Source of the DNA: a bacterium
GTDB taxonomy: Bacteria > Fidelibacterota > UBA8477 > JABMPR01
Direction: 5' to 3'
Assembly: GCA_013202895.1 (NCBI GenBank)
Contig: JABMPR010000099.1
Span: forward strand, 1 to 49,011
DNA length: 49,011 nucleotides
The notes beneath the pieces are model-generated. The model was not told the origin of the DNA and ran no database searches. It worked only from the letters and a program-made list of their open reading frames with translations. Numbering within the stretch: position 1 is the stretch's first letter; every line of letters starts with the position of its first letter. Position numbers and translations under genes: made by a program. Positions 1 to 49,011 of the stretch are shown here, piece by piece.

Positions 1-54
1 ACACATTTTGATCCAAATCAAATAGTCATAGATAATTAGCAAAAAGACATTGGT

Positions 55-483
55 TTGGACCGTCTGCATAACTATTTTCGCTCCGTGAAATATTTAAAGC
101 TAATAATTGGTATCACAGCTATCGTCTCCATGACTTTCGCAGGGGCAACCCTCAGTGGTTTTTCCGGATACGAAGAAGACGCCCGCATCATCATCCAATG
201 GAATACAATCACGGAAGACCAGGTCGCAGGATTTGAATTACAGCGTAGTACTGATGGACGCACCTTCCTTGAGATCGGCTTTCTACATGCCCAGGGCGAA
301 GGCAGTGGTTATACCTTTATTGATGATTCCATCATCGCAAAGGTTTCAGGGCGAGAATATTTCTATCGATTAAAAATCCGTGACATCAATGGTGACTCAG
401 AATTGACTGAAATGATTAGCATCCAAACCAATATCTCCAGTGTGAATCATACCTGGGGTTCTCTGAAAGCACTTTTTAAATAA
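55..483 (+). CDS. Small secreted protein with a single Fn3-like domain
   Basis: Protein of 142 residues. A TTG start is assumed; an internal ATG further on would cut into the hydrophobic stretch. Residues 13-30 form a signal-peptide-like core (YLKLIIGITAIVSMTFAG). The rest resembles the immunoglobulin/Fn3-like domain common in FCB exported proteins: an IQWNT strand, then GFELQRSTDGRTF, then YFYRLKIRDINGDSE. Such domains normally sit just before a C-terminal sorting domain in much larger proteins; here the domain stands alone and the chain ends in a basic tail, SLKALFK. The function is unknown. A simple structural or binding role at the cell surface is an inference. The gene appears monocistronic, with a terminator 28 bases after the stop. 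Confidence 0.7.
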   Translation: MDRLHNYFRSVKYLKLIIGITAIVSMTFAGATLSGFSGYEEDARIIIQWNTITEDQVAGFELQRSTDGRTFLEIGFLHAQGEGSGYTFIDDSIIAKVSGREYFYRLKIRDINGDSELTEMISIQTNISSVNHTWGSLKALFK

Positions 484-510
484 AAATACCCCACAGTTGA
501 GATCATATAT

Positions 511-535
511 AATCCGCTCAGGCGGATTTTTTATT
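511..535 (+). terminator. Rho-independent terminator
   Basis: A 7-base-pair perfect stem, AATCCGC/GCGGATT, with a TCAG loop is followed directly by a T-rich run. It lies 28 bases after the stop codon of the small Fn3-like gene and faces the end of the convergent DUF4326 gene. Confidence 0.85.
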
Positions 536-675
536 TTCTTCACCTTTGCTGAATGGGCTTTTTATGCAAGGGATAAAGTTCTGGCTCAGTAAATCTTGTA
601 CATCTAGTCAGAATGATTTATTTAACTTTATTATTGATAAGCAATGAAATGGGTAAAAAACGAGCTGGACTTAAC

Positions 676-1077
676 TCAAGGCTGTGCTTCCCGCATATGA
701 TCAAGCCACTGTTTAATGACATCACCGTGACAATCCTCGGGCTTGCAATAACACCCAAGTTTTTTCCCCTTTAACCCAATCAGGTGTTTTCTGAATACCG
801 GATCATCAGCTATCTTTTTATGGAAATCTTGTTTGAATTTTTCAATGCACTCAAGGCGAGTATGGGTTTTGCTGCATATTTTACAATCACCGATGGGGTG
901 CGGGTTTCCCAGCCAGCCCTCAACGCCAGGTTCGATCCCCTCTGTAAGCAAATGAGCATATTTCTGTATGCCTCGACCGATATATACTTCACAGGAATCA
1001 GTGGCTATATTGACAACGGTTGTTTGGCTATTCACTGCTGATGTCATTATTATTATTCCAATCAAAATATTCAGCAT
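676..1077 (-). CDS. DUF4326 domain protein
   Basis: Protein of 133 residues. The conserved DUF4326 pattern is clear: TVVNI near the N terminus, VYIGR, GWLGNPH, a Cys pair CKIC, then GKKLGCYCKPEDCHGDVI near the C terminus. The function of the family is not established; it is often seen in phages and mobile elements, but no other phage genes are present here. The start is uncertain: the ATG at 1077 has a good ribosome binding site (GGAAGGGG) and adds a hydrophobic leader ending S-Q, whereas the ATG at 1047 would give the usual cytosolic form but has a weak site. It follows the GH31 gene by 25 bases and is probably cotranscribed. Confidence 0.8.
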   Translation of the reverse strand: MLNILIGIIIMTSAVNSQTTVVNIATDSCEVYIGRGIQKYAHLLTEGIEPGVEGWLGNPHPIGDCKICSKTHTRLECIEKFKQDFHKKIADDPVFRKHLIGLKGKKLGCYCKPEDCHGDVIKQWLDHMREAQP

Positions 1078-1102
1078 TCAAATTCCCCTTCCCGGATGCA
1101 CC

Positions 1103-3724
1103 CTAATCTGCGGCTTTAAGTAGATCCAAATAAGGACGATAGATTTCATTCTCTGCAGATGCCACTTCTAGCATCTCTAACACAGCCAGCCAGTCCCCAT
1201 CAAACTTTTCAAGCTCGTCAGCGGCACTCCTGGGATCCATACTTAACCTGAGACCAGTTTGCGCAGTATGCACCATCAAATCATTCGAGTACTTTGCTTT
1301 ATCCCAATTATTTTTCGCCAGAAACGTGATAAACTTTTTCATTTTTTTAATTTTGCCCGGCTTGCCAGATAAGAGCTTTATGTTATAATCGGATAATTGA
1401 ACAGTGATGCTAATTTCCTCATCCACACCAAAACGCCTCGTTCGAATTTCTGTACATAACTCGGTGCCATCATAAGACCAGCTATTTGGACTTTCGGTAT
1501 TGTTAAATGGAATTTCTTCCTTATTTATTTTGATGGCATCCGGCGCTAATGTCAGAGCAAGCTTTATAATAAAAGTTCGTGATTCTGGCATTCCTGGATA
1601 GCTGCCCCTAACGGGTTTGATTTTAATTGTCTTTCCCCGACCTTTTTGAGTTAATTTAATCTCTGTTCTGACAAATTGGTCTTTCTTATAATCGTTTGAA
1701 TTTCCCTGATCATCATAGATACTGGCAGAACCCGATGTTTCAGGAAAGATCTTCAATATCATCGGATCAGTACCATATTCTTCCCTGCTGGAACTTCTTG
1801 TGGCCATAGGGATAATAGCTCCAACTTTCACAAATAAAGGGATTTCCTCTAAGGCAAAAGATCTTCTATAAGTCTTATTCCCCTCAAGCATAGTACCTGA
1901 ATACATTTCGATCCATTCTCCCTCAGGCAGCCAAATATCCTTTTCAACTATCAAACTACCTTCATCAATAGCCTGGGTAATTGGGGCGGCGATGATATCA
2001 TTGCCAAACATGTATTGATTTTTTACACCATAGGCAGCCTCAGATTTTGGATGATCATAATACATCGGTCTACATATTGAGATTCCCGTATCATAAGCCT
2101 CCCGAGCGGCCGTGTAAATGTAGGGGAAGAGAGCCTTTCTTAGATGAAATGCGTCTCGCATGATATAAAACTCGTCCAGAGGATAGGCCCAGATTCTGCG
2201 CTCAATACCATTTGAATAATTAGCCTTCGTAGCGTGCGTCCTGAAAATGGGGCTAAATATTCCAAACTGGATCCAGCGCGTGTAGAGCTCCGGCGTACTT
2301 TCACCCCGCATGTGCCCACCGATATCATGACTCCAAAACCCAAATCCAACATTGGCTGCCGTGGCAGTAAAGTAGGGTTGATAATCCAGTGATTTCCAAT
2401 TTATGTAAGTATCACCGGAGAAGCCAATCTGGTACCGATGATTGCCCAAGCCACCGTACCTGTGAAATATCATGGGCCGTTTTTCCCCACGGCGCTCCAT
2501 ATCGCTAAAAAATACATAGTTCAGATAAAAAGTTGGATTAACCCCCGTGATACTTGTGGTGCTCCACTGCTGCCAATCCAGCCACCAGAAATCTACACCA
2601 TCTTCTTCCATTGGTTGCAGAATGATATCCATAAAATTTTTAGCAAACCCTTTGTTGACGATGTCAAAAGGTACATATTTATTTGAGGCTGGATCAATTC
2701 CAAGTGCCAGGGCCATTTCAGGATATTTTTCCTCAAAGGGCTGGATTCCTGAAGCAGGATGCAGGTTCATGCAGACCGTTAAACCCTTTTCATTTGTCCA
2801 TTGAAGAAATGCCGCTGGATCAGGGAAATAATTCCTATTCCAGGTCAGACCTGTCCAACCAATTCCCTCTCCAGCTTGGTCTTTGATCTTTTTGCCATCT
2901 TTATACCACTCTGGTTTGCTGGTAAGATGCCAATCCATATCGACAACCAACACATCCAGAGGAACATCGTGGATTTCAAATTCCTCAACCAATTCACGGA
3001 ATTCCACATCAGTATATTCCCAATATCTGGACCACCAGTTACCAAAGGCATATTTGGGAGGTAGAGCAATTTTTCCGGCAATCGCCGTAAAATCTTTTAG
3101 AGCTGTTTTGTAGTCCAATCCATAAGCGAAAAAATACTGATCCTGGAGCTGTTTTTCAGGTCGGGGAAGTACCCAGGCCCATTCAGAATTGTCAAAAATT
3201 GGCTTTTCAGAATCATCTATCAAAACCCAGCCTTCGGTAGACAACATTCCCGGTTCCAACGCGATTGGTTCTTTACCTGACCACTGCATGATTTCACCGT
3301 CAAAACCATCCAGGGTTCTTATCGTTCCTAATAGATTTCCTGCGTTTTCTTGACCTGGCTTCCAGACCTTCTCTTTACCATCCACATCAAATTTTAGTAC
3401 AAGATTCTGCTTGCTAAATTTCCCGCTACCGATTTTGTATTTTAGTTCAACATTTTTCGTGGATATCTCAAGCCACCCATCTCTGGTCTTTTTCTTAAAT
3501 TTGGGTACAGGTAAATTCCGATTAACAAATACCAGTGAGGCATGATCTTCAAATTTCCCATCTTCAGACCATTCCATTCTGATAACCCTGGGTGTCAAAA
3601 TTGTAAATCTGGCATTTTCTGATATGACTATGGCTTTAGGGTTTGCCACCGGATCATATTCCATGGCAATTAGGGAACTAATCATTATTAAACAGCTGAT
3701 AATGAGCAATAATATGAATCTCAT
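1103..3724 (-). CDS. Secreted glycoside hydrolase family 31 alpha-glycosidase
   Basis: Protein of 873 residues, probably exported (signal peptide residues 1-20, ending SSLIA). An N-terminal beta-sandwich is followed by the GH31 TIM barrel from about residue 222 (LPPKYAFGNWWSRYWEY). The family signature WWLDWQQW gives nucleophile Asp383 and FSGDT gives acid/base Asp438. GFGFWSHDIGGH and the DUF5110-like beta domain with YDDQGNS follow. The C-terminal 130 residues are an extra helical extension. GH31 enzymes remove alpha-linked glucose or xylose by a retaining mechanism; the exact substrate cannot be read from the sequence, and the sulfoquinovosidase QQRW motif is absent. The start is supported by GGGAG seven bases upstream. 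It lies between a nuclease-like gene and a DUF4326 gene on the same strand. Confidence 0.93.
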   Translation of the reverse strand: MRFILLLIISCLIMISSLIAMEYDPVANPKAIVISENARFTILTPRVIRMEWSEDGKFEDHASLVFVNRNLPVPKFKKKTRDGWLEISTKNVELKYKIGSGKFSKQNLVLKFDVDGKEKVWKPGQENAGNLLGTIRTLDGFDGEIMQWSGKEPIALEPGMLSTEGWVLIDDSEKPIFDNSEWAWVLPRPEKQLQDQYFFAYGLDYKTALKDFTAIAGKIALPPKYAFGNWWSRYWEYTDVEFRELVEEFEIHDVPLDVLVVDMDWHLTSKPEWYKDGKKIKDQAGEGIGWTGLTWNRNYFPDPAAFLQWTNEKGLTVCMNLHPASGIQPFEEKYPEMALALGIDPASNKYVPFDIVNKGFAKNFMDIILQPMEEDGVDFWWLDWQQWSTTSITGVNPTFYLNYVFFSDMERRGEKRPMIFHRYGGLGNHRYQIGFSGDTYINWKSLDYQPYFTATAANVGFGFWSHDIGGHMRGESTPELYTRWIQFGIFSPIFRTHATKANYSNGIERRIWAYPLDEFYIMRDAFHLRKALFPYIYTAAREAYDTGISICRPMYYDHPKSEAAYGVKNQYMFGNDIIAAPITQAIDEGSLIVEKDIWLPEGEWIEMYSGTMLEGNKTYRRSFALEEIPLFVKVGAIIPMATRSSSREEYGTDPMILKIFPETSGSASIYDDQGNSNDYKKDQFVRTEIKLTQKGRGKTIKIKPVRGSYPGMPESRTFIIKLALTLAPDAIKINKEEIPFNNTESPNSWSYDGTELCTEIRTRRFGVDEEISITVQLSDYNIKLLSGKPGKIKKMKKFITFLAKNNWDKAKYSNDLMVHTAQTGLRLSMDPRSAADELEKFDGDWLAVLEMLEVASAENEIYRPYLDLLKAAD

Positions 3725-3788
3725 TTGTGACTCCCGGAAAAATTAAGAACCTTACTATAAGCCTATTGGTCTATTCTTTTAATCTCAG

Positions 3789-3816
3789 TATTGGGATTAT
3801 TTCCTGAATCCCAATA
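3789..3816 (-). promoter_or_regulatory. Intercistronic hairpin spanning a stop codon
   Basis: A perfect 10-base-pair inverted repeat (TATTGGGATT/AATCCCAATA, loop of 8) covers the last codons and stop of the EEP gene and the start of the 72-base gap before the GH31 gene. No T-run follows, so it is more likely a 3' stabilising or attenuating structure than a full terminator. Confidence 0.5.
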
Positions 3817-5347
3817 ATTTCTTTAAAGATTCCATAAAATGCTTGAAACCTCCAGATGATTCCTCATCCTTAGTTTTCATCAATTCTGTATCTGGTACAG
3901 TATATATGTCGAAATCTGCAACCAGAGCAAGATGATCCGATGCTAGTTTTGAATCACTTCTGAGCAAACCGTGAGCTTCAAGCTGTTCATTGGTCATGCT
4001 GCGGGTATTCAGGATGAAATTGTTTTTTACTTGTGTGACATGGTCGGTATATACAAAATAATCCAACCTTCCCGGGCTATAACCTTCTCCATTATTTTGC
4101 CAGGAATATGCTACTCGCTCTGATGTGTGAATTGGATATAGATCCGTGAGAGTAGTACCATCCCAGTCGGGGGCAAAATCTTCACCAAACTCATCCTGGT
4201 TCTGGATATCACCAGAGAGCAATGTTGTCAGCTGCTGGCTATCACCGACCAGATTCAAATCGCCCATGATGACCACCGGCGTATTCGGGAGAAGATCAAT
4301 CTGACCACCAGCTGAATAAGCATCTCTCAAAAAGGCAATAGTGGTATCAGCTTGCAACTGTCGATTTTCATCCGCCCCACAACATGACCAATGGCTGTTC
4401 ATTACAAGTATTTGATGTGAGGCATCGATTTGCACCAGAACCGCCATAATCCGGGAACCTCGACGCCCCCAGAGCGACCAATTGCCAATGATGGGGAACC
4501 GGCTTGCTGTTACAACATGCCCTTCCATCTCAGTGCTATACCAGTGTTTGCCATCAGGCTGAGGTAGAATTGAATCGAGATAATTGATGGTGCTTTGATT
4601 AGTGGACTTCCACATCTCCTGAAAGGCAACGATATCCGGCTTCAGGGCCTGTTGGATTCGAGAGTGAGCAGGTGCTCGTTCTGCGTTCAATATCCCATCG
4701 TGCAATGTGTTTTGTGAGACAATTCGAATATCCCTGTCTGAGAACCGTCCTATTGGTCTTGTAACCCAGGGTGTGCCTGTAAGCTCGGGTAACTCTAATA
4801 GGATACCACCATCCCCATCAGGCAGTTGATCACCATCTGGGCTTTGTTCGTCCCTGAAAAGAAATCTGAATGATTTTAGAGACATTGGTGAGTCTGAATT
4901 CGTTGGGACATCTGCTCGATTGATAGCAATCTCAAACTTTGTCGATGATAGAGTAGGGAGAGTGATCAGACCGATATCACTGTGGGTAATCCTGGTTGAA
5001 TCATTGTCAGGAAAAATGGCACCCTGTTTGTCGCCAAACTCCCAGACAAGTTCAGCACCAATTCCCCCGATTGGGAGGCCGGTACTTGCATCATTATCCC
5101 CATCAATGTACAAGCTTATTTTGTTACTTTTTGAAAGACCGAGCTCTTCGGCTATCTCTAAAAACAAAAACAGGCGAGTACTATCAGAGCTGGCACTGAT
5201 GGCTAAAAAATCAACACCTGAAACACCATCACCAGCTGGATCAAAAGTTAACTTCTCAATATTTTCCCAATCATCGAATCTTCCGTCCACCAGGATGGGT
5301 TGTGCGCATAAAATTGAACATAACAGTAATAAGAATATTGCTCTCAT
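3797..5347 (-). CDS. Secreted EEP-family nuclease/phosphatase with N-terminal DOMON/CBM9-like domain
   Basis: Protein of 516 residues with a signal peptide whose predicted cleavage leaves Gln at +1 (LCA|QP). Residues 18-150 (VDGRFDDW..., YIDGDNDASTG) look like a CBM9/DOMON-type beta-sandwich. Residues 205-480 form an endonuclease/exonuclease/phosphatase domain with the usual metal and catalytic positions: QNTL, FQEM (Glu244), NSHW (His319), GDLN (Asp363, Asn365), RLDYF and SDH (Asp471-His472). The family includes DNase I-like nucleases and phosphodiesterases; the substrate here is not determined. The chain ends in a basic amphipathic tail (SLKKLLGFRK). The start has GAGGGG upstream. It is the first gene of a likely operon with GH31 and DUF4326. 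Confidence 0.88.
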   Translation of the reverse strand: MRAIFLLLLCSILCAQPILVDGRFDDWENIEKLTFDPAGDGVSGVDFLAISASSDSTRLFLFLEIAEELGLSKSNKISLYIDGDNDASTGLPIGGIGAELVWEFGDKQGAIFPDNDSTRITHSDIGLITLPTLSSTKFEIAINRADVPTNSDSPMSLKSFRFLFRDEQSPDGDQLPDGDGGILLELPELTGTPWVTRPIGRFSDRDIRIVSQNTLHDGILNAERAPAHSRIQQALKPDIVAFQEMWKSTNQSTINYLDSILPQPDGKHWYSTEMEGHVVTASRFPIIGNWSLWGRRGSRIMAVLVQIDASHQILVMNSHWSCCGADENRQLQADTTIAFLRDAYSAGGQIDLLPNTPVVIMGDLNLVGDSQQLTTLLSGDIQNQDEFGEDFAPDWDGTTLTDLYPIHTSERVAYSWQNNGEGYSPGRLDYFVYTDHVTQVKNNFILNTRSMTNEQLEAHGLLRSDSKLASDHLALVADFDIYTVPDTELMKTKDEESSGGFKHFMESLKKLLGFRK

Positions 5348-5721
5348 GAGAGTCCCCTCGAGTAAATCAAAATAATTAACACTTCATTTTATAATAAGCA
5401 TGTTTGTGAATTATGGTTTTGATATTCTGAAAATAGTATCTGGTTTAGGTTTTGGAATGATTATTTGTTCAAGCAATGCAATAATTAATGAATAAGAAAT
5501 TAAATGTTGAGCCCAGCGTCAATGTGGAAGAAAAGAACTCATCAAAGTGTTTGCCAAATATCTACCAAGTATTAGTTTTCGACTCACTTTTAATCAGCTC
5601 AAGCGTGAACATATTTTGTTCTGGGTTTGAATACTAATATTTATATCCAGGCCTTGCACGCAGCACATTGATAAAAACCGTGGCAGTATGAAAAAGATAT
5701 ATTTCGGAAAGAGCAAATAGA
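5348..5721. other. Divergent intergenic region, 374 bp
   Basis: AT-rich spacer between the divergently transcribed EEP and ADP-ribosylglycohydrolase-like genes. It must hold promoters for both directions. I see no convincing -35/-10 pair, no ORF with a ribosome binding site, and no strong hairpin. Confidence 0.6.
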
Positions 5722-7248
5722 ATGAAACTTTATAAAATTATACTTTCCGGACTGCTAATTCTCATGCTGGCTGTCTGCCAGACATCCCCCTCAGACACCT
5801 TCACTCTCAGTAAGGACAAACTGAAAGATAAAATTAAGGGAGCCTGGGCCGCTCAGACAATTGGCGTGACCTTTGGAAGTCCAGTGGAGTTTAAGTATAA
5901 AAGTACCATGATCCCGGACTCAGTTAAGCTCGAATGGAATGCTGGTATTCTGGAAAATATTTATGAGAATATCCCTGGAGTATATGATGATATCTATATG
6001 GATCTGACCTTTGTCCAGGTGTTTGAAGATCAAGGGCTGGATGCACCGGCTGATGCCTTCGCTGAGGCTTTCGCAAATGCCGAATATCCGCTTTGGTTCG
6101 CCAATCAAACCGCCCGCAGAAATATCCTTGATGGACTAAAAGCGCCTGAATCTGGGCATTGGCTCAATAACCCCTGCGCCGACGATATTGACTTTCAAAT
6201 CGAGGCCGATTTTGCTGGTATCATGAGTCCGGGGATGGTTAACAGCGCCACCCGAATATGCGATAAAATCGGGCATATTATGAACTATGGGGACGGTTAC
6301 TATGGTGGCGTCTTTATCGCCGCCATGTATTCCCAGGCTTTCGTTTCTGACAATATCCACGATGTTGTCAATGAAGCACTCAAAGTCATACCCCCTGAGA
6401 GCAGCTTTGCCCAAACTATGCTGGACGTCATCAGGTGGCATAAACAAAATCCCCAGAACTGGAAAGACACCTGGTTAAAGGTACATCAAAAATGGTCCGA
6501 TGAGATCGGCTCAGCAGTAGGTGTTTTTGACCCTTTTAATATTGATGCAAAGATTAATGCCGCCTGGGTCCTCATGGGTCTGCTCTACGGTGAGGGCGAT
6601 TTTACCCGAACCTTTGAAATTGCAACCCGCTGTGGCGATGATGCAGACTGCAACCCTGCCAGCGCCGGTGGCATTTTAGGAGCATTGAAAGGCTATGATG
6701 CCATTCCGGAATATTGGAAGCAAGGTCTGGCGACTGTAGAACCAATTGATTTCAAATACACCACTATCTCCCTGGATGATGCCTATGACTTATCCTTCAA
6801 ACACGCCCTGGAGGTCATCACGAAAAATGGAGGGCAAGTAGATAATGATAAAGTGACAATCAAGACTCAGCAGCCAGAAACTCTGGCGCTTGAAGTAGCT
6901 TTTGAAGGTCATTATCCCACAGGCAAACCTAAGATCGACGAGATTTTGAAAGAAAATTTTAGCTATAGTTTTGATGGCAAAGGGTTCGTTATCAGGGGTA
7001 AGGCTCAAAAAAAAGGCAGTGCTGATTATGTCTTCAAAGTCCAAATGTCCATTGATGGCAGGCTAATCGAGACGGCTACACTCCCAACAAATTTTGTACA
7101 ACGCCGGTTCTATTTATTCTGGCATTACCAGCTCAGTGATGCCCCACACGAAATTAAATTGAAAGTGCTCAATCCAAGCGATCAGGCAGAGATCTATCTT
7201 CAGGAAATATTAATTTATGGCAGTGAACCGCAAAGTTTTAGAGATTAG
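5722..7248 (+). CDS. ADP-ribosylglycohydrolase-family (DraG-like) lipoprotein
   Basis: Protein of 508 residues. The N terminus is a signal peptide with a possible lipobox LAVC, slightly atypical because Val precedes Cys19. The ADP-ribosylglycohydrolase fold follows. GAWAAQTIGVTFGSPVE (residues 40-56) matches the family's GDALG...E opening, YDDIYMDL corresponds to the metal-binding DDT.M block, and CGDDADCNPASAGGILGA corresponds to the GxDxDT metal block near the end. The family cleaves ADP-ribose from proteins or small molecules using two divalent metals. The C-terminal 130 residues look like a carbohydrate-binding-type beta-sandwich. An exported member suggests an extracellular or periplasmic substrate, possibly not ADP-ribose at all. 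It is followed after 44 bases by the exonuclease-like lipoprotein gene. Confidence 0.85.
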   Translation: MKLYKIILSGLLILMLAVCQTSPSDTFTLSKDKLKDKIKGAWAAQTIGVTFGSPVEFKYKSTMIPDSVKLEWNAGILENIYENIPGVYDDIYMDLTFVQVFEDQGLDAPADAFAEAFANAEYPLWFANQTARRNILDGLKAPESGHWLNNPCADDIDFQIEADFAGIMSPGMVNSATRICDKIGHIMNYGDGYYGGVFIAAMYSQAFVSDNIHDVVNEALKVIPPESSFAQTMLDVIRWHKQNPQNWKDTWLKVHQKWSDEIGSAVGVFDPFNIDAKINAAWVLMGLLYGEGDFTRTFEIATRCGDDADCNPASAGGILGALKGYDAIPEYWKQGLATVEPIDFKYTTISLDDAYDLSFKHALEVITKNGGQVDNDKVTIKTQQPETLALEVAFEGHYPTGKPKIDEILKENFSYSFDGKGFVIRGKAQKKGSADYVFKVQMSIDGRLIETATLPTNFVQRRFYLFWHYQLSDAPHEIKLKVLNPSDQAEIYLQEILIYGSEPQSFRD

Positions 7249-7292
7249 ATATTGAAAATAAAACCAATAGTCGCAGATGAGGAGAATCAAAG

Positions 7293-8000
7293 ATGAAGTT
7301 TTTACTAATTCAAGTGAGTGTCATATTGCTTTTTACCCTATCATGTACTCAGGAAACAAGTTTCGATCTCGAGGCATTGGAGTCCGGAATTCTTCCAACC
7401 ACAAACCCGGCCAGCGGGCCAGACGAGTGGTTGCTGGCTCATATAGATGTTGAGACAACGGGTTTACTACCTGGTTATCATGAGATGATCGACATAGGCC
7501 TTGTCATGACAAATCTCGATGGGGATGTTCTGGACAGCCTGTTCTTACGTATTCAACCTCAGTATCCAGAACGCCTTTCTCCGGGAGCATATAATTCGAA
7601 TGCCTTTGATCCGGAAAAATGGAAGGAACTCCAGGCTCTGCCTATAAAAACTGCCGTCGATAGCATAATCGCCTTCCACAAAAAGGTGGCAGGTGATAAA
7701 AATGTATTGATGGTGGCTTACAATTGTCAATTTGATACAGCCTTTCTTGATCACCTCTTCAGAGTCGCAGGTAAAACCTGGAGGGAATTGTATCATTACT
7801 TTGTCCTGGATATTCCTTCCATGGCCTGGGGGCTCGGGTTAACCGACCTTTCCAGCCAAAAACTTATGGCGCTTTACAACATTCCAAATGAACCCCACAT
7901 TGCAGAATTCCACACCGGCATCACGGGTGCCATGGTAAATGTACGCATTTACCAGGGCTTATTGCGATATCGCCAGGAACATGCTATAAATGGACTGTAA
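7293..8000 (+). CDS. DEDDh exonuclease-like lipoprotein with substituted motif III
   Basis: Protein of 235 residues with a clear lipoprotein signal (FTLSC, Cys18) and a good ribosome binding site (GAGGAG). The domain is of the RNase T/DNA polymerase III epsilon type: IDVETTG gives the DxE of motif I (Asp52, Glu54), and AYNCQFDTAFL gives motif II (Asp148). Motif III, normally HxAxxD, reads HIAEFH (His202, His207), so the last metal-binding Asp is replaced by His. These enzymes trim RNA or DNA 3' ends in the cytoplasm; a lipid-anchored version outside the cytoplasm is unusual. It may be a scavenging nuclease or a catalytically altered binding protein. It is likely cotranscribed with the upstream DraG-like gene. 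Confidence 0.88.
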   Translation: MKFLLIQVSVILLFTLSCTQETSFDLEALESGILPTTNPASGPDEWLLAHIDVETTGLLPGYHEMIDIGLVMTNLDGDVLDSLFLRIQPQYPERLSPGAYNSNAFDPEKWKELQALPIKTAVDSIIAFHKKVAGDKNVLMVAYNCQFDTAFLDHLFRVAGKTWRELYHYFVLDIPSMAWGLGLTDLSSQKLMALYNIPNEPHIAEFHTGITGAMVNVRIYQGLLRYRQEHAINGL

Positions 8001-8143
8001 AGCAGAAGTTTACACCACGAAATAAATGATCACACCGATCAAACTAGCCTTTTCAAGACTATCCATAATACTAAGTTTTAGTCATGATAAGCATGGTTTG
8101 GGTTCGTATTATCACTTGAGAAAATCAAATGAGATGAACATTA

Positions 8144-9193
8144 TTGTATTTGGTCATTCACATGTCTGCTTCCATCATGTTTAATTCAGCTGGATGGGCG
8201 AAAGAGAAAGTCATTCTCGACACGGATATGGTGGAATTATACGATGACGGTGTCGCCATGATCATGCTTGCCAGGAGTGAAGAGATTGATCTTCTGGGTG
8301 TGGTAACGGTTTCTGGAAACGTGTGGGTCGCTGAAGCAACCTCATACGCCCTGCGTCAGCTAGAAATCATTAAACGTCCAGACATTCCCGTGTATGCTGG
8401 AACCCGCCACCCGCTTAGGGCTGGACGATACAAAGCAATGAAAATGGAACAGGAACTGTTTGGTCAATTAAACTGGACGGGAGCCTTTAACAGACCTGAA
8501 CCGAAATCATATCTTAGCCTTGAGCCAGATCGAATTCCTTTTAAGGGGTCTCCCAAAATAAAACCTGAAACCCAACATGGTGTTCAGTTTTTAATTAATA
8601 CGATAAAAGCAAATCCAGGAGAGGTGACAATTATAGCTATTGGTCCGCTAACCAATATTGCATTAGCGCTTCGCTTAGAACCGGAGATAACATCTCTGGT
8701 GAAAAGAATCGTGTACATGGGTGGAGCTTTCGATGTGTCTGGTAATATTACGCCTGCAGCTGAATTTAACTGGTGGTTTGATCCAGAAGCCGCCAGAATG
8801 GCCGTTCGCGCTCCCTTCAGTGATCAGCTGATTGTTGGATTGGATGTCAGTGAAAAATACAAATTTAACAAAGAAATCTTTGATCGAATAACGGCCGTTG
8901 AGACACCTCTAACCAGCTTCTTCAAATACAAATACGGTCCACGATTTGAAGAGAGGGAAGATTATACTCGTTTTGTTTGGGATACCATAGCGGCAGCTGT
9001 AGTTATCGATCCAGGCCTGATTACAGATGTAGAGACACGTTGGGTGGATGTGAATACAGAGTATACTCAGGATTATGGTCAAAGTCTCAGTTATAAAAAG
9101 CATGGTCCTATGGGAACGCGGAGGGCTCGGATCCTCTTTTCTATCGACCAGGAACGCTTTTGGAATCTTATGGTCGACTTGCTTACACGTTGA
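8144..9193 (+). CDS. Inosine/uridine-preferring nucleoside hydrolase family protein
   Basis: Protein of about 349 residues from a TTG, or 343 from the ATG at 8162. The N-terminal calcium-binding aspartate motif DTDMVELYDDGVAM is present in the form used by a subgroup of exported homologues. IAIGPLTNIALALR, YMGGAF, AEFNWWFDPEAA and WDTIAAAVVIDPGL follow in family order; the last block has Trp-Asp where classic members have His-Asp. The reaction is hydrolysis of the N-glycosidic bond of ribonucleosides to base and ribose. An in-frame ATG at 8129 would yield a full signal peptide ending GWA, but it is followed two codons later by TGA, so the annotated N terminus looks truncated. It follows the exonuclease-like lipoprotein gene by 143 bases. 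Confidence 0.88.
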   Translation: MYLVIHMSASIMFNSAGWAKEKVILDTDMVELYDDGVAMIMLARSEEIDLLGVVTVSGNVWVAEATSYALRQLEIIKRPDIPVYAGTRHPLRAGRYKAMKMEQELFGQLNWTGAFNRPEPKSYLSLEPDRIPFKGSPKIKPETQHGVQFLINTIKANPGEVTIIAIGPLTNIALALRLEPEITSLVKRIVYMGGAFDVSGNITPAAEFNWWFDPEAARMAVRAPFSDQLIVGLDVSEKYKFNKEIFDRITAVETPLTSFFKYKYGPRFEEREDYTRFVWDTIAAAVVIDPGLITDVETRWVDVNTEYTQDYGQSLSYKKHGPMGTRRARILFSIDQERFWNLMVDLLTR

Positions 9194-9251
9194 CCCAGGG
9201 CAATTTAAGAACTTAAGTAAACTATTATTATATTGTTGTTATAGCGAGCTT

Positions 9252-9279
9252 TTTACACTGATTTTATTGTTGCATAATT
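9252..9279 (+). promoter_or_regulatory. Candidate sigma-70-type promoter
   Basis: TTTACA and CATAAT, each five of six against the consensus, are separated by 16 bases. They lie about 130 bases upstream of the first gene of the five-gene surface cassette. There is no experimental support, and promoter rules in this lineage may differ. Confidence 0.35.
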
Positions 9280-9406
9280 AGCATGGATTGTTGTTAATTA
9301 GGCCCATTACATTCTGTGAATTACACTTTCAAAATCCAGTGAATTTAACTCGATTTGGAAAAGGAGACTTCTTACTTTTGATGCATAATTGTCGGGGAAA
9401 TGGTGG

Positions 9407-11020
9407 ATGACTTTATTTAAAATATCTACACCAGGATACCCGGTTATTGATCCAGTACGTTCCATTGTAATCCTGATTGCATTGCTTGCCTTAACGGCTT
9501 GTGATATGTTTGAAGATTCACCGGTAAGCACGCCATTTGAAAATGCTCCTCCAGAAACATATCTCAGTATTTCAACCCAGACCGTCATTTATACTCGTCT
9601 GGACAGTATCGATTGTGACTCAATGGGCTTATGCGATACATTATATTCCTATTATTTCGAAGCGGACAGCATACCTCCGGGTGATCTGGATACTCTACAG
9701 AATGCACTCCAGACTGTACTAGCTAGCACCCAGACAATGACCTGGTGGGGTGAAGATCCAGATGGTGATGTCATCGGATACTTCTATAAGTGGCAACACG
9801 ATCAGGATTGGACATATACAACTAATGAATCTGTAACTGATACCATACCGATCCGCACGGCTTTCGGGATATTCGGGTTTGCGGTAAAAGCCATGGACTC
9901 TGACTCACTTGTGGACGCTACACCTGCCGAGATTATTCTACAAATCAGGAATACACCGCCTGTGATAGATTTTCGCTATCTAAGCAATCCCATCGTCACC
10001 GGCGGGACGGCTGATGTTACTGAGCGAACTTTCCCTACTCGAACCTTCTTATGGACTGTCGCCGACGATGATGGAATAGAAACAGTGGATTCGATCTACT
10101 ATGCCCTGGACAGCACATCACATTGGAATGCTCTCGGGGCATCTGAAAAAGGGATCACACTTACTGATCTTGCTCCAGGAAACCATGTTTTCTACCTCAT
10201 GGCCAGAGACGTGGCTGGAGCAATAAGCGAGATCACCCATTACCCGGATATCAATGATGACACGACACCCAACACCTGGGAAGTGATGGAGCCTATAGGT
10301 GATGTGCTCTTAGTGGACGATTTCTATTTTGATCAGCAAAACCGTGCTATGGATTGGTATATGAGTATTTTGGACACACTCCCGGGAATAGGACCTGATG
10401 GCTATTCTGTCTGGGAGATCGGACGAGAATTACCCTTCTCTGAAAAGGACGTTTCCGCTACCCTTAATTACTTCAACCGTATTATCTGGTATTCTGCCGC
10501 AACTGGACCGGAAAACTATGGTGATGCTTCTAATCCCATCAATGCCTTTATAGAGGGGGGTGGCAATCTCCTCATGAATGTTACCGAATTGCTTACTTCT
10601 GCAGCAGTTTGGTGTCCATTTGATTCTACTGCTGTTATCAACCCATCAGGGCGCCTGTTTGCCGGTACAAATCTCGAGTCTACCATTAATGAAGATTTGA
10701 ATCTTCAGATTTCTAAACTGATCCCCTATCGGGTCAAATCATTCGCTCTCAACGATACCACTCTACTTGATCCTATTCTTGGACCCCGGCTCACATCGCT
10801 TTATCGCTTGCCTGAACCATCCGGTGCGGATGCCTGGTTGGGACGTCCAACCGTCGCGGCTGAATACGACCACCAATCGCCAATTAATCAAGTTGGCGGA
10901 AAAGCTATCCTCTTTTCCATGCCCTTTCATGATGGTACCAATAATGGTTCTCTCATGGAAGGTAATGGCTCTGCAGCCAAGTTCATTTCCTGGGTTTTGC
11001 TCGAAAGATTTGCGCCTTGA
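9407..11020 (+). CDS. Lipoprotein with Ig-like domains and a C-terminal flavodoxin-like domain
   Basis: The ATG at 9407 is preferred over an upstream TTG at 9389. The signal ends with the lipobox LTAC about 29 residues in. Next come Ig-like segments of the type seen in FCB surface proteins: NAPPETYLSIST, TWWGEDPDGDVIGYFYKW, then NTPPVIDFRY and TFLWTVADDDG. The C-terminal 240 residues start with VLLVDDFYFDQQNRAMDWY, which resembles a Rossmann/flavodoxin-like domain of ThuA or glutamine-amidotransferase type. The molecular role is unknown. It opens a five-gene cassette and overlaps the TonB-dependent receptor gene by four bases (TTGA), suggesting translational coupling and a shared complex. Confidence 0.8.
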   Translation: MTLFKISTPGYPVIDPVRSIVILIALLALTACDMFEDSPVSTPFENAPPETYLSISTQTVIYTRLDSIDCDSMGLCDTLYSYYFEADSIPPGDLDTLQNALQTVLASTQTMTWWGEDPDGDVIGYFYKWQHDQDWTYTTNESVTDTIPIRTAFGIFGFAVKAMDSDSLVDATPAEIILQIRNTPPVIDFRYLSNPIVTGGTADVTERTFPTRTFLWTVADDDGIETVDSIYYALDSTSHWNALGASEKGITLTDLAPGNHVFYLMARDVAGAISEITHYPDINDDTTPNTWEVMEPIGDVLLVDDFYFDQQNRAMDWYMSILDTLPGIGPDGYSVWEIGRELPFSEKDVSATLNYFNRIIWYSAATGPENYGDASNPINAFIEGGGNLLMNVTELLTSAAVWCPFDSTAVINPSGRLFAGTNLESTINEDLNLQISKLIPYRVKSFALNDTTLLDPILGPRLTSLYRLPEPSGADAWLGRPTVAAEYDHQSPINQVGGKAILFSMPFHDGTNNGSLMEGNGSAAKFISWVLLERFAP

Positions 11021-13827
11021 AGCGCCTACTGATATTGATCTTTGCTCTTGGACTTAATTCAGTTTTAGGGCAGAGCACTGCCACCATAAGAGGTCGCGTA
11101 GTGGATAAAATAACTAACGAGCCTCTAATTGGCGTAAATATTATTGTGCAGGGCACATACTGGGGTAGTTCTACAGATATAGAAGGCCGCTATAATATCG
11201 AAGGAATAACCCCCGGCGAGTATGATGTCCAAGTCACATATATTGGTTATAAGACTTATCAGCAAACTGGGATAACACTGCCTGCTGGATTGGCTATTGA
11301 TGTCAATTTTGATATTGAGCCCTCGGTCCTTTCCTTTGGTAGAGACGTAGTTGTAATTGGCAAACGTCCCCTCTTTAACGTAAGGGAAACGGCCTCCTCT
11401 ACCAGAATGAGCAAAGAAGTCCTCGAGACAATGGTGGTTGATGATATCGTGGATATTCTTGGCAAAACAGGTGGGGTGACTACCACCGACAATGAAATAC
11501 ATGTCCGGGGGGGACGTCTTGATGAAACCCTCTTCGTGGTTGATGGTATTGTCACCAAAGATCCGCTCACCGGCTATAGTGCAAATCTTTATGTAAACGC
11601 GGATGCCATTGAAGAGATGGAAGTTCTTACCGGTGGCTTCAATGCCGAATATGGTCAGGCTATGTCTGGTGTGGTAAATGTAAGACTCAAAGAAGGCCAT
11701 CGGAAATTGGAGGGAAGTGTCAAGGTTACCTCTGATGGACTGATTGGGCTTCCTGACTATGGTACACGTCGAATTGAATTCAATGTTGGGGGACCATCGT
11801 ATTCAGAGCGCCTTTTAGGGGCAGTAGGAATCAACCCACCAGGTGAATTCTTCTTCTTTCTAAATGGGTATGGTAAGACTTCAGTCAGCAACTTGCCCAC
11901 TGCAAATAAGCTGTATCCACACGCAAGCCTGGATCTTCCTTTTTTAAACGAGAGTCAGACCCTCAGCTTACTCGAAAAATTATCTCCCCAGGAAGAGAAT
12001 GACTGGCACACCATGCTCAAGTCCACCTGGAAGATTACACCCGTATTACAGTGGTCTAACACAGTCGATTTATCAGTAAATATGAACCAGGGTTATTTCA
12101 TGGCCCGCGCATTTGGCAGCAGTTCCTTTCCCTACCGCTACATTAATATTCTGGATAATTACAACACCATCACTCGTTCTGCCGTTCTTCTGAATTCTAA
12201 CCTGGTGCACACCCTCAGCCCCAAAAGTTTTTACGAGATCAAGCTCAGCCGTTTCACCACAGAAGAACACAGTGCTGTCCAGAACCTACCATGGTCTGAG
12301 TACCGTGAACGCCTGGACCTTGAACCCAATTTCTATATCCCTTCAAGCCTTGATGGAGATATTGAGGTTACCTACGGAGATCAGTTTTATGATACTGGGA
12401 TGTCCCCTGAGTGGTACAATACCATCAGTCAGAATGATGCCATCAGGGCAGATTGGAGTTATTCTATTACCGAGCGCCAAAGCATAAAAGCAGGCGCTGA
12501 TGGCAACTGGACAACCATACAGGTCCTGGATATTAATGAGCCCTGGACAGGGGACACTGGATTGGGTGCTGATTTTGACTTTTACCGGGCCAAGACCCAT
12601 TATGGCAGTGCATACCTCCAGGACAACATCACTTTTGAGGGCATGGTTATCAACGTGGGCTTACGCTACGACTACTGGGTCCCGGGTAAATACATAGAAG
12701 ATGCTATAAACGATTCCCCCCAGGTGGTACTAACTCAAGCTGCAATTGATAAATTTAATGATGAGACACGTGTCTGGTTTGGTGATCGGATAAAAATGCA
12801 CTTAAGCCCACGCTTGGGCATCTCGCATCCCATTACGAAGAATGATGTTCTTTATTTTTATTATGGTCATTTTTCACAGCTACCCACTTTCCAATACGTA
12901 TTCTCCAAGTTGAATAATAATTCTCAGGGCGCTTATCAGATCATCGGTAATCCGACCTTGAATCCAAAGACTACCGTCCAATACGAATTTGGTGTTAAAC
13001 ATCGCTTTAACGAGGATCAGGTTCTGGAGTTGAAGGCTTACTGGAAGAACATGTATAATTATGAGACCTCCCAGAGCATCACATCAGAGAATCCTCGCTA
13101 TTCTCATCTGCGGTTCAACATGTATTTCAACGCTGATTATGCCCGCTCCAGAGGTGTTGAAGCCATTGTGAGGGCCAGGTTCTTGAAGAATTTCTACGCT
13201 GATGGACATTTCTCGTATTCTATCGCAACCGGTAAGAGTTCTAATCCCAACGACAACCTGCTGGTGCAGGCTGGTGCTCTCTCAGAGAAACCACTGGGTG
13301 AGAATTATCTAGGATGGGATCGTCCCATTCGGACCTTTTTGAATTTGTCTTATTATCAGCCTGCGACTAAATCAAAAACTTTCCTTGGCCTGAATGACTG
13401 GGGTGCATCCCTGCGTCTCGATTATGAGACCGGGAGACGCTATACTTCCCAAACTCTCCTGGATGATCCAGCTCAAACGGATCTACCTACTGGCCAAAGA
13501 CTTGGAGAGGATGGGGAAATTTATTGGTATGGTACACCAAATTCTGATACACCGAACAATCTGATAGCGGATAAACCTCGTTTTACAGTAGACACCCGAC
13601 TTTATAAGAATTGGGTCGTGAACGATATACGCCTGCGTCTCTTGTTTGAAGTACAGAACCTACTTAATAATCGTATCCCCAGACGGATCAACGTCTTCAC
13701 CGGTAAAGGATTTGATCCTGGTGAAATGATATCCTACAGCTATTCAAGCAGTCCAGATCCCAGGATTGATCCCTCACGGATGGAGCGACCACGCACTGCC
13801 GAACTTGGATTGCAGGTAATATTTTAA
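11017..13827 (+). CDS. TonB-dependent receptor with carboxypeptidase-regulatory-like N-terminal domain
   Basis: Protein of 936 residues. The TTG start overlaps the previous stop in a TTGA tetranucleotide. Signal peptide residues 1-18 (VLG|Q) are followed by a carboxypeptidase-regulatory-like beta-sandwich (residues 22-105, with DKITNEPLIGVNI and STDIEGRYNI), a plug domain (about 110-230, with IHVRGGRLDETLFVVDG and GGFNAEYGQAMSGVVNV) and a large outer-membrane barrel ending in aromatic Phe. Such receptors import or handle ligands too large for porins using TonB energy; the substrate is unknown. There is no SusD-type partner next door. Instead it is grouped with a PorV-like barrel, an NHL lipoprotein and a CTD-bearing protein. 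Confidence 0.93.
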   Translation: MKRLLILIFALGLNSVLGQSTATIRGRVVDKITNEPLIGVNIIVQGTYWGSSTDIEGRYNIEGITPGEYDVQVTYIGYKTYQQTGITLPAGLAIDVNFDIEPSVLSFGRDVVVIGKRPLFNVRETASSTRMSKEVLETMVVDDIVDILGKTGGVTTTDNEIHVRGGRLDETLFVVDGIVTKDPLTGYSANLYVNADAIEEMEVLTGGFNAEYGQAMSGVVNVRLKEGHRKLEGSVKVTSDGLIGLPDYGTRRIEFNVGGPSYSERLLGAVGINPPGEFFFFLNGYGKTSVSNLPTANKLYPHASLDLPFLNESQTLSLLEKLSPQEENDWHTMLKSTWKITPVLQWSNTVDLSVNMNQGYFMARAFGSSSFPYRYINILDNYNTITRSAVLLNSNLVHTLSPKSFYEIKLSRFTTEEHSAVQNLPWSEYRERLDLEPNFYIPSSLDGDIEVTYGDQFYDTGMSPEWYNTISQNDAIRADWSYSITERQSIKAGADGNWTTIQVLDINEPWTGDTGLGADFDFYRAKTHYGSAYLQDNITFEGMVINVGLRYDYWVPGKYIEDAINDSPQVVLTQAAIDKFNDETRVWFGDRIKMHLSPRLGISHPITKNDVLYFYYGHFSQLPTFQYVFSKLNNNSQGAYQIIGNPTLNPKTTVQYEFGVKHRFNEDQVLELKAYWKNMYNYETSQSITSENPRYSHLRFNMYFNADYARSRGVEAIVRARFLKNFYADGHFSYSIATGKSSNPNDNLLVQAGALSEKPLGENYLGWDRPIRTFLNLSYYQPATKSKTFLGLNDWGASLRLDYETGRRYTSQTLLDDPAQTDLPTGQRLGEDGEIYWYGTPNSDTPNNLIADKPRFTVDTRLYKNWVVNDIRLRLLFEVQNLLNNRIPRRINVFTGKGFDPGEMISYSYSSSPDPRIDPSRMERPRTAELGLQVIF

Positions 13828-14843
13828 TGTATAAAAAAGTACCGGCATTAATTGTTTGGATCCTGTTATTACTGCCCGCTCTTAGTTGGGGGCAAGCGCT
13901 AGTCCAAAATCTCGGGGGTCAAAAAGCCGGGACCGCCATCTTTCCTTTCCTCAAAATCGGAACCAGTGCTTATGGGGCTGGGCTGGCTGGCGCCGGTGTT
14001 GCCGTTCCCAAGGATGCCTCCAGCGTATTCTATAATCCCTCCGCCATCAGCCATGTTGCAAATCATGATGTAGTATTCTTTCATCTCGATTTACCAGCAG
14101 ATATTGATTATGATTATTTTGCCCTATCTACCCCACTCGGAACCCAGGGTCACTTAGGTTTAAGTATGGGCTCATTGCATATGGATCCCATGATAGAGAC
14201 TACCGAATATATGCCATTTGGCACAGGCAGGACATTCACCTATAGTGATGAATTTTTGGCCTGCACTTATAGCCTGCAATTATCTGATCGCTTCACTTTC
14301 GGTACCACCTTAAAATTTGCTAGAGAGACCTTAGACAACCATGAAATGCAGGGTCTACTGCTTGACTTTGGGACATTCTATGAGACAGGCTTCAGATCCT
14401 TAAGAATTGCTGCAGCCATGACTAATTTTGGAGCAACCTTTAAACCTACCGGCGTCTATTCAAAAACCATCCTCAACCAGGCAGGTGAAGCAGTTCTTGC
14501 CGATTCACTTCAATACCAGTCATTTTCACCACCGACGACCTTCAGCCTTGGCGCCGCCTATGAGTTCATCGATAATGAATACAGCGTTTTAACAGGCGCC
14601 TTCCAGTTAACTCATCCTGCAGATGCGGCGGAGAATTACTCATTTGGTCTTGATTACCTTCTATTAAAAATGTTGAGCATGCGCTGTGGTTATGTAATGA
14701 ATAAGGATGGCTTTGGTCTCGCCCTGGGCGGTGGTCTGCAGATAGGGCTCCCGGCTGGGATTAAGGTGAGATTTGATTATTCTTATACAACAACGACAAC
14801 CCTCACTGAGCCACAACGCTACAGCATCGGGTTCTCGCTATGA
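13827..14843 (+). CDS. PorV/PorQ-family outer-membrane protein
   Basis: Protein of 338 residues. The signal peptide ends SWG|Q. The segment FLKIGTSAYGAGLAGAGVAVPKDASSVFYNPSAI is the hallmark opening of PorV/PorQ-like barrels, and alternating amphipathic beta strands continue to the final SIGFSL. In T9SS, PorV shuttles CTD-bearing cargo from the SprA translocon, and PorQ takes part in cargo attachment; which role this copy has is not known. The start ATG shares one base with the receptor's TAA stop (TAATG), and its own stop overlaps the next gene as ATGA. This argues for coordinated translation within the cassette. Confidence 0.88.
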   Translation: MYKKVPALIVWILLLLPALSWGQALVQNLGGQKAGTAIFPFLKIGTSAYGAGLAGAGVAVPKDASSVFYNPSAISHVANHDVVFFHLDLPADIDYDYFALSTPLGTQGHLGLSMGSLHMDPMIETTEYMPFGTGRTFTYSDEFLACTYSLQLSDRFTFGTTLKFARETLDNHEMQGLLLDFGTFYETGFRSLRIAAAMTNFGATFKPTGVYSKTILNQAGEAVLADSLQYQSFSPPTTFSLGAAYEFIDNEYSVLTGAFQLTHPADAAENYSFGLDYLLLKMLSMRCGYVMNKDGFGLALGGGLQIGLPAGIKVRFDYSYTTTTTLTEPQRYSIGFSL

Positions 14844-16285
14844 GAAGGCTATACATTTTAGGGCTAGCGCTGATCTTTCTGGCATGTCTGGACCCAATGA
14901 CACTTCCTACGCTGGATGATAGTCCAAACCTCGACTTTAATCCTGACACGACCTATTTACCTCTTTCGCCTTCATGGGGGGCTGCGGAAGGTATTATTAC
15001 ACCTGTCGAGGTTGCGGTCTCTTTTGCACGTCAGGTGTTCGTTGCAGATGCCGGTGTAGGTGACATACTTGTATTTAATCAAGCAGGTGTCAGGCTTGAT
15101 GAAATTGATCCTGCATATGCTACTTTGGATTTTGATCATCTCGACCCTGATTTTTCACCTGTTGATATAGATATAGATGGTCGTCTCAATCTCCTGATCA
15201 TAGATGGTTCCAACAAAGTCTACCGCTGGAACCATTTCTGGAATATTCATGGAATCGATTCGGTAGCCAGCGAAATACTGGTAAAAGACACCACCACCGG
15301 CGAGCGTTTATGGTTAACTCCATTTCAATTGGAGACGAGCAGCTATCTCATATCACCGAATTGGTACGCGGACCTGGATAGCAGCCGCTATGAAAAGAAT
15401 ACACATATAGCAGATTCGCTCCTCAGACCCCACGCCTTTTTAGACATGGATTTCTGGTTGAATGATCAAAATGACCTCTACTATTCTAGTGCGCAGACAA
15501 TGTTTTCTGCTCTCTCGGCCGCAAGGCTTGATGACCCCTTTTTCTATGCTGCCGATTCGGCTCAGGATCGTATCCTCCGTGCCGCCCAGGTTCGCAACGG
15601 GGCAGTCAAGCTTGGAAATGGCGAAACCTACTTTACTCATGTCGCACTATTTGCTGATAATGTAAAGTCAGTCGGATTTGGCGCTGGCACCGTAAACCAA
15701 CCCACAGGCCTGGATGTGGACAATTTTGGAAATCTTTATTATTCCCAACTTGGGAAAGAAATGTATATCCATTCAGTCCTGCCAAATCTAGATCTGAGCT
15801 TCCCAACGAGATTTAACATCGGTGTCGAAGACATTATGATGCCAGAGCAATACGACAGGCCATTTGATGTGGCAGTTGATGCAAAACAAATGATCTATGT
15901 TGCCAATACAGATTTGCAGGAAATTCTTGTTTTCAATGGTGATGGCAGTTTTTTTAGAAAAGCCGGAGTTGAAAAGATAACCATCGACACCACCATATGG
16001 GTTCCCTTCCAGACTGAAGGCAGCTTTATGGATACCAGCATCTGGGTTTATTCAGACACTGGTTCTGTGTTGGTCGATACAAGTCTATTCATCGCAGGTT
16101 CCATTGATTCAGCTCTGGTTGACACATTTTATACCAGAGAACAAAAGGGTCAGCTGCTCGAACCGGTTTCCCTGGCAGCTGATGAACGCGGTGTAATCTA
16201 TGTCTGTGATTCAGCACAAGGGTCCATATTCCGCTATATCCTTTCCACTTCACTGGATGATGATTTGAAGACAATTAACCAATGA
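14840..16285 (+). CDS. NHL-repeat lipoprotein
   Basis: Protein of 481 residues with lipobox FLAC (Cys16). Repeated blades fit an NHL-type beta-propeller: PVEVAVSFARQVFVADAGVGDILVFNQAG, QPTGLDVDNFGNLYYSQLG, PFDVAVDAKQMIYVANTDLQEILVFNGDG and PVSLAADERGVIYVCDSAQGSIFRY. Propellers of this class usually mediate protein or ligand binding rather than catalysis. The blades are interrupted by a less regular segment (about residues 120-280). It overlaps both neighbours by four bases (ATGA). A scaffold role in a surface complex with the receptor, PorV-like barrel and CTD protein is an inference. Confidence 0.8.
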   Translation: MRRLYILGLALIFLACLDPMTLPTLDDSPNLDFNPDTTYLPLSPSWGAAEGIITPVEVAVSFARQVFVADAGVGDILVFNQAGVRLDEIDPAYATLDFDHLDPDFSPVDIDIDGRLNLLIIDGSNKVYRWNHFWNIHGIDSVASEILVKDTTTGERLWLTPFQLETSSYLISPNWYADLDSSRYEKNTHIADSLLRPHAFLDMDFWLNDQNDLYYSSAQTMFSALSAARLDDPFFYAADSAQDRILRAAQVRNGAVKLGNGETYFTHVALFADNVKSVGFGAGTVNQPTGLDVDNFGNLYYSQLGKEMYIHSVLPNLDLSFPTRFNIGVEDIMMPEQYDRPFDVAVDAKQMIYVANTDLQEILVFNGDGSFFRKAGVEKITIDTTIWVPFQTEGSFMDTSIWVYSDTGSVLVDTSLFIAGSIDSALVDTFYTREQKGQLLEPVSLAADERGVIYVCDSAQGSIFRYILSTSLDDDLKTINQ

Positions 16286-18456
16286 GATACTCGCTTAATC
16301 GTATGAATAATCTACGCAGCACGCACTTATGGCTTTCATCGCCTTCATCGTGTTTATTGCTTTTATGTATCTTGATTGGTTTGATGCCTACCACTTTGGT
16401 GGCCCAAGCTAACGATGACTATGATAAATACACCAGTATCAACCAGCTTGGTATCGCTCTCACTAATTTCGGGCTCCTGGGGAACGGCTATAATCGGATC
16501 AATGGTGAGATTCAGCCATCTTGTATGTATAAACAGCATACGCTGGTCCTGCGTGAACAAGTTGAACACTTCTCGTTTTCAGGATTATGGGTCGGTGGTA
16601 TGATAAATGGTCAGCCCCGTGTTTCAACTGCCATCGTGGATGGCGTCTTCGAATCTGGCTCAGAGGGTTTTGAATTCGTACCACTTAGCCCAATGGTCGA
16701 AAGGTCAAGCGTCACCACCAGCCCTGTTTATGATCCCACGGCAATCTCCCATCAGGATTATAGCACGAAGTTTACTGATGTATTTCCGCCAAATCTGACG
16801 ATTGTTCCCAACCATGAAGCCCTGGGTATTGAGGTAAGCATGCGTACCTATGCCTGGGATTTCTCGTTTGCAGAAGCATTTGTTATTTTTGAGTATACGA
16901 TTAAAAATGTTAATCCAACTGCGACCATCTCGAATATTTATGCTGGAATCTGGCATGACGTATCAATAGCAAATATGAATTATACCAGCGTTTACGAATC
17001 TGGCGGCGGTTTTAACTGGTACGATAATCTTGATGGGTTTGATGAGTCCATTGATGGAGCCGGTTTCGGACGTGATATGAGTTACAGTTATGATGATGAC
17101 GGAGATGGCAGCTGGGCAGAGACTTATATTTCCCAAAAAACCCTTGGTGGATCAGTTCCACAACCCTATTTAAAAACCTATTACAGCCAATGGCCCTGGA
17201 ACGCTGTCAGTAACGAAACCTATCCCCTGTATGTTATGGCTTTGACCGATGCAGCGCGCTACGCACAGCTGTCCTCAAGCGTACCCACCGGTAACCCTCC
17301 CGATTATTTAGTGGCTGATGGCTATCCTGCTAATCCAGGCAGTTGGCTTTTCCTGCATTCTGCCGGACCCCTTGGTTCAGAACCCGTTGATGGCGACATG
17401 GAAAATTGGGAACTGCCACCTGGAGAATCAACCACCATCGTATTTGCCCTTGTTGCAGCAAGCTGGGCAGGTGCTGGGATAGACTCTCCTGCCAGGCGAA
17501 CTGAATTATACACAAATGCAGACTGGGCTCAAAAGGCCTATGATGGTGAGGATTCGAATCGAAATAATGTCCTGGATCCTGGAGAAGATTCTGATCTGGA
17601 CGGGGAACTCGATCGCTATATCCTACCTGAACCACCTCCACCTCCTGCTATTTATATAGATAATCGCAGCCAGGAAGTCGATATTTACTGGGATCGGAGT
17701 TCTGAAGAAGCCCTTGACCCCATTTCGCATCTTAAGGATTTCGAGGGTTACCGTGTATATGGAGCGCGAAAAGTCCAAAATGATGAACAAAGCCAAGAGT
17801 ATACTTTACTGGCAGAATTTGATAAGATTGGTGATAATATTGGCTTCGATCTCGGTTTTGACCCGGTTCGAATTGTAAACGAATTTGGGGAACCAGATAG
17901 TATTCTCATATCCGGTCACTACTATCATTACAAATACACCAATATTGGCGTAAAGAACGGCTGGCTTAATTATTACTCTGTCACAGCATTTGATCAAGGC
18001 GACCCCGCAACAAATCTGGCCAGCTTGGAAAGTTCAAAATCGACCAACCGGAAAGTGGTATATCCTGGCACAGTAGCAAATGACTGGAACACCGAAACTG
18101 GGGTTTACCCCAATCCATACAGGGGTTCAGCAACCTGGGATGGCTTCGGTACACGGGATAAACTGATCTGGTTTCAATATCTACCACCCCAGGCAGAGAT
18201 CAGAATCTATACATTGGCCATGGATGAGGTGAAGAGAATCATTCATGATTCTGAAACCTATATGGGTGACGATGTGCAGAACATCAATTCGAGACTGGAT
18301 CCCAAATTCTCAGGGGGAGAACATGCCTGGGATCTCATTACTCGCGATCAGCAGGAAGCTGCTACTGGCTTGTATTTATATTCCATTGAAAATATTGATA
18401 AAACCAGCCCCAATTATGGGAAAGTTAAAGAGGGCAAATTTGTAATTTTAAAATGA
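16282..18456 (+). CDS. Surface protein with T9SS-like C-terminal sorting domain
   Basis: Protein of 724 residues. A long n-region and hydrophobic core end LVA|Q; the Met at residue 8 is an alternative start. The middle is not recognised, but it is rich in aromatic residues and Gly and contains DSNRNNVLDPGEDSDLDGELD-type acidic repeats (around residue 425) resembling calcium-binding thrombospondin type 3 or dockerin loops. The C terminus has the FlgD/Ig-like sorting-domain pattern: GVYPNPYRG, IRIYTLAMDEV, GLYLYSIEN and the final KEGKFVILK. T9SS export via SprA and a PorV-like protein is therefore expected. It is the last gene of the overlapping five-gene cassette. Confidence 0.82.
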   Translation: MRYSLNRMNNLRSTHLWLSSPSSCLLLLCILIGLMPTTLVAQANDDYDKYTSINQLGIALTNFGLLGNGYNRINGEIQPSCMYKQHTLVLREQVEHFSFSGLWVGGMINGQPRVSTAIVDGVFESGSEGFEFVPLSPMVERSSVTTSPVYDPTAISHQDYSTKFTDVFPPNLTIVPNHEALGIEVSMRTYAWDFSFAEAFVIFEYTIKNVNPTATISNIYAGIWHDVSIANMNYTSVYESGGGFNWYDNLDGFDESIDGAGFGRDMSYSYDDDGDGSWAETYISQKTLGGSVPQPYLKTYYSQWPWNAVSNETYPLYVMALTDAARYAQLSSSVPTGNPPDYLVADGYPANPGSWLFLHSAGPLGSEPVDGDMENWELPPGESTTIVFALVAASWAGAGIDSPARRTELYTNADWAQKAYDGEDSNRNNVLDPGEDSDLDGELDRYILPEPPPPPAIYIDNRSQEVDIYWDRSSEEALDPISHLKDFEGYRVYGARKVQNDEQSQEYTLLAEFDKIGDNIGFDLGFDPVRIVNEFGEPDSILISGHYYHYKYTNIGVKNGWLNYYSVTAFDQGDPATNLASLESSKSTNRKVVYPGTVANDWNTETGVYPNPYRGSATWDGFGTRDKLIWFQYLPPQAEIRIYTLAMDEVKRIIHDSETYMGDDVQNINSRLDPKFSGGEHAWDLITRDQQEAATGLYLYSIENIDKTSPNYGKVKEGKFVILK

Positions 18457-18494
18457 GAGACAAGCGTAAAGATTAATAAATTGATTATCAAATG

Positions 18495-18530
18495 TTTTGT
18501 CTCAGGAAATAAGCTTGTCCTGAGGCAGAA
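18495..18530 (+). promoter_or_regulatory. 5' untranslated hairpin
   Basis: An inverted repeat of 13 pairs (two G-U wobbles, core CTCAGGA/TCCTGAG, loop of 10) sits about 22 bases upstream of the next start codon and just before its ribosome binding site (AAGGAGG). There is no T-run, so it is probably not a terminator. It could stabilise or process the transcript, setting high expression of the downstream gene apart from the cassette. Confidence 0.5.
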
Positions 18531-18551
18531 CCAAAAAGGAGGCAAAAAGCT

Positions 18552-21224
18552 ATGAAGAGATTGTTTCTAGTTCTGCTCATGGGCGTTACAATGGTCCTGG
18601 GGCAGATCACGTCGATCTACGACATTCAGTATGTCGCTGATCCAGAAACGGACGATGCTTCTCCACTGCTTGGTCAGACAGTCACCATCTCAGGTGTTGT
18701 AACTGGCGAGTACTGGGGAACCTACAATAACCGTACGATGTACATTCAGGATGCTGAAGGTCCCTGGTGTGGTATCTATGGTTTCAATTACAGTGATGAT
18801 GGCTGGAGGGATGTAGATGTAACCTACGATCCAGGTGTCATGCGAACCACAGTCGTGGAAGGTGACTCCGTTACCGTGACTGGTGTGGTAGATGAATATT
18901 ATAATGTCACAGAACTGTTACCCACATCCCTCGTGGTGCACGGTCTTGCTTTAAATCCTCCAGCGCCGATGCTACTTACTCCAGCCGAGGCAGCTATGGA
19001 GCAATATGAAGGCTGTCTTGTTACATTTGAAGATGTCACGGTTGACGATCCGGATGAAGGTAATGGCGAGTGGAGTTTTACCGATGGAACAACCTCACTT
19101 TCAACAAATGATGTCTGGGGTTATTACTATTATCCTAAAACAGGAGCTGAAATCGCAAGCATCACAGGTGTGATGGAATGGACCTATGGGGCTCGTAAGG
19201 TTTTACCTCGGCTCGCTCGTGACATCGTTCAGGCCGGAGAATTCACCCGTGTTCAACGGATTCAGCAGGTGCTTGGTTCATCCCTTTACATGCTGCCAGA
19301 TAGCGCCTATGTAGATGCCTCATATTTCGTTGATGATACCGTTAGCTGTATTGGTATCGTAACGGTTCCCACCGCTGAAATATCGGGATGGGATACCACC
19401 GGTGGCATCCTGACAGGTTACTCACGCTTCGTTTGGCAGGACCCAAATGGTGGTCCATACAGCGCAATCTTGTCATATTTTAATGATGCATCGGCTTTTC
19501 CAGAACTCTATATCGGTGATTCTATCAACATTACTGGATATATATTTGAATATGCTGGCGGTGGTGGACCTGCTGCGTTCACTGAAATGTTCATTACCGA
19601 GCCAGTTTCCATCGTTGGGATAACTAACATTCCTGATCGCCCACTGATAACGACTGGCGAGCTTCAGAATCCCCTGACTGCCGAGCAGTGGGAAAATAAT
19701 GTCTGTCGTATTGAAAATGCTATAATGATCAACAACGATCTTCCTTATGGTGAGTTTATGATTGATGATGGTAGTGGTCCCATTCTATCAGATGCGGATG
19801 CTACAAATAGCATGTCGGGCTATGACGTTTATGGGAACTATGTTGGTGGCGAATTTATCCGTCCACCCAATGGTACTACTTTCGCATCTATCGAGGGCTA
19901 TGTCTATCATGCCTATGGTTCATTTGCGGATAATACTACATATTCTATCAGAGCCTTCACACCCTCAGATATAATCCTGGGTGGTGGACCACCTGCAATC
20001 ACTGATTTCAGCGTTACTCTGACTGACTTTGGTGTGGCAGATGCAGTAACTGTCAGTGCCAACATGGTTGATGGATCTGCAGTTGCATCGGCAGTTGTTA
20101 CCTATCGCGTGGATGGCGGTACCTGGACCGATGTAGCAATGACTCTTGGTGAGGGCGACCTCTGGAGCGGGACTATTCCAGCCACCAATACTGAGGGAGC
20201 ATTGGTGGAGTATTATCTTATGGCCGCCGATGATGGTGAAGACAACCAGCCTGACGTAATGACCACCATGTTCCCATCCGATACCACGATCGCAACTGGG
20301 TCATTATTGGGTTACCACACCCAGGCTGCTGGTCCCTCGATCGCAGATCTTCAGTATTCACCCTTTGACAGAGGCAACAGCTACTATGTTCAGTCTGTTG
20401 TAACCGCCAGCGGAATTGTTACCGGATTCGATGAGCCAGCCGCAGCAGGTGGTCTCTTTTCGTTTCAATCCGAGGCAACAATGGGTTACGGCATTCTGTG
20501 TGTCGACGCCAGCGATTATGTTCCCACAAGAGGAGATCATATTACGGTCACAGGTTTGCTGGTTGAACGCTATGATGAAGCCACTGCAATCATTAACGCT
20601 ACAACTACTGTAAACTCCAGCGGCAATACTGAACAGTATATTGTCCTGACAGGTGCTGATCTCGTTGCTGATCCTGAAGGCTATGAATCGAATTCAGTCT
20701 CTCTGGGTGCGGTTTCGGTCACCAGCATTAACTCCTACGACTGGACAGTGAATGATGGCACTGGTGATTTTCTCATCGATGACGACTGGTTAATCAGTGA
20801 TAGTCCTGCTGATCTTGCAATTAATGCTTTAGAAGTTGGTGGTGCCCTCACCCTTATCAAGGGCGTATGGAACCATAGCTATGCCACGTACAAAGTACAG
20901 ATACGTGATTTAGTGGATATGGGACTTGCAGTCGGTATAGACGATGGCATTGGGATTCCGAATCAATTCTCCCTGAGCCAGAACTATCCCAATCCCTTCA
21001 ACCCCGCCACTACCATTGAGTATTCCCTGGCACAGCCTGGGAATCACACACTTCAGGTTTTTGACCTGCGGGGTGCACTGGTAACGACCCTGGTTGATAA
21101 GGCTAGTCCTGCTGGTGCATACTCAGTAACATGGAATGCAAGCAGTCACGCCAGCGGATTGTACTTCCTGCGTCTGAACGCACAGGATTTACAGCAAACC
21201 AGGAAACTGATCCTGATTAAATAA
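18552..21224 (+). CDS. Large secreted OB-fold-repeat protein with T9SS C-terminal sorting domain
   Basis: Protein of 890 residues. The signal peptide ends VLG|Q. At least three OB-fold-like repeats of the type attached to extracellular nucleases can be followed: one beginning SIYDIQY with VTISGVVTGEYWG and TMYIQDAEGPWCGIYGF (residues 20-135), one near 230-345 (TVSCIGIVTVPTAE), and one near 595-690 (SIADLQYSPF, VVTASGIVTGF). An Ig-like segment occupies about 480-580. No nuclease catalytic motif is visible, so the protein may bind nucleic acid or polysaccharide without cutting it. The C terminus is a textbook sorting domain: LSQNYPNPFNPATTIEYSL, GLYFLRL and final TRKLILIK. The ribosome binding site AAGGAGG is strong and the 3' end has a very stable terminator. 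Confidence 0.87.
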   Translation: MKRLFLVLLMGVTMVLGQITSIYDIQYVADPETDDASPLLGQTVTISGVVTGEYWGTYNNRTMYIQDAEGPWCGIYGFNYSDDGWRDVDVTYDPGVMRTTVVEGDSVTVTGVVDEYYNVTELLPTSLVVHGLALNPPAPMLLTPAEAAMEQYEGCLVTFEDVTVDDPDEGNGEWSFTDGTTSLSTNDVWGYYYYPKTGAEIASITGVMEWTYGARKVLPRLARDIVQAGEFTRVQRIQQVLGSSLYMLPDSAYVDASYFVDDTVSCIGIVTVPTAEISGWDTTGGILTGYSRFVWQDPNGGPYSAILSYFNDASAFPELYIGDSINITGYIFEYAGGGGPAAFTEMFITEPVSIVGITNIPDRPLITTGELQNPLTAEQWENNVCRIENAIMINNDLPYGEFMIDDGSGPILSDADATNSMSGYDVYGNYVGGEFIRPPNGTTFASIEGYVYHAYGSFADNTTYSIRAFTPSDIILGGGPPAITDFSVTLTDFGVADAVTVSANMVDGSAVASAVVTYRVDGGTWTDVAMTLGEGDLWSGTIPATNTEGALVEYYLMAADDGEDNQPDVMTTMFPSDTTIATGSLLGYHTQAAGPSIADLQYSPFDRGNSYYVQSVVTASGIVTGFDEPAAAGGLFSFQSEATMGYGILCVDASDYVPTRGDHITVTGLLVERYDEATAIINATTTVNSSGNTEQYIVLTGADLVADPEGYESNSVSLGAVSVTSINSYDWTVNDGTGDFLIDDDWLISDSPADLAINALEVGGALTLIKGVWNHSYATYKVQIRDLVDMGLAVGIDDGIGIPNQFSLSQNYPNPFNPATTIEYSLAQPGNHTLQVFDLRGALVTTLVDKASPAGAYSVTWNASSHASGLYFLRLNAQDLQQTRKLILIK

Positions 21225-21230
21225 TCCAAC

Positions 21231-21261
21231 TTAAATACGTGAGCGTGATAAGCGTATTTAA
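21231..21261 (+). repeat. Inverted repeat after the OB-fold protein gene
   Basis: A 9-base-pair perfect repeat TTAAATACG/CGTATTTAA with a 13-base loop lies just after the stop codon. It is followed immediately by the stronger terminator hairpin, so the two form a tandem 3' structure. Confidence 0.5.
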
Positions 21262-21272
21262 AGGGAATCTTG

Positions 21273-21311
21273 AAGAACCCCCCATAGACCACAAATCTAT
21301 GGGGGGTTCTT
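21273..21311. terminator. Very stable bidirectional terminator hairpin
   Basis: A perfect 16-base-pair stem (AAGAACCCCCCATAGA with its complement, loop CCACAAA) lies between convergent genes. The stem carries A/T-rich ends in both directions, fitting termination of the OB-fold gene on the plus strand and the EEP gene on the minus strand. Confidence 0.85.
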
Positions 21312-21356
21312 GCATTAATCACTGTTCAAACCCAGTATATTCTTCTTATTGGGGAT

Positions 21357-22589
21357 TCAATCTACCTTGATATCAAGCCAGATCATGCGGTGGTCAGAAG
21401 CTTTTTTTGCCATGGCAGCGCCTATGGAATCCACAGATTGATCAGGCCAATACACCGCCCCCCTTAACACCTCCAGATCCCAACTGGGGAGTATATGATC
21501 GATACGCATACCCCGGTCTCCCCAACCTGCTGTTCGACCTTCATAGTATTTAGGTGGTCCAGGGATCCGTCCATTAAGCGCACCCGCGCTGATAAGTAAA
21601 TTTCCATACCCCCTTATTCTTGGATGCTTTAGTAGCTGATCAATCGCCCTTTGACCCGTCTCCAAAGTATCTCCCCGGGGTGACGCATTCAGATCGCCCA
21701 GTATGATGAAGCTTTGATCCCTTGCAAGTCCCCCTCTTTTACCTGAGTCATCTACCATGACAGAATCGTCATTGATGTAGTGTACCCACATCTTAATCTC
21801 ATCATAGTTCCGACGCCCATTCCGGTTCTCTTTGCCATCAAAACCAGGTGGTGTTGGATGAGATACCAACAGGTGCAGCACTTTTCCCCCAATTTTGACC
21901 GGGACATCCCAATGTGATTTACTGGAGAGACGGAAAATGTCAATTTCATCATCAGAATACCACTCGTCGGGAATAAGATTGTTGGGAAGATCCTTCCATA
22001 GAAACTTCTGAAATGTCCGTGCATTTTCAGAGACCAAAGGGTAACGCGATAGAATAGCCATCGAATACTGACCGGGATACGCCCCATAACCATAACAGTC
22101 ACCACCATGATCACGAGATCCACGATCAGCTTCAGTAGCGACAAGGCCATTGTTGTCAAAATCCATTCCGGCCAGAAAACCCGTATTGCAGGGGGCCACA
22201 TACATGTGCTTGTAGTCAGATGAGCTGAGATAAGCATCCTTAAAACGCTGGAGGTTAAGCAAGAGATCCTCACCCATCTCGAGCGCATCGATATCATGAT
22301 CAATTTCATTGATGACCAGAACATCTGGATTGATATTCCTGATTATTTTAGCAGCAGCGATTAACTGCTCTTCCTGCCCGATACCCATTGAGTCAACATG
22401 GGTCAGTTTGGTCGTAGACATTTCCCATATGTTGAAGAGGGCAACCCGTACTGTATCTGCGGTGGAGGTTTTCTCCGAACTTGATGTTGAGCAGGAAAAA
22501 CTGGCAACGATTATTATTAAACCGATCATTATCCAATTCAGGGAGTGCCACCTGAACAAAAGTGAACTTGCATGATGCGTGAAGGACAT
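21357..22589 (-). CDS. EEP-family nuclease/phosphatase lipoprotein
   Basis: Protein of 410 residues. The ATG start has GGGGAA upstream. An unusually long 20-residue n-region precedes the hydrophobic core and lipobox SFSC (Cys33). The endonuclease/exonuclease/phosphatase domain shows VALFNIWEMS, NEIDHD (Glu95), a DFDNNG acidic loop, SHPTPPGF (His244), LGDLNASP (Asp299, Asn301), RIDHILPS (Asp364) and the closing SDHRM (Asp399, His400). It is a distinct subgroup from the EEP protein at 3797-5347. A role in extracellular nucleic acid or phosphodiester degradation is inferred from family and location; the substrate is not known. Confidence 0.87.
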   Translation of the reverse strand: MSFTHHASSLLFRWHSLNWIMIGLIIIVASFSCSTSSSEKTSTADTVRVALFNIWEMSTTKLTHVDSMGIGQEEQLIAAAKIIRNINPDVLVINEIDHDIDALEMGEDLLLNLQRFKDAYLSSSDYKHMYVAPCNTGFLAGMDFDNNGLVATEADRGSRDHGGDCYGYGAYPGQYSMAILSRYPLVSENARTFQKFLWKDLPNNLIPDEWYSDDEIDIFRLSSKSHWDVPVKIGGKVLHLLVSHPTPPGFDGKENRNGRRNYDEIKMWVHYINDDSVMVDDSGKRGGLARDQSFIILGDLNASPRGDTLETGQRAIDQLLKHPRIRGYGNLLISAGALNGRIPGPPKYYEGRTAGWGDRGMRIDHILPSWDLEVLRGAVYWPDQSVDSIGAAMAKKASDHRMIWLDIKVD

Positions 22590-22888
22590 AAATTATTCCC
22601 CATCCATATTTTTGAAAAAATACCAGTGCTAATTATGCCAAAAACATAAGCTTAATGATTGAAGTGTCCATTGCTTTTTCAACTTCTCCCCATAATCCTA
22701 TTAATAGATGACCATGATCAGGAGTGATTGATGCCCAGAACCCGATAAAAGTTTCTCGATTCCCTGATACCCATTGGTTCATGTTTGAGTCCAAGACATT
22801 TGTGCATATATTCGCGACATCGATTCCATGGCATAAAGTAATTAATAATAATATCATCAGTCATTGACTGCTGAATTGAGGAGGGGAC

Positions 22889-24874
22889 ATGATCCGATTA
22901 TCAATACTCATAACAATGGCATTGTTACTGAATAGCTGTAATAAGGCCGTAGATTCCTTCCAGCTGGCATCACCGGATGGGACAATTCTGGTTCAGCTTG
23001 AAATTATCGATAGGAGCCCGCATTACTCTGTTTCCATTGATGGAGAGCAGGTCATAAAACCCTCTGCACTTGGATTTAAATTATCCCAGGGACCAGTTTA
23101 TTACGGTTATGTGAATCTTAAGCAGACCGCATCAGCATTAAATAACTCTACCTGGGAGCAAGTTCTGGGCGAGGATAAACAGATCTTGGATCATAACAAC
23201 TACGCTAAGTTTCAGGTCTTAATCGGGAACACGGAATTCTACAATCTGGAATTCAAAATTTTCAACGATGGCGTCGCCTTCCGCTATCTATTTCCCGACT
23301 GGCCTGGCGTGGATTCGCTCCTTATTCAAAATGAGAATACTGCGTTTAATTTTCCCGAGGATTATCTGGCCTGGTGGATTCCAAACGAATGGGACAGTTA
23401 CGAACAAGTTTACCAGACCACGCCTATTAGCAAATCAACCGGTGTGAATACGCCTGTAACGCTGCGCTCAGAATCAGGCATACACCTATCCATCCATGAA
23501 GCCAATCTAACTGAGTATAGCGGTATGACGCTGGTTCCAGATACGGCAGGGTCCATAAACTGGCATTCAGCTCTGGTTCCCTGGCCCGATGGCATTAAGG
23601 TGCGCAGTACCTTACCCCACAATTCACCCTGGCGCTCAATTCAATTGGGGCGATCAGCAGCCGATCTGGCAAATTCGCATCTGATTCTGAATCTAAATGA
23701 GCCCAATCGTATTGCAGATGTATCCTGGATCAAACCCATGAAATATATGGGCATATGGTGGGGAATGCATATCGATAAAGAAACCTGGTATCAAGGACCA
23801 ACTCACGGTGCTACCACGACAAATGCTCTCCGTTACATTAATTATGCCAGTAAAAACGGCTTTGCTGGATTGCTCATAGAGGGTTGGAATCTGGGTTGGG
23901 AAAACTGGGGTGAACAAGACGCTTACCGTTTCGATGAAACCTATGATGATTTTGATATCCAAAGAGTGACCAGTTATGCAGCAGAGCGCGGCATTGAGAT
24001 TATTGGTCATCATGAAACCGGTGGTGATGCCGCCAGTTACGACCGTCGAGTAGAGGCTGGTTTTCAATTTTATAAATCCCTGGGGATCAATAGTATCAAA
24101 ACCGGCTATGCCGGAGCGATTTATCCAAGAGGGCAACATCATCATGGCCAGTGGATGGTTCGCCATTATCGACGAATTGTTGAATTAGCAGCTCAGTATG
24201 AGATCACCCTCGATGTACATGAACCCATCAAACCAACTGGAATTCGTCGCACCTGGCCCAATATGATGACCAGGGAAGGAGCTCGCGGGGGTGAGTATGA
24301 AGCCTGGAGTGAAGGTAATCCTCCAGAGCATACCACTATTTTACCATTCACTCGCCTCTTAGCAGGTCCCATGGACTATACTCCAGGTGTATTTTATATC
24401 ACCTTGAGGGGCTACCGCAATAATGAGCGGGTGGTCCATACAACCCTGGCAAAACAACTGGCTCTCATGGTAATTATTAATAGTCCCTTACAGATGGTAG
24501 CTGATCTTCCAGAACATATTAGAAATCACCCTGCCTTGCAGTTCGTTCGGGATCTCAATATTGACTGGGATGAATCAACAGTCCTTGATGCCGAAGTGGG
24601 TGACTACATCGTTACTACCAGAAGAGCTGGTCAGGAATGGTTTCTAGCCGCTATCACTGATGAAGAACGTCGGGAATTAGCGGTAAATCTGACTTTTCTT
24701 GAAGCTGGTGTTTCATATCGAGCGGAAATCTATCGGGATGGGGACAATGCCTCCTGGGACCTCAACCCTCATGAATATATGATTGAGACCCAGCAGGTTA
24801 ACTCAAGTACGACCCTTAACCTGTCCCTGGCGACAGGAGGTGGAATTGCCATAAGATTGGTTCCGATACTCTAG
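22889..24874 (+). CDS. Glycoside hydrolase family 97 lipoprotein
   Basis: Protein of 661 residues with lipobox LNSC (Cys17) and an excellent ribosome binding site (GAGGAGG). The GH97 N-terminal beta-sandwich opens SPDGTILVQLEI. The barrel has YMGIWWGMH, GLLIEGWNLGWENW, HHETGGD, SIKTGYAG, DVHEPIKPTGIRRTWPN (Glu445) and GNPPEHTTILPFTRLLAGPMDYTPG (Glu481). Retaining GH97 enzymes use an Asp nucleophile in the block equivalent to KTGYAG. Here Gly is found, pointing to the inverting alpha-glucosidase (SusB-like) branch. Lipid anchoring suggests action on alpha-glucan oligosaccharides in the periplasm or at the surface. It is transcribed alone. Confidence 0.92.
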   Translation: MIRLSILITMALLLNSCNKAVDSFQLASPDGTILVQLEIIDRSPHYSVSIDGEQVIKPSALGFKLSQGPVYYGYVNLKQTASALNNSTWEQVLGEDKQILDHNNYAKFQVLIGNTEFYNLEFKIFNDGVAFRYLFPDWPGVDSLLIQNENTAFNFPEDYLAWWIPNEWDSYEQVYQTTPISKSTGVNTPVTLRSESGIHLSIHEANLTEYSGMTLVPDTAGSINWHSALVPWPDGIKVRSTLPHNSPWRSIQLGRSAADLANSHLILNLNEPNRIADVSWIKPMKYMGIWWGMHIDKETWYQGPTHGATTTNALRYINYASKNGFAGLLIEGWNLGWENWGEQDAYRFDETYDDFDIQRVTSYAAERGIEIIGHHETGGDAASYDRRVEAGFQFYKSLGINSIKTGYAGAIYPRGQHHHGQWMVRHYRRIVELAAQYEITLDVHEPIKPTGIRRTWPNMMTREGARGGEYEAWSEGNPPEHTTILPFTRLLAGPMDYTPGVFYITLRGYRNNERVVHTTLAKQLALMVIINSPLQMVADLPEHIRNHPALQFVRDLNIDWDESTVLDAEVGDYIVTTRRAGQEWFLAAITDEERRELAVNLTFLEAGVSYRAEIYRDGDNASWDLNPHEYMIETQQVNSSTTLNLSLATGGGIAIRLVPIL

Positions 24875-24938
24875 TTTCCCGGTAAGCACAAGGGTCATAC
24901 GATGTGCGTATATGATCTTTTTCCTAATTTTTCAATAT

Positions 24939-24958
24939 CCCCGCGTTAAAACGCGGGG
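24939..24958. terminator. GC-rich hairpin between convergent genes
   Basis: A 9-base-pair perfect stem CCCCGCGTT/AACGCGGGG with a 2-base spacer lies between the convergent GH97 and metallophosphoesterase genes. No long T-run follows on either strand, so it is a terminator by position more than by form. Confidence 0.5.
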
Positions 24959-25013
24959 AATACTGCAGGCTAGCTAGATCGCCATGCCTTTTCAGAATGC
25001 CCTAAGACTCAAA

Positions 25014-25925
25014 CTAGTTTTTTCGCAGAGTAAAGTCATCAATCAACGAATCCCCCAAAGTGTAAGCCCTAAGGTTTAAGCTGGAATCTGTGATGCTAAT
25101 CTTGCAGTAATGGTGATCCCTATCAAACGCGCGAGCCAAAGTGGAATCATAGTAATCCTGGTTATGTATATCTTTTTCTATTCCATATGGGGGAGCTCCA
25201 GCTCCACCTGAAATCACCTGAACTATCCCATTTTCATCATCCCGCACACAGCTTAAATCTGACTCCAAGGGGCGCAAGGGATAGGATCGGGCATAATGGT
25301 GGGCATGTCCATTAATCACAAGATCAACGCCATATTCATAAAGTAAGGGCCACCAATCGCTCAGGCTTTCCTTATCAACCCGCTTACTCCCATAGGGAAA
25401 GCTAGGGTAATGCCAGCCAACAATGAGCCATTTACGTGTATTCTGCTTTAGCCATGAGCGCAATGAGTCATTCTGGGTAGTATCATTTCGAGTAGTACTG
25501 TTGAGAATGATAATTCGTACATCCTCAATATCCTCATAATAGTACTCGCCATTACCAGGCAGCCAGGGTAGAAAATGGTGCCAATTATCATATACCGCAT
25601 CATCAGTGCCCCGGTCATGGTTGCCAAAAGCAGCCAGATATTTTGATCTCAATTCAGGTGTTTGGATAAGTGGTTGCGATATATCAATAAATTTTTTCCA
25701 ATCACTTGTTTTAGATCCCTTAGCGACTAAATCCCCGGTATTTATAACAGCATCATAATTTTCACTGGCAATGATATTTACAATGCTATCGTGAACACTG
25801 TGTCCAGACCTGGTATCGCCAAGAACAAAGATATTTACCTGTGAGAGACCAGGAATTGTTAATGCCAGGCCTAAAAACAGGACCAGGTATATCGATTTTA
25901 GATTCATTTTGTGGTATGTATTCAA
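25014..25925 (-). CDS. Secreted calcineurin-like metallophosphoesterase
   Basis: Protein of 303 residues. A TTG start at 25925 has GGGGA seven bases upstream; the ATG at 25907 lacks a site. The signal peptide ends GLS|Q. Dimetal ligands are all present: LGDTRSGH (Asp37), NTGDLVAKG (Asp65), FGNHDRG (Asn102-His103), VGWHYPSF and INGHAHHY. The family includes phosphodiesterases, nucleotidases and purple acid-type phosphatases. Its gene follows the ENPP-type phosphodiesterase gene by 17 bases, so the pair may act sequentially, the first releasing nucleoside monophosphates and the second removing phosphate; this order is an inference. Confidence 0.9.
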   Translation of the reverse strand: MNTYHKMNLKSIYLVLFLGLALTIPGLSQVNIFVLGDTRSGHSVHDSIVNIIASENYDAVINTGDLVAKGSKTSDWKKFIDISQPLIQTPELRSKYLAAFGNHDRGTDDAVYDNWHHFLPWLPGNGEYYYEDIEDVRIIILNSTTRNDTTQNDSLRSWLKQNTRKWLIVGWHYPSFPYGSKRVDKESLSDWWPLLYEYGVDLVINGHAHHYARSYPLRPLESDLSCVRDDENGIVQVISGGAGAPPYGIEKDIHNQDYYDSTLARAFDRDHHYCKISITDSSLNLRAYTLGDSLIDDFTLRKN

Positions 25926-25942
25926 TTATTGTCCCCAGTGGT

Positions 25943-27172
25943 TCATTTTTGATGATGAGTGTTCAACATATCCACCACGGCCCTCAGATCACCATCGGTT
26001 TGAGCAGGTTTGATATTCAGGAGTTGTGCCAGCAATGAATAAACATTTACACTCTCAAAGCTGGGGTGGACATATCCCTTTTTGAATGCAGGACCATAAG
26101 CGTAAAAGATGACATGCATGTCCTTATAATAGGGATTGTAACCATGCGAACCACCATTATAGCGACTTGGATCCTGATAGCGCCGGCCAACACTCCATCC
26201 GGATTCTCTCGAGGCAACTATGGCTGGGACGCGTTTATTAGTACCGTAGTGCAGACTGTCTGGGATATCCGCCTTTTTCCAGGCACTCAGGTGTGGTGCT
26301 TTTTGCAAAGCGAAAAAAATTGAATCCTCATAGCCTTCAGCAGGATTAAAACTGGTCCACCCGCGGGATGCTTGCCACTCTTCCTTCACATAGTCATCAA
26401 TATAGATCACGCGCTCCTCAGAGGTCGCTGACATCCCATGATCTGATGTTATGATCACATTGATTTTATCCGCAATGGGTAATTGTTCAATCTTTGTCAT
26501 AAAGACTCCCAGCAGGCTATCCAGATGTTCAAGGGTTTCTTTTGTCTCGGGACTTTCTGGACCATGGTCGTGACCGAAACCATCTGGCTGGTCAAAATAC
26601 CACATGATCAGACGCGGTCGGAGGTGTTCTGGAAGCTCGAGCCACGAAATGACACTATCAATCCGTGCTTCATAGGATACGTCACCATCATAGCGCTTTG
26701 TAATCGAAGGGCGCACTCCTTTGATGGCAGCTTCTGAACCAACCCAGAAAAAAGATGCTGATTTGACACCCTGAGTTTCTGCGGTGACCCAGATCGGTTC
26801 ACCACCATAAAAGGCACTATCCTCAACGGCGTCACGGTTGCCCATAGAATATTTCCTGTCCAAATCAGCATCATAGAACGAGTTATCGACCAGACCATGA
26901 TGATCCGGATAAAGACCCGTCGCCAGAGAATAATGGGTGGGAAAGGTATTCGAAGGGAATACTGGCTGCATGGAGCTTGCCTTGATACCTATTTCACCAA
27001 TGGAAACCAAATTTGGCATGTCAGCCAGCTGTGGATAATCCCATCGGCAACCATCCATAGACAGAATAATTACATATTCATCACTCCTGGTAAGTACACC
27101 ACTTTGATTGCAGGAACTAAATAGCAGCGATATCAGGATCCCTAGAACAAACATGATTTTGCGTGATTTCAT
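25943..27172 (-). CDS. Alkaline-phosphatase-superfamily phosphodiesterase (ENPP-like) lipoprotein
   Basis: The ATG at 27172 is chosen because AAGGGG lies five bases upstream; an upstream ATG at 27202 has no site. The signal ends with lipobox FSSC. The nucleotide pyrophosphatase/phosphodiesterase core is complete: ILSMDGCRWDY (first metal Asp), the threonine nucleophile in PSNTFPTHYSLATG, LYPDHHG, YFDQPDGFGHDHGP, TSDHGM and NGGSHGYNP. ENPP-type enzymes cleave nucleotide pyrophosphates, phosphodiesters or lysophospholipids; the substrate here is unknown. It is the first gene of a two-gene operon with the secreted metallophosphoesterase. Confidence 0.92.
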   Translation of the reverse strand: MKSRKIMFVLGILISLLFSSCNQSGVLTRSDEYVIILSMDGCRWDYPQLADMPNLVSIGEIGIKASSMQPVFPSNTFPTHYSLATGLYPDHHGLVDNSFYDADLDRKYSMGNRDAVEDSAFYGGEPIWVTAETQGVKSASFFWVGSEAAIKGVRPSITKRYDGDVSYEARIDSVISWLELPEHLRPRLIMWYFDQPDGFGHDHGPESPETKETLEHLDSLLGVFMTKIEQLPIADKINVIITSDHGMSATSEERVIYIDDYVKEEWQASRGWTSFNPAEGYEDSIFFALQKAPHLSAWKKADIPDSLHYGTNKRVPAIVASRESGWSVGRRYQDPSRYNGGSHGYNPYYKDMHVIFYAYGPAFKKGYVHPSFESVNVYSLLAQLLNIKPAQTDGDLRAVVDMLNTHHQK

Positions 27173-27351
27173 TTCTACCCCTTTTTGAACAATGTTTTGC
27201 ATATATGGATCTTCGAAATGTTGAAAAATAAGTACAAAAAATGTAGCCAGCTTTTCCCTCCTAACAATAGAAAAGGGTAAATAGTGTTACTTCCAATAGC
27301 TAATAATGTTAACAGCAGCAACCCAAAATGGCCTGAATAATATTAAAAAAA

Positions 27352-27376
27352 GCATTGACATTTATAAGCTCAATGC
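27352..27376 (+). promoter_or_regulatory. Inverted repeat overlapping a TTGACA box
   Basis: GCATTG and CAATGC are separated by 13 bases, and a perfect TTGACA -35-like box (27355-27360) lies inside. The spacing suits an operator upstream of the URO-D-family gene, but no matching -10 box is clear. The remainder of the divergent 260-base spacer (27203-27462 relative to the nearest possible starts) is AT-rich with no ORF. Confidence 0.25.
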
Positions 27377-27462
27377 GAATGTTTGTATTCCATATACTGG
27401 GGAACATATTTTATCAGTTGTGTAGGCAAAAGTGTGAATTACACCAGTAATCGGAGTAATGC

Positions 27463-28479
27463 TTGAACGGACACCAACGCATCCAAAGTGCTCTGCAGGG
27501 GAAACCGCCTGATACTGTGCCAATTATGCTGCATAGCTTTATGCTGGCAGCCAGAGAAGCGGGTTATTCAATGGGACAATTCAGGGCTGACCCAAGTGCC
27601 ATGGCTGAATCCTTTATCAAGTCTGTGGAAACCTATTGCTACGATGGCATATTGTTCGACGTAGATACTGCTACCCTTGCCGGCGCAGTCGGAGTTCCCA
27701 TTGAATTAATGGAAGATGACCCTGCAACAAGTTATCAAGGTTGCCTTTCCTCCCTTAATGATATAAGAAATCTGCCTCCACCCGATGTAGGTGCAAATGC
27801 CAGGGTTCAGATCTGGCTTGAAGCGGTGACGAAACTTAAAGCATATTTCAAGGATGAAATTTATATCCGTGGGAATTGTGACCAGGCACCCTTTTCACTG
27901 GCCAGCATGATGCGTTCGCCCCAGGAATGGTTCATGGATCTTATCCGAGAACCGACAGCTGTCTTGGATCTCCTGGAATATTGCACTCAAGCCAGCTGCC
28001 AGTTTATTGACCTAATGGCCGAAACAGGGGCTGATATGCTTTCTAACGGGGACAGTCCAGCAGGTCCCGAGCTTATTTCCCCTGAAATGTATCAACTATT
28101 CGCTCTTCCTTATGAACAACGCGTCGTTGAGGCAGCTCACAAACATGGTTTGCCATACGCTCTGCATATTTGCGGGAATACTGAATCCATTCTGGATATG
28201 ATGCTACAAACCGGTGCTGAAGCACTGGAAATTGATTATAAAACTGATCCGCATGCCGCTAAACGGATTTTCGACGGGAAAGTAACTTTTATTGGTAATC
28301 TTGATCCTGTAGGCGTCCTTCAATTAGGGAGTCCGGAAATAGTGAGACAAACAACCCGAGAATTGCTGGCGGTGTTTAGTGATACACCTCAGTTCATTTT
28401 GAACGCCGGTTGCGCCATACCGGCGACCACTCCGTCTGAAAATATTCATGCAATGATACAGACTGCCAGACAGAGTTGA
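27463..28479 (+). CDS. Uroporphyrinogen decarboxylase-family protein, probably a corrinoid methyltransferase homologue (MtaA/CmuA type)
   Basis: Protein of 338 residues, cytosolic. It starts at TTG with CGGAG eight bases upstream. The URO-D fold is recognisable: ALQGKPPDTVPIM, GILFDVDTATLAGAVGVP, GNCDQAPFSLA, GADMLSNGDSPAGPELISPEMYQ. HICGN followed about 85 residues later by NAGCAIPATTP provides the HxC...C zinc site typical of methyltransferases such as MtaA, whereas true haem-pathway HemE carries different residues. It probably transfers methyl groups between a corrinoid and a thiol, but substrate and partner proteins are not present nearby. It is 37 bases upstream of the GH13 start codon and probably cotranscribed with it. 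Confidence 0.85.
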   Translation: MNGHQRIQSALQGKPPDTVPIMLHSFMLAAREAGYSMGQFRADPSAMAESFIKSVETYCYDGILFDVDTATLAGAVGVPIELMEDDPATSYQGCLSSLNDIRNLPPPDVGANARVQIWLEAVTKLKAYFKDEIYIRGNCDQAPFSLASMMRSPQEWFMDLIREPTAVLDLLEYCTQASCQFIDLMAETGADMLSNGDSPAGPELISPEMYQLFALPYEQRVVEAAHKHGLPYALHICGNTESILDMMLQTGAEALEIDYKTDPHAAKRIFDGKVTFIGNLDPVGVLQLGSPEIVRQTTRELLAVFSDTPQFILNAGCAIPATTPSENIHAMIQTARQS

Positions 28480-28516
28480 GAAGTTCTCAAATTATTAATC
28501 GGTGGAGGAGGGGTTC

Positions 28517-30325
28517 ATGAGCAAAGGTCGTGGATTGGTTACAGGTATTTCGGCAATTCTTACGACAATATTGGGTTTGTCCAGTTGTGAAGTGGCCAGC
28601 ACCGCCGCTCCAGAATGGTCGAAACATCTGGTGATTTATGAAATTGCCACCAAAGGCTTTACCTCACCCAATGGTCCCGAATCTGGGACCTTCAACTCAT
28701 TGAAAGCGAAACTTCCCTATTTGGAGGATCTGGGCATCAATGCCATTTGGCTTACTGGTCACTCCTACTCAGACTCCAGCCATTTCTACGGAATCTGGAC
28801 CCAGTATGCCTGCATAGAACCAGGAAAGCTGGATCCCTCACTTGGAAGCGAAGCTGAGTTCAAGGCCATGGTAGCAGAAGCTCATAAAAGAGGTATTCGG
28901 GTATTTCTGGACACCATTGAGCATGGTGTAATGAGCTATAGTAAACTGCTTAATGAACATCCCGATTGGTTCAAGGGTGGCTCCTGGGGCATGACAGATT
29001 ATGATTGGGCTGGTGAACATCCCGATCTCGACGAATGGTGGATTCAATTGTGGACCGATGCGGTTCTGGATTGGGGAGTAGATGGTTTTCGGTGTGATAT
29101 GGGTCTTCACAGACCGGATCTATGGCAGGAGATAAAACAGAGATGCTCAAATGCCGGTAAACCCATTTTCATTCTTGGCGAAAGCGGGAATGAGAGCGTT
29201 AGCCATTCATGCCAGCGAGACATAATGTTATACAGCATCCGGGAAGGACGACTGGACGATCATGCTGCCCTCAACCATCTGGCTGCCATAGAAGATTTAC
29301 GATTTGGTCAATTTTCAGGACAATCCGCTGTTTTTAATTGTGAAATCAAATATGGTGATGATACACTGACTTTAAGTAACAATCCAGAAAATGAAATTTA
29401 TATCGAATATTTAGGCTTGCAAGAAGACGTAATTGGGCGTTGGGAGTATGAGAAAGATGATGATCCTGACTGGAACTGGATTTTATATGGCGTGGATCCT
29501 GATAGAGCATTTGATCATATCCGGATCTTCTCCCCAGAAAGAAGCTGGCATTGGCAGACCGAGGGCTCCGGCTGGAAACTGGCCGTTGCCAAAGTTGAAA
29601 ATGGCTTGCAGATCAGTGGTGGGGATCCTCTACCTGGTGAAAGATTACGAGTGATCGCTCCCAGCTGCCATGATTGTGGATGGGATGGGTTTCCACTGGA
29701 TAAAAATCCTTATACAGTTCAGGGAAGTCGGCATGTCTTTGGTTATGGTACTTTACTGGCTCCTGCCATTCCTCTGTTTATGAGTGGAGAAGAATTCGAT
29801 GCCCAATATGTTCCTTTACCACGCCACACTCCTGGTTTGTTTGGAGAGGGTGATCCAGGAAGCGGTAGATGGTTGTATGGATCATGGTTACAGTGGGATC
29901 AGCTAGAGCGACCAGATAACCAGGCTATGTTCAAAGACGTCAGTCGCCTACTGTCAATACGTGCAGAACACCAGGATTTGATACATGCTCTCGATCGTGA
30001 TGACCAGAATTTGAGATTCCGTTCAGCAAAAGTAAGTTCTGGTTCTGATTTGCCCGTTCCCTATATATTGACCAACGCTAAACGAGCTTTACTCATCGCC
30101 GGTAACCCGAATGCTACATCCAAGGCCATGATTCTTGATCTAAGTGTTAGTGATCTAGGCTTTAACGTGGATGTTAAAAAGTTCAAAATCACACATCTTT
30201 GGCCTGAAGAACAATCAGCTGAATTGGTTCAGGCAACTGATCTCTTGAAATTTAAACTCATATTACCAGCAGATGGTGTTAAAGGAGGTGGACTTCAAGT
30301 CGTTCGATTTGAGCCCATTTATTGA
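28517..30325 (+). CDS. Glycoside hydrolase family 13 (alpha-amylase-type) lipoprotein with an insertion
   Basis: The ATG at 28517 is chosen: the in-frame GTG at 28502 lies within the ribosome binding site GGAGGAGGGG. Lipobox is LSSC. GH13 conserved regions are present: LDTIEHG (region I), GFRCDMGLHRPD (region II, nucleophile Asp), ILGESGNES (region III, acid/base Glu) and SCHDCGWDG (region IV, His-Asp). About 160 residues separate regions III and IV, far more than usual, and this insert is rich in acidic and aromatic residues (WEYEKDDDPDWNW). Substrate is presumably an alpha-glucan. The stop codon lies one base from the convergent C69 gene's stop. Confidence 0.88.
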   Translation: MSKGRGLVTGISAILTTILGLSSCEVASTAAPEWSKHLVIYEIATKGFTSPNGPESGTFNSLKAKLPYLEDLGINAIWLTGHSYSDSSHFYGIWTQYACIEPGKLDPSLGSEAEFKAMVAEAHKRGIRVFLDTIEHGVMSYSKLLNEHPDWFKGGSWGMTDYDWAGEHPDLDEWWIQLWTDAVLDWGVDGFRCDMGLHRPDLWQEIKQRCSNAGKPIFILGESGNESVSHSCQRDIMLYSIREGRLDDHAALNHLAAIEDLRFGQFSGQSAVFNCEIKYGDDTLTLSNNPENEIYIEYLGLQEDVIGRWEYEKDDDPDWNWILYGVDPDRAFDHIRIFSPERSWHWQTEGSGWKLAVAKVENGLQISGGDPLPGERLRVIAPSCHDCGWDGFPLDKNPYTVQGSRHVFGYGTLLAPAIPLFMSGEEFDAQYVPLPRHTPGLFGEGDPGSGRWLYGSWLQWDQLERPDNQAMFKDVSRLLSIRAEHQDLIHALDRDDQNLRFRSAKVSSGSDLPVPYILTNAKRALLIAGNPNATSKAMILDLSVSDLGFNVDVKKFKITHLWPEEQSAELVQATDLLKFKLILPADGVKGGGLQVVRFEPIY

Positions 30326-30326
30326 C

Positions 30327-31649
30327 TCATTTTAAATTTAGCTTCACCAGAGCATTCTGCTTTTTCCAGAATCGTCTATAAGGGAAGCGAGGCTTGATCT
30401 TTATGGTCTCGGTTTCCAGCATGGCGACCAGCGCATCTGCGATTTCTCGTTCCAGATTGAAGGCCTCAGCTGTAAGAGCAGCTCGATCCTTTTCTTTCAC
30501 CATAATGGCTTCGTCTAACCAGCGCTTCTCCAGAGTATCAAATTCCTTGCGGACCAGGTCATGCCGATACTGAAAATCTCTCAACATCAGACGGTGAAGT
30601 TCTTCATGATGCCACCAGAAGATATCCTCATCATAGCTGTCCACATTTTCACCAACAAATGAAGTTGGAAGAGGATCATTAGCAAACCAGATCGGTTTGA
30701 AAATTGAAGTACAGGGACTGGAGCTTGCAGTCGCCCAGAAGGTGTTTAAATCCGGTGTCAAATGAGCCACCAGAGAAGCTGTCGTCTGCGAACTCTGTCT
30801 GGCCGGACTTGCTCCGGCATGAGCACACACCTTTTCCATAAGAAAATGAGTATCTGGTCGATATGTTGCTTCTCCATGATCCCTCAAATGCGTAAACGCA
30901 TCGGTCACAGAATAAGATTTTTGACGAAGCAATTGCTGAGAACGACCCCGACGCGTTCTGCAAGCTGAGAAGCTGGTATAAAACTTATCAGAGTAACAGT
31001 TGGCAAAATGAAAATCGCTTTTCTTTTTCACCCAACCCTTTTCCAGTGCAGTATAGATTAAATCCTCATGCATGAGGTCGAAATCCGACCCGATAGTGAG
31101 ACCATTACTGATAGCGTAGTAATCTTCAACCTTTTTAGCCACCCATAGATGCCCGGCTGTCTCCAAAACCCAGGCCTCTTTTGGATCAGCAATCAGAAAG
31201 CTGTTATGGTAATAAAATCCGTTATTGCGGTATCCACAATTTCCACCCTGCCCATATTTCTCCAGCAATTCTGTAATTGTGTCCAGTGCACCGCGAGCCG
31301 TACTGCGCCGCTCAAGAGCAAGACGCAATAAATCCATACCTGTTAGCCCGCCCTCTTTTTGTATGGGCATCTTTGTCCAAACTGCCTCATTGCCAATGAC
31401 CACACCTTTTGAATTGGCTCCGATCTCGGCGCCCCACATCCAAAAGGGTCGACTTAAGAGAACCGGGAGGGTTTCTTCAACCTGAGGAATACTGATATAC
31501 GTACATTCTTCCAACTCTCCCGGATCATGGCGGCATTCCGGATAATATTCAAGAAGTTGGATCTCTGAAGCTTCTCGATCACTGTTTTTCCCGAAGATCA
31601 TGCTCCCATCAATCGTTACAGAAGGTAGAGCTACAAAGGTATCACACAT
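30327..31649 (-). CDS. C69-family peptidase (secernin/dipeptidase-like Ntn hydrolase)
   Basis: Protein of 440 residues. It begins MCDTFVALPS: Cys2 becomes the N-terminal nucleophile after removal of Met, as in secernin-like members of peptidase family C69. FGKNSDREASE, GAEIGANSKGVVIGNEAV, GLTGMDLLRLALER and NCGYRNNGFYYHNSFLIADPKEAWVLETAG are typical blocks. There is no signal peptide, so it acts in the cytoplasm on amide or peptide bonds. The ribosome binding site is GGAAGGGG. It is on the same strand as a kinase-fold gene and an aminotransferase gene (gaps about 100 bases), suggesting a shared small-molecule pathway. Confidence 0.88.
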   Translation of the reverse strand: MCDTFVALPSVTIDGSMIFGKNSDREASEIQLLEYYPECRHDPGELEECTYISIPQVEETLPVLLSRPFWMWGAEIGANSKGVVIGNEAVWTKMPIQKEGGLTGMDLLRLALERRSTARGALDTITELLEKYGQGGNCGYRNNGFYYHNSFLIADPKEAWVLETAGHLWVAKKVEDYYAISNGLTIGSDFDLMHEDLIYTALEKGWVKKKSDFHFANCYSDKFYTSFSACRTRRGRSQQLLRQKSYSVTDAFTHLRDHGEATYRPDTHFLMEKVCAHAGASPARQSSQTTASLVAHLTPDLNTFWATASSSPCTSIFKPIWFANDPLPTSFVGENVDSYDEDIFWWHHEELHRLMLRDFQYRHDLVRKEFDTLEKRWLDEAIMVKEKDRAALTAEAFNLEREIADALVAMLETETIKIKPRFPYRRFWKKQNALVKLNLK

Positions 31650-31752
31650 AACAATTGACCCCTTCCGCTCTGATAGGACGGGTCTTAATTCTCAAAATAG
31701 GGCTGCGTGGAGGTCGAGAGACCTGTTGGTTATAAAATATCATTATTTTCTA

Positions 31753-32667
31753 TCAACGTTTGATCTTTCCCGGTAATACAAACTCATATCGTTTTCCCAG
31801 AATTTTTGATTTAATGAATCGATCCAATCGTCGTAGTCCGAGAAATAGGCTCCAGATTATCTTGTCCTCCCTATAATACGACCTGATTTGCTCATTATCT
31901 AAGGATTCCATCCTGGTCTGGGTTTCTGAATTTATGATTTCAATCCAGGGTTTCACCAACCCGGCACACTGTTCCTTATAAAGATTTGCTACCAGATCCG
32001 TATAAACCAGCCGCCGGTCATAATAGCGACTCATAACATCATCCAGGAACTGCCAGCGAATAAGCCAGCGAAGAAAGGATGGGGCGCTCTGAAGTAAAAG
32101 TTCAGGATCCAGAACTTCCTCACCATGTTCAAGCATCAGGGGGGTACTGGTGTCAATAAACAGGATCGAGCCGTTTTCCATGAGAACCCAATTGGAAAGT
32201 TGCCCATCAATGGCAAGTTTCAGGTCAGGTTCGTGCTGTTCGTTATACTCCCAGACCTGCTCAATTTGCCCCACGATGCGTTGAGCCATTTTATTGATAA
32301 ATTCAGAAGATTCAGTGTGAATCAGTTTATGACAAAAGCGCTCAGGAGGGAGCTGTTTTTGCAGGATGTATAATACGGTAATTCCTCCATGGCCTTCCAC
32401 AGAGATGGTTGTATCATCAGGAACTGATAGCCCGGCTTCCCGTAATCGATCACAATAATTGCGATAATTCAAGGCGTAGTTCTTTGCCGCAGACTCAGAA
32501 CTAAATAAGGGCATACGTTTGGCAGCCACATCCAGATCATTATCAATCCGCAAAACAGTGGAAATCTCCCCATAACCCAGAATAGTGCAGGGGATCACCG
32601 ATGCAGTGGGATCGAGAGGATTCAGACCTGTTTCAAAATCTTGCAGTCGTGCTTTAGTCAAACTCAA
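31753..32667 (-). CDS. Protein-kinase-fold protein (DUF6206-like)
   Basis: Protein of 304 residues starting at TTG, with a purine-rich GAGGG further upstream. It has the skeleton of a small kinase-like phosphotransferase: a glycine loop ILGYGEISTVLRI, a lysine in VAAKRMPLF, a hinge YILQKQL, a catalytic-loop equivalent LAIDGQLSNW (Asp and Asn kept) and a metal-binding equivalent LFIDTSTP. The C-terminal half is helical and basic. It resembles proteins I recall as DUF6206, but that name is not certain. Substrate unknown; a small molecule made or modified by the neighbouring aminotransferase is one possibility. Confidence 0.72.
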   Translation of the reverse strand: MSLTKARLQDFETGLNPLDPTASVIPCTILGYGEISTVLRIDNDLDVAAKRMPLFSSESAAKNYALNYRNYCDRLREAGLSVPDDTTISVEGHGGITVLYILQKQLPPERFCHKLIHTESSEFINKMAQRIVGQIEQVWEYNEQHEPDLKLAIDGQLSNWVLMENGSILFIDTSTPLMLEHGEEVLDPELLLQSAPSFLRWLIRWQFLDDVMSRYYDRRLVYTDLVANLYKEQCAGLVKPWIEIINSETQTRMESLDNEQIRSYYREDKIIWSLFLGLRRLDRFIKSKILGKRYEFVLPGKIKR

Positions 32668-32706
32668 AACCGATTACCACCCTCTTTTTGGTTCAGTCCC
32701 AAGACA

Positions 32707-32727
32707 TGCAGTCCACTGCAGTATAAT
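32707..32727 (-). promoter_or_regulatory. Palindrome next to a -10-like box
   Basis: A 14-base inverted repeat (TGCAGT, CC, ACTGCA) sits just downstream of TATACT read on the minus strand, in the 100-base gap before the kinase-fold gene. The arrangement would suit a repressor site, but no good -35 box is visible. Confidence 0.28.
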
Positions 32728-32767
32728 TCATGCATGACAGCTACGATAGGCACCCCAATTCTCCAGG

Positions 32768-34066
32768 TTAGTCATTGGGTTTCCGGGAAAACCGTTTAAA
32801 GATTCCATCACTCTTTTTCTTGGCAATCAAAGCGCTTCGCAGTTTTCGAGCCGAGTTTAAGGCTTTGTCCAAATGCTCCAATACCCACTCGATTTCATCA
32901 TCACTAATGGTGAGAGGCGGAAGGAATTGACAGATTGATTTATCGTTATTGGCGTAAATCATGAGCAGATCCTGGTCATAGGCTGCTTTTGTGAGTGCTG
33001 GTCCTGCATATTCATCCCTGAGTTCCAGGCCAATCATCAAACCGCTTTGTCGGATTCCAGTAAAAAATTTGGGGTATTTCCGGCTTAAACTTTCCAGACC
33101 TGAGCGGATCTTGACTCCGGCATCCCTCACATGTTTTAAAAAGGTCTCTTCGGATGTGAGCTGAAGTACTTTCTGACCTACGCGGCAACCAAGCTCAGCG
33201 CCTCCGAAAGTCGAAATATGAATAAAGGGTTCCTTTTGAAAAATTGCATCCAGAGGCTCACGAATAATAGTGGCTGCGATGGGATAGATTCCCCCTGAGA
33301 GGCCCTTGCCGATTATCACCATATCAGGTACAATTTCAGCATGCTCAAAAGCCCATAATTTTCCTGTTCGTCCCAGACCTGATTGAACTTCATCCATTAT
33401 CAGTAGTGTACCATTCTGGTCACACAAAGATCGCACTTGCTCCAGATAACCAGCCTTTGGAATGGCCATGCCTAACGTGGCCGGAATAGATTCAAGGATA
33501 ACGGCAGCTACCTGATCATCCAAGCCTGCCTCCAGCGCCGGGGCATCATTAAAAGGAATCTGAACTTTGTCAGCGAGGCTAACTCCAAACGGTTCACGGT
33601 ATTGGGCATCTCCCACAGATAACGCCAGTCCGGTGTGGCCATGATAACCACCCCTGGCGGAAATGATTTTCCGGCGTCCGGTATGTCCCAGTGCCAGTTT
33701 TAGTGCCAGATCTACGGCCTCACCACCCCCAACACTGAAAATACAAATATTGAGATCTTCTGGCATGCTGTTAGCCAGCTCTTTTGCTAAAATTGCTCGC
33801 TCCGCGCTCATGAGGTGGTGATTACCGATATCCAGCTCATCCAAGGCAGATTTCAATGTGGCTACGATTTCCCCATGACGGTGGCCAAAATTAAAAACAC
33901 CTCCATTGGAATGACAGTTGAATAGACGTTTTTTACCGTCAATATCATAGAGCCAGGGACCCTCCCGGTGACCCATCACAAAATCCATCCCGTATTTTTG
34001 ATAAAACGCCACCTTACCAGCGGAAACATGGGATTTAAAATCGCTAATTATTGATTGCTTATTCAT
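32768..34066 (-). CDS. Class III PLP-dependent aminotransferase
   Basis: Protein of 432 residues. Class III signatures: GPWLYDIDGKKRLFNCHSNGGVFNFGHRH, FSVGGGEAVDLALKLA (cofactor phosphate loop), GGYHGHTG, LLIMDEVQSGLGRTG and IIGKGLSGGIYPIAA, with the Schiff-base lysine in GKGLSGG. Related enzymes include acetylornithine, ornithine, 4-aminobutyrate and glutamate-semialdehyde types. The FNCHSNGGVFNFG opening is not that of the well-known arginine-pathway enzymes, so the amino donor and acceptor are unassigned. The ribosome binding site GAGG is about nine bases upstream. It starts a three-gene unit with the kinase-fold and C69 genes. Confidence 0.92.
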   Translation of the reverse strand: MNKQSIISDFKSHVSAGKVAFYQKYGMDFVMGHREGPWLYDIDGKKRLFNCHSNGGVFNFGHRHGEIVATLKSALDELDIGNHHLMSAERAILAKELANSMPEDLNICIFSVGGGEAVDLALKLALGHTGRRKIISARGGYHGHTGLALSVGDAQYREPFGVSLADKVQIPFNDAPALEAGLDDQVAAVILESIPATLGMAIPKAGYLEQVRSLCDQNGTLLIMDEVQSGLGRTGKLWAFEHAEIVPDMVIIGKGLSGGIYPIAATIIREPLDAIFQKEPFIHISTFGGAELGCRVGQKVLQLTSEETFLKHVRDAGVKIRSGLESLSRKYPKFFTGIRQSGLMIGLELRDEYAGPALTKAAYDQDLLMIYANNDKSICQFLPPLTISDDEIEWVLEHLDKALNSARKLRSALIAKKKSDGIFKRFSRKPND

Positions 34067-34246
34067 TATTACTTGACCTCTTAAGCTACACTTATTGGGT
34101 CTGGTGGCTTTTTATTCAAAAACCAAAACTGGCTGCTTAATCTTGGTGTGGGAGCCTTTTATCATGACGTGAGCTTTTCGCAAATCCCCCATTTAAATCT
34201 GCATCATTCAACTTGATCAAATTCGTGATGAGCATAAGATAATTTC
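34067..34246. other. Spacer between two minus-strand operons, 180 bp
   Basis: This separates the end of the nine-gene sprA operon from the aminotransferase start. Only a short TTGATCAA palindrome is visible. I see no convincing terminator hairpin with a T-run, so read-through between the two units is possible. Confidence 0.5.
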
Positions 34247-35077
34247 TTAATAACTCCAATAAAGTGTAACAAAATGACGAAGACCTAAACGGTGGTCAAT
34301 TTGGTAAATGCCATATCCTAAGGAAAAACTGTTCCAGGCACTGGTGAATCCAGCTGAAGGGTGGATTCTTACAGAGGGGTCAGCCATCTCAATCTGTAGT
34401 CCCCCCAGGAACTCAAAACCTTCTGTGAGTGGATAAGAAAGTCCTGAAGCAAGTGGAAAAGAACCATTGCTGACTTCAGTCAGTAGCGTGAGTGATCCAA
34501 ATTCAGCGTCCAATTCTCCCCATATCTCAGATGGTAATGTGGTGCTTTCCTCATCCAGTTTTCCAGTCACCCCAAAATGACGAAAGCCGCCACTGAGAAT
34601 AATGCTTTCATTTAATGCATATGCTGCAGCAAGATTGAGAGATAGGCCGGTTGCTGAAGTGTTCAAAGACCGCTCATAGATAAGCTCAGCGCCTAATCCA
34701 AGCGTAAATTGTTTGAATTGGTGAGCATAGGCTCCGCCGCTGTTGAATAAGGTATACTCAAATGTGCTAATGGGATCTTCACTGGGAATTTCATTTCGTA
34801 GTTCAAGTTCACCGCTATGCATGGCCTGCACGCTGAAATGAGCCTGTTTCATATCAATCCCTATATAAGCACCTTGAATATCCTCCACCCAATTCCACAC
34901 ACTCAATGTAACCTGGTGCTCTGGATGAGTAAGGATACGAGTGGGCTTCACTATTGGATTTAGACTAATCCCCAGGGCAGCATCACGGGTATCCGTAGGC
35001 GTATTCAAGATGTCAAAACTGCTTTGAGCCATACAGCTGCTGACGACTGCCAATATGATAAACGTTTGTCGGTACAT
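34247..35077 (-). CDS. PorQ-like outer-membrane beta-barrel protein
   Basis: The ATG at 35077 is preferred: it shares one base with the upstream stop (TAATG), as at 13827, and gives a clean signal peptide ending CMA|Q. The mature N terminus SSFDILNTPTDTRDAALGISLNP resembles the opening of PorQ-type barrels. Amphipathic beta strands run to the terminal aromatic motif TLYWSY. PorQ works with PorU, PorV and PorZ in processing and attaching T9SS cargo in Bacteroidota; the role of this divergent copy is inferred only. It is the last gene of the sprA operon. Confidence 0.75.
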   Translation of the reverse strand: MYRQTFIILAVVSSCMAQSSFDILNTPTDTRDAALGISLNPIVKPTRILTHPEHQVTLSVWNWVEDIQGAYIGIDMKQAHFSVQAMHSGELELRNEIPSEDPISTFEYTLFNSGGAYAHQFKQFTLGLGAELIYERSLNTSATGLSLNLAAAYALNESIILSGGFRHFGVTGKLDEESTTLPSEIWGELDAEFGSLTLLTEVSNGSFPLASGLSYPLTEGFEFLGGLQIEMADPSVRIHPSAGFTSAWNSFSLGYGIYQIDHRLGLRHFVTLYWSY

Positions 35078-36048
35078 TAGAAGATCACTCCCCATCCTAT
35101 ATAGTTTCGCAAACCTTCGCCTTTGACACCGGAGGTAATCCCCAGATCTATGTGCATTGCTGGACCCTGATTGATGGATAGCTCGTAGCGGGCACTAAAA
35201 CCTGGAATAATTATCTCATCTTCATAACTCATTCCTGTTTTCAATGATAGATTCTTTATACCATTCCACATAAGTGCTCCGCGAAAAATATCTGCTCCGA
35301 TGAAATAGTGGTCATGCTCCACAGCCACAGAAAACAGCTTTAGCTTTTCATGCCATCCCCAGGCCAGACTGACGGGAAACTCATCCTGGTAACTGCTGCC
35401 ACGTTCGAAAAGATCCTGGGTCTTCCATTTATAGCTGCTATTCCAATCTTTTACTGCCAGGGCAAAAGTGCTAGTGCTTCTGGGTTTAAAGAGTATGCCC
35501 AAACCAGCTCCAAAGCCGCTGGCTTTAAGATCTAGCCAGTCGTCGTCAGATGTAAACTTGCGGGTGAGAAGCTTTAGTGAGAGTCCAAATGCCAGTTTTT
35601 CTGAAAATCGATTGGAAAAGGACACGAGATAAGTCATCTCTGTATCGCTCATGTCACCTGCCTGATATCCTCGGGAATCGCGTGCCTCGATATTTTTGGT
35701 GCCTGCAGCGACAATTCCAACCCCCAGATAGGCTGTAGGTGGCAGGGGAGCGCCGGCATTTACTGAATAGATAAAACGATCAAGGGATAACTGAACCATG
35801 CCAGCATTAAAACTGCGATCATTAATAAAGGCATTGGAGGCTGGGTTTTGGGCATAGCTATTTGTGCTGCTGTTATGGAATAAGGTAATACCTCCAGTTC
35901 CGGCTGCCATTGGATCAGAAGTGAATCTTGAAACAGTCCCTGTAAACCCTCCCAAACCAGAGCCCAGAACACTCTGTACAAAGATCAGAAACACGCTGGC
36001 AAAGGTGCATATGGAAAGGTCATTTATTTTTTTAAGCACTAACTTCAA
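35077..36048 (-). CDS. PorV/PorQ-family outer-membrane protein
   Basis: The TTG at 36048 overlaps the upstream stop in TTGA and gives a short n-region (MKLVLKK) before a signal peptide ending VLG. Starting further upstream would place acidic residues before the signal and lengthen the overlap. The segment FTSDPMAAGTGGITLFHNSSTNSYAQNPASNAF is the PorV-like opening (normally AYNPAG). About 14 amphipathic strands follow, with final GWGVIF. PorV-like proteins dock on SprA to collect CTD cargo, so their presence in the sprA operon fits. Ser rather than Gln follows the cleavage site here. Confidence 0.82.
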   Translation of the reverse strand: MKLVLKKINDLSICTFASVFLIFVQSVLGSGLGGFTGTVSRFTSDPMAAGTGGITLFHNSSTNSYAQNPASNAFINDRSFNAGMVQLSLDRFIYSVNAGAPLPPTAYLGVGIVAAGTKNIEARDSRGYQAGDMSDTEMTYLVSFSNRFSEKLAFGLSLKLLTRKFTSDDDWLDLKASGFGAGLGILFKPRSTSTFALAVKDWNSSYKWKTQDLFERGSSYQDEFPVSLAWGWHEKLKLFSVAVEHDHYFIGADIFRGALMWNGIKNLSLKTGMSYEDEIIIPGFSARYELSINQGPAMHIDLGITSGVKGEGLRNYIGWGVIF

Positions 36049-37667
36049 TTGATCACCATCACTTTCGTCCAATGCATATCGTCACCCACTTCAATTCGAA
36101 TAAAATAAGTGCCATTTGCCACCAGATAACCACTCTCGTTTCGCCCATTCCAGGTTAGCTCCTGTGATCCTGCATATTGAGTAGGTGTAGCGTCCATTAC
36201 CGTGTTTACCCTGTGCATGGCAAAATCAAAAACAGTGATGGAGATCTCATCCCCTTGATCTGCAACAAAACGAATAATCAGATGACCCTGACCATTTAGA
36301 AGTTTATCATAACGAGGTGTAAATGGATTAGGATAGGCGTAGAAATCATCCCCCCCAACTGTACTTCGGGCTTTATGAATGTCCCACGAGAGTCCACCAT
36401 TATTGCTAACAGCCAGACCATCTCCAGTACCTACCCAGATTGCCCCATCATTGTTTATTAATACTGAATAGACGGCATCAGAGTAGATCACCTCCGAATA
36501 ATCTAAATTATGGTAATTTGGCAGTAATACAAAATTCAGTCCGTCTCTGGTTTTCCATAGACCCTCATCGGTGGCAGCGAATACGGCATTGGGTTCAGAT
36601 CCAATATTCCAGACGCGACTGCCCAACAGGGGTGCCCGCCAGTAACCAGTCTCACTATCATAAAAGCTGAAACCAGTTGCATCCCCGGCACCTGTGGTGA
36701 TCGTGGATGCCCAGATTCGCTCGGATCCATCATCCAAAGTTTGACGGTTTAATGCAATGACCCAATTACCTGAAATGTTAGAGTTTTGAAAAGTAAAATG
36801 CTCCCAGCTTTCACCTCCATCAAGAGATCTGTTAATCCCTCCAGATGTGCCAACCCAGATAGTATCGCTCCAGGCTTTTACGGCAAAAGCGATATGATTT
36901 AAGTGAATCAGTGGATCTAAAGCATAATAGGTAGCAGCAGCGGGTAAGTTGTCCTCATCCAATGAAATGGTATCAAGCTCAAGGGTGTCCAGCTGCAAAG
37001 AATGAATCATGACCGAATCAAGTACATCGAATTTATCCCAGGGCAACATCACTTTTTCCCAGGTGTCACCCAGATCTGAAGAGACTCTCAGTCCACCCCC
37101 AAAAGAGGTCGCCCACAGACGCTCCCCATCAAAAGCCAGATCATACGTGATATTTTGAACAGGTGTAACCACATCCACACTAAGGATAGTTACTCCCCAA
37201 AGATCTAGTTTTGAATATTTACCATAAGTAGTATCACCATCCATCACTGCTACCTGTAGTTCGTCCATGGGCTGACCCAAAAAAGTCCAGCTGGCTCCAC
37301 CATCAATTGAGCGACTAATGCCACCCCCGGCCTTGAGATCACCAAAGGCTGTGGTTGTATCGAAACCCATGGCAACCCACAGGGTATCGCCATAAACAAC
37401 CAGAGCTGAAACGCCACCTTGCCCGAGATCTGGATAACGAGAGCTGTAGCCAACAAACGATTCACCCCTGTCAAACGTGGCACTGAGCCCATGGCCAGAC
37501 CCCAGCCACAGGGTATCTCCAACACCTGCAATATCTGAGATACTACTACCGATAAGACCGCTATAAACAGAGTCAGCAGATTCGAGAGAGAATTGGGTAG
37601 GACGCAATAATTGCGCCTGAAGCGTCACGGACGTCAGGAGCAGGAGAAGTAGTTGGGTCTTTCTCAT
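36045..37667 (-). CDS. Beta-propeller surface protein with T9SS-like sorting domain
   Basis: Protein of 540 residues. The signal peptide ends LQA|Q. Repeated blades with BNR/sortilin-like character occur through residues 40-440: DTLWLGSGHGLSATFDRGESF, GGISRSIDGGASWTFLG, GGLRVSSDLGDTWEKV, GGINRSLDGGESWEHF, DGLAVSNNGGLSWDIH. The last 95 residues are an FlgD/Ig-like sorting domain: YAYPNPFTPRYD, ISITVFDFAMHRV, NGTYFIRIEV and final TKVMVIN. It is probably exported by the SprA system encoded upstream in the same operon. The start overlaps the previous stop as ATGA. Propellers of this kind often serve binding or scaffolding functions. Confidence 0.85.
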   Translation of the reverse strand: MRKTQLLLLLLTSVTLQAQLLRPTQFSLESADSVYSGLIGSSISDIAGVGDTLWLGSGHGLSATFDRGESFVGYSSRYPDLGQGGVSALVVYGDTLWVAMGFDTTTAFGDLKAGGGISRSIDGGASWTFLGQPMDELQVAVMDGDTTYGKYSKLDLWGVTILSVDVVTPVQNITYDLAFDGERLWATSFGGGLRVSSDLGDTWEKVMLPWDKFDVLDSVMIHSLQLDTLELDTISLDEDNLPAAATYYALDPLIHLNHIAFAVKAWSDTIWVGTSGGINRSLDGGESWEHFTFQNSNISGNWVIALNRQTLDDGSERIWASTITTGAGDATGFSFYDSETGYWRAPLLGSRVWNIGSEPNAVFAATDEGLWKTRDGLNFVLLPNYHNLDYSEVIYSDAVYSVLINNDGAIWVGTGDGLAVSNNGGLSWDIHKARSTVGGDDFYAYPNPFTPRYDKLLNGQGHLIIRFVADQGDEISITVFDFAMHRVNTVMDATPTQYAGSQELTWNGRNESGYLVANGTYFIRIEVGDDMHWTKVMVIN

Positions 37668-38545
37668 TGAAAGACTCTTGGCATTGGTGAAATTTGACTC
37701 GAGGCTTTCATGAGGGATCCGGGAACCGGAAGCACCACTGTTGAGTCTTCAATAGGTTCGGCATCAATTCCCAGCCAAGACCTTGCATTAAAGGTCCAGT
37801 AATAAGTTCCATCAAGTTGATTGCTCAGAAGCCCAAACTGTAAACTGTATATCCCATCACCTACAACTTCATCACCACTATAATAATCAGTATCACCATA
37901 GGTAAAAATCACTTTGCTGCCGCCATCATCATGAAGCGGAATGGGAATACTATCGTTGGCCCAAGACCCATCTGGTCTGAGAGTCCTCATGCTTACGTCT
38001 CGAATCTCATCAAATCCTTGGGAGTGACTGACAATTATTACCAATGTATCTAGCACCAGACTACCAGCTATTAGTTGGAGTGAATCAGGGCGGATGACCT
38101 CTAAAAGAATGGGTGGACTAGGTTTTATTGGTTGGAAAGATTCAATGTCAGATTTTAGTAAACCATTTGAGACCACCTGGACATTGAGGGTCCAGAGACT
38201 ATCAAATAAGGTAGAGTCTGGAAGGATCCAGTTTCCATCAAATGAATTGTCGTTTATCTGAATATCATCACCAATTCCTTCGTCATTCAAAACCAGCGAG
38301 GCCATCAGAGTCGAGCCTGCTTCAAGTCGGGCTGTTACTTCCAGACTAGGCTCAGGTGAGACACTGGCTACAGAAAAAAAGAATTCCTGGGCAAGGTAGT
38401 CAAATTGGAATGCGGTGATTTCAACATACAGCTCCAGATCCTCAACACCTTCCAGAAAAGGCTCCTCATCCAGAGTTGTCGGTGATTGATCACAACCCAG
38501 GAATAGCAGTAGAGACAGGGTAAATAGTATTATTTTACTTCGCAT
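37664..38545 (-). CDS. Lipoprotein of unknown function with Ig-like segments
   Basis: Numbered from the preferred ATG at 38545 (MRSKIILFTLS), which gives a standard lipoprotein signal with lipobox FLGC; an in-frame ATG at 38560 is also possible. The mature part has two predicted beta-sandwich segments, with LVLNDEGIGDDIQINDNSFDGNW resembling the macroglobulin-like domain found in FCB lipoproteins, and VSMRTLRPDGSWANDSIPI followed by GDEVVGDGIYSLQF. No enzymatic motif is seen. It overlaps prmA by 16 bases and the propeller gene by four (ATGA), so it likely belongs functionally with the propeller and PorV/PorQ-like proteins. Confidence 0.75.
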   Translation of the reverse strand: MRSKIILFTLSLLLFLGCDQSPTTLDEEPFLEGVEDLELYVEITAFQFDYLAQEFFFSVASVSPEPSLEVTARLEAGSTLMASLVLNDEGIGDDIQINDNSFDGNWILPDSTLFDSLWTLNVQVVSNGLLKSDIESFQPIKPSPPILLEVIRPDSLQLIAGSLVLDTLVIIVSHSQGFDEIRDVSMRTLRPDGSWANDSIPIPLHDDGGSKVIFTYGDTDYYSGDEVVGDGIYSLQFGLLSNQLDGTYYWTFNARSWLGIDAEPIEDSTVVLPVPGSLMKASSQISPMPRVFQ

Positions 38546-39378
38546 AAATAGGCGATCCATTCGTTTTTAGTATATGGTTTTAATATTTTCCAGGGTGAAT
38601 CCGCCAGCAATTCTCGTATTTCCTCATCCTCAGTTGCCAGAAGTCCAGAAACCAGCACTTTTCCGCCAGTTCTGACACAATCGAAATAACTGGGGAGCAG
38701 GGGAAATAGTCTGGCTTTGATAATATTAACAAGCATGAGATCATAGGGTGGGTTCAATTCAGGCGATTCCGTAATTTGCAGTCTAAATGCAGAATTAATT
38801 CCGTTCAACTTGAGATTATCCTGGATATTTTCTTCTGTAACCGGATCATTTTCAATAGCATCGATCCAGGCAGCTCCCAGATGCAAAGCGGTTATCCCAA
38901 GGATGCCGCTCCCCGTGCCCAGGTCCAACACCCGCTCATTACCTCTGATGCAAGTCTCTAACATCTCCAGGCAGAGTTGAGTCGTCTCGTGGGTACCCGT
39001 ACCAAAAGCCATTGCAGGTCGAATTCGAGTTTTTACCCGGTGAGAGTAATCTGTTGGAAGCTCCCATTCAGGGAGAATAATAAGCTCATCAGAAATTTGT
39101 GTTGGTTTAAAATATGCCTGCCAGTTTTTATTCCAGTTTTCTCGGTCAACCACATCCTCCGATATGCTGGAATCAGGATCAAGGTCTTTTAGGAACAGCT
39201 TGAGTTCATTAAGAACCAACTGAATATCATCATTCAGTGCATAACTAACCTGAAAAGTATCGTCTTTTTCAACAATGGCCAAACCACCCAGAGCCAGGGC
39301 AAAATCCATGGCGATTTCTGCGTGCTCTTCAGCCACGTGAATATCAGCTGAAACCCATTGTGAAACAGTGTCTATCAA
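38530..39378 (-). CDS. prmA: Ribosomal protein L11 methyltransferase
   Basis: The TTG at 39378 is chosen: it overlaps the ATPase stop in TTGA and has GGAGG nine bases upstream; the ATG at 39405 extends into the ATPase gene. An N-terminal substrate-recognition domain precedes the SAM-binding domain with PAMAFGTGTHETTQLCLEML, VLDLGTGSGILGI and LMLVNIIKARL; the ending NEWIAYLCEVK is typical of PrmA. It trimethylates lysines and the N terminus of ribosomal protein L11 in the cytoplasm. The product is a housekeeping enzyme placed among envelope genes, and it may simply have been captured by the operon. Confidence 0.93.
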   Translation of the reverse strand: MIDTVSQWVSADIHVAEEHAEIAMDFALALGGLAIVEKDDTFQVSYALNDDIQLVLNELKLFLKDLDPDSSISEDVVDRENWNKNWQAYFKPTQISDELIILPEWELPTDYSHRVKTRIRPAMAFGTGTHETTQLCLEMLETCIRGNERVLDLGTGSGILGITALHLGAAWIDAIENDPVTEENIQDNLKLNGINSAFRLQITESPELNPPYDLMLVNIIKARLFPLLPSYFDCVRTGGKVLVSGLLATEDEEIRELLADSPWKILKPYTKNEWIAYLCEVK

Positions 39379-40424
39379 GACAGACCACCTCCGTTTTGTA
39401 GCCATCTCAGAAATAGGGGATCGTAAATGTAATACCCTTCATCGCGGCTGATGAGCCATCCTTCGCGTAATAATTTTAATACCGTATTATGAGCAGTGCT
39501 GGTGGCGGACAATCCAAATTCCCTTATAAAGCTCAATTCAGTTGGATGGGAATTCCCCCTGGATAGACCAATTAACAGGCGCTTTTCGTTTAAACCGAAA
39601 TTATCCCAGTCAGATGCAAAGATAACATTGTGCTCTTTCAGCATTTTAATGATTGTGCGTTCCAGGAGCCGCGTCGTGTTACCCTCGAGCCAAAGTTGGG
39701 CCAGAGAATGAGCCACTTTTTGAGTCAATTGTGCTTGTCCATTTGTAAATTTAAGCACTGAATCAGCCAGGTCAAAATCACTGAGCCCCATGCGACGAAA
39801 ACGTTGTGTAAGAAAACGATTGAACGCAATCAAATCCAAATTATTAATAACAAGGTGCTCATGCCGGGAAAAGAAGGGATTCGAGTTATTATCAAGGATT
39901 TCGTGCATGATATCTTCTCGATGGCTAACAATCACGTGAGTGATTCCACGTCTATCGCGAAGATTTTCCCTTAATTCACCGATAATCCCATCCTTTAACT
40001 TGACCAGGTGCTGAAACTCATCCCAGGCAATGGTAAACTTTTGATTGCTTTGTTTGACAAGCTTATACCATAGATCAAATACTGGGCTTAGTGTGGTATC
40101 ATGGTCATTTTCACGCAGAAGTTTTGTCTGTCCAGACTCTTTTACCTCAGGGAATCCATTTTCCAGAGCCTCCAATAACAGGTTGGCAAGATCCGCTCTA
40201 CTGACCACGAAACTCAAATCTAAATAAATTGAAGCAGATGGGCTTCTCCTGAGAACGTATTTGAGTAAACTGGTCTTTCCAGTTCCTCGATAACCGCTAA
40301 TAATCAGGTGCAGCTGTTTTTCAAGTGCTGCAGCAATAAACTCCTGCTCTTCAGTTCGTTGAAGGTAATGAGCTCCCCGGCTGGGTTCTCCCCAGAAGAA
40401 TGGGTTGGCGTAGATCTTACTCAT
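39375..40424 (-). CDS. AAA-type ATPase with C-terminal winged-helix domain
   Basis: Protein of 349 residues. Walker A is SGYRGTGKTSLL (residues 43-54), Walker B is TIAWDEFQ, and an arginine-containing sensor-like segment follows (VIVSHREDI). The C-terminal 90 residues (LIGLSRGNSHPTELSFIREFGLSATSTAHNTVLKLLREGWLISRDEGYYIYDPLFLRWL) form a winged helix of the kind seen in Orc/Cdc6-like and prokaryotic archaeal-type ATPases (Pfam family ATPase_2). It probably binds DNA or acts as a switch protein. No partner is obvious. It sits between the glutaminyl cyclase (27-base gap) and prmA (TTGA overlap). Confidence 0.82.
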   Translation of the reverse strand: MSKIYANPFFWGEPSRGAHYLQRTEEQEFIAAALEKQLHLIISGYRGTGKTSLLKYVLRRSPSASIYLDLSFVVSRADLANLLLEALENGFPEVKESGQTKLLRENDHDTTLSPVFDLWYKLVKQSNQKFTIAWDEFQHLVKLKDGIIGELRENLRDRRGITHVIVSHREDIMHEILDNNSNPFFSRHEHLVINNLDLIAFNRFLTQRFRRMGLSDFDLADSVLKFTNGQAQLTQKVAHSLAQLWLEGNTTRLLERTIIKMLKEHNVIFASDWDNFGLNEKRLLIGLSRGNSHPTELSFIREFGLSATSTAHNTVLKLLREGWLISRDEGYYIYDPLFLRWLQNGGGLS

Positions 40425-40451
40425 GGTCTGAGTCCTCTCTAACTCTATTTA

Positions 40452-41357
40452 TCATTGTTGGTACAACCAGCTTAACAACGTGTTACCAACAGCATCAAGA
40501 CTTTCTGGACTACAGTGATCCGGTGTGTCATCATGTGTGTGCCAGTATTTGTTATCGGCTCCAGGATATTCAAAATCTATGATATCAATTGCGGGAATCC
40601 CTTTTTCAATGAATGGTACATGATCGTCGTACATGGAACTGCCTACCTGCAACTGGAACTGGTCATAGCCTATCTCAGCGCCAAGTAGCCAAATCTCTTC
40701 TATCAATCGTGGGGCTGAACGGTAAGATACTGGATCAACCTTGATTGTCAGTTCAGCATCCCCAACCATATCCAGAAGGATGACCTGTTGGGCTAGCGGT
40801 GGATAGGGATGATTCACATAATAACGGCTTCCCAGCAGGTAATATTGCAGATCACCGGACTTCCCATAATCCTCCCCGTCAAACAGGATTATATCGATTC
40901 CAGGATTGACAGGCGCATTCTGCAGTTGCCTTGCGATTTCCAATAGAACAGCGACACCACTGGCACCATCATTCGCTCCAATCATCGCTTTATTGGGAAA
41001 GTATTCATCATATTCAGCCCGTGGTCTGGTATCCCAGTGGGCACACAGAATGATGCGTTGAGTTTTCTCTGGCTGAAAGCGGGCGATAACATTAGTTAGC
41101 TTCAATTGTCTATCACCATATGGATCATCCTGTAAAAAATTCTGTAGATGAAACTCATCAGCCAGTGGCTCCAGGGTATCCCGGTAGAATTTCAGGGCTG
41201 CTTCGGCTCCCTTGGAATTTGGTTCTCGCGGACCAAAATCACATTGTGCAACCAGATCCTCGAAAGCACGCTCGGAATCAAAATCCGTTTGAGCTGCCAC
41301 AGGCGACAGCCAACACGAGCTGATCGATAGCATGAGTATTATTTTAATGATATTCAT
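40452..41357 (-). CDS. Glutaminyl-peptide cyclotransferase (M28-type)
   Basis: Protein of 301 residues with a signal peptide ending VAA|Q. It matches the M28 fold of glutaminyl cyclases: CAHWDTRP (His107, Asp109), GANDGASGVAVLLE (zinc Asp130), ILFDGEDYG (Glu162), LLDMVGD, and PAIDIIDFEYP followed by YWHTHDDTPDHCSPESL, in which Trp-His-Thr is the cyclase-type zinc histidine block. These enzymes convert N-terminal Gln to pyroglutamate in the periplasm. The single-zinc residue set (Asp, Glu, His) fits cyclase rather than a two-zinc aminopeptidase. It lies ten bases after sprA in the same operon. Substrates are likely the Gln-initiated mature exported proteins encoded here. Confidence 0.9.
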   Translation of the reverse strand: MNIIKIILMLSISSCWLSPVAAQTDFDSERAFEDLVAQCDFGPREPNSKGAEAALKFYRDTLEPLADEFHLQNFLQDDPYGDRQLKLTNVIARFQPEKTQRIILCAHWDTRPRAEYDEYFPNKAMIGANDGASGVAVLLEIARQLQNAPVNPGIDIILFDGEDYGKSGDLQYYLLGSRYYVNHPYPPLAQQVILLDMVGDAELTIKVDPVSYRSAPRLIEEIWLLGAEIGYDQFQLQVGSSMYDDHVPFIEKGIPAIDIIDFEYPGADNKYWHTHDDTPDHCSPESLDAVGNTLLSWLYQQ

Positions 41358-41366
41358 AAGCCAGCC

Positions 41367-44300
41367 TTACCCCTTAATCTGGATGTTTACACCAAATTGA
41401 AAATCTCCAATTTTCTGTTGGCCTGTTGTTCTCGTATTCGTGATGCGGTATTCATATGAAATGTTTCCAGAGACCTTATCAGTAAAACTATACTGAATCG
41501 TGGGGCGAGCGGAAACAGATTCGGAATAGGTGCCATCACCAAATTCAATGCCTTCTCCACTTTCATTGCCTATGAAATTCTGTTCATTGGTATAAGCAAT
41601 CTCCATTCGAAAATCGATATTATTTTCAAGATATTTATCTTCCATCATCGGTAGGGGGATATTCATGCCGCCACGGTGAGAGTATGAGACACTGGCGTTT
41701 AAAGATTGATTGGATGTCTGATTTGAAGTGATCAATTCAGCCACACTGATGGAGTTTCTAATGTTTTTTGTCAGGCTATAGTTCAGAGAGCCATTTATAT
41801 TCTTTTTCCCCTGAATGCTGAGTCCGATAAGCGGCGAGAAGGACACTGAATATGTTTCCCCCGTTATAATTCCCTTTTCCTGGTTCACATTCTTTTTGCC
41901 GGTGTAATTCATGTCCAGGCTGGCTCCGGTAATAAATTTTTTCAGCCACTCTATCTCCTTTAAACCTGAATACCGTAAATTAAAAGAGGGGAATGGAAAC
42001 CCGGTAGCACCAAAGGAGCGCGTTTCATTTTTTGGGACACCGAGAAGTCGGCCACTGGGTAGATAGTCGATTTTTGTTTTGACCACCTCACCCTGACTTT
42101 TATTTGCCAGACTGTTGTTTAGCCCCAGATTAAAGGTCAATTTTGAGGTCAGGTTTTTAGTGAGCTTTATTCCGGACCGCAGGGTCAAATTTATGTCATC
42201 TGCTGTAGCTCTGGGATTCGTGGCATCTGGATGATTCAAAAACAAGCTGTCCAAAAATAGCCCGGTTCGATATCCGTAGCCCACATCACTTATTTCCATT
42301 TCCCTAGCCACCAGTACCAATGAATCAGGTATGCCGGTCGTGTCTCCAGCGCTGGTTACCCACATGGAGTCCAGAGAAGCGATTTGACGCAGGTTGTTCG
42401 TGCGCCTGCCCTGTGTGACACTCATGGAAATCGGATCAATCCGGTCCAGCGTTTTATAAGTGAAATCCAGTATGTCTGACAAACTCAATCCTGTTGTGGA
42501 ATCTTCCGCTTCCTCTTTTGAGGAAGTTTCAGATGCATCCTCTGATTTCTCTGCTTCCTTTGCTCTGCCACGACCCCTTGCAGGTTGTCCAGCCTTTTGT
42601 TTACTGCCTGAGCCTTTATCATCTTTTGGCTTATGGATAAAACCAAATATCTCTGAGACTGTCATGGACATGTTTGCGGTGGTGTTGGCACTGACGTTGA
42701 GATCCAAACCAGGTTGATCAACATTTATTTTGTCAGTAGCCGAAAAACTGGAGGAGTAGGAAAATGAGGGAGAGAACAGCTTCAGAACTTTGGGATTCCA
42801 ACTCAAGCTATATGTTTCTCTGTAGTTTCCCAAATGTCCAAAGTCTGCCTTTTTAATGATATCCTGTTTTCGATTTTTTAAACTGTCCAAATTGTTGGCC
42901 ATGGTTGCGTTAAATTTTGCGGATACTGTGCTTATCGGGCTCCAATCAATATTGAAACGGCGGCTCATTGAAAGTTTGTGTGTAGGTTTCAACGGGATTG
43001 AATTCGGATTGCGGAATACGCTGGAAGATTTGTCCTCAACCATAGAAGCATCAAAGCCTATATTACTGGGTAAGAAACCAATTTCTGTGTTTGCCATGGC
43101 CTCCCCCACAAGCGGTATGGATTCCATAAAAGCAAAGGGTGCCACAGTGAAATCTTTACCCAAATTTATTTTGTAGGAAAAACTTCCATCGGTTTTCTCA
43201 GATTTCTGCTCCTTTTTTTGAGCGTTTGATGCCAGACTGTTTGTTCCACCAACCTTAAAATTAAAGTTATCGATGGTATATTTCGGTAGCCAATGTTCAG
43301 ATTTCACCTTTTTTGAAAGCGAAGCATTCCAACTGTTCGATTCACTCCGATTAGTCATCGTCTCCAGGGTATCCTGGAGTGATTCATCCAGATCAGCGAT
43401 CCGGATATCACTACCAGTTATGTATTTGGGTTGCTTTTTACTTTGGCGATGAGCGAGGGATATGGGAATATTAAGACCCCAACTGTCCGGCAGCAGTTTA
43501 TGGGCTGAGAAATTCCCGCTAATATTTGCTGCGACAGAGTTATCTCCACTACCAAATTGCTGTTGAACATTATGAAAATCTGCGTCATCCTTCTGGATAT
43601 CCATACTGATACTAACCAGGTCGGCAAACTTCATGCTGAGATTAGCACGGTAGGCAGTTGCGCTATTTTTTTCAACATCACTGACACGGAGTTCGTCAAG
43701 CCAGATTTCTCCTGTCATGGGTAGATCAGAAAGATTGGTGAGTCCCGTTTTGAGGATCTTCACGCGGGAGAGTGAGGGCTTGCCCTTAATGGCGATTGAA
43801 CTACCATCTTCAAAATCTCTAGTGGCGTATTTGAAATCTGTAGGTAAATCAGCCCAATATAAGGTGTCATTGTAGCTGCTGTCCAATCCTTCACCAATCT
43901 CAACTGCCTGCTGTATAATAAATACTGAATCTTCCAGCGATAATTTGAAATTGGCCAGATCTGCCATGTTCACTTCAAGGTGATTGCGTTCATCCCAACC
44001 TGGGAAAATAGGCTTTCTGATTTCATAATAATTATCGTCAGTTTCACCAAAGCGAAAGAAAAACTGAAGCATGGATTCGTTTTCCACGACATAGGGCGTG
44101 AAGGCTGATTCATAGCTGCTGCCACGTGTTTCATCCCAACCATGAACGAACATCTTCATTGTTTTATAATGGATCAAGTCCTTGGCTTTTGAACTCCGGA
44201 AAAGCTTTTCTGCCACCACAGAATGCCCATCTGACAGATTGTCGGCACGTATAACCAGAGATTGTTCTTTTGAGCGCAATTGAGTGATTGGATCCAGGAC

Positions 44301-47300
44301 ACCGCTAACGCCAGCCGGTGGAGCTGAATAAGTACCTGGAGCATTAGCATTATAGCGACTGGGATTATCTTCAGTGTTTATAACTGTGACATTCAAGGTC
44401 CCATGAGCCGTATCGGGAACCGGTACCTCAAATCCTTCATATTCTGAAAACACGCCCCGTTCCTGCCAGTCGTTTCCAACGATATCTACCGTGGCAATCT
44501 GCAGGGTGGTTAAACCAGCTGGTAATTCATCCATCCAAAGTCTGGCAAATTTAACCTGCGACCAAAGTGCCAGACCTGGGGCTCCTGCTTCTTCAAACTT
44601 TGCCAGGGGGACCCGGATTAGCTTCCAGCCCGTCTCCGTATTATTGCTGAACCTGGTCCTGCCTACGATATATTCATGGGTATCGTCCGTAAGATCAACA
44701 TCTGCTGTAAAGTAGGCATTTCGTGTATCCAGGGCACCATCATTGTTTAAATCTTCTGTGTTGGGATAGGTTCCGCCTTCGATTTGAAGGTTGCCTTCTG
44801 TTCCATTAATATGACGGTAGCTAATAGGCTGGGAGTTTGGGTCAAATTCATAGCGATCCCAGGAGGGGTGATGATACCCATATAGTGCAATATTTTCAGG
44901 GGTGGTGTAGGGTAGACCATCAATTCCCAGATCCTCTTCTTCAACCACAAAACCATCTCCAGATGGAAATACTTGAGATGGAATATCTTCTGTATCTGGC
45001 TTGCTCCCATAACCTTTCGAAACATTCTCATCCAGGATAGTTACATCCCATTCCTGACCAACTTCCTGCAGATCTTCAGATATATATCCAAGATCTATAT
45101 GCAATCTACCCAGATCACCTTTGACCCATAATTCCAGAAACTTAGATTCACTTTGGTCATAGTAACCGGAGGAGAGAGAGCGCATGATACCACCCCAGGA
45201 TTCTGCTGGAGCCATACTGGAGTCACGTACGGCAAAGGACGAATCCGGGATCACATTCAGAACCAGGATGTCAGTAACATCGTTTTGGGCTTGGGCACTG
45301 GTCTCTTTGTTGGGCCAGATCTGTTTTGTGAGAATGCGATTATAGGGATTGTACCAATAAGTAAATGCCCGTTCTTTGTTGCCTCGAGCTGTTCCATCCG
45401 CCGGAATAGAGGCTGTTTTCCAGGCACCCCGAATAATACTCAATTGTGCTTCACGCCGACTGCCCTCAAAATCATCCAGATAGGCAACCCCAAAATCCCC
45501 CAATTCCTCGTTGACCGCCGTATTGGGATTGGGGATAACCTGGGCAATTTCACCGCTGACTGTAATATTTGATTGCGCATCAGTCTTAATGACAGGCAAC
45601 CAGTCCAACCCTCGAGTCAACCAGGGCAGATCCTTGGTGATTTTGGTGTTAAGATCCCAGATAAAATTTTCCATAGGTTCCTTCCCAACTCGAACCTTTT
45701 CATCGATACTGCTTTTGGAAAAATAAATGGCACTTAATCCGATAAATGAATTCTTGTTATCACCAAACTTCATTTCTGCCCGCGAACCAAGAATTACTTT
45801 CTTATCGAGTTGGAAGAACTCGTTTAATTCATATTTAATTTCCAGATTGGCGCCAGGTGCCAGAGCCGATTCATTCAGGATGATCAGTTGACCCGTGAAA
45901 TAGTCAATGGTGTAATCCTTAGATGCTCCTCTTTCCAGGGGTACATTATTTAAGGTGATTTCTTCTGAACCTTCGATCACATTAAAACCCAGATTAAAGG
46001 TGGAACTCTTATTAGAATAGGTCACATACATGCGAAATTTACTATCCTTGTTATAATCGGAAGTTCCGGGAGCATTATCATAAAATGAATTAGACTGATA
46101 TTCAGGGTAGGCTACCAGGTTTGGATTTCCCCCATTACCCAGGGGCTGCCCTGCGGAGTTAGTCATCCATATATCCTGCCCGGCAACAGCAGTATCAGCA
46201 CGAAATGGATAGAGAAATGGAAAGATTAGCTCACCCCGATATAAATTTAAAATATTCTCATAATCCAAATCCATTATACCATCTGGATCAGGATCAGTAT
46301 CTACGCCTTTGCGATCCAGATCAAATAATTGTAAAAAAGGAGTTCCATCGTCAGCCAATTCTGATTCTTCACCCCCAATCGATCTACGAATCTTCAGATC
46401 AAAACCATCCTTGGTGATGGACGTGGTCTTCAGGTAAAAAACGTTTTTCCATTCCAGATCCCAGGATGGCTGACCAGGCAGGGCATCATCAGGTTTAATC
46501 ATCTTTAATATTAATGTATCTGCGGTTCCCGGGGTTCCCAGAGCGATATTATTTCCCTCTTGATATTGATACATCGGGCTAAATTCAGGGTCATATTCTG
46601 GAACCATAAGATTGGACTGATCCATGTTAGCCGTATTGATAAAGGTGTCCTTATATGCAATAGCCAGTACTTCATTGCTTTGAACAGGCGTATTCATCCG
46701 CAGAACACCCAGGTCTTCATATAACACAAAGTCTTCATCAGGACCCTGTTTCAATTGGATGACTTGCCTGCTTGTTACTGGTTCAGTATCGGTATTGGGA
46801 TAGTCATATATCTTTGCAAAATTGGTAATCTCATCTTCCTGATTATAGCTTGTGTATTTGTAAACCCTGATGTTTTCAACCGAGCGTCCTGTAAGACGGT
46901 ATTGCCCCTGATCGTTAAGCGGGTATGAATTGCGACGATAAAAATGATTGATATAGAAGTAAACGTTGCTGCTACGAGCGTAGTCATCAATTGTTGTTTC
47001 AGAAGATTCTGAATCCCCATTCAAGCTGAGTTTCTCTTTACGACCACGTTCCAGTGAGGCGATGGCTGTTACGTCGACCGGACCAATCTTAGCCAGGGCT
47101 TTCAATCCAAATAAACCATTATTCTGGCCTGAGAACATCGCCAGCCTGGTCCCAGGAAGGCTAAGAGAAATATTTCCGGCCTCAACTCGCTGAATTATTT
47201 CATCTTCGTTACCGTTGTAATAGATTTCCATATTGTTTTCAAAATCAAAATCACGTTCACTATCCTGATCCACCTGGATACTAATACGATCACCAATTTT

Positions 47301-47933
47301 CCCTTCAATTTTAAAAGCTTGTTTCTGTTCAATCTGGAAGGTGTTTGACTGATTCTGGTTGTTAACATTGGTCGTTTTGCTACGATCCTCGCTTCTTATT
47401 TTACCTGTGATGCTTACATTTCCCCGCACTCGTAAAGAGACCCGCTGTCCGGCAATATCAGCCCCGATCAGCTCAAATGATTGGGAGCCATCCGAATCCT
47501 CCTCCGCAGTCAGACGACCTGTAGCAATCTTTTTAAAGAGGTTCTTTTTCTTATAATCCAGGTTTAAACGCACATATTCATCAATTAGAATTACAGTTGG
47601 TATTCCAATGGGCTTTCCATCCATCATTTGAGCCAGGGTGAAATAGGTGGCAGTGCTATCCATTTGAAGTGTGTTTCTTACCGAGCCTATTTTTAACTCA
47701 CTCATGGGTGATGCCAGAAATAGGCTGGTGTCGCTGAAAAACAAACCCCTCTTGGTCTGGTCAAATAATGGAGTTGAATTTAGCTGGTAGAAATCAGCAT
47801 TAATTAAGAAGCCCACACCTGGTGAACGTAACTCCTCTGTTTGACCAAATAGGGGTGGCCAAAGAGTAAAAAGGGATAATATGAGTGCTGCAATCGTTCT
47901 CACGTTGGTTGTTTTAGACCCGGATGTATCCAT
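41367..47933 (-). CDS. sprA: T9SS outer-membrane translocon SprA
   Basis: Protein of 2188 residues, close to family length. The signal peptide ends LFG|Q (Gln31). Characteristic segments include DFYQLNSTPLFDQTKRGLFFSDTSLF, GKIGDRISIQVDQDSERDFDFENNMEIYYNGNEDEIIQRVEAGNISLSLPG, LDDFEGSRREAQLSI, DNLSDGHSVVAEKLFRSSKAKD, GEIWLDELRVSD and SMSRRFNIDWSPIS. In Bacteroidota SprA forms a giant single-chain beta barrel that exports folded CTD-bearing proteins and docks PorV. Around residues 1765-1817 there is a long charged low-complexity insert. No ribosome binding site is evident. It follows rdgB by 35 bases. Confidence 0.95.
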   Translation of the reverse strand: MDTSGSKTTNVRTIAALILSLFTLWPPLFGQTEELRSPGVGFLINADFYQLNSTPLFDQTKRGLFFSDTSLFLASPMSELKIGSVRNTLQMDSTATYFTLAQMMDGKPIGIPTVILIDEYVRLNLDYKKKNLFKKIATGRLTAEEDSDGSQSFELIGADIAGQRVSLRVRGNVSITGKIRSEDRSKTTNVNNQNQSNTFQIEQKQAFKIEGKIGDRISIQVDQDSERDFDFENNMEIYYNGNEDEIIQRVEAGNISLSLPGTRLAMFSGQNNGLFGLKALAKIGPVDVTAIASLERGRKEKLSLNGDSESSETTIDDYARSSNVYFYINHFYRRNSYPLNDQGQYRLTGRSVENIRVYKYTSYNQEDEITNFAKIYDYPNTDTEPVTSRQVIQLKQGPDEDFVLYEDLGVLRMNTPVQSNEVLAIAYKDTFINTANMDQSNLMVPEYDPEFSPMYQYQEGNNIALGTPGTADTLILKMIKPDDALPGQPSWDLEWKNVFYLKTTSITKDGFDLKIRRSIGGEESELADDGTPFLQLFDLDRKGVDTDPDPDGIMDLDYENILNLYRGELIFPFLYPFRADTAVAGQDIWMTNSAGQPLGNGGNPNLVAYPEYQSNSFYDNAPGTSDYNKDSKFRMYVTYSNKSSTFNLGFNVIEGSEEITLNNVPLERGASKDYTIDYFTGQLIILNESALAPGANLEIKYELNEFFQLDKKVILGSRAEMKFGDNKNSFIGLSAIYFSKSSIDEKVRVGKEPMENFIWDLNTKITKDLPWLTRGLDWLPVIKTDAQSNITVSGEIAQVIPNPNTAVNEELGDFGVAYLDDFEGSRREAQLSIIRGAWKTASIPADGTARGNKERAFTYWYNPYNRILTKQIWPNKETSAQAQNDVTDILVLNVIPDSSFAVRDSSMAPAESWGGIMRSLSSGYYDQSESKFLELWVKGDLGRLHIDLGYISEDLQEVGQEWDVTILDENVSKGYGSKPDTEDIPSQVFPSGDGFVVEEEDLGIDGLPYTTPENIALYGYHHPSWDRYEFDPNSQPISYRHINGTEGNLQIEGGTYPNTEDLNNDGALDTRNAYFTADVDLTDDTHEYIVGRTRFSNNTETGWKLIRVPLAKFEEAGAPGLALWSQVKFARLWMDELPAGLTTLQIATVDIVGNDWQERGVFSEYEGFEVPVPDTAHGTLNVTVINTEDNPSRYNANAPGTYSAPPAGVSGVLDPITQLRSKEQSLVIRADNLSDGHSVVAEKLFRSSKAKDLIHYKTMKMFVHGWDETRGSSYESAFTPYVVENESMLQFFFRFGETDDNYYEIRKPIFPGWDERNHLEVNMADLANFKLSLEDSVFIIQQAVEIGEGLDSSYNDTLYWADLPTDFKYATRDFEDGSSIAIKGKPSLSRVKILKTGLTNLSDLPMTGEIWLDELRVSDVEKNSATAYRANLSMKFADLVSISMDIQKDDADFHNVQQQFGSGDNSVAANISGNFSAHKLLPDSWGLNIPISLAHRQSKKQPKYITGSDIRIADLDESLQDTLETMTNRSESNSWNASLSKKVKSEHWLPKYTIDNFNFKVGGTNSLASNAQKKEQKSEKTDGSFSYKINLGKDFTVAPFAFMESIPLVGEAMANTEIGFLPSNIGFDASMVEDKSSSVFRNPNSIPLKPTHKLSMSRRFNIDWSPISTVSAKFNATMANNLDSLKNRKQDIIKKADFGHLGNYRETYSLSWNPKVLKLFSPSFSYSSSFSATDKINVDQPGLDLNVSANTTANMSMTVSEIFGFIHKPKDDKGSGSKQKAGQPARGRGRAKEAEKSEDASETSSKEEAEDSTTGLSLSDILDFTYKTLDRIDPISMSVTQGRRTNNLRQIASLDSMWVTSAGDTTGIPDSLVLVAREMEISDVGYGYRTGLFLDSLFLNHPDATNPRATADDINLTLRSGIKLTKNLTSKLTFNLGLNNSLANKSQGEVVKTKIDYLPSGRLLGVPKNETRSFGATGFPFPSFNLRYSGLKEIEWLKKFITGASLDMNYTGKKNVNQEKGIITGETYSVSFSPLIGLSIQGKKNINGSLNYSLTKNIRNSISVAELITSNQTSNQSLNASVSYSHRGGMNIPLPMMEDKYLENNIDFRMEIAYTNEQNFIGNESGEGIEFGDGTYSESVSARPTIQYSFTDKVSGNISYEYRITNTRTTGQQKIGDFQFGVNIQIKG
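42480..42640 (-). other. Charged low-complexity insert within SprA
   Basis: This stretch encodes about 53 residues dominated by Lys, Arg, Gly, Ser and Glu (KDDKGSGSKQKAG, ARGRGRAKEAEKSEDASE, SSKEEAEDS). It interrupts barrel-type sequence and is probably a flexible periplasmic or surface loop. Confidence 0.7.
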
Positions 47934-47968
47934 TAAGGATGTTTAGAAGGATTAGCTGTGGGTTCTAA

Positions 47969-48580
47969 TTAAGGCAGCTCCAATTTAAAAGCCTGGTGCG
48001 TTTGATTCAAATTTTTTAAAAGTTTCTCAAAAGCCAGTTTACGGTGACTCAATTGATTCTTTTCTTCTAGACTCATTTGGGCATACGTTTTTTGCTTCTC
48101 TGGAAGGTAGAAAATGGGATCATATCCAAACCCAGATTCGCCCTGCCTGCTGGTGGTAATGAAACCGGGTACTTCCCCCAGTGCCGAAACAGTAGCCTCA
48201 CCATCATAAAAGACAGCCATTGTTTGAAATTGGGCTTGTCTTTTATCCTGAGGGACGCCATCTAATTCCGTCAGAATCTTCTGAACATTTTGATCATAGC
48301 TTACATTTTCACCGGCATAGCGAGCTGCATAGACACCTGGTGCCCCATCAAGGGCATCTACTGATAGACCCGTATCATCTGCAATGGTGGGCAAGCCGCA
48401 ATGCTGGTATCCAGCCTTGGCTTTGATGGTAGCGTTCGCTTCCAGTGTATCACCATCTTCGACGATTTCTGCTAGCTCTGGGTAATCAAGGAGTGTCACT
48501 ACATCAAGTGAATATGGTTCAAGGAGTCGAGTCAATTCTTCAACCTTGTGTTTATTTTGTGTGGCTAGCAATAATTTCAT
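47969..48580 (-). CDS. rdgB: dITP/XTP pyrophosphatase (RdgB/HAM1 family)
   Basis: Protein of 203 residues. TQNKHKVEEL at the N terminus, LEANATIKAKAGY, ADDTGLSVDALDGAPGVYAARYAG, GFGYDPIFYLPEKQKTYAQMSLEEKNQLSHRKLAFEKL are all standard for the family. It hydrolyses dITP, ITP and XTP to monophosphates, cleaning the nucleotide pool. It is cytoplasmic and contributes to genome stability. The neighbour 35 bases downstream on the same strand is sprA; rdgB is probably the first gene of that operon or of a promoter serving it. Confidence 0.95.
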   Translation of the reverse strand: MKLLLATQNKHKVEELTRLLEPYSLDVVTLLDYPELAEIVEDGDTLEANATIKAKAGYQHCGLPTIADDTGLSVDALDGAPGVYAARYAGENVSYDQNVQKILTELDGVPQDKRQAQFQTMAVFYDGEATVSALGEVPGFITTSRQGESGFGYDPIFYLPEKQKTYAQMSLEEKNQLSHRKLAFEKLLKNLNQTHQAFKLELP

Positions 48581-48995
48581 GTGTTCAATCTACCAATTTG
48601 CAGTGGATTTGTTCCCCTCACCGTGCTCCTGTTATCAAATATTTCTTTCCCAAGTTTTTGGGATCATTTCGAAGCGGCAAAAATTAGTCGCCAGCCTTTC
48701 TTCAGTCAATGCCAAAGACCGGATTCGCCCACTATCTAATTCCGGCTCTCAAACAACTTGATATGGCTGTCAACACGGTCTACATATGGCTTTCAATAAA
48801 CAGGTGGATTGAAAAACAGGAAAAATTAACAGGCAGAACAGAAGAATAGTGAGGATTAAAATCATTGTCAGGGAGAAGGACCTGTTACCCGGCCCAGATT
48901 CAAGAAGTAAGTGCGACAAATTCATGATTAAAAAAAATGAGGTGAACTGTGATCTCAACTATTTTGCTCTCCGTCGAAAGAAAGGATAAAAAGGT
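48581..48995. other. Intergenic region upstream of rdgB, 415 bp
   Basis: It contains a 6-base-pair hairpin (TCCCAA/TTGGGA, 48648-48663) and a weak CCGGA/TCCGG repeat (48719-48745). A 62-codon minus-strand ORF with one possible membrane segment lies at 48770-48958, but it has no good ribosome binding site. Presumably it holds the promoter for the rdgB-sprA operon and one for the gene starting at 48996. Confidence 0.5.
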
Positions 48996-49011
48996 ATGAA
49001 ATACAATCAGC
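48996..49011 (+). CDS. Start of a plus-strand gene, cut by the window end
   Basis: ATG-AAA-TAC-AAT-CAG is preceded at nine bases by AAAGGA, a plausible ribosome binding site. Only five codons are present, so nothing can be said about function. Confidence 0.4.

What the first reader, a model, noticed from the sequence alone, without database searches (positions are those of the whole stretch)
40452..41357. Glutaminyl cyclase in the sprA operon matched by a Gln-at-+1 rule on exported proteins
Seen directly: ten predicted signal-peptidase I substrates in the window place Gln right after the predicted cleavage site (genes at 3797, 11017, 13827, 16282, 18552, 25014, 34247, 36045, 40452 and sprA itself); exceptions are the GH31, the PorV-like protein at 35077-36048 and the Fn3-like protein at 55. 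Known: many Bacteroidota signal-peptidase I substrates show this pattern and are capped as pyroglutamate by a periplasmic cyclase. Inference: the cyclase ten bases downstream of sprA services the T9SS and outer-membrane proteome in this lineage, linking N-terminal capping with type IX export in one operon.
Basis: partly seen in the sequence, partly recalled or inferred. Interest (0 to 1): 0.75.

Follow-up and report, generated by a model that had tools for sequence, protein, structure and literature searches.

The report
N-terminal capping enzyme in secretion operon
A non-Bacteroidota bacterium carries, in a gene cluster for type IX secretion, an enzyme that probably seals the first amino acid (glutamine) of many exported proteins; the same gene pair recurs throughout its phylum, so an export rule described as exclusive to Bacteroidetes seems to exist elsewhere too.

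Summary
[quoted passage not shown] A caller blind to +1 finds the excess in the window (OR 9.9), elsewhere in the genome (9.6) and in the genus (5.1), as strong as in Tannerella forsythia (9.3) and absent in E. coli (0.9). The M28 protein is a bacteroidal-type type II glutaminyl cyclase (QC) by active site, tree and predicted fold; aminopeptidases branch apart. The phylum is not Bacteroidota (245 held genomes; probably Fidelibacterota/Marinimicrobia). QC lies directly downstream of sprA in 92 of 98 scorable genomes, the other six being split between contigs. The median gap is 7 bases, with overlaps in one family, inside a cluster with PorZ-, PorV- and PorQ-like genes. None of 46 Bacteroidota genomes has QC next to sprA. 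The T9SS-specific inference is only partly supported: cargo is no more Gln-first than other proteins (11/23 vs 24/64, p=0.46), the rule is weaker in other families with the same operon, and one genome deleted QC, keeps sprA and still has Gln at 8/28 receptor starts. Best reading: general capping of Sec/SPI products by a QC co-expressed with the T9SS. This extends the Q-rule to a second phylum; cyclisation itself is untested.

The parts
40452..41357 (-). glutaminyl cyclase (type II, M28 fold), 301 aa; predicted soluble periplasmic protein
   Evidence: Pfam PF04389; PDB sequence hits 6qro, 6qql, 7cje glutamine cyclotransferases E<1e-46; tree 100/100 with Bacteroidota QCs; Foldseek best hits are Bacteroidota QCs
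41292..41357 (-). signal peptide of QC (residues 1-22), cut before Gln23 (codon 41289-41291)
   Evidence: A|Q invariant in 23/23 QC orthologs of families f1 and f2, leader otherwise variable
41367..47933 (-). sprA, T9SS outer-membrane translocon; predicted cut LFG|Q31
   Evidence: TIGR04189 753.5 bits, cut-off 200; 9-base gap to QC
47969..48580 (-). Ham1/RdgB-family pyrophosphatase, upstream neighbour conserved in G036
   Evidence: PF01725; 46% identical orthologue at the same place in L057
39375..40424 (-). AAA-type ATPase inserted between QC and prmA; seen only in the window's genus
   Evidence: PF01637/PF13401; present in the genus loci that reach this far, absent from loci of f2, g2, f6
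38530..39405 (-). prmA, ribosomal protein L11 methyltransferase; conserved downstream neighbour
   Evidence: PF06325; downstream of QC in most relatives
37664..38560 (-). predicted lipoprotein of the cluster
   Evidence: LFLGC lipobox; homologues downstream of prmA in f2/g2, weak match in G036
36045..37667 (-). PorZ-like beta-propeller protein with C-terminal sorting-type domain; LQA|Q
   Evidence: FlgD_ig PF13860, BNR, partial T9SS_PorZ match below cut-off; 35% blastp / 39% aligned identity to its G036 orthologue in the same cluster
35077..36048 (-). PorV-family outer-membrane protein (Ser at +1, exception)
   Evidence: NF033709 E=2.3e-12, below cut-off
34247..35080 (-). PorQ-like outer-membrane protein; CMA|Q
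   Evidence: NF033711 E=2.1e-6, below cut-off; homologue in the G036 cluster
3797..5347 (-). Exo_endo_phos-domain exported protein, LCA|Q
   Evidence: PF03372; leader
11017..13827 (+). TonB-dependent receptor, VLG|Q
   Evidence: PF13715 and PF07715; leader
13827..14843 (+). PorV-family protein, SWG|Q
   Evidence: NF033709 160.6 bits over cut-off 90
16282..18456 (+). exported protein, C terminus resembles a sorting domain, LVA|Q
   Evidence: leader and C terminus
18552..21224 (+). T9SS type A cargo, VLG|Q
   Evidence: TIGR04183 40.4 bits over cut-off 23
25014..25925 (-). periplasmic calcineurin-like phosphoesterase, GLS|Q; not T9SS cargo
   Evidence: PF00149
1103..3724 (-). GH31 glycosidase, exception (Met at +1)
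   Evidence: PF01055; leader
55..483 (+). small exported protein, exception (Thr at +1)
   Evidence: leader

Best explanation
The gene at 40452-41357 encodes a periplasmic type II glutaminyl cyclase. It converts the N-terminal Gln that signal peptidase I exposes on roughly half of the exported proteins of this lineage (its own, SprA, TonB receptors, Por-like barrels, T9SS cargo and ordinary periplasmic enzymes) into pyroglutamate, shielding them from aminopeptidases. The gene is translationally coupled to sprA inside an old T9SS cluster (sprA-qc-prmA-lipoprotein-porZ-like-porV/porQ-like). The cap is therefore produced together with the machinery that fills the outer membrane and surface, but it acts on Sec/SPI products in general and is not a T9SS sorting signal. 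Shown here: family, active site, predicted fold, Gln excess, gene coupling (by gap and overlap), breadth of substrates. Inferred: catalysis, cyclisation in vivo, the protective role, the reason for co-expression.
For: QC identity: PDB sequence hits; Zn ligands D130, D163, H273, catalytic E162 and D196, and W272 invariant with Bacteroidota QCs; 100/100 clade with T. forsythia QC, apart from 13 M28 peptidases; AlphaFold model pLDDT 79.8, best Foldseek hits the Parabacteroides, Tannerella, Bacteroides and Porphyromonas QC structures. Gln at +1. QC follows the rule itself, A|Q in 23/23 orthologs. Linkage: sprA next to QC in 30/30 first loci and 92/98 genomes, the rest on separate contigs; median gap 7 bases, 4-base overlaps in f6; same order Ham1-sprA-QC-prmA-lipoprotein-PorZ-like-PorQ-like in G036. 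Substrates not limited to cargo. Half of genome G194 (no QC, no SprA) shows no Gln excess (5/132 vs 37/1279, OR 1.3), while G090, equally AT-rich (33% vs 31% GC), shows it (11/44, OR 10.5).
Against: Two pocket residues of Bacteroidales QCs differ (PgTrp193 is Tyr173; PgPhe294 is Asp268), and PMC5837995 warns that active-site conservation alone does not prove QC activity in this superfamily. Gln fraction is about half, below the 71% Bacteroidetes mean. G231 deleted QC between sprA and prmA, yet 8/28 of its receptor N termini still start with Gln. In f25 genomes with QC a strict caller finds Gln at only 5/29, so the G194 contrast may partly reflect family. The signal-peptide caller is home-made, and most of the genome was not read.
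Confidence: 0.82

Rival explanations
1. The QC-sprA linkage is operon inertia: an ancestral gene order kept by chance or by shared need for expression, with no functional tie between capping and type IX export. (This rivals the meaning of the linkage, not the QC identity, so its probability overlaps with the best explanation.)
For: prmA, unrelated to export, is equally conserved in the operon; G231 lost QC without losing sprA or prmA; Gln at +1 is not specific to cargo; none of 46 Bacteroidota genomes with both genes has them adjacent.
Against: Near-zero gaps and start-stop overlaps kept over QC identities down to about 40-45% and SprA identities down to 25%, with PorZ- and PorQ-like genes following, look maintained.
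Confidence: 0.45
2. QC is functionally tied to the T9SS: SprA or other translocon parts need a pyroglutamate N terminus, so QC is made in step with SprA.
For: Tight coupling and cluster; SprA starts with Gln in the window and in G036, but with Ala in G231, which has no QC.
Against: Only three SprA N termini of this phylum were read; non-T9SS proteins carry Gln as often; PMC5837995 reports no effect on sorting for most tested P. gingivalis proteins.
Confidence: 0.2
3. The M28 protein is an aminopeptidase that trims exported proteins, and Gln at +1 is unrelated.
For: Same fold and ligand set as M28 aminopeptidases; two QC pocket residues changed.
Against: Starred 100/100 split from the lineage's own M28 peptidases, one of which matches solved aminopeptidases instead; Asp as third zinc ligand and Trp before the His as in bacteroidal QCs; best folds are QCs.
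Confidence: 0.05
4. Gln at +1 reflects only signal-peptidase preference or base composition; cyclisation is spontaneous or absent.
For: G231 without QC keeps partial Gln at +1.
Against: Excess is confined to the position after permissible cuts and absent in mature segments of the same proteins, in E. coli, and in QC-less G194 at matched GC; QC is in 91/94 high-quality genomes.
Confidence: 0.1

Closest known systems
Bacteroidetes Q-rule pathway (PgQC, PG_2157; PMC5837995, PMC10653852)
   Same: Type II QC with bacteroidal Asp zinc ligand; Gln exposed at +1 of many SPI substrates irrespective of destination; T9SS organism.
   Different: Different phylum, although the rule is published as exclusive to Bacteroidetes; QC here is an SPI substrate with its own Gln at +1, not a lipoprotein; QC is coupled to sprA, whereas PgQC heads an operon with a Fe-S protein gene and hemG; the rule is weaker here (about half).
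Characterised bacteroidal QCs TfQC/PgQC (6qro, 6qql; PMC7948796)
   Same: About 35-40% identity, catalytic and zinc residues, predicted fold.
   Different: Trp193 and Phe294 equivalents replaced by Tyr and Asp; no lipid anchor.
Type IX secretion system (SprA/Sov, PorV, PorQ, PorZ, CTD cargo)
   Same: SprA over the curated cut-off, CTD cargo and a PorV-family protein present in the window.
   Different: PorZ- and PorQ-like proteins fall below the curated cut-offs; QC inside the cluster is not described in the papers found.

Membership tests
Type II (bacteroidal) glutaminyl cyclase | Single-zinc ligands Asp, Asp, His (PgAsp149, Asp183, His299) | tested here: met
   D130, D163, H273 invariant in the alignment
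Type II (bacteroidal) glutaminyl cyclase | Catalytic Glu and Asp (HsGlu201, HsAsp248) | tested here: met
   E162 and D196 invariant
Type II (bacteroidal) glutaminyl cyclase | Trp before the zinc His (PgTrp298), Tyr in aminopeptidases | tested here: met
   W272 invariant
Type II (bacteroidal) glutaminyl cyclase | Pocket Trp193 and Phe294 | tested here: not met
   Tyr173 and Asp268 in the window; other members of this phylum and one Bacteroidota MAG also vary. Phe294 is described as shared by type II QCs, Trp193 by bacteroidal QCs (PMC7948796); neither binds zinc, but this lowers certainty on substrate, so 'QC' is claimed on clade, fold and catalytic set.
Type II (bacteroidal) glutaminyl cyclase | Groups with proven QCs, not with M28 aminopeptidases | tested here: met
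   100/100 clade with TfQC; Foldseek
Type II (bacteroidal) glutaminyl cyclase | Cyclises N-terminal Gln | not testable with these tools
   needs an enzyme assay
Q-rule organism | Large excess of Gln at +1 of SPI substrates | tested here: met
   OR 9.8 own genome sample, 5.1 genus, comparable to T. forsythia 9.3 and unlike E. coli 0.9
Q-rule organism | Gln in more than 48% of predicted SPI substrates (Bacteroidetes range in PMC5837995) | tested here: inconclusive
   10/13 by eye in the window; blind caller 10/23 own, 6/13 in T. forsythia, so the caller underestimates
Q-rule organism | Pyroglutamate N termini by mass spectrometry | not testable with these tools
   no proteome held
T9SS | SprA/Sov translocon | tested here: met
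   TIGR04189 753.5 bits
T9SS | C-terminal sorting domain cargo | tested here: met
   TIGR04183 and PF18962 on 18552-21224
T9SS | PorZ and PorQ by curated model | tested here: not met
   partial matches below cut-off; called 'like' only

The most novel reading that the evidence does not exclude
In a phylum outside Bacteroidota, N-terminal pyroglutamate capping and type IX secretion are one co-translated module: QC is made from the sprA message because SprA and its partners need the cap, so the long-noted co-occurrence of T9SS and the Q-rule reflects a mechanistic tie.
Probability: 0.2. Interest if true: 0.75.

Novelty: new variant of a known kind. Interest (0 to 1): 0.58.

Why it matters
The Q-rule is stated in print as exclusive to Bacteroidetes (PMC10653852) and its co-occurrence with T9SS was noted but dismissed (PMC5837995). 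A second phylum with the rule, natural QC losses, and a QC physically coupled to sprA gives independent evolutionary replicates for asking why exported proteins are capped and whether type IX export depends on it. If G036 is Fidelibacter multiformis IA91, a cultured strain is available.

Tried and rejected
A first signal-peptide caller let in many transmembrane proteins and gave only 0.17-0.27 Gln in T. forsythia, so it was discarded; an EM-fitted cleavage model worked only for some groups and crashed on masked residues. The permissible-site test with an internal mature-region control was kept because both controls behave. Gln at +1 of the 676-1077 ORF was rejected as a signal peptide: it is a DUF4326 protein whose true start is probably downstream. 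The idea that QC loss abolishes the rule was weakened by G231. The missing QC of G108, G186 and G212 is a contig-end effect. Naming the phylum by a public-collection scan gave only Bacteroidota (the query there was the window QC joined to T. forsythia QC, to reach both lineages in one scan).

Full report
What is in the window. The protein at 40452-41357 (minus strand) is an M28-fold protein of 301 residues. Its closest solved relatives by sequence are glutamine cyclotransferases of Bacteroidota (6qro, 6qql, 7cje; E below 1e-46), with human QC at 4e-18 and aminopeptidase YwaD far behind at 9e-13. It lies 9 bases downstream of sprA (TIGR04189, 753.5 bits).

The Gln-at-+1 observation. For a fair test I wrote a caller that ignores +1, takes every permissible cut (small residue at -1, small or aliphatic at -3) 2-10 residues after the hydrophobic core, and compares the share followed by Gln with the same motif inside the mature part of the same proteins. 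Own genome 18/83 versus 17/618 (OR 9.8, p=3e-9), of which window 8/32 and rest of genome 10/51; three other genomes of the genus 19/120 versus 33/933 (OR 5.1, p=9e-7). Positive control T. forsythia 12/61 versus 12/468 (OR 9.3); negative control E. coli K-12 6/109 versus 46/796 (OR 0.9). The blind best-site caller gives Gln at 10/23 in the own genome, 6/13 in T. forsythia and 2/34 in E. coli. By eye about half of SPI-like proteins outside the window start with Gln, against a Bacteroidetes mean of 71% in PMC5837995, so the rule is real but somewhat weaker here.

Is it a glutaminyl cyclase? PMC7948796 lists what separates bacteroidal QCs from aminopeptidases. The window protein has the Asp-Asp-His zinc set (D130, D163, H273), the catalytic Glu and Asp (E162, D196) and Trp272; it lacks the equivalents of Trp193 and Phe294 (Tyr173, Asp268). 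A tree of 17 QC-type and 13 other M28 proteins, including two further M28 proteins of the same genome, puts it with the Bacteroidota QCs at 100/100. One of those other M28 proteins, tested against solved structures, matches aminopeptidases instead. A predicted structure (pLDDT 79.8) has the Parabacteroides, Tannerella, Bacteroides and Porphyromonas QCs as its best matches. QC activity itself is inferred; PMC5837995 warns that active-site conservation alone is not proof.

Where the protein sits. In families f1 and f2 the QC itself is an SPI substrate: A|Q is invariant in 23/23 orthologs while the leader varies. In f6 it has a leader without Gln, and in f3, f9 and f30 it looks like a lipoprotein, as PgQC is.

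Linkage to sprA. QC is in 222/245 genomes of the phylum and in 91/94 of high quality; SprA is in 233/245 and 94/94. In 98 genomes with both genes in the listed rows, 92 have QC directly downstream on the same strand; in the other six the two hits lie on different contigs. The gap between stop and start has a median of 7 bases, with 4-base overlaps in f6 and 1-base gaps in f9. In G036 the order Ham1-sprA-QC-prmA-lipoprotein-PorZ-like-PorQ-like matches the window, which adds an ATPase and a PorV-like gene. In a sample of 148 Bacteroidota genomes, 46 have this kind of QC; all 46 have SprA and none has the two adjacent, the nearest being 12.6 kb apart.

Which phylum? The T. forsythia genome and 147 Bacteroidota genomes are disjoint from the 245 genomes of the window's phylum, so it is not Bacteroidota. 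G036 is one contig of 2,788,509 bases with about 45.9% GC in the sample. The complete genome of Fidelibacter multiformis IA91 is 2.79 Mb with 45.6% GC (PMC11652737), so the phylum is probably Fidelibacterota (Marinimicrobia, SAR406). This is inference; no named record of the lineage was found.

Does QC serve the T9SS? In the own genome and genus, proteins ending in a recognisable sorting domain (scored by eye on C-terminal sequence) have Gln in 11/23 cases and all others in 24/64 (p=0.46). Gln-first proteins include a TonB receptor, a phosphoesterase and outer-membrane barrels. This agrees with PMC5837995, where pyroglutamate is not a sorting signal. The data therefore favour general capping.

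Natural losses. G194 (no QC, no SprA, no M28 protein at all) has no Gln excess over 790 kb (5/132 versus 37/1279), against 57/333 pooled over the QC-positive members sampled (p=6e-5); G090, of similar GC, has a strong excess. But f25 genomes with QC show Gln at only 5/29 receptor starts by a strict caller, so part of the G194 contrast may be family-wide. G231 is a clean QC deletion, prmA following sprA directly; its SprA starts with Ala, yet 8/28 receptor starts keep Gln. Recent loss, another cyclase or spontaneous cyclisation could explain this; a search for type I QC was not possible.

Novelty. The Q-rule, type II QC and T9SS are known. New here, as far as the searches of held papers show, are the Gln excess in a second phylum with T9SS and a phylum-wide coupled sprA-QC pair in a T9SS-like cluster. 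PMC10653852 calls the rule exclusive to Bacteroidetes, although PMC5837995 already lists Ignavibacterium album at 77% and a few Chlorobi outliers. Limits: home-made signal-peptide caller, 6% of the own genome read, related genomes not independent, no wet evidence.

Noticed in passing
G231:C86, L161: QC is cleanly missing between sprA and prmA in a 94%-complete genome; a natural QC-negative, SprA-positive strain.
   Followed up: partly
window 39375-40424: An AAA ATPase gene sits between QC and prmA in the window's genus and is absent there in other families; its role is unknown.
   Followed up: no
G195:C9:2506-9399: One genome of family f25 carries a SprA scoring 2361 bits against TIGR04189, several times higher than the rest of the phylum (about 600) and like Bacteroidota; transfer or contamination.
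   Followed up: no
Bacteroidota sample (G377, G321, G286, G283, G342, G338, G310, G369): QC and sprA are not adjacent but lie within 12-66 kb in 8 of 46 genomes, which looks more than chance and might be a trace of old linkage.
   Followed up: no
G036 (2,788,509 bp): Size and GC match Fidelibacter multiformis IA91, the cultured member of Fidelibacterota; it carries the overlapping sprA-QC pair but only a weak Gln rule (OR 3.3).
   Followed up: partly
G231, L212-L241: In the QC-less genome Gly is as common as Gln at +1 of receptors (8 each of 28), a possible alternative +1 preference.
   Followed up: no
window 676-1077: DUF4326 protein whose longest ORF mimics a leader ending AVNS|Q; probably a misplaced start.
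   Followed up: yes
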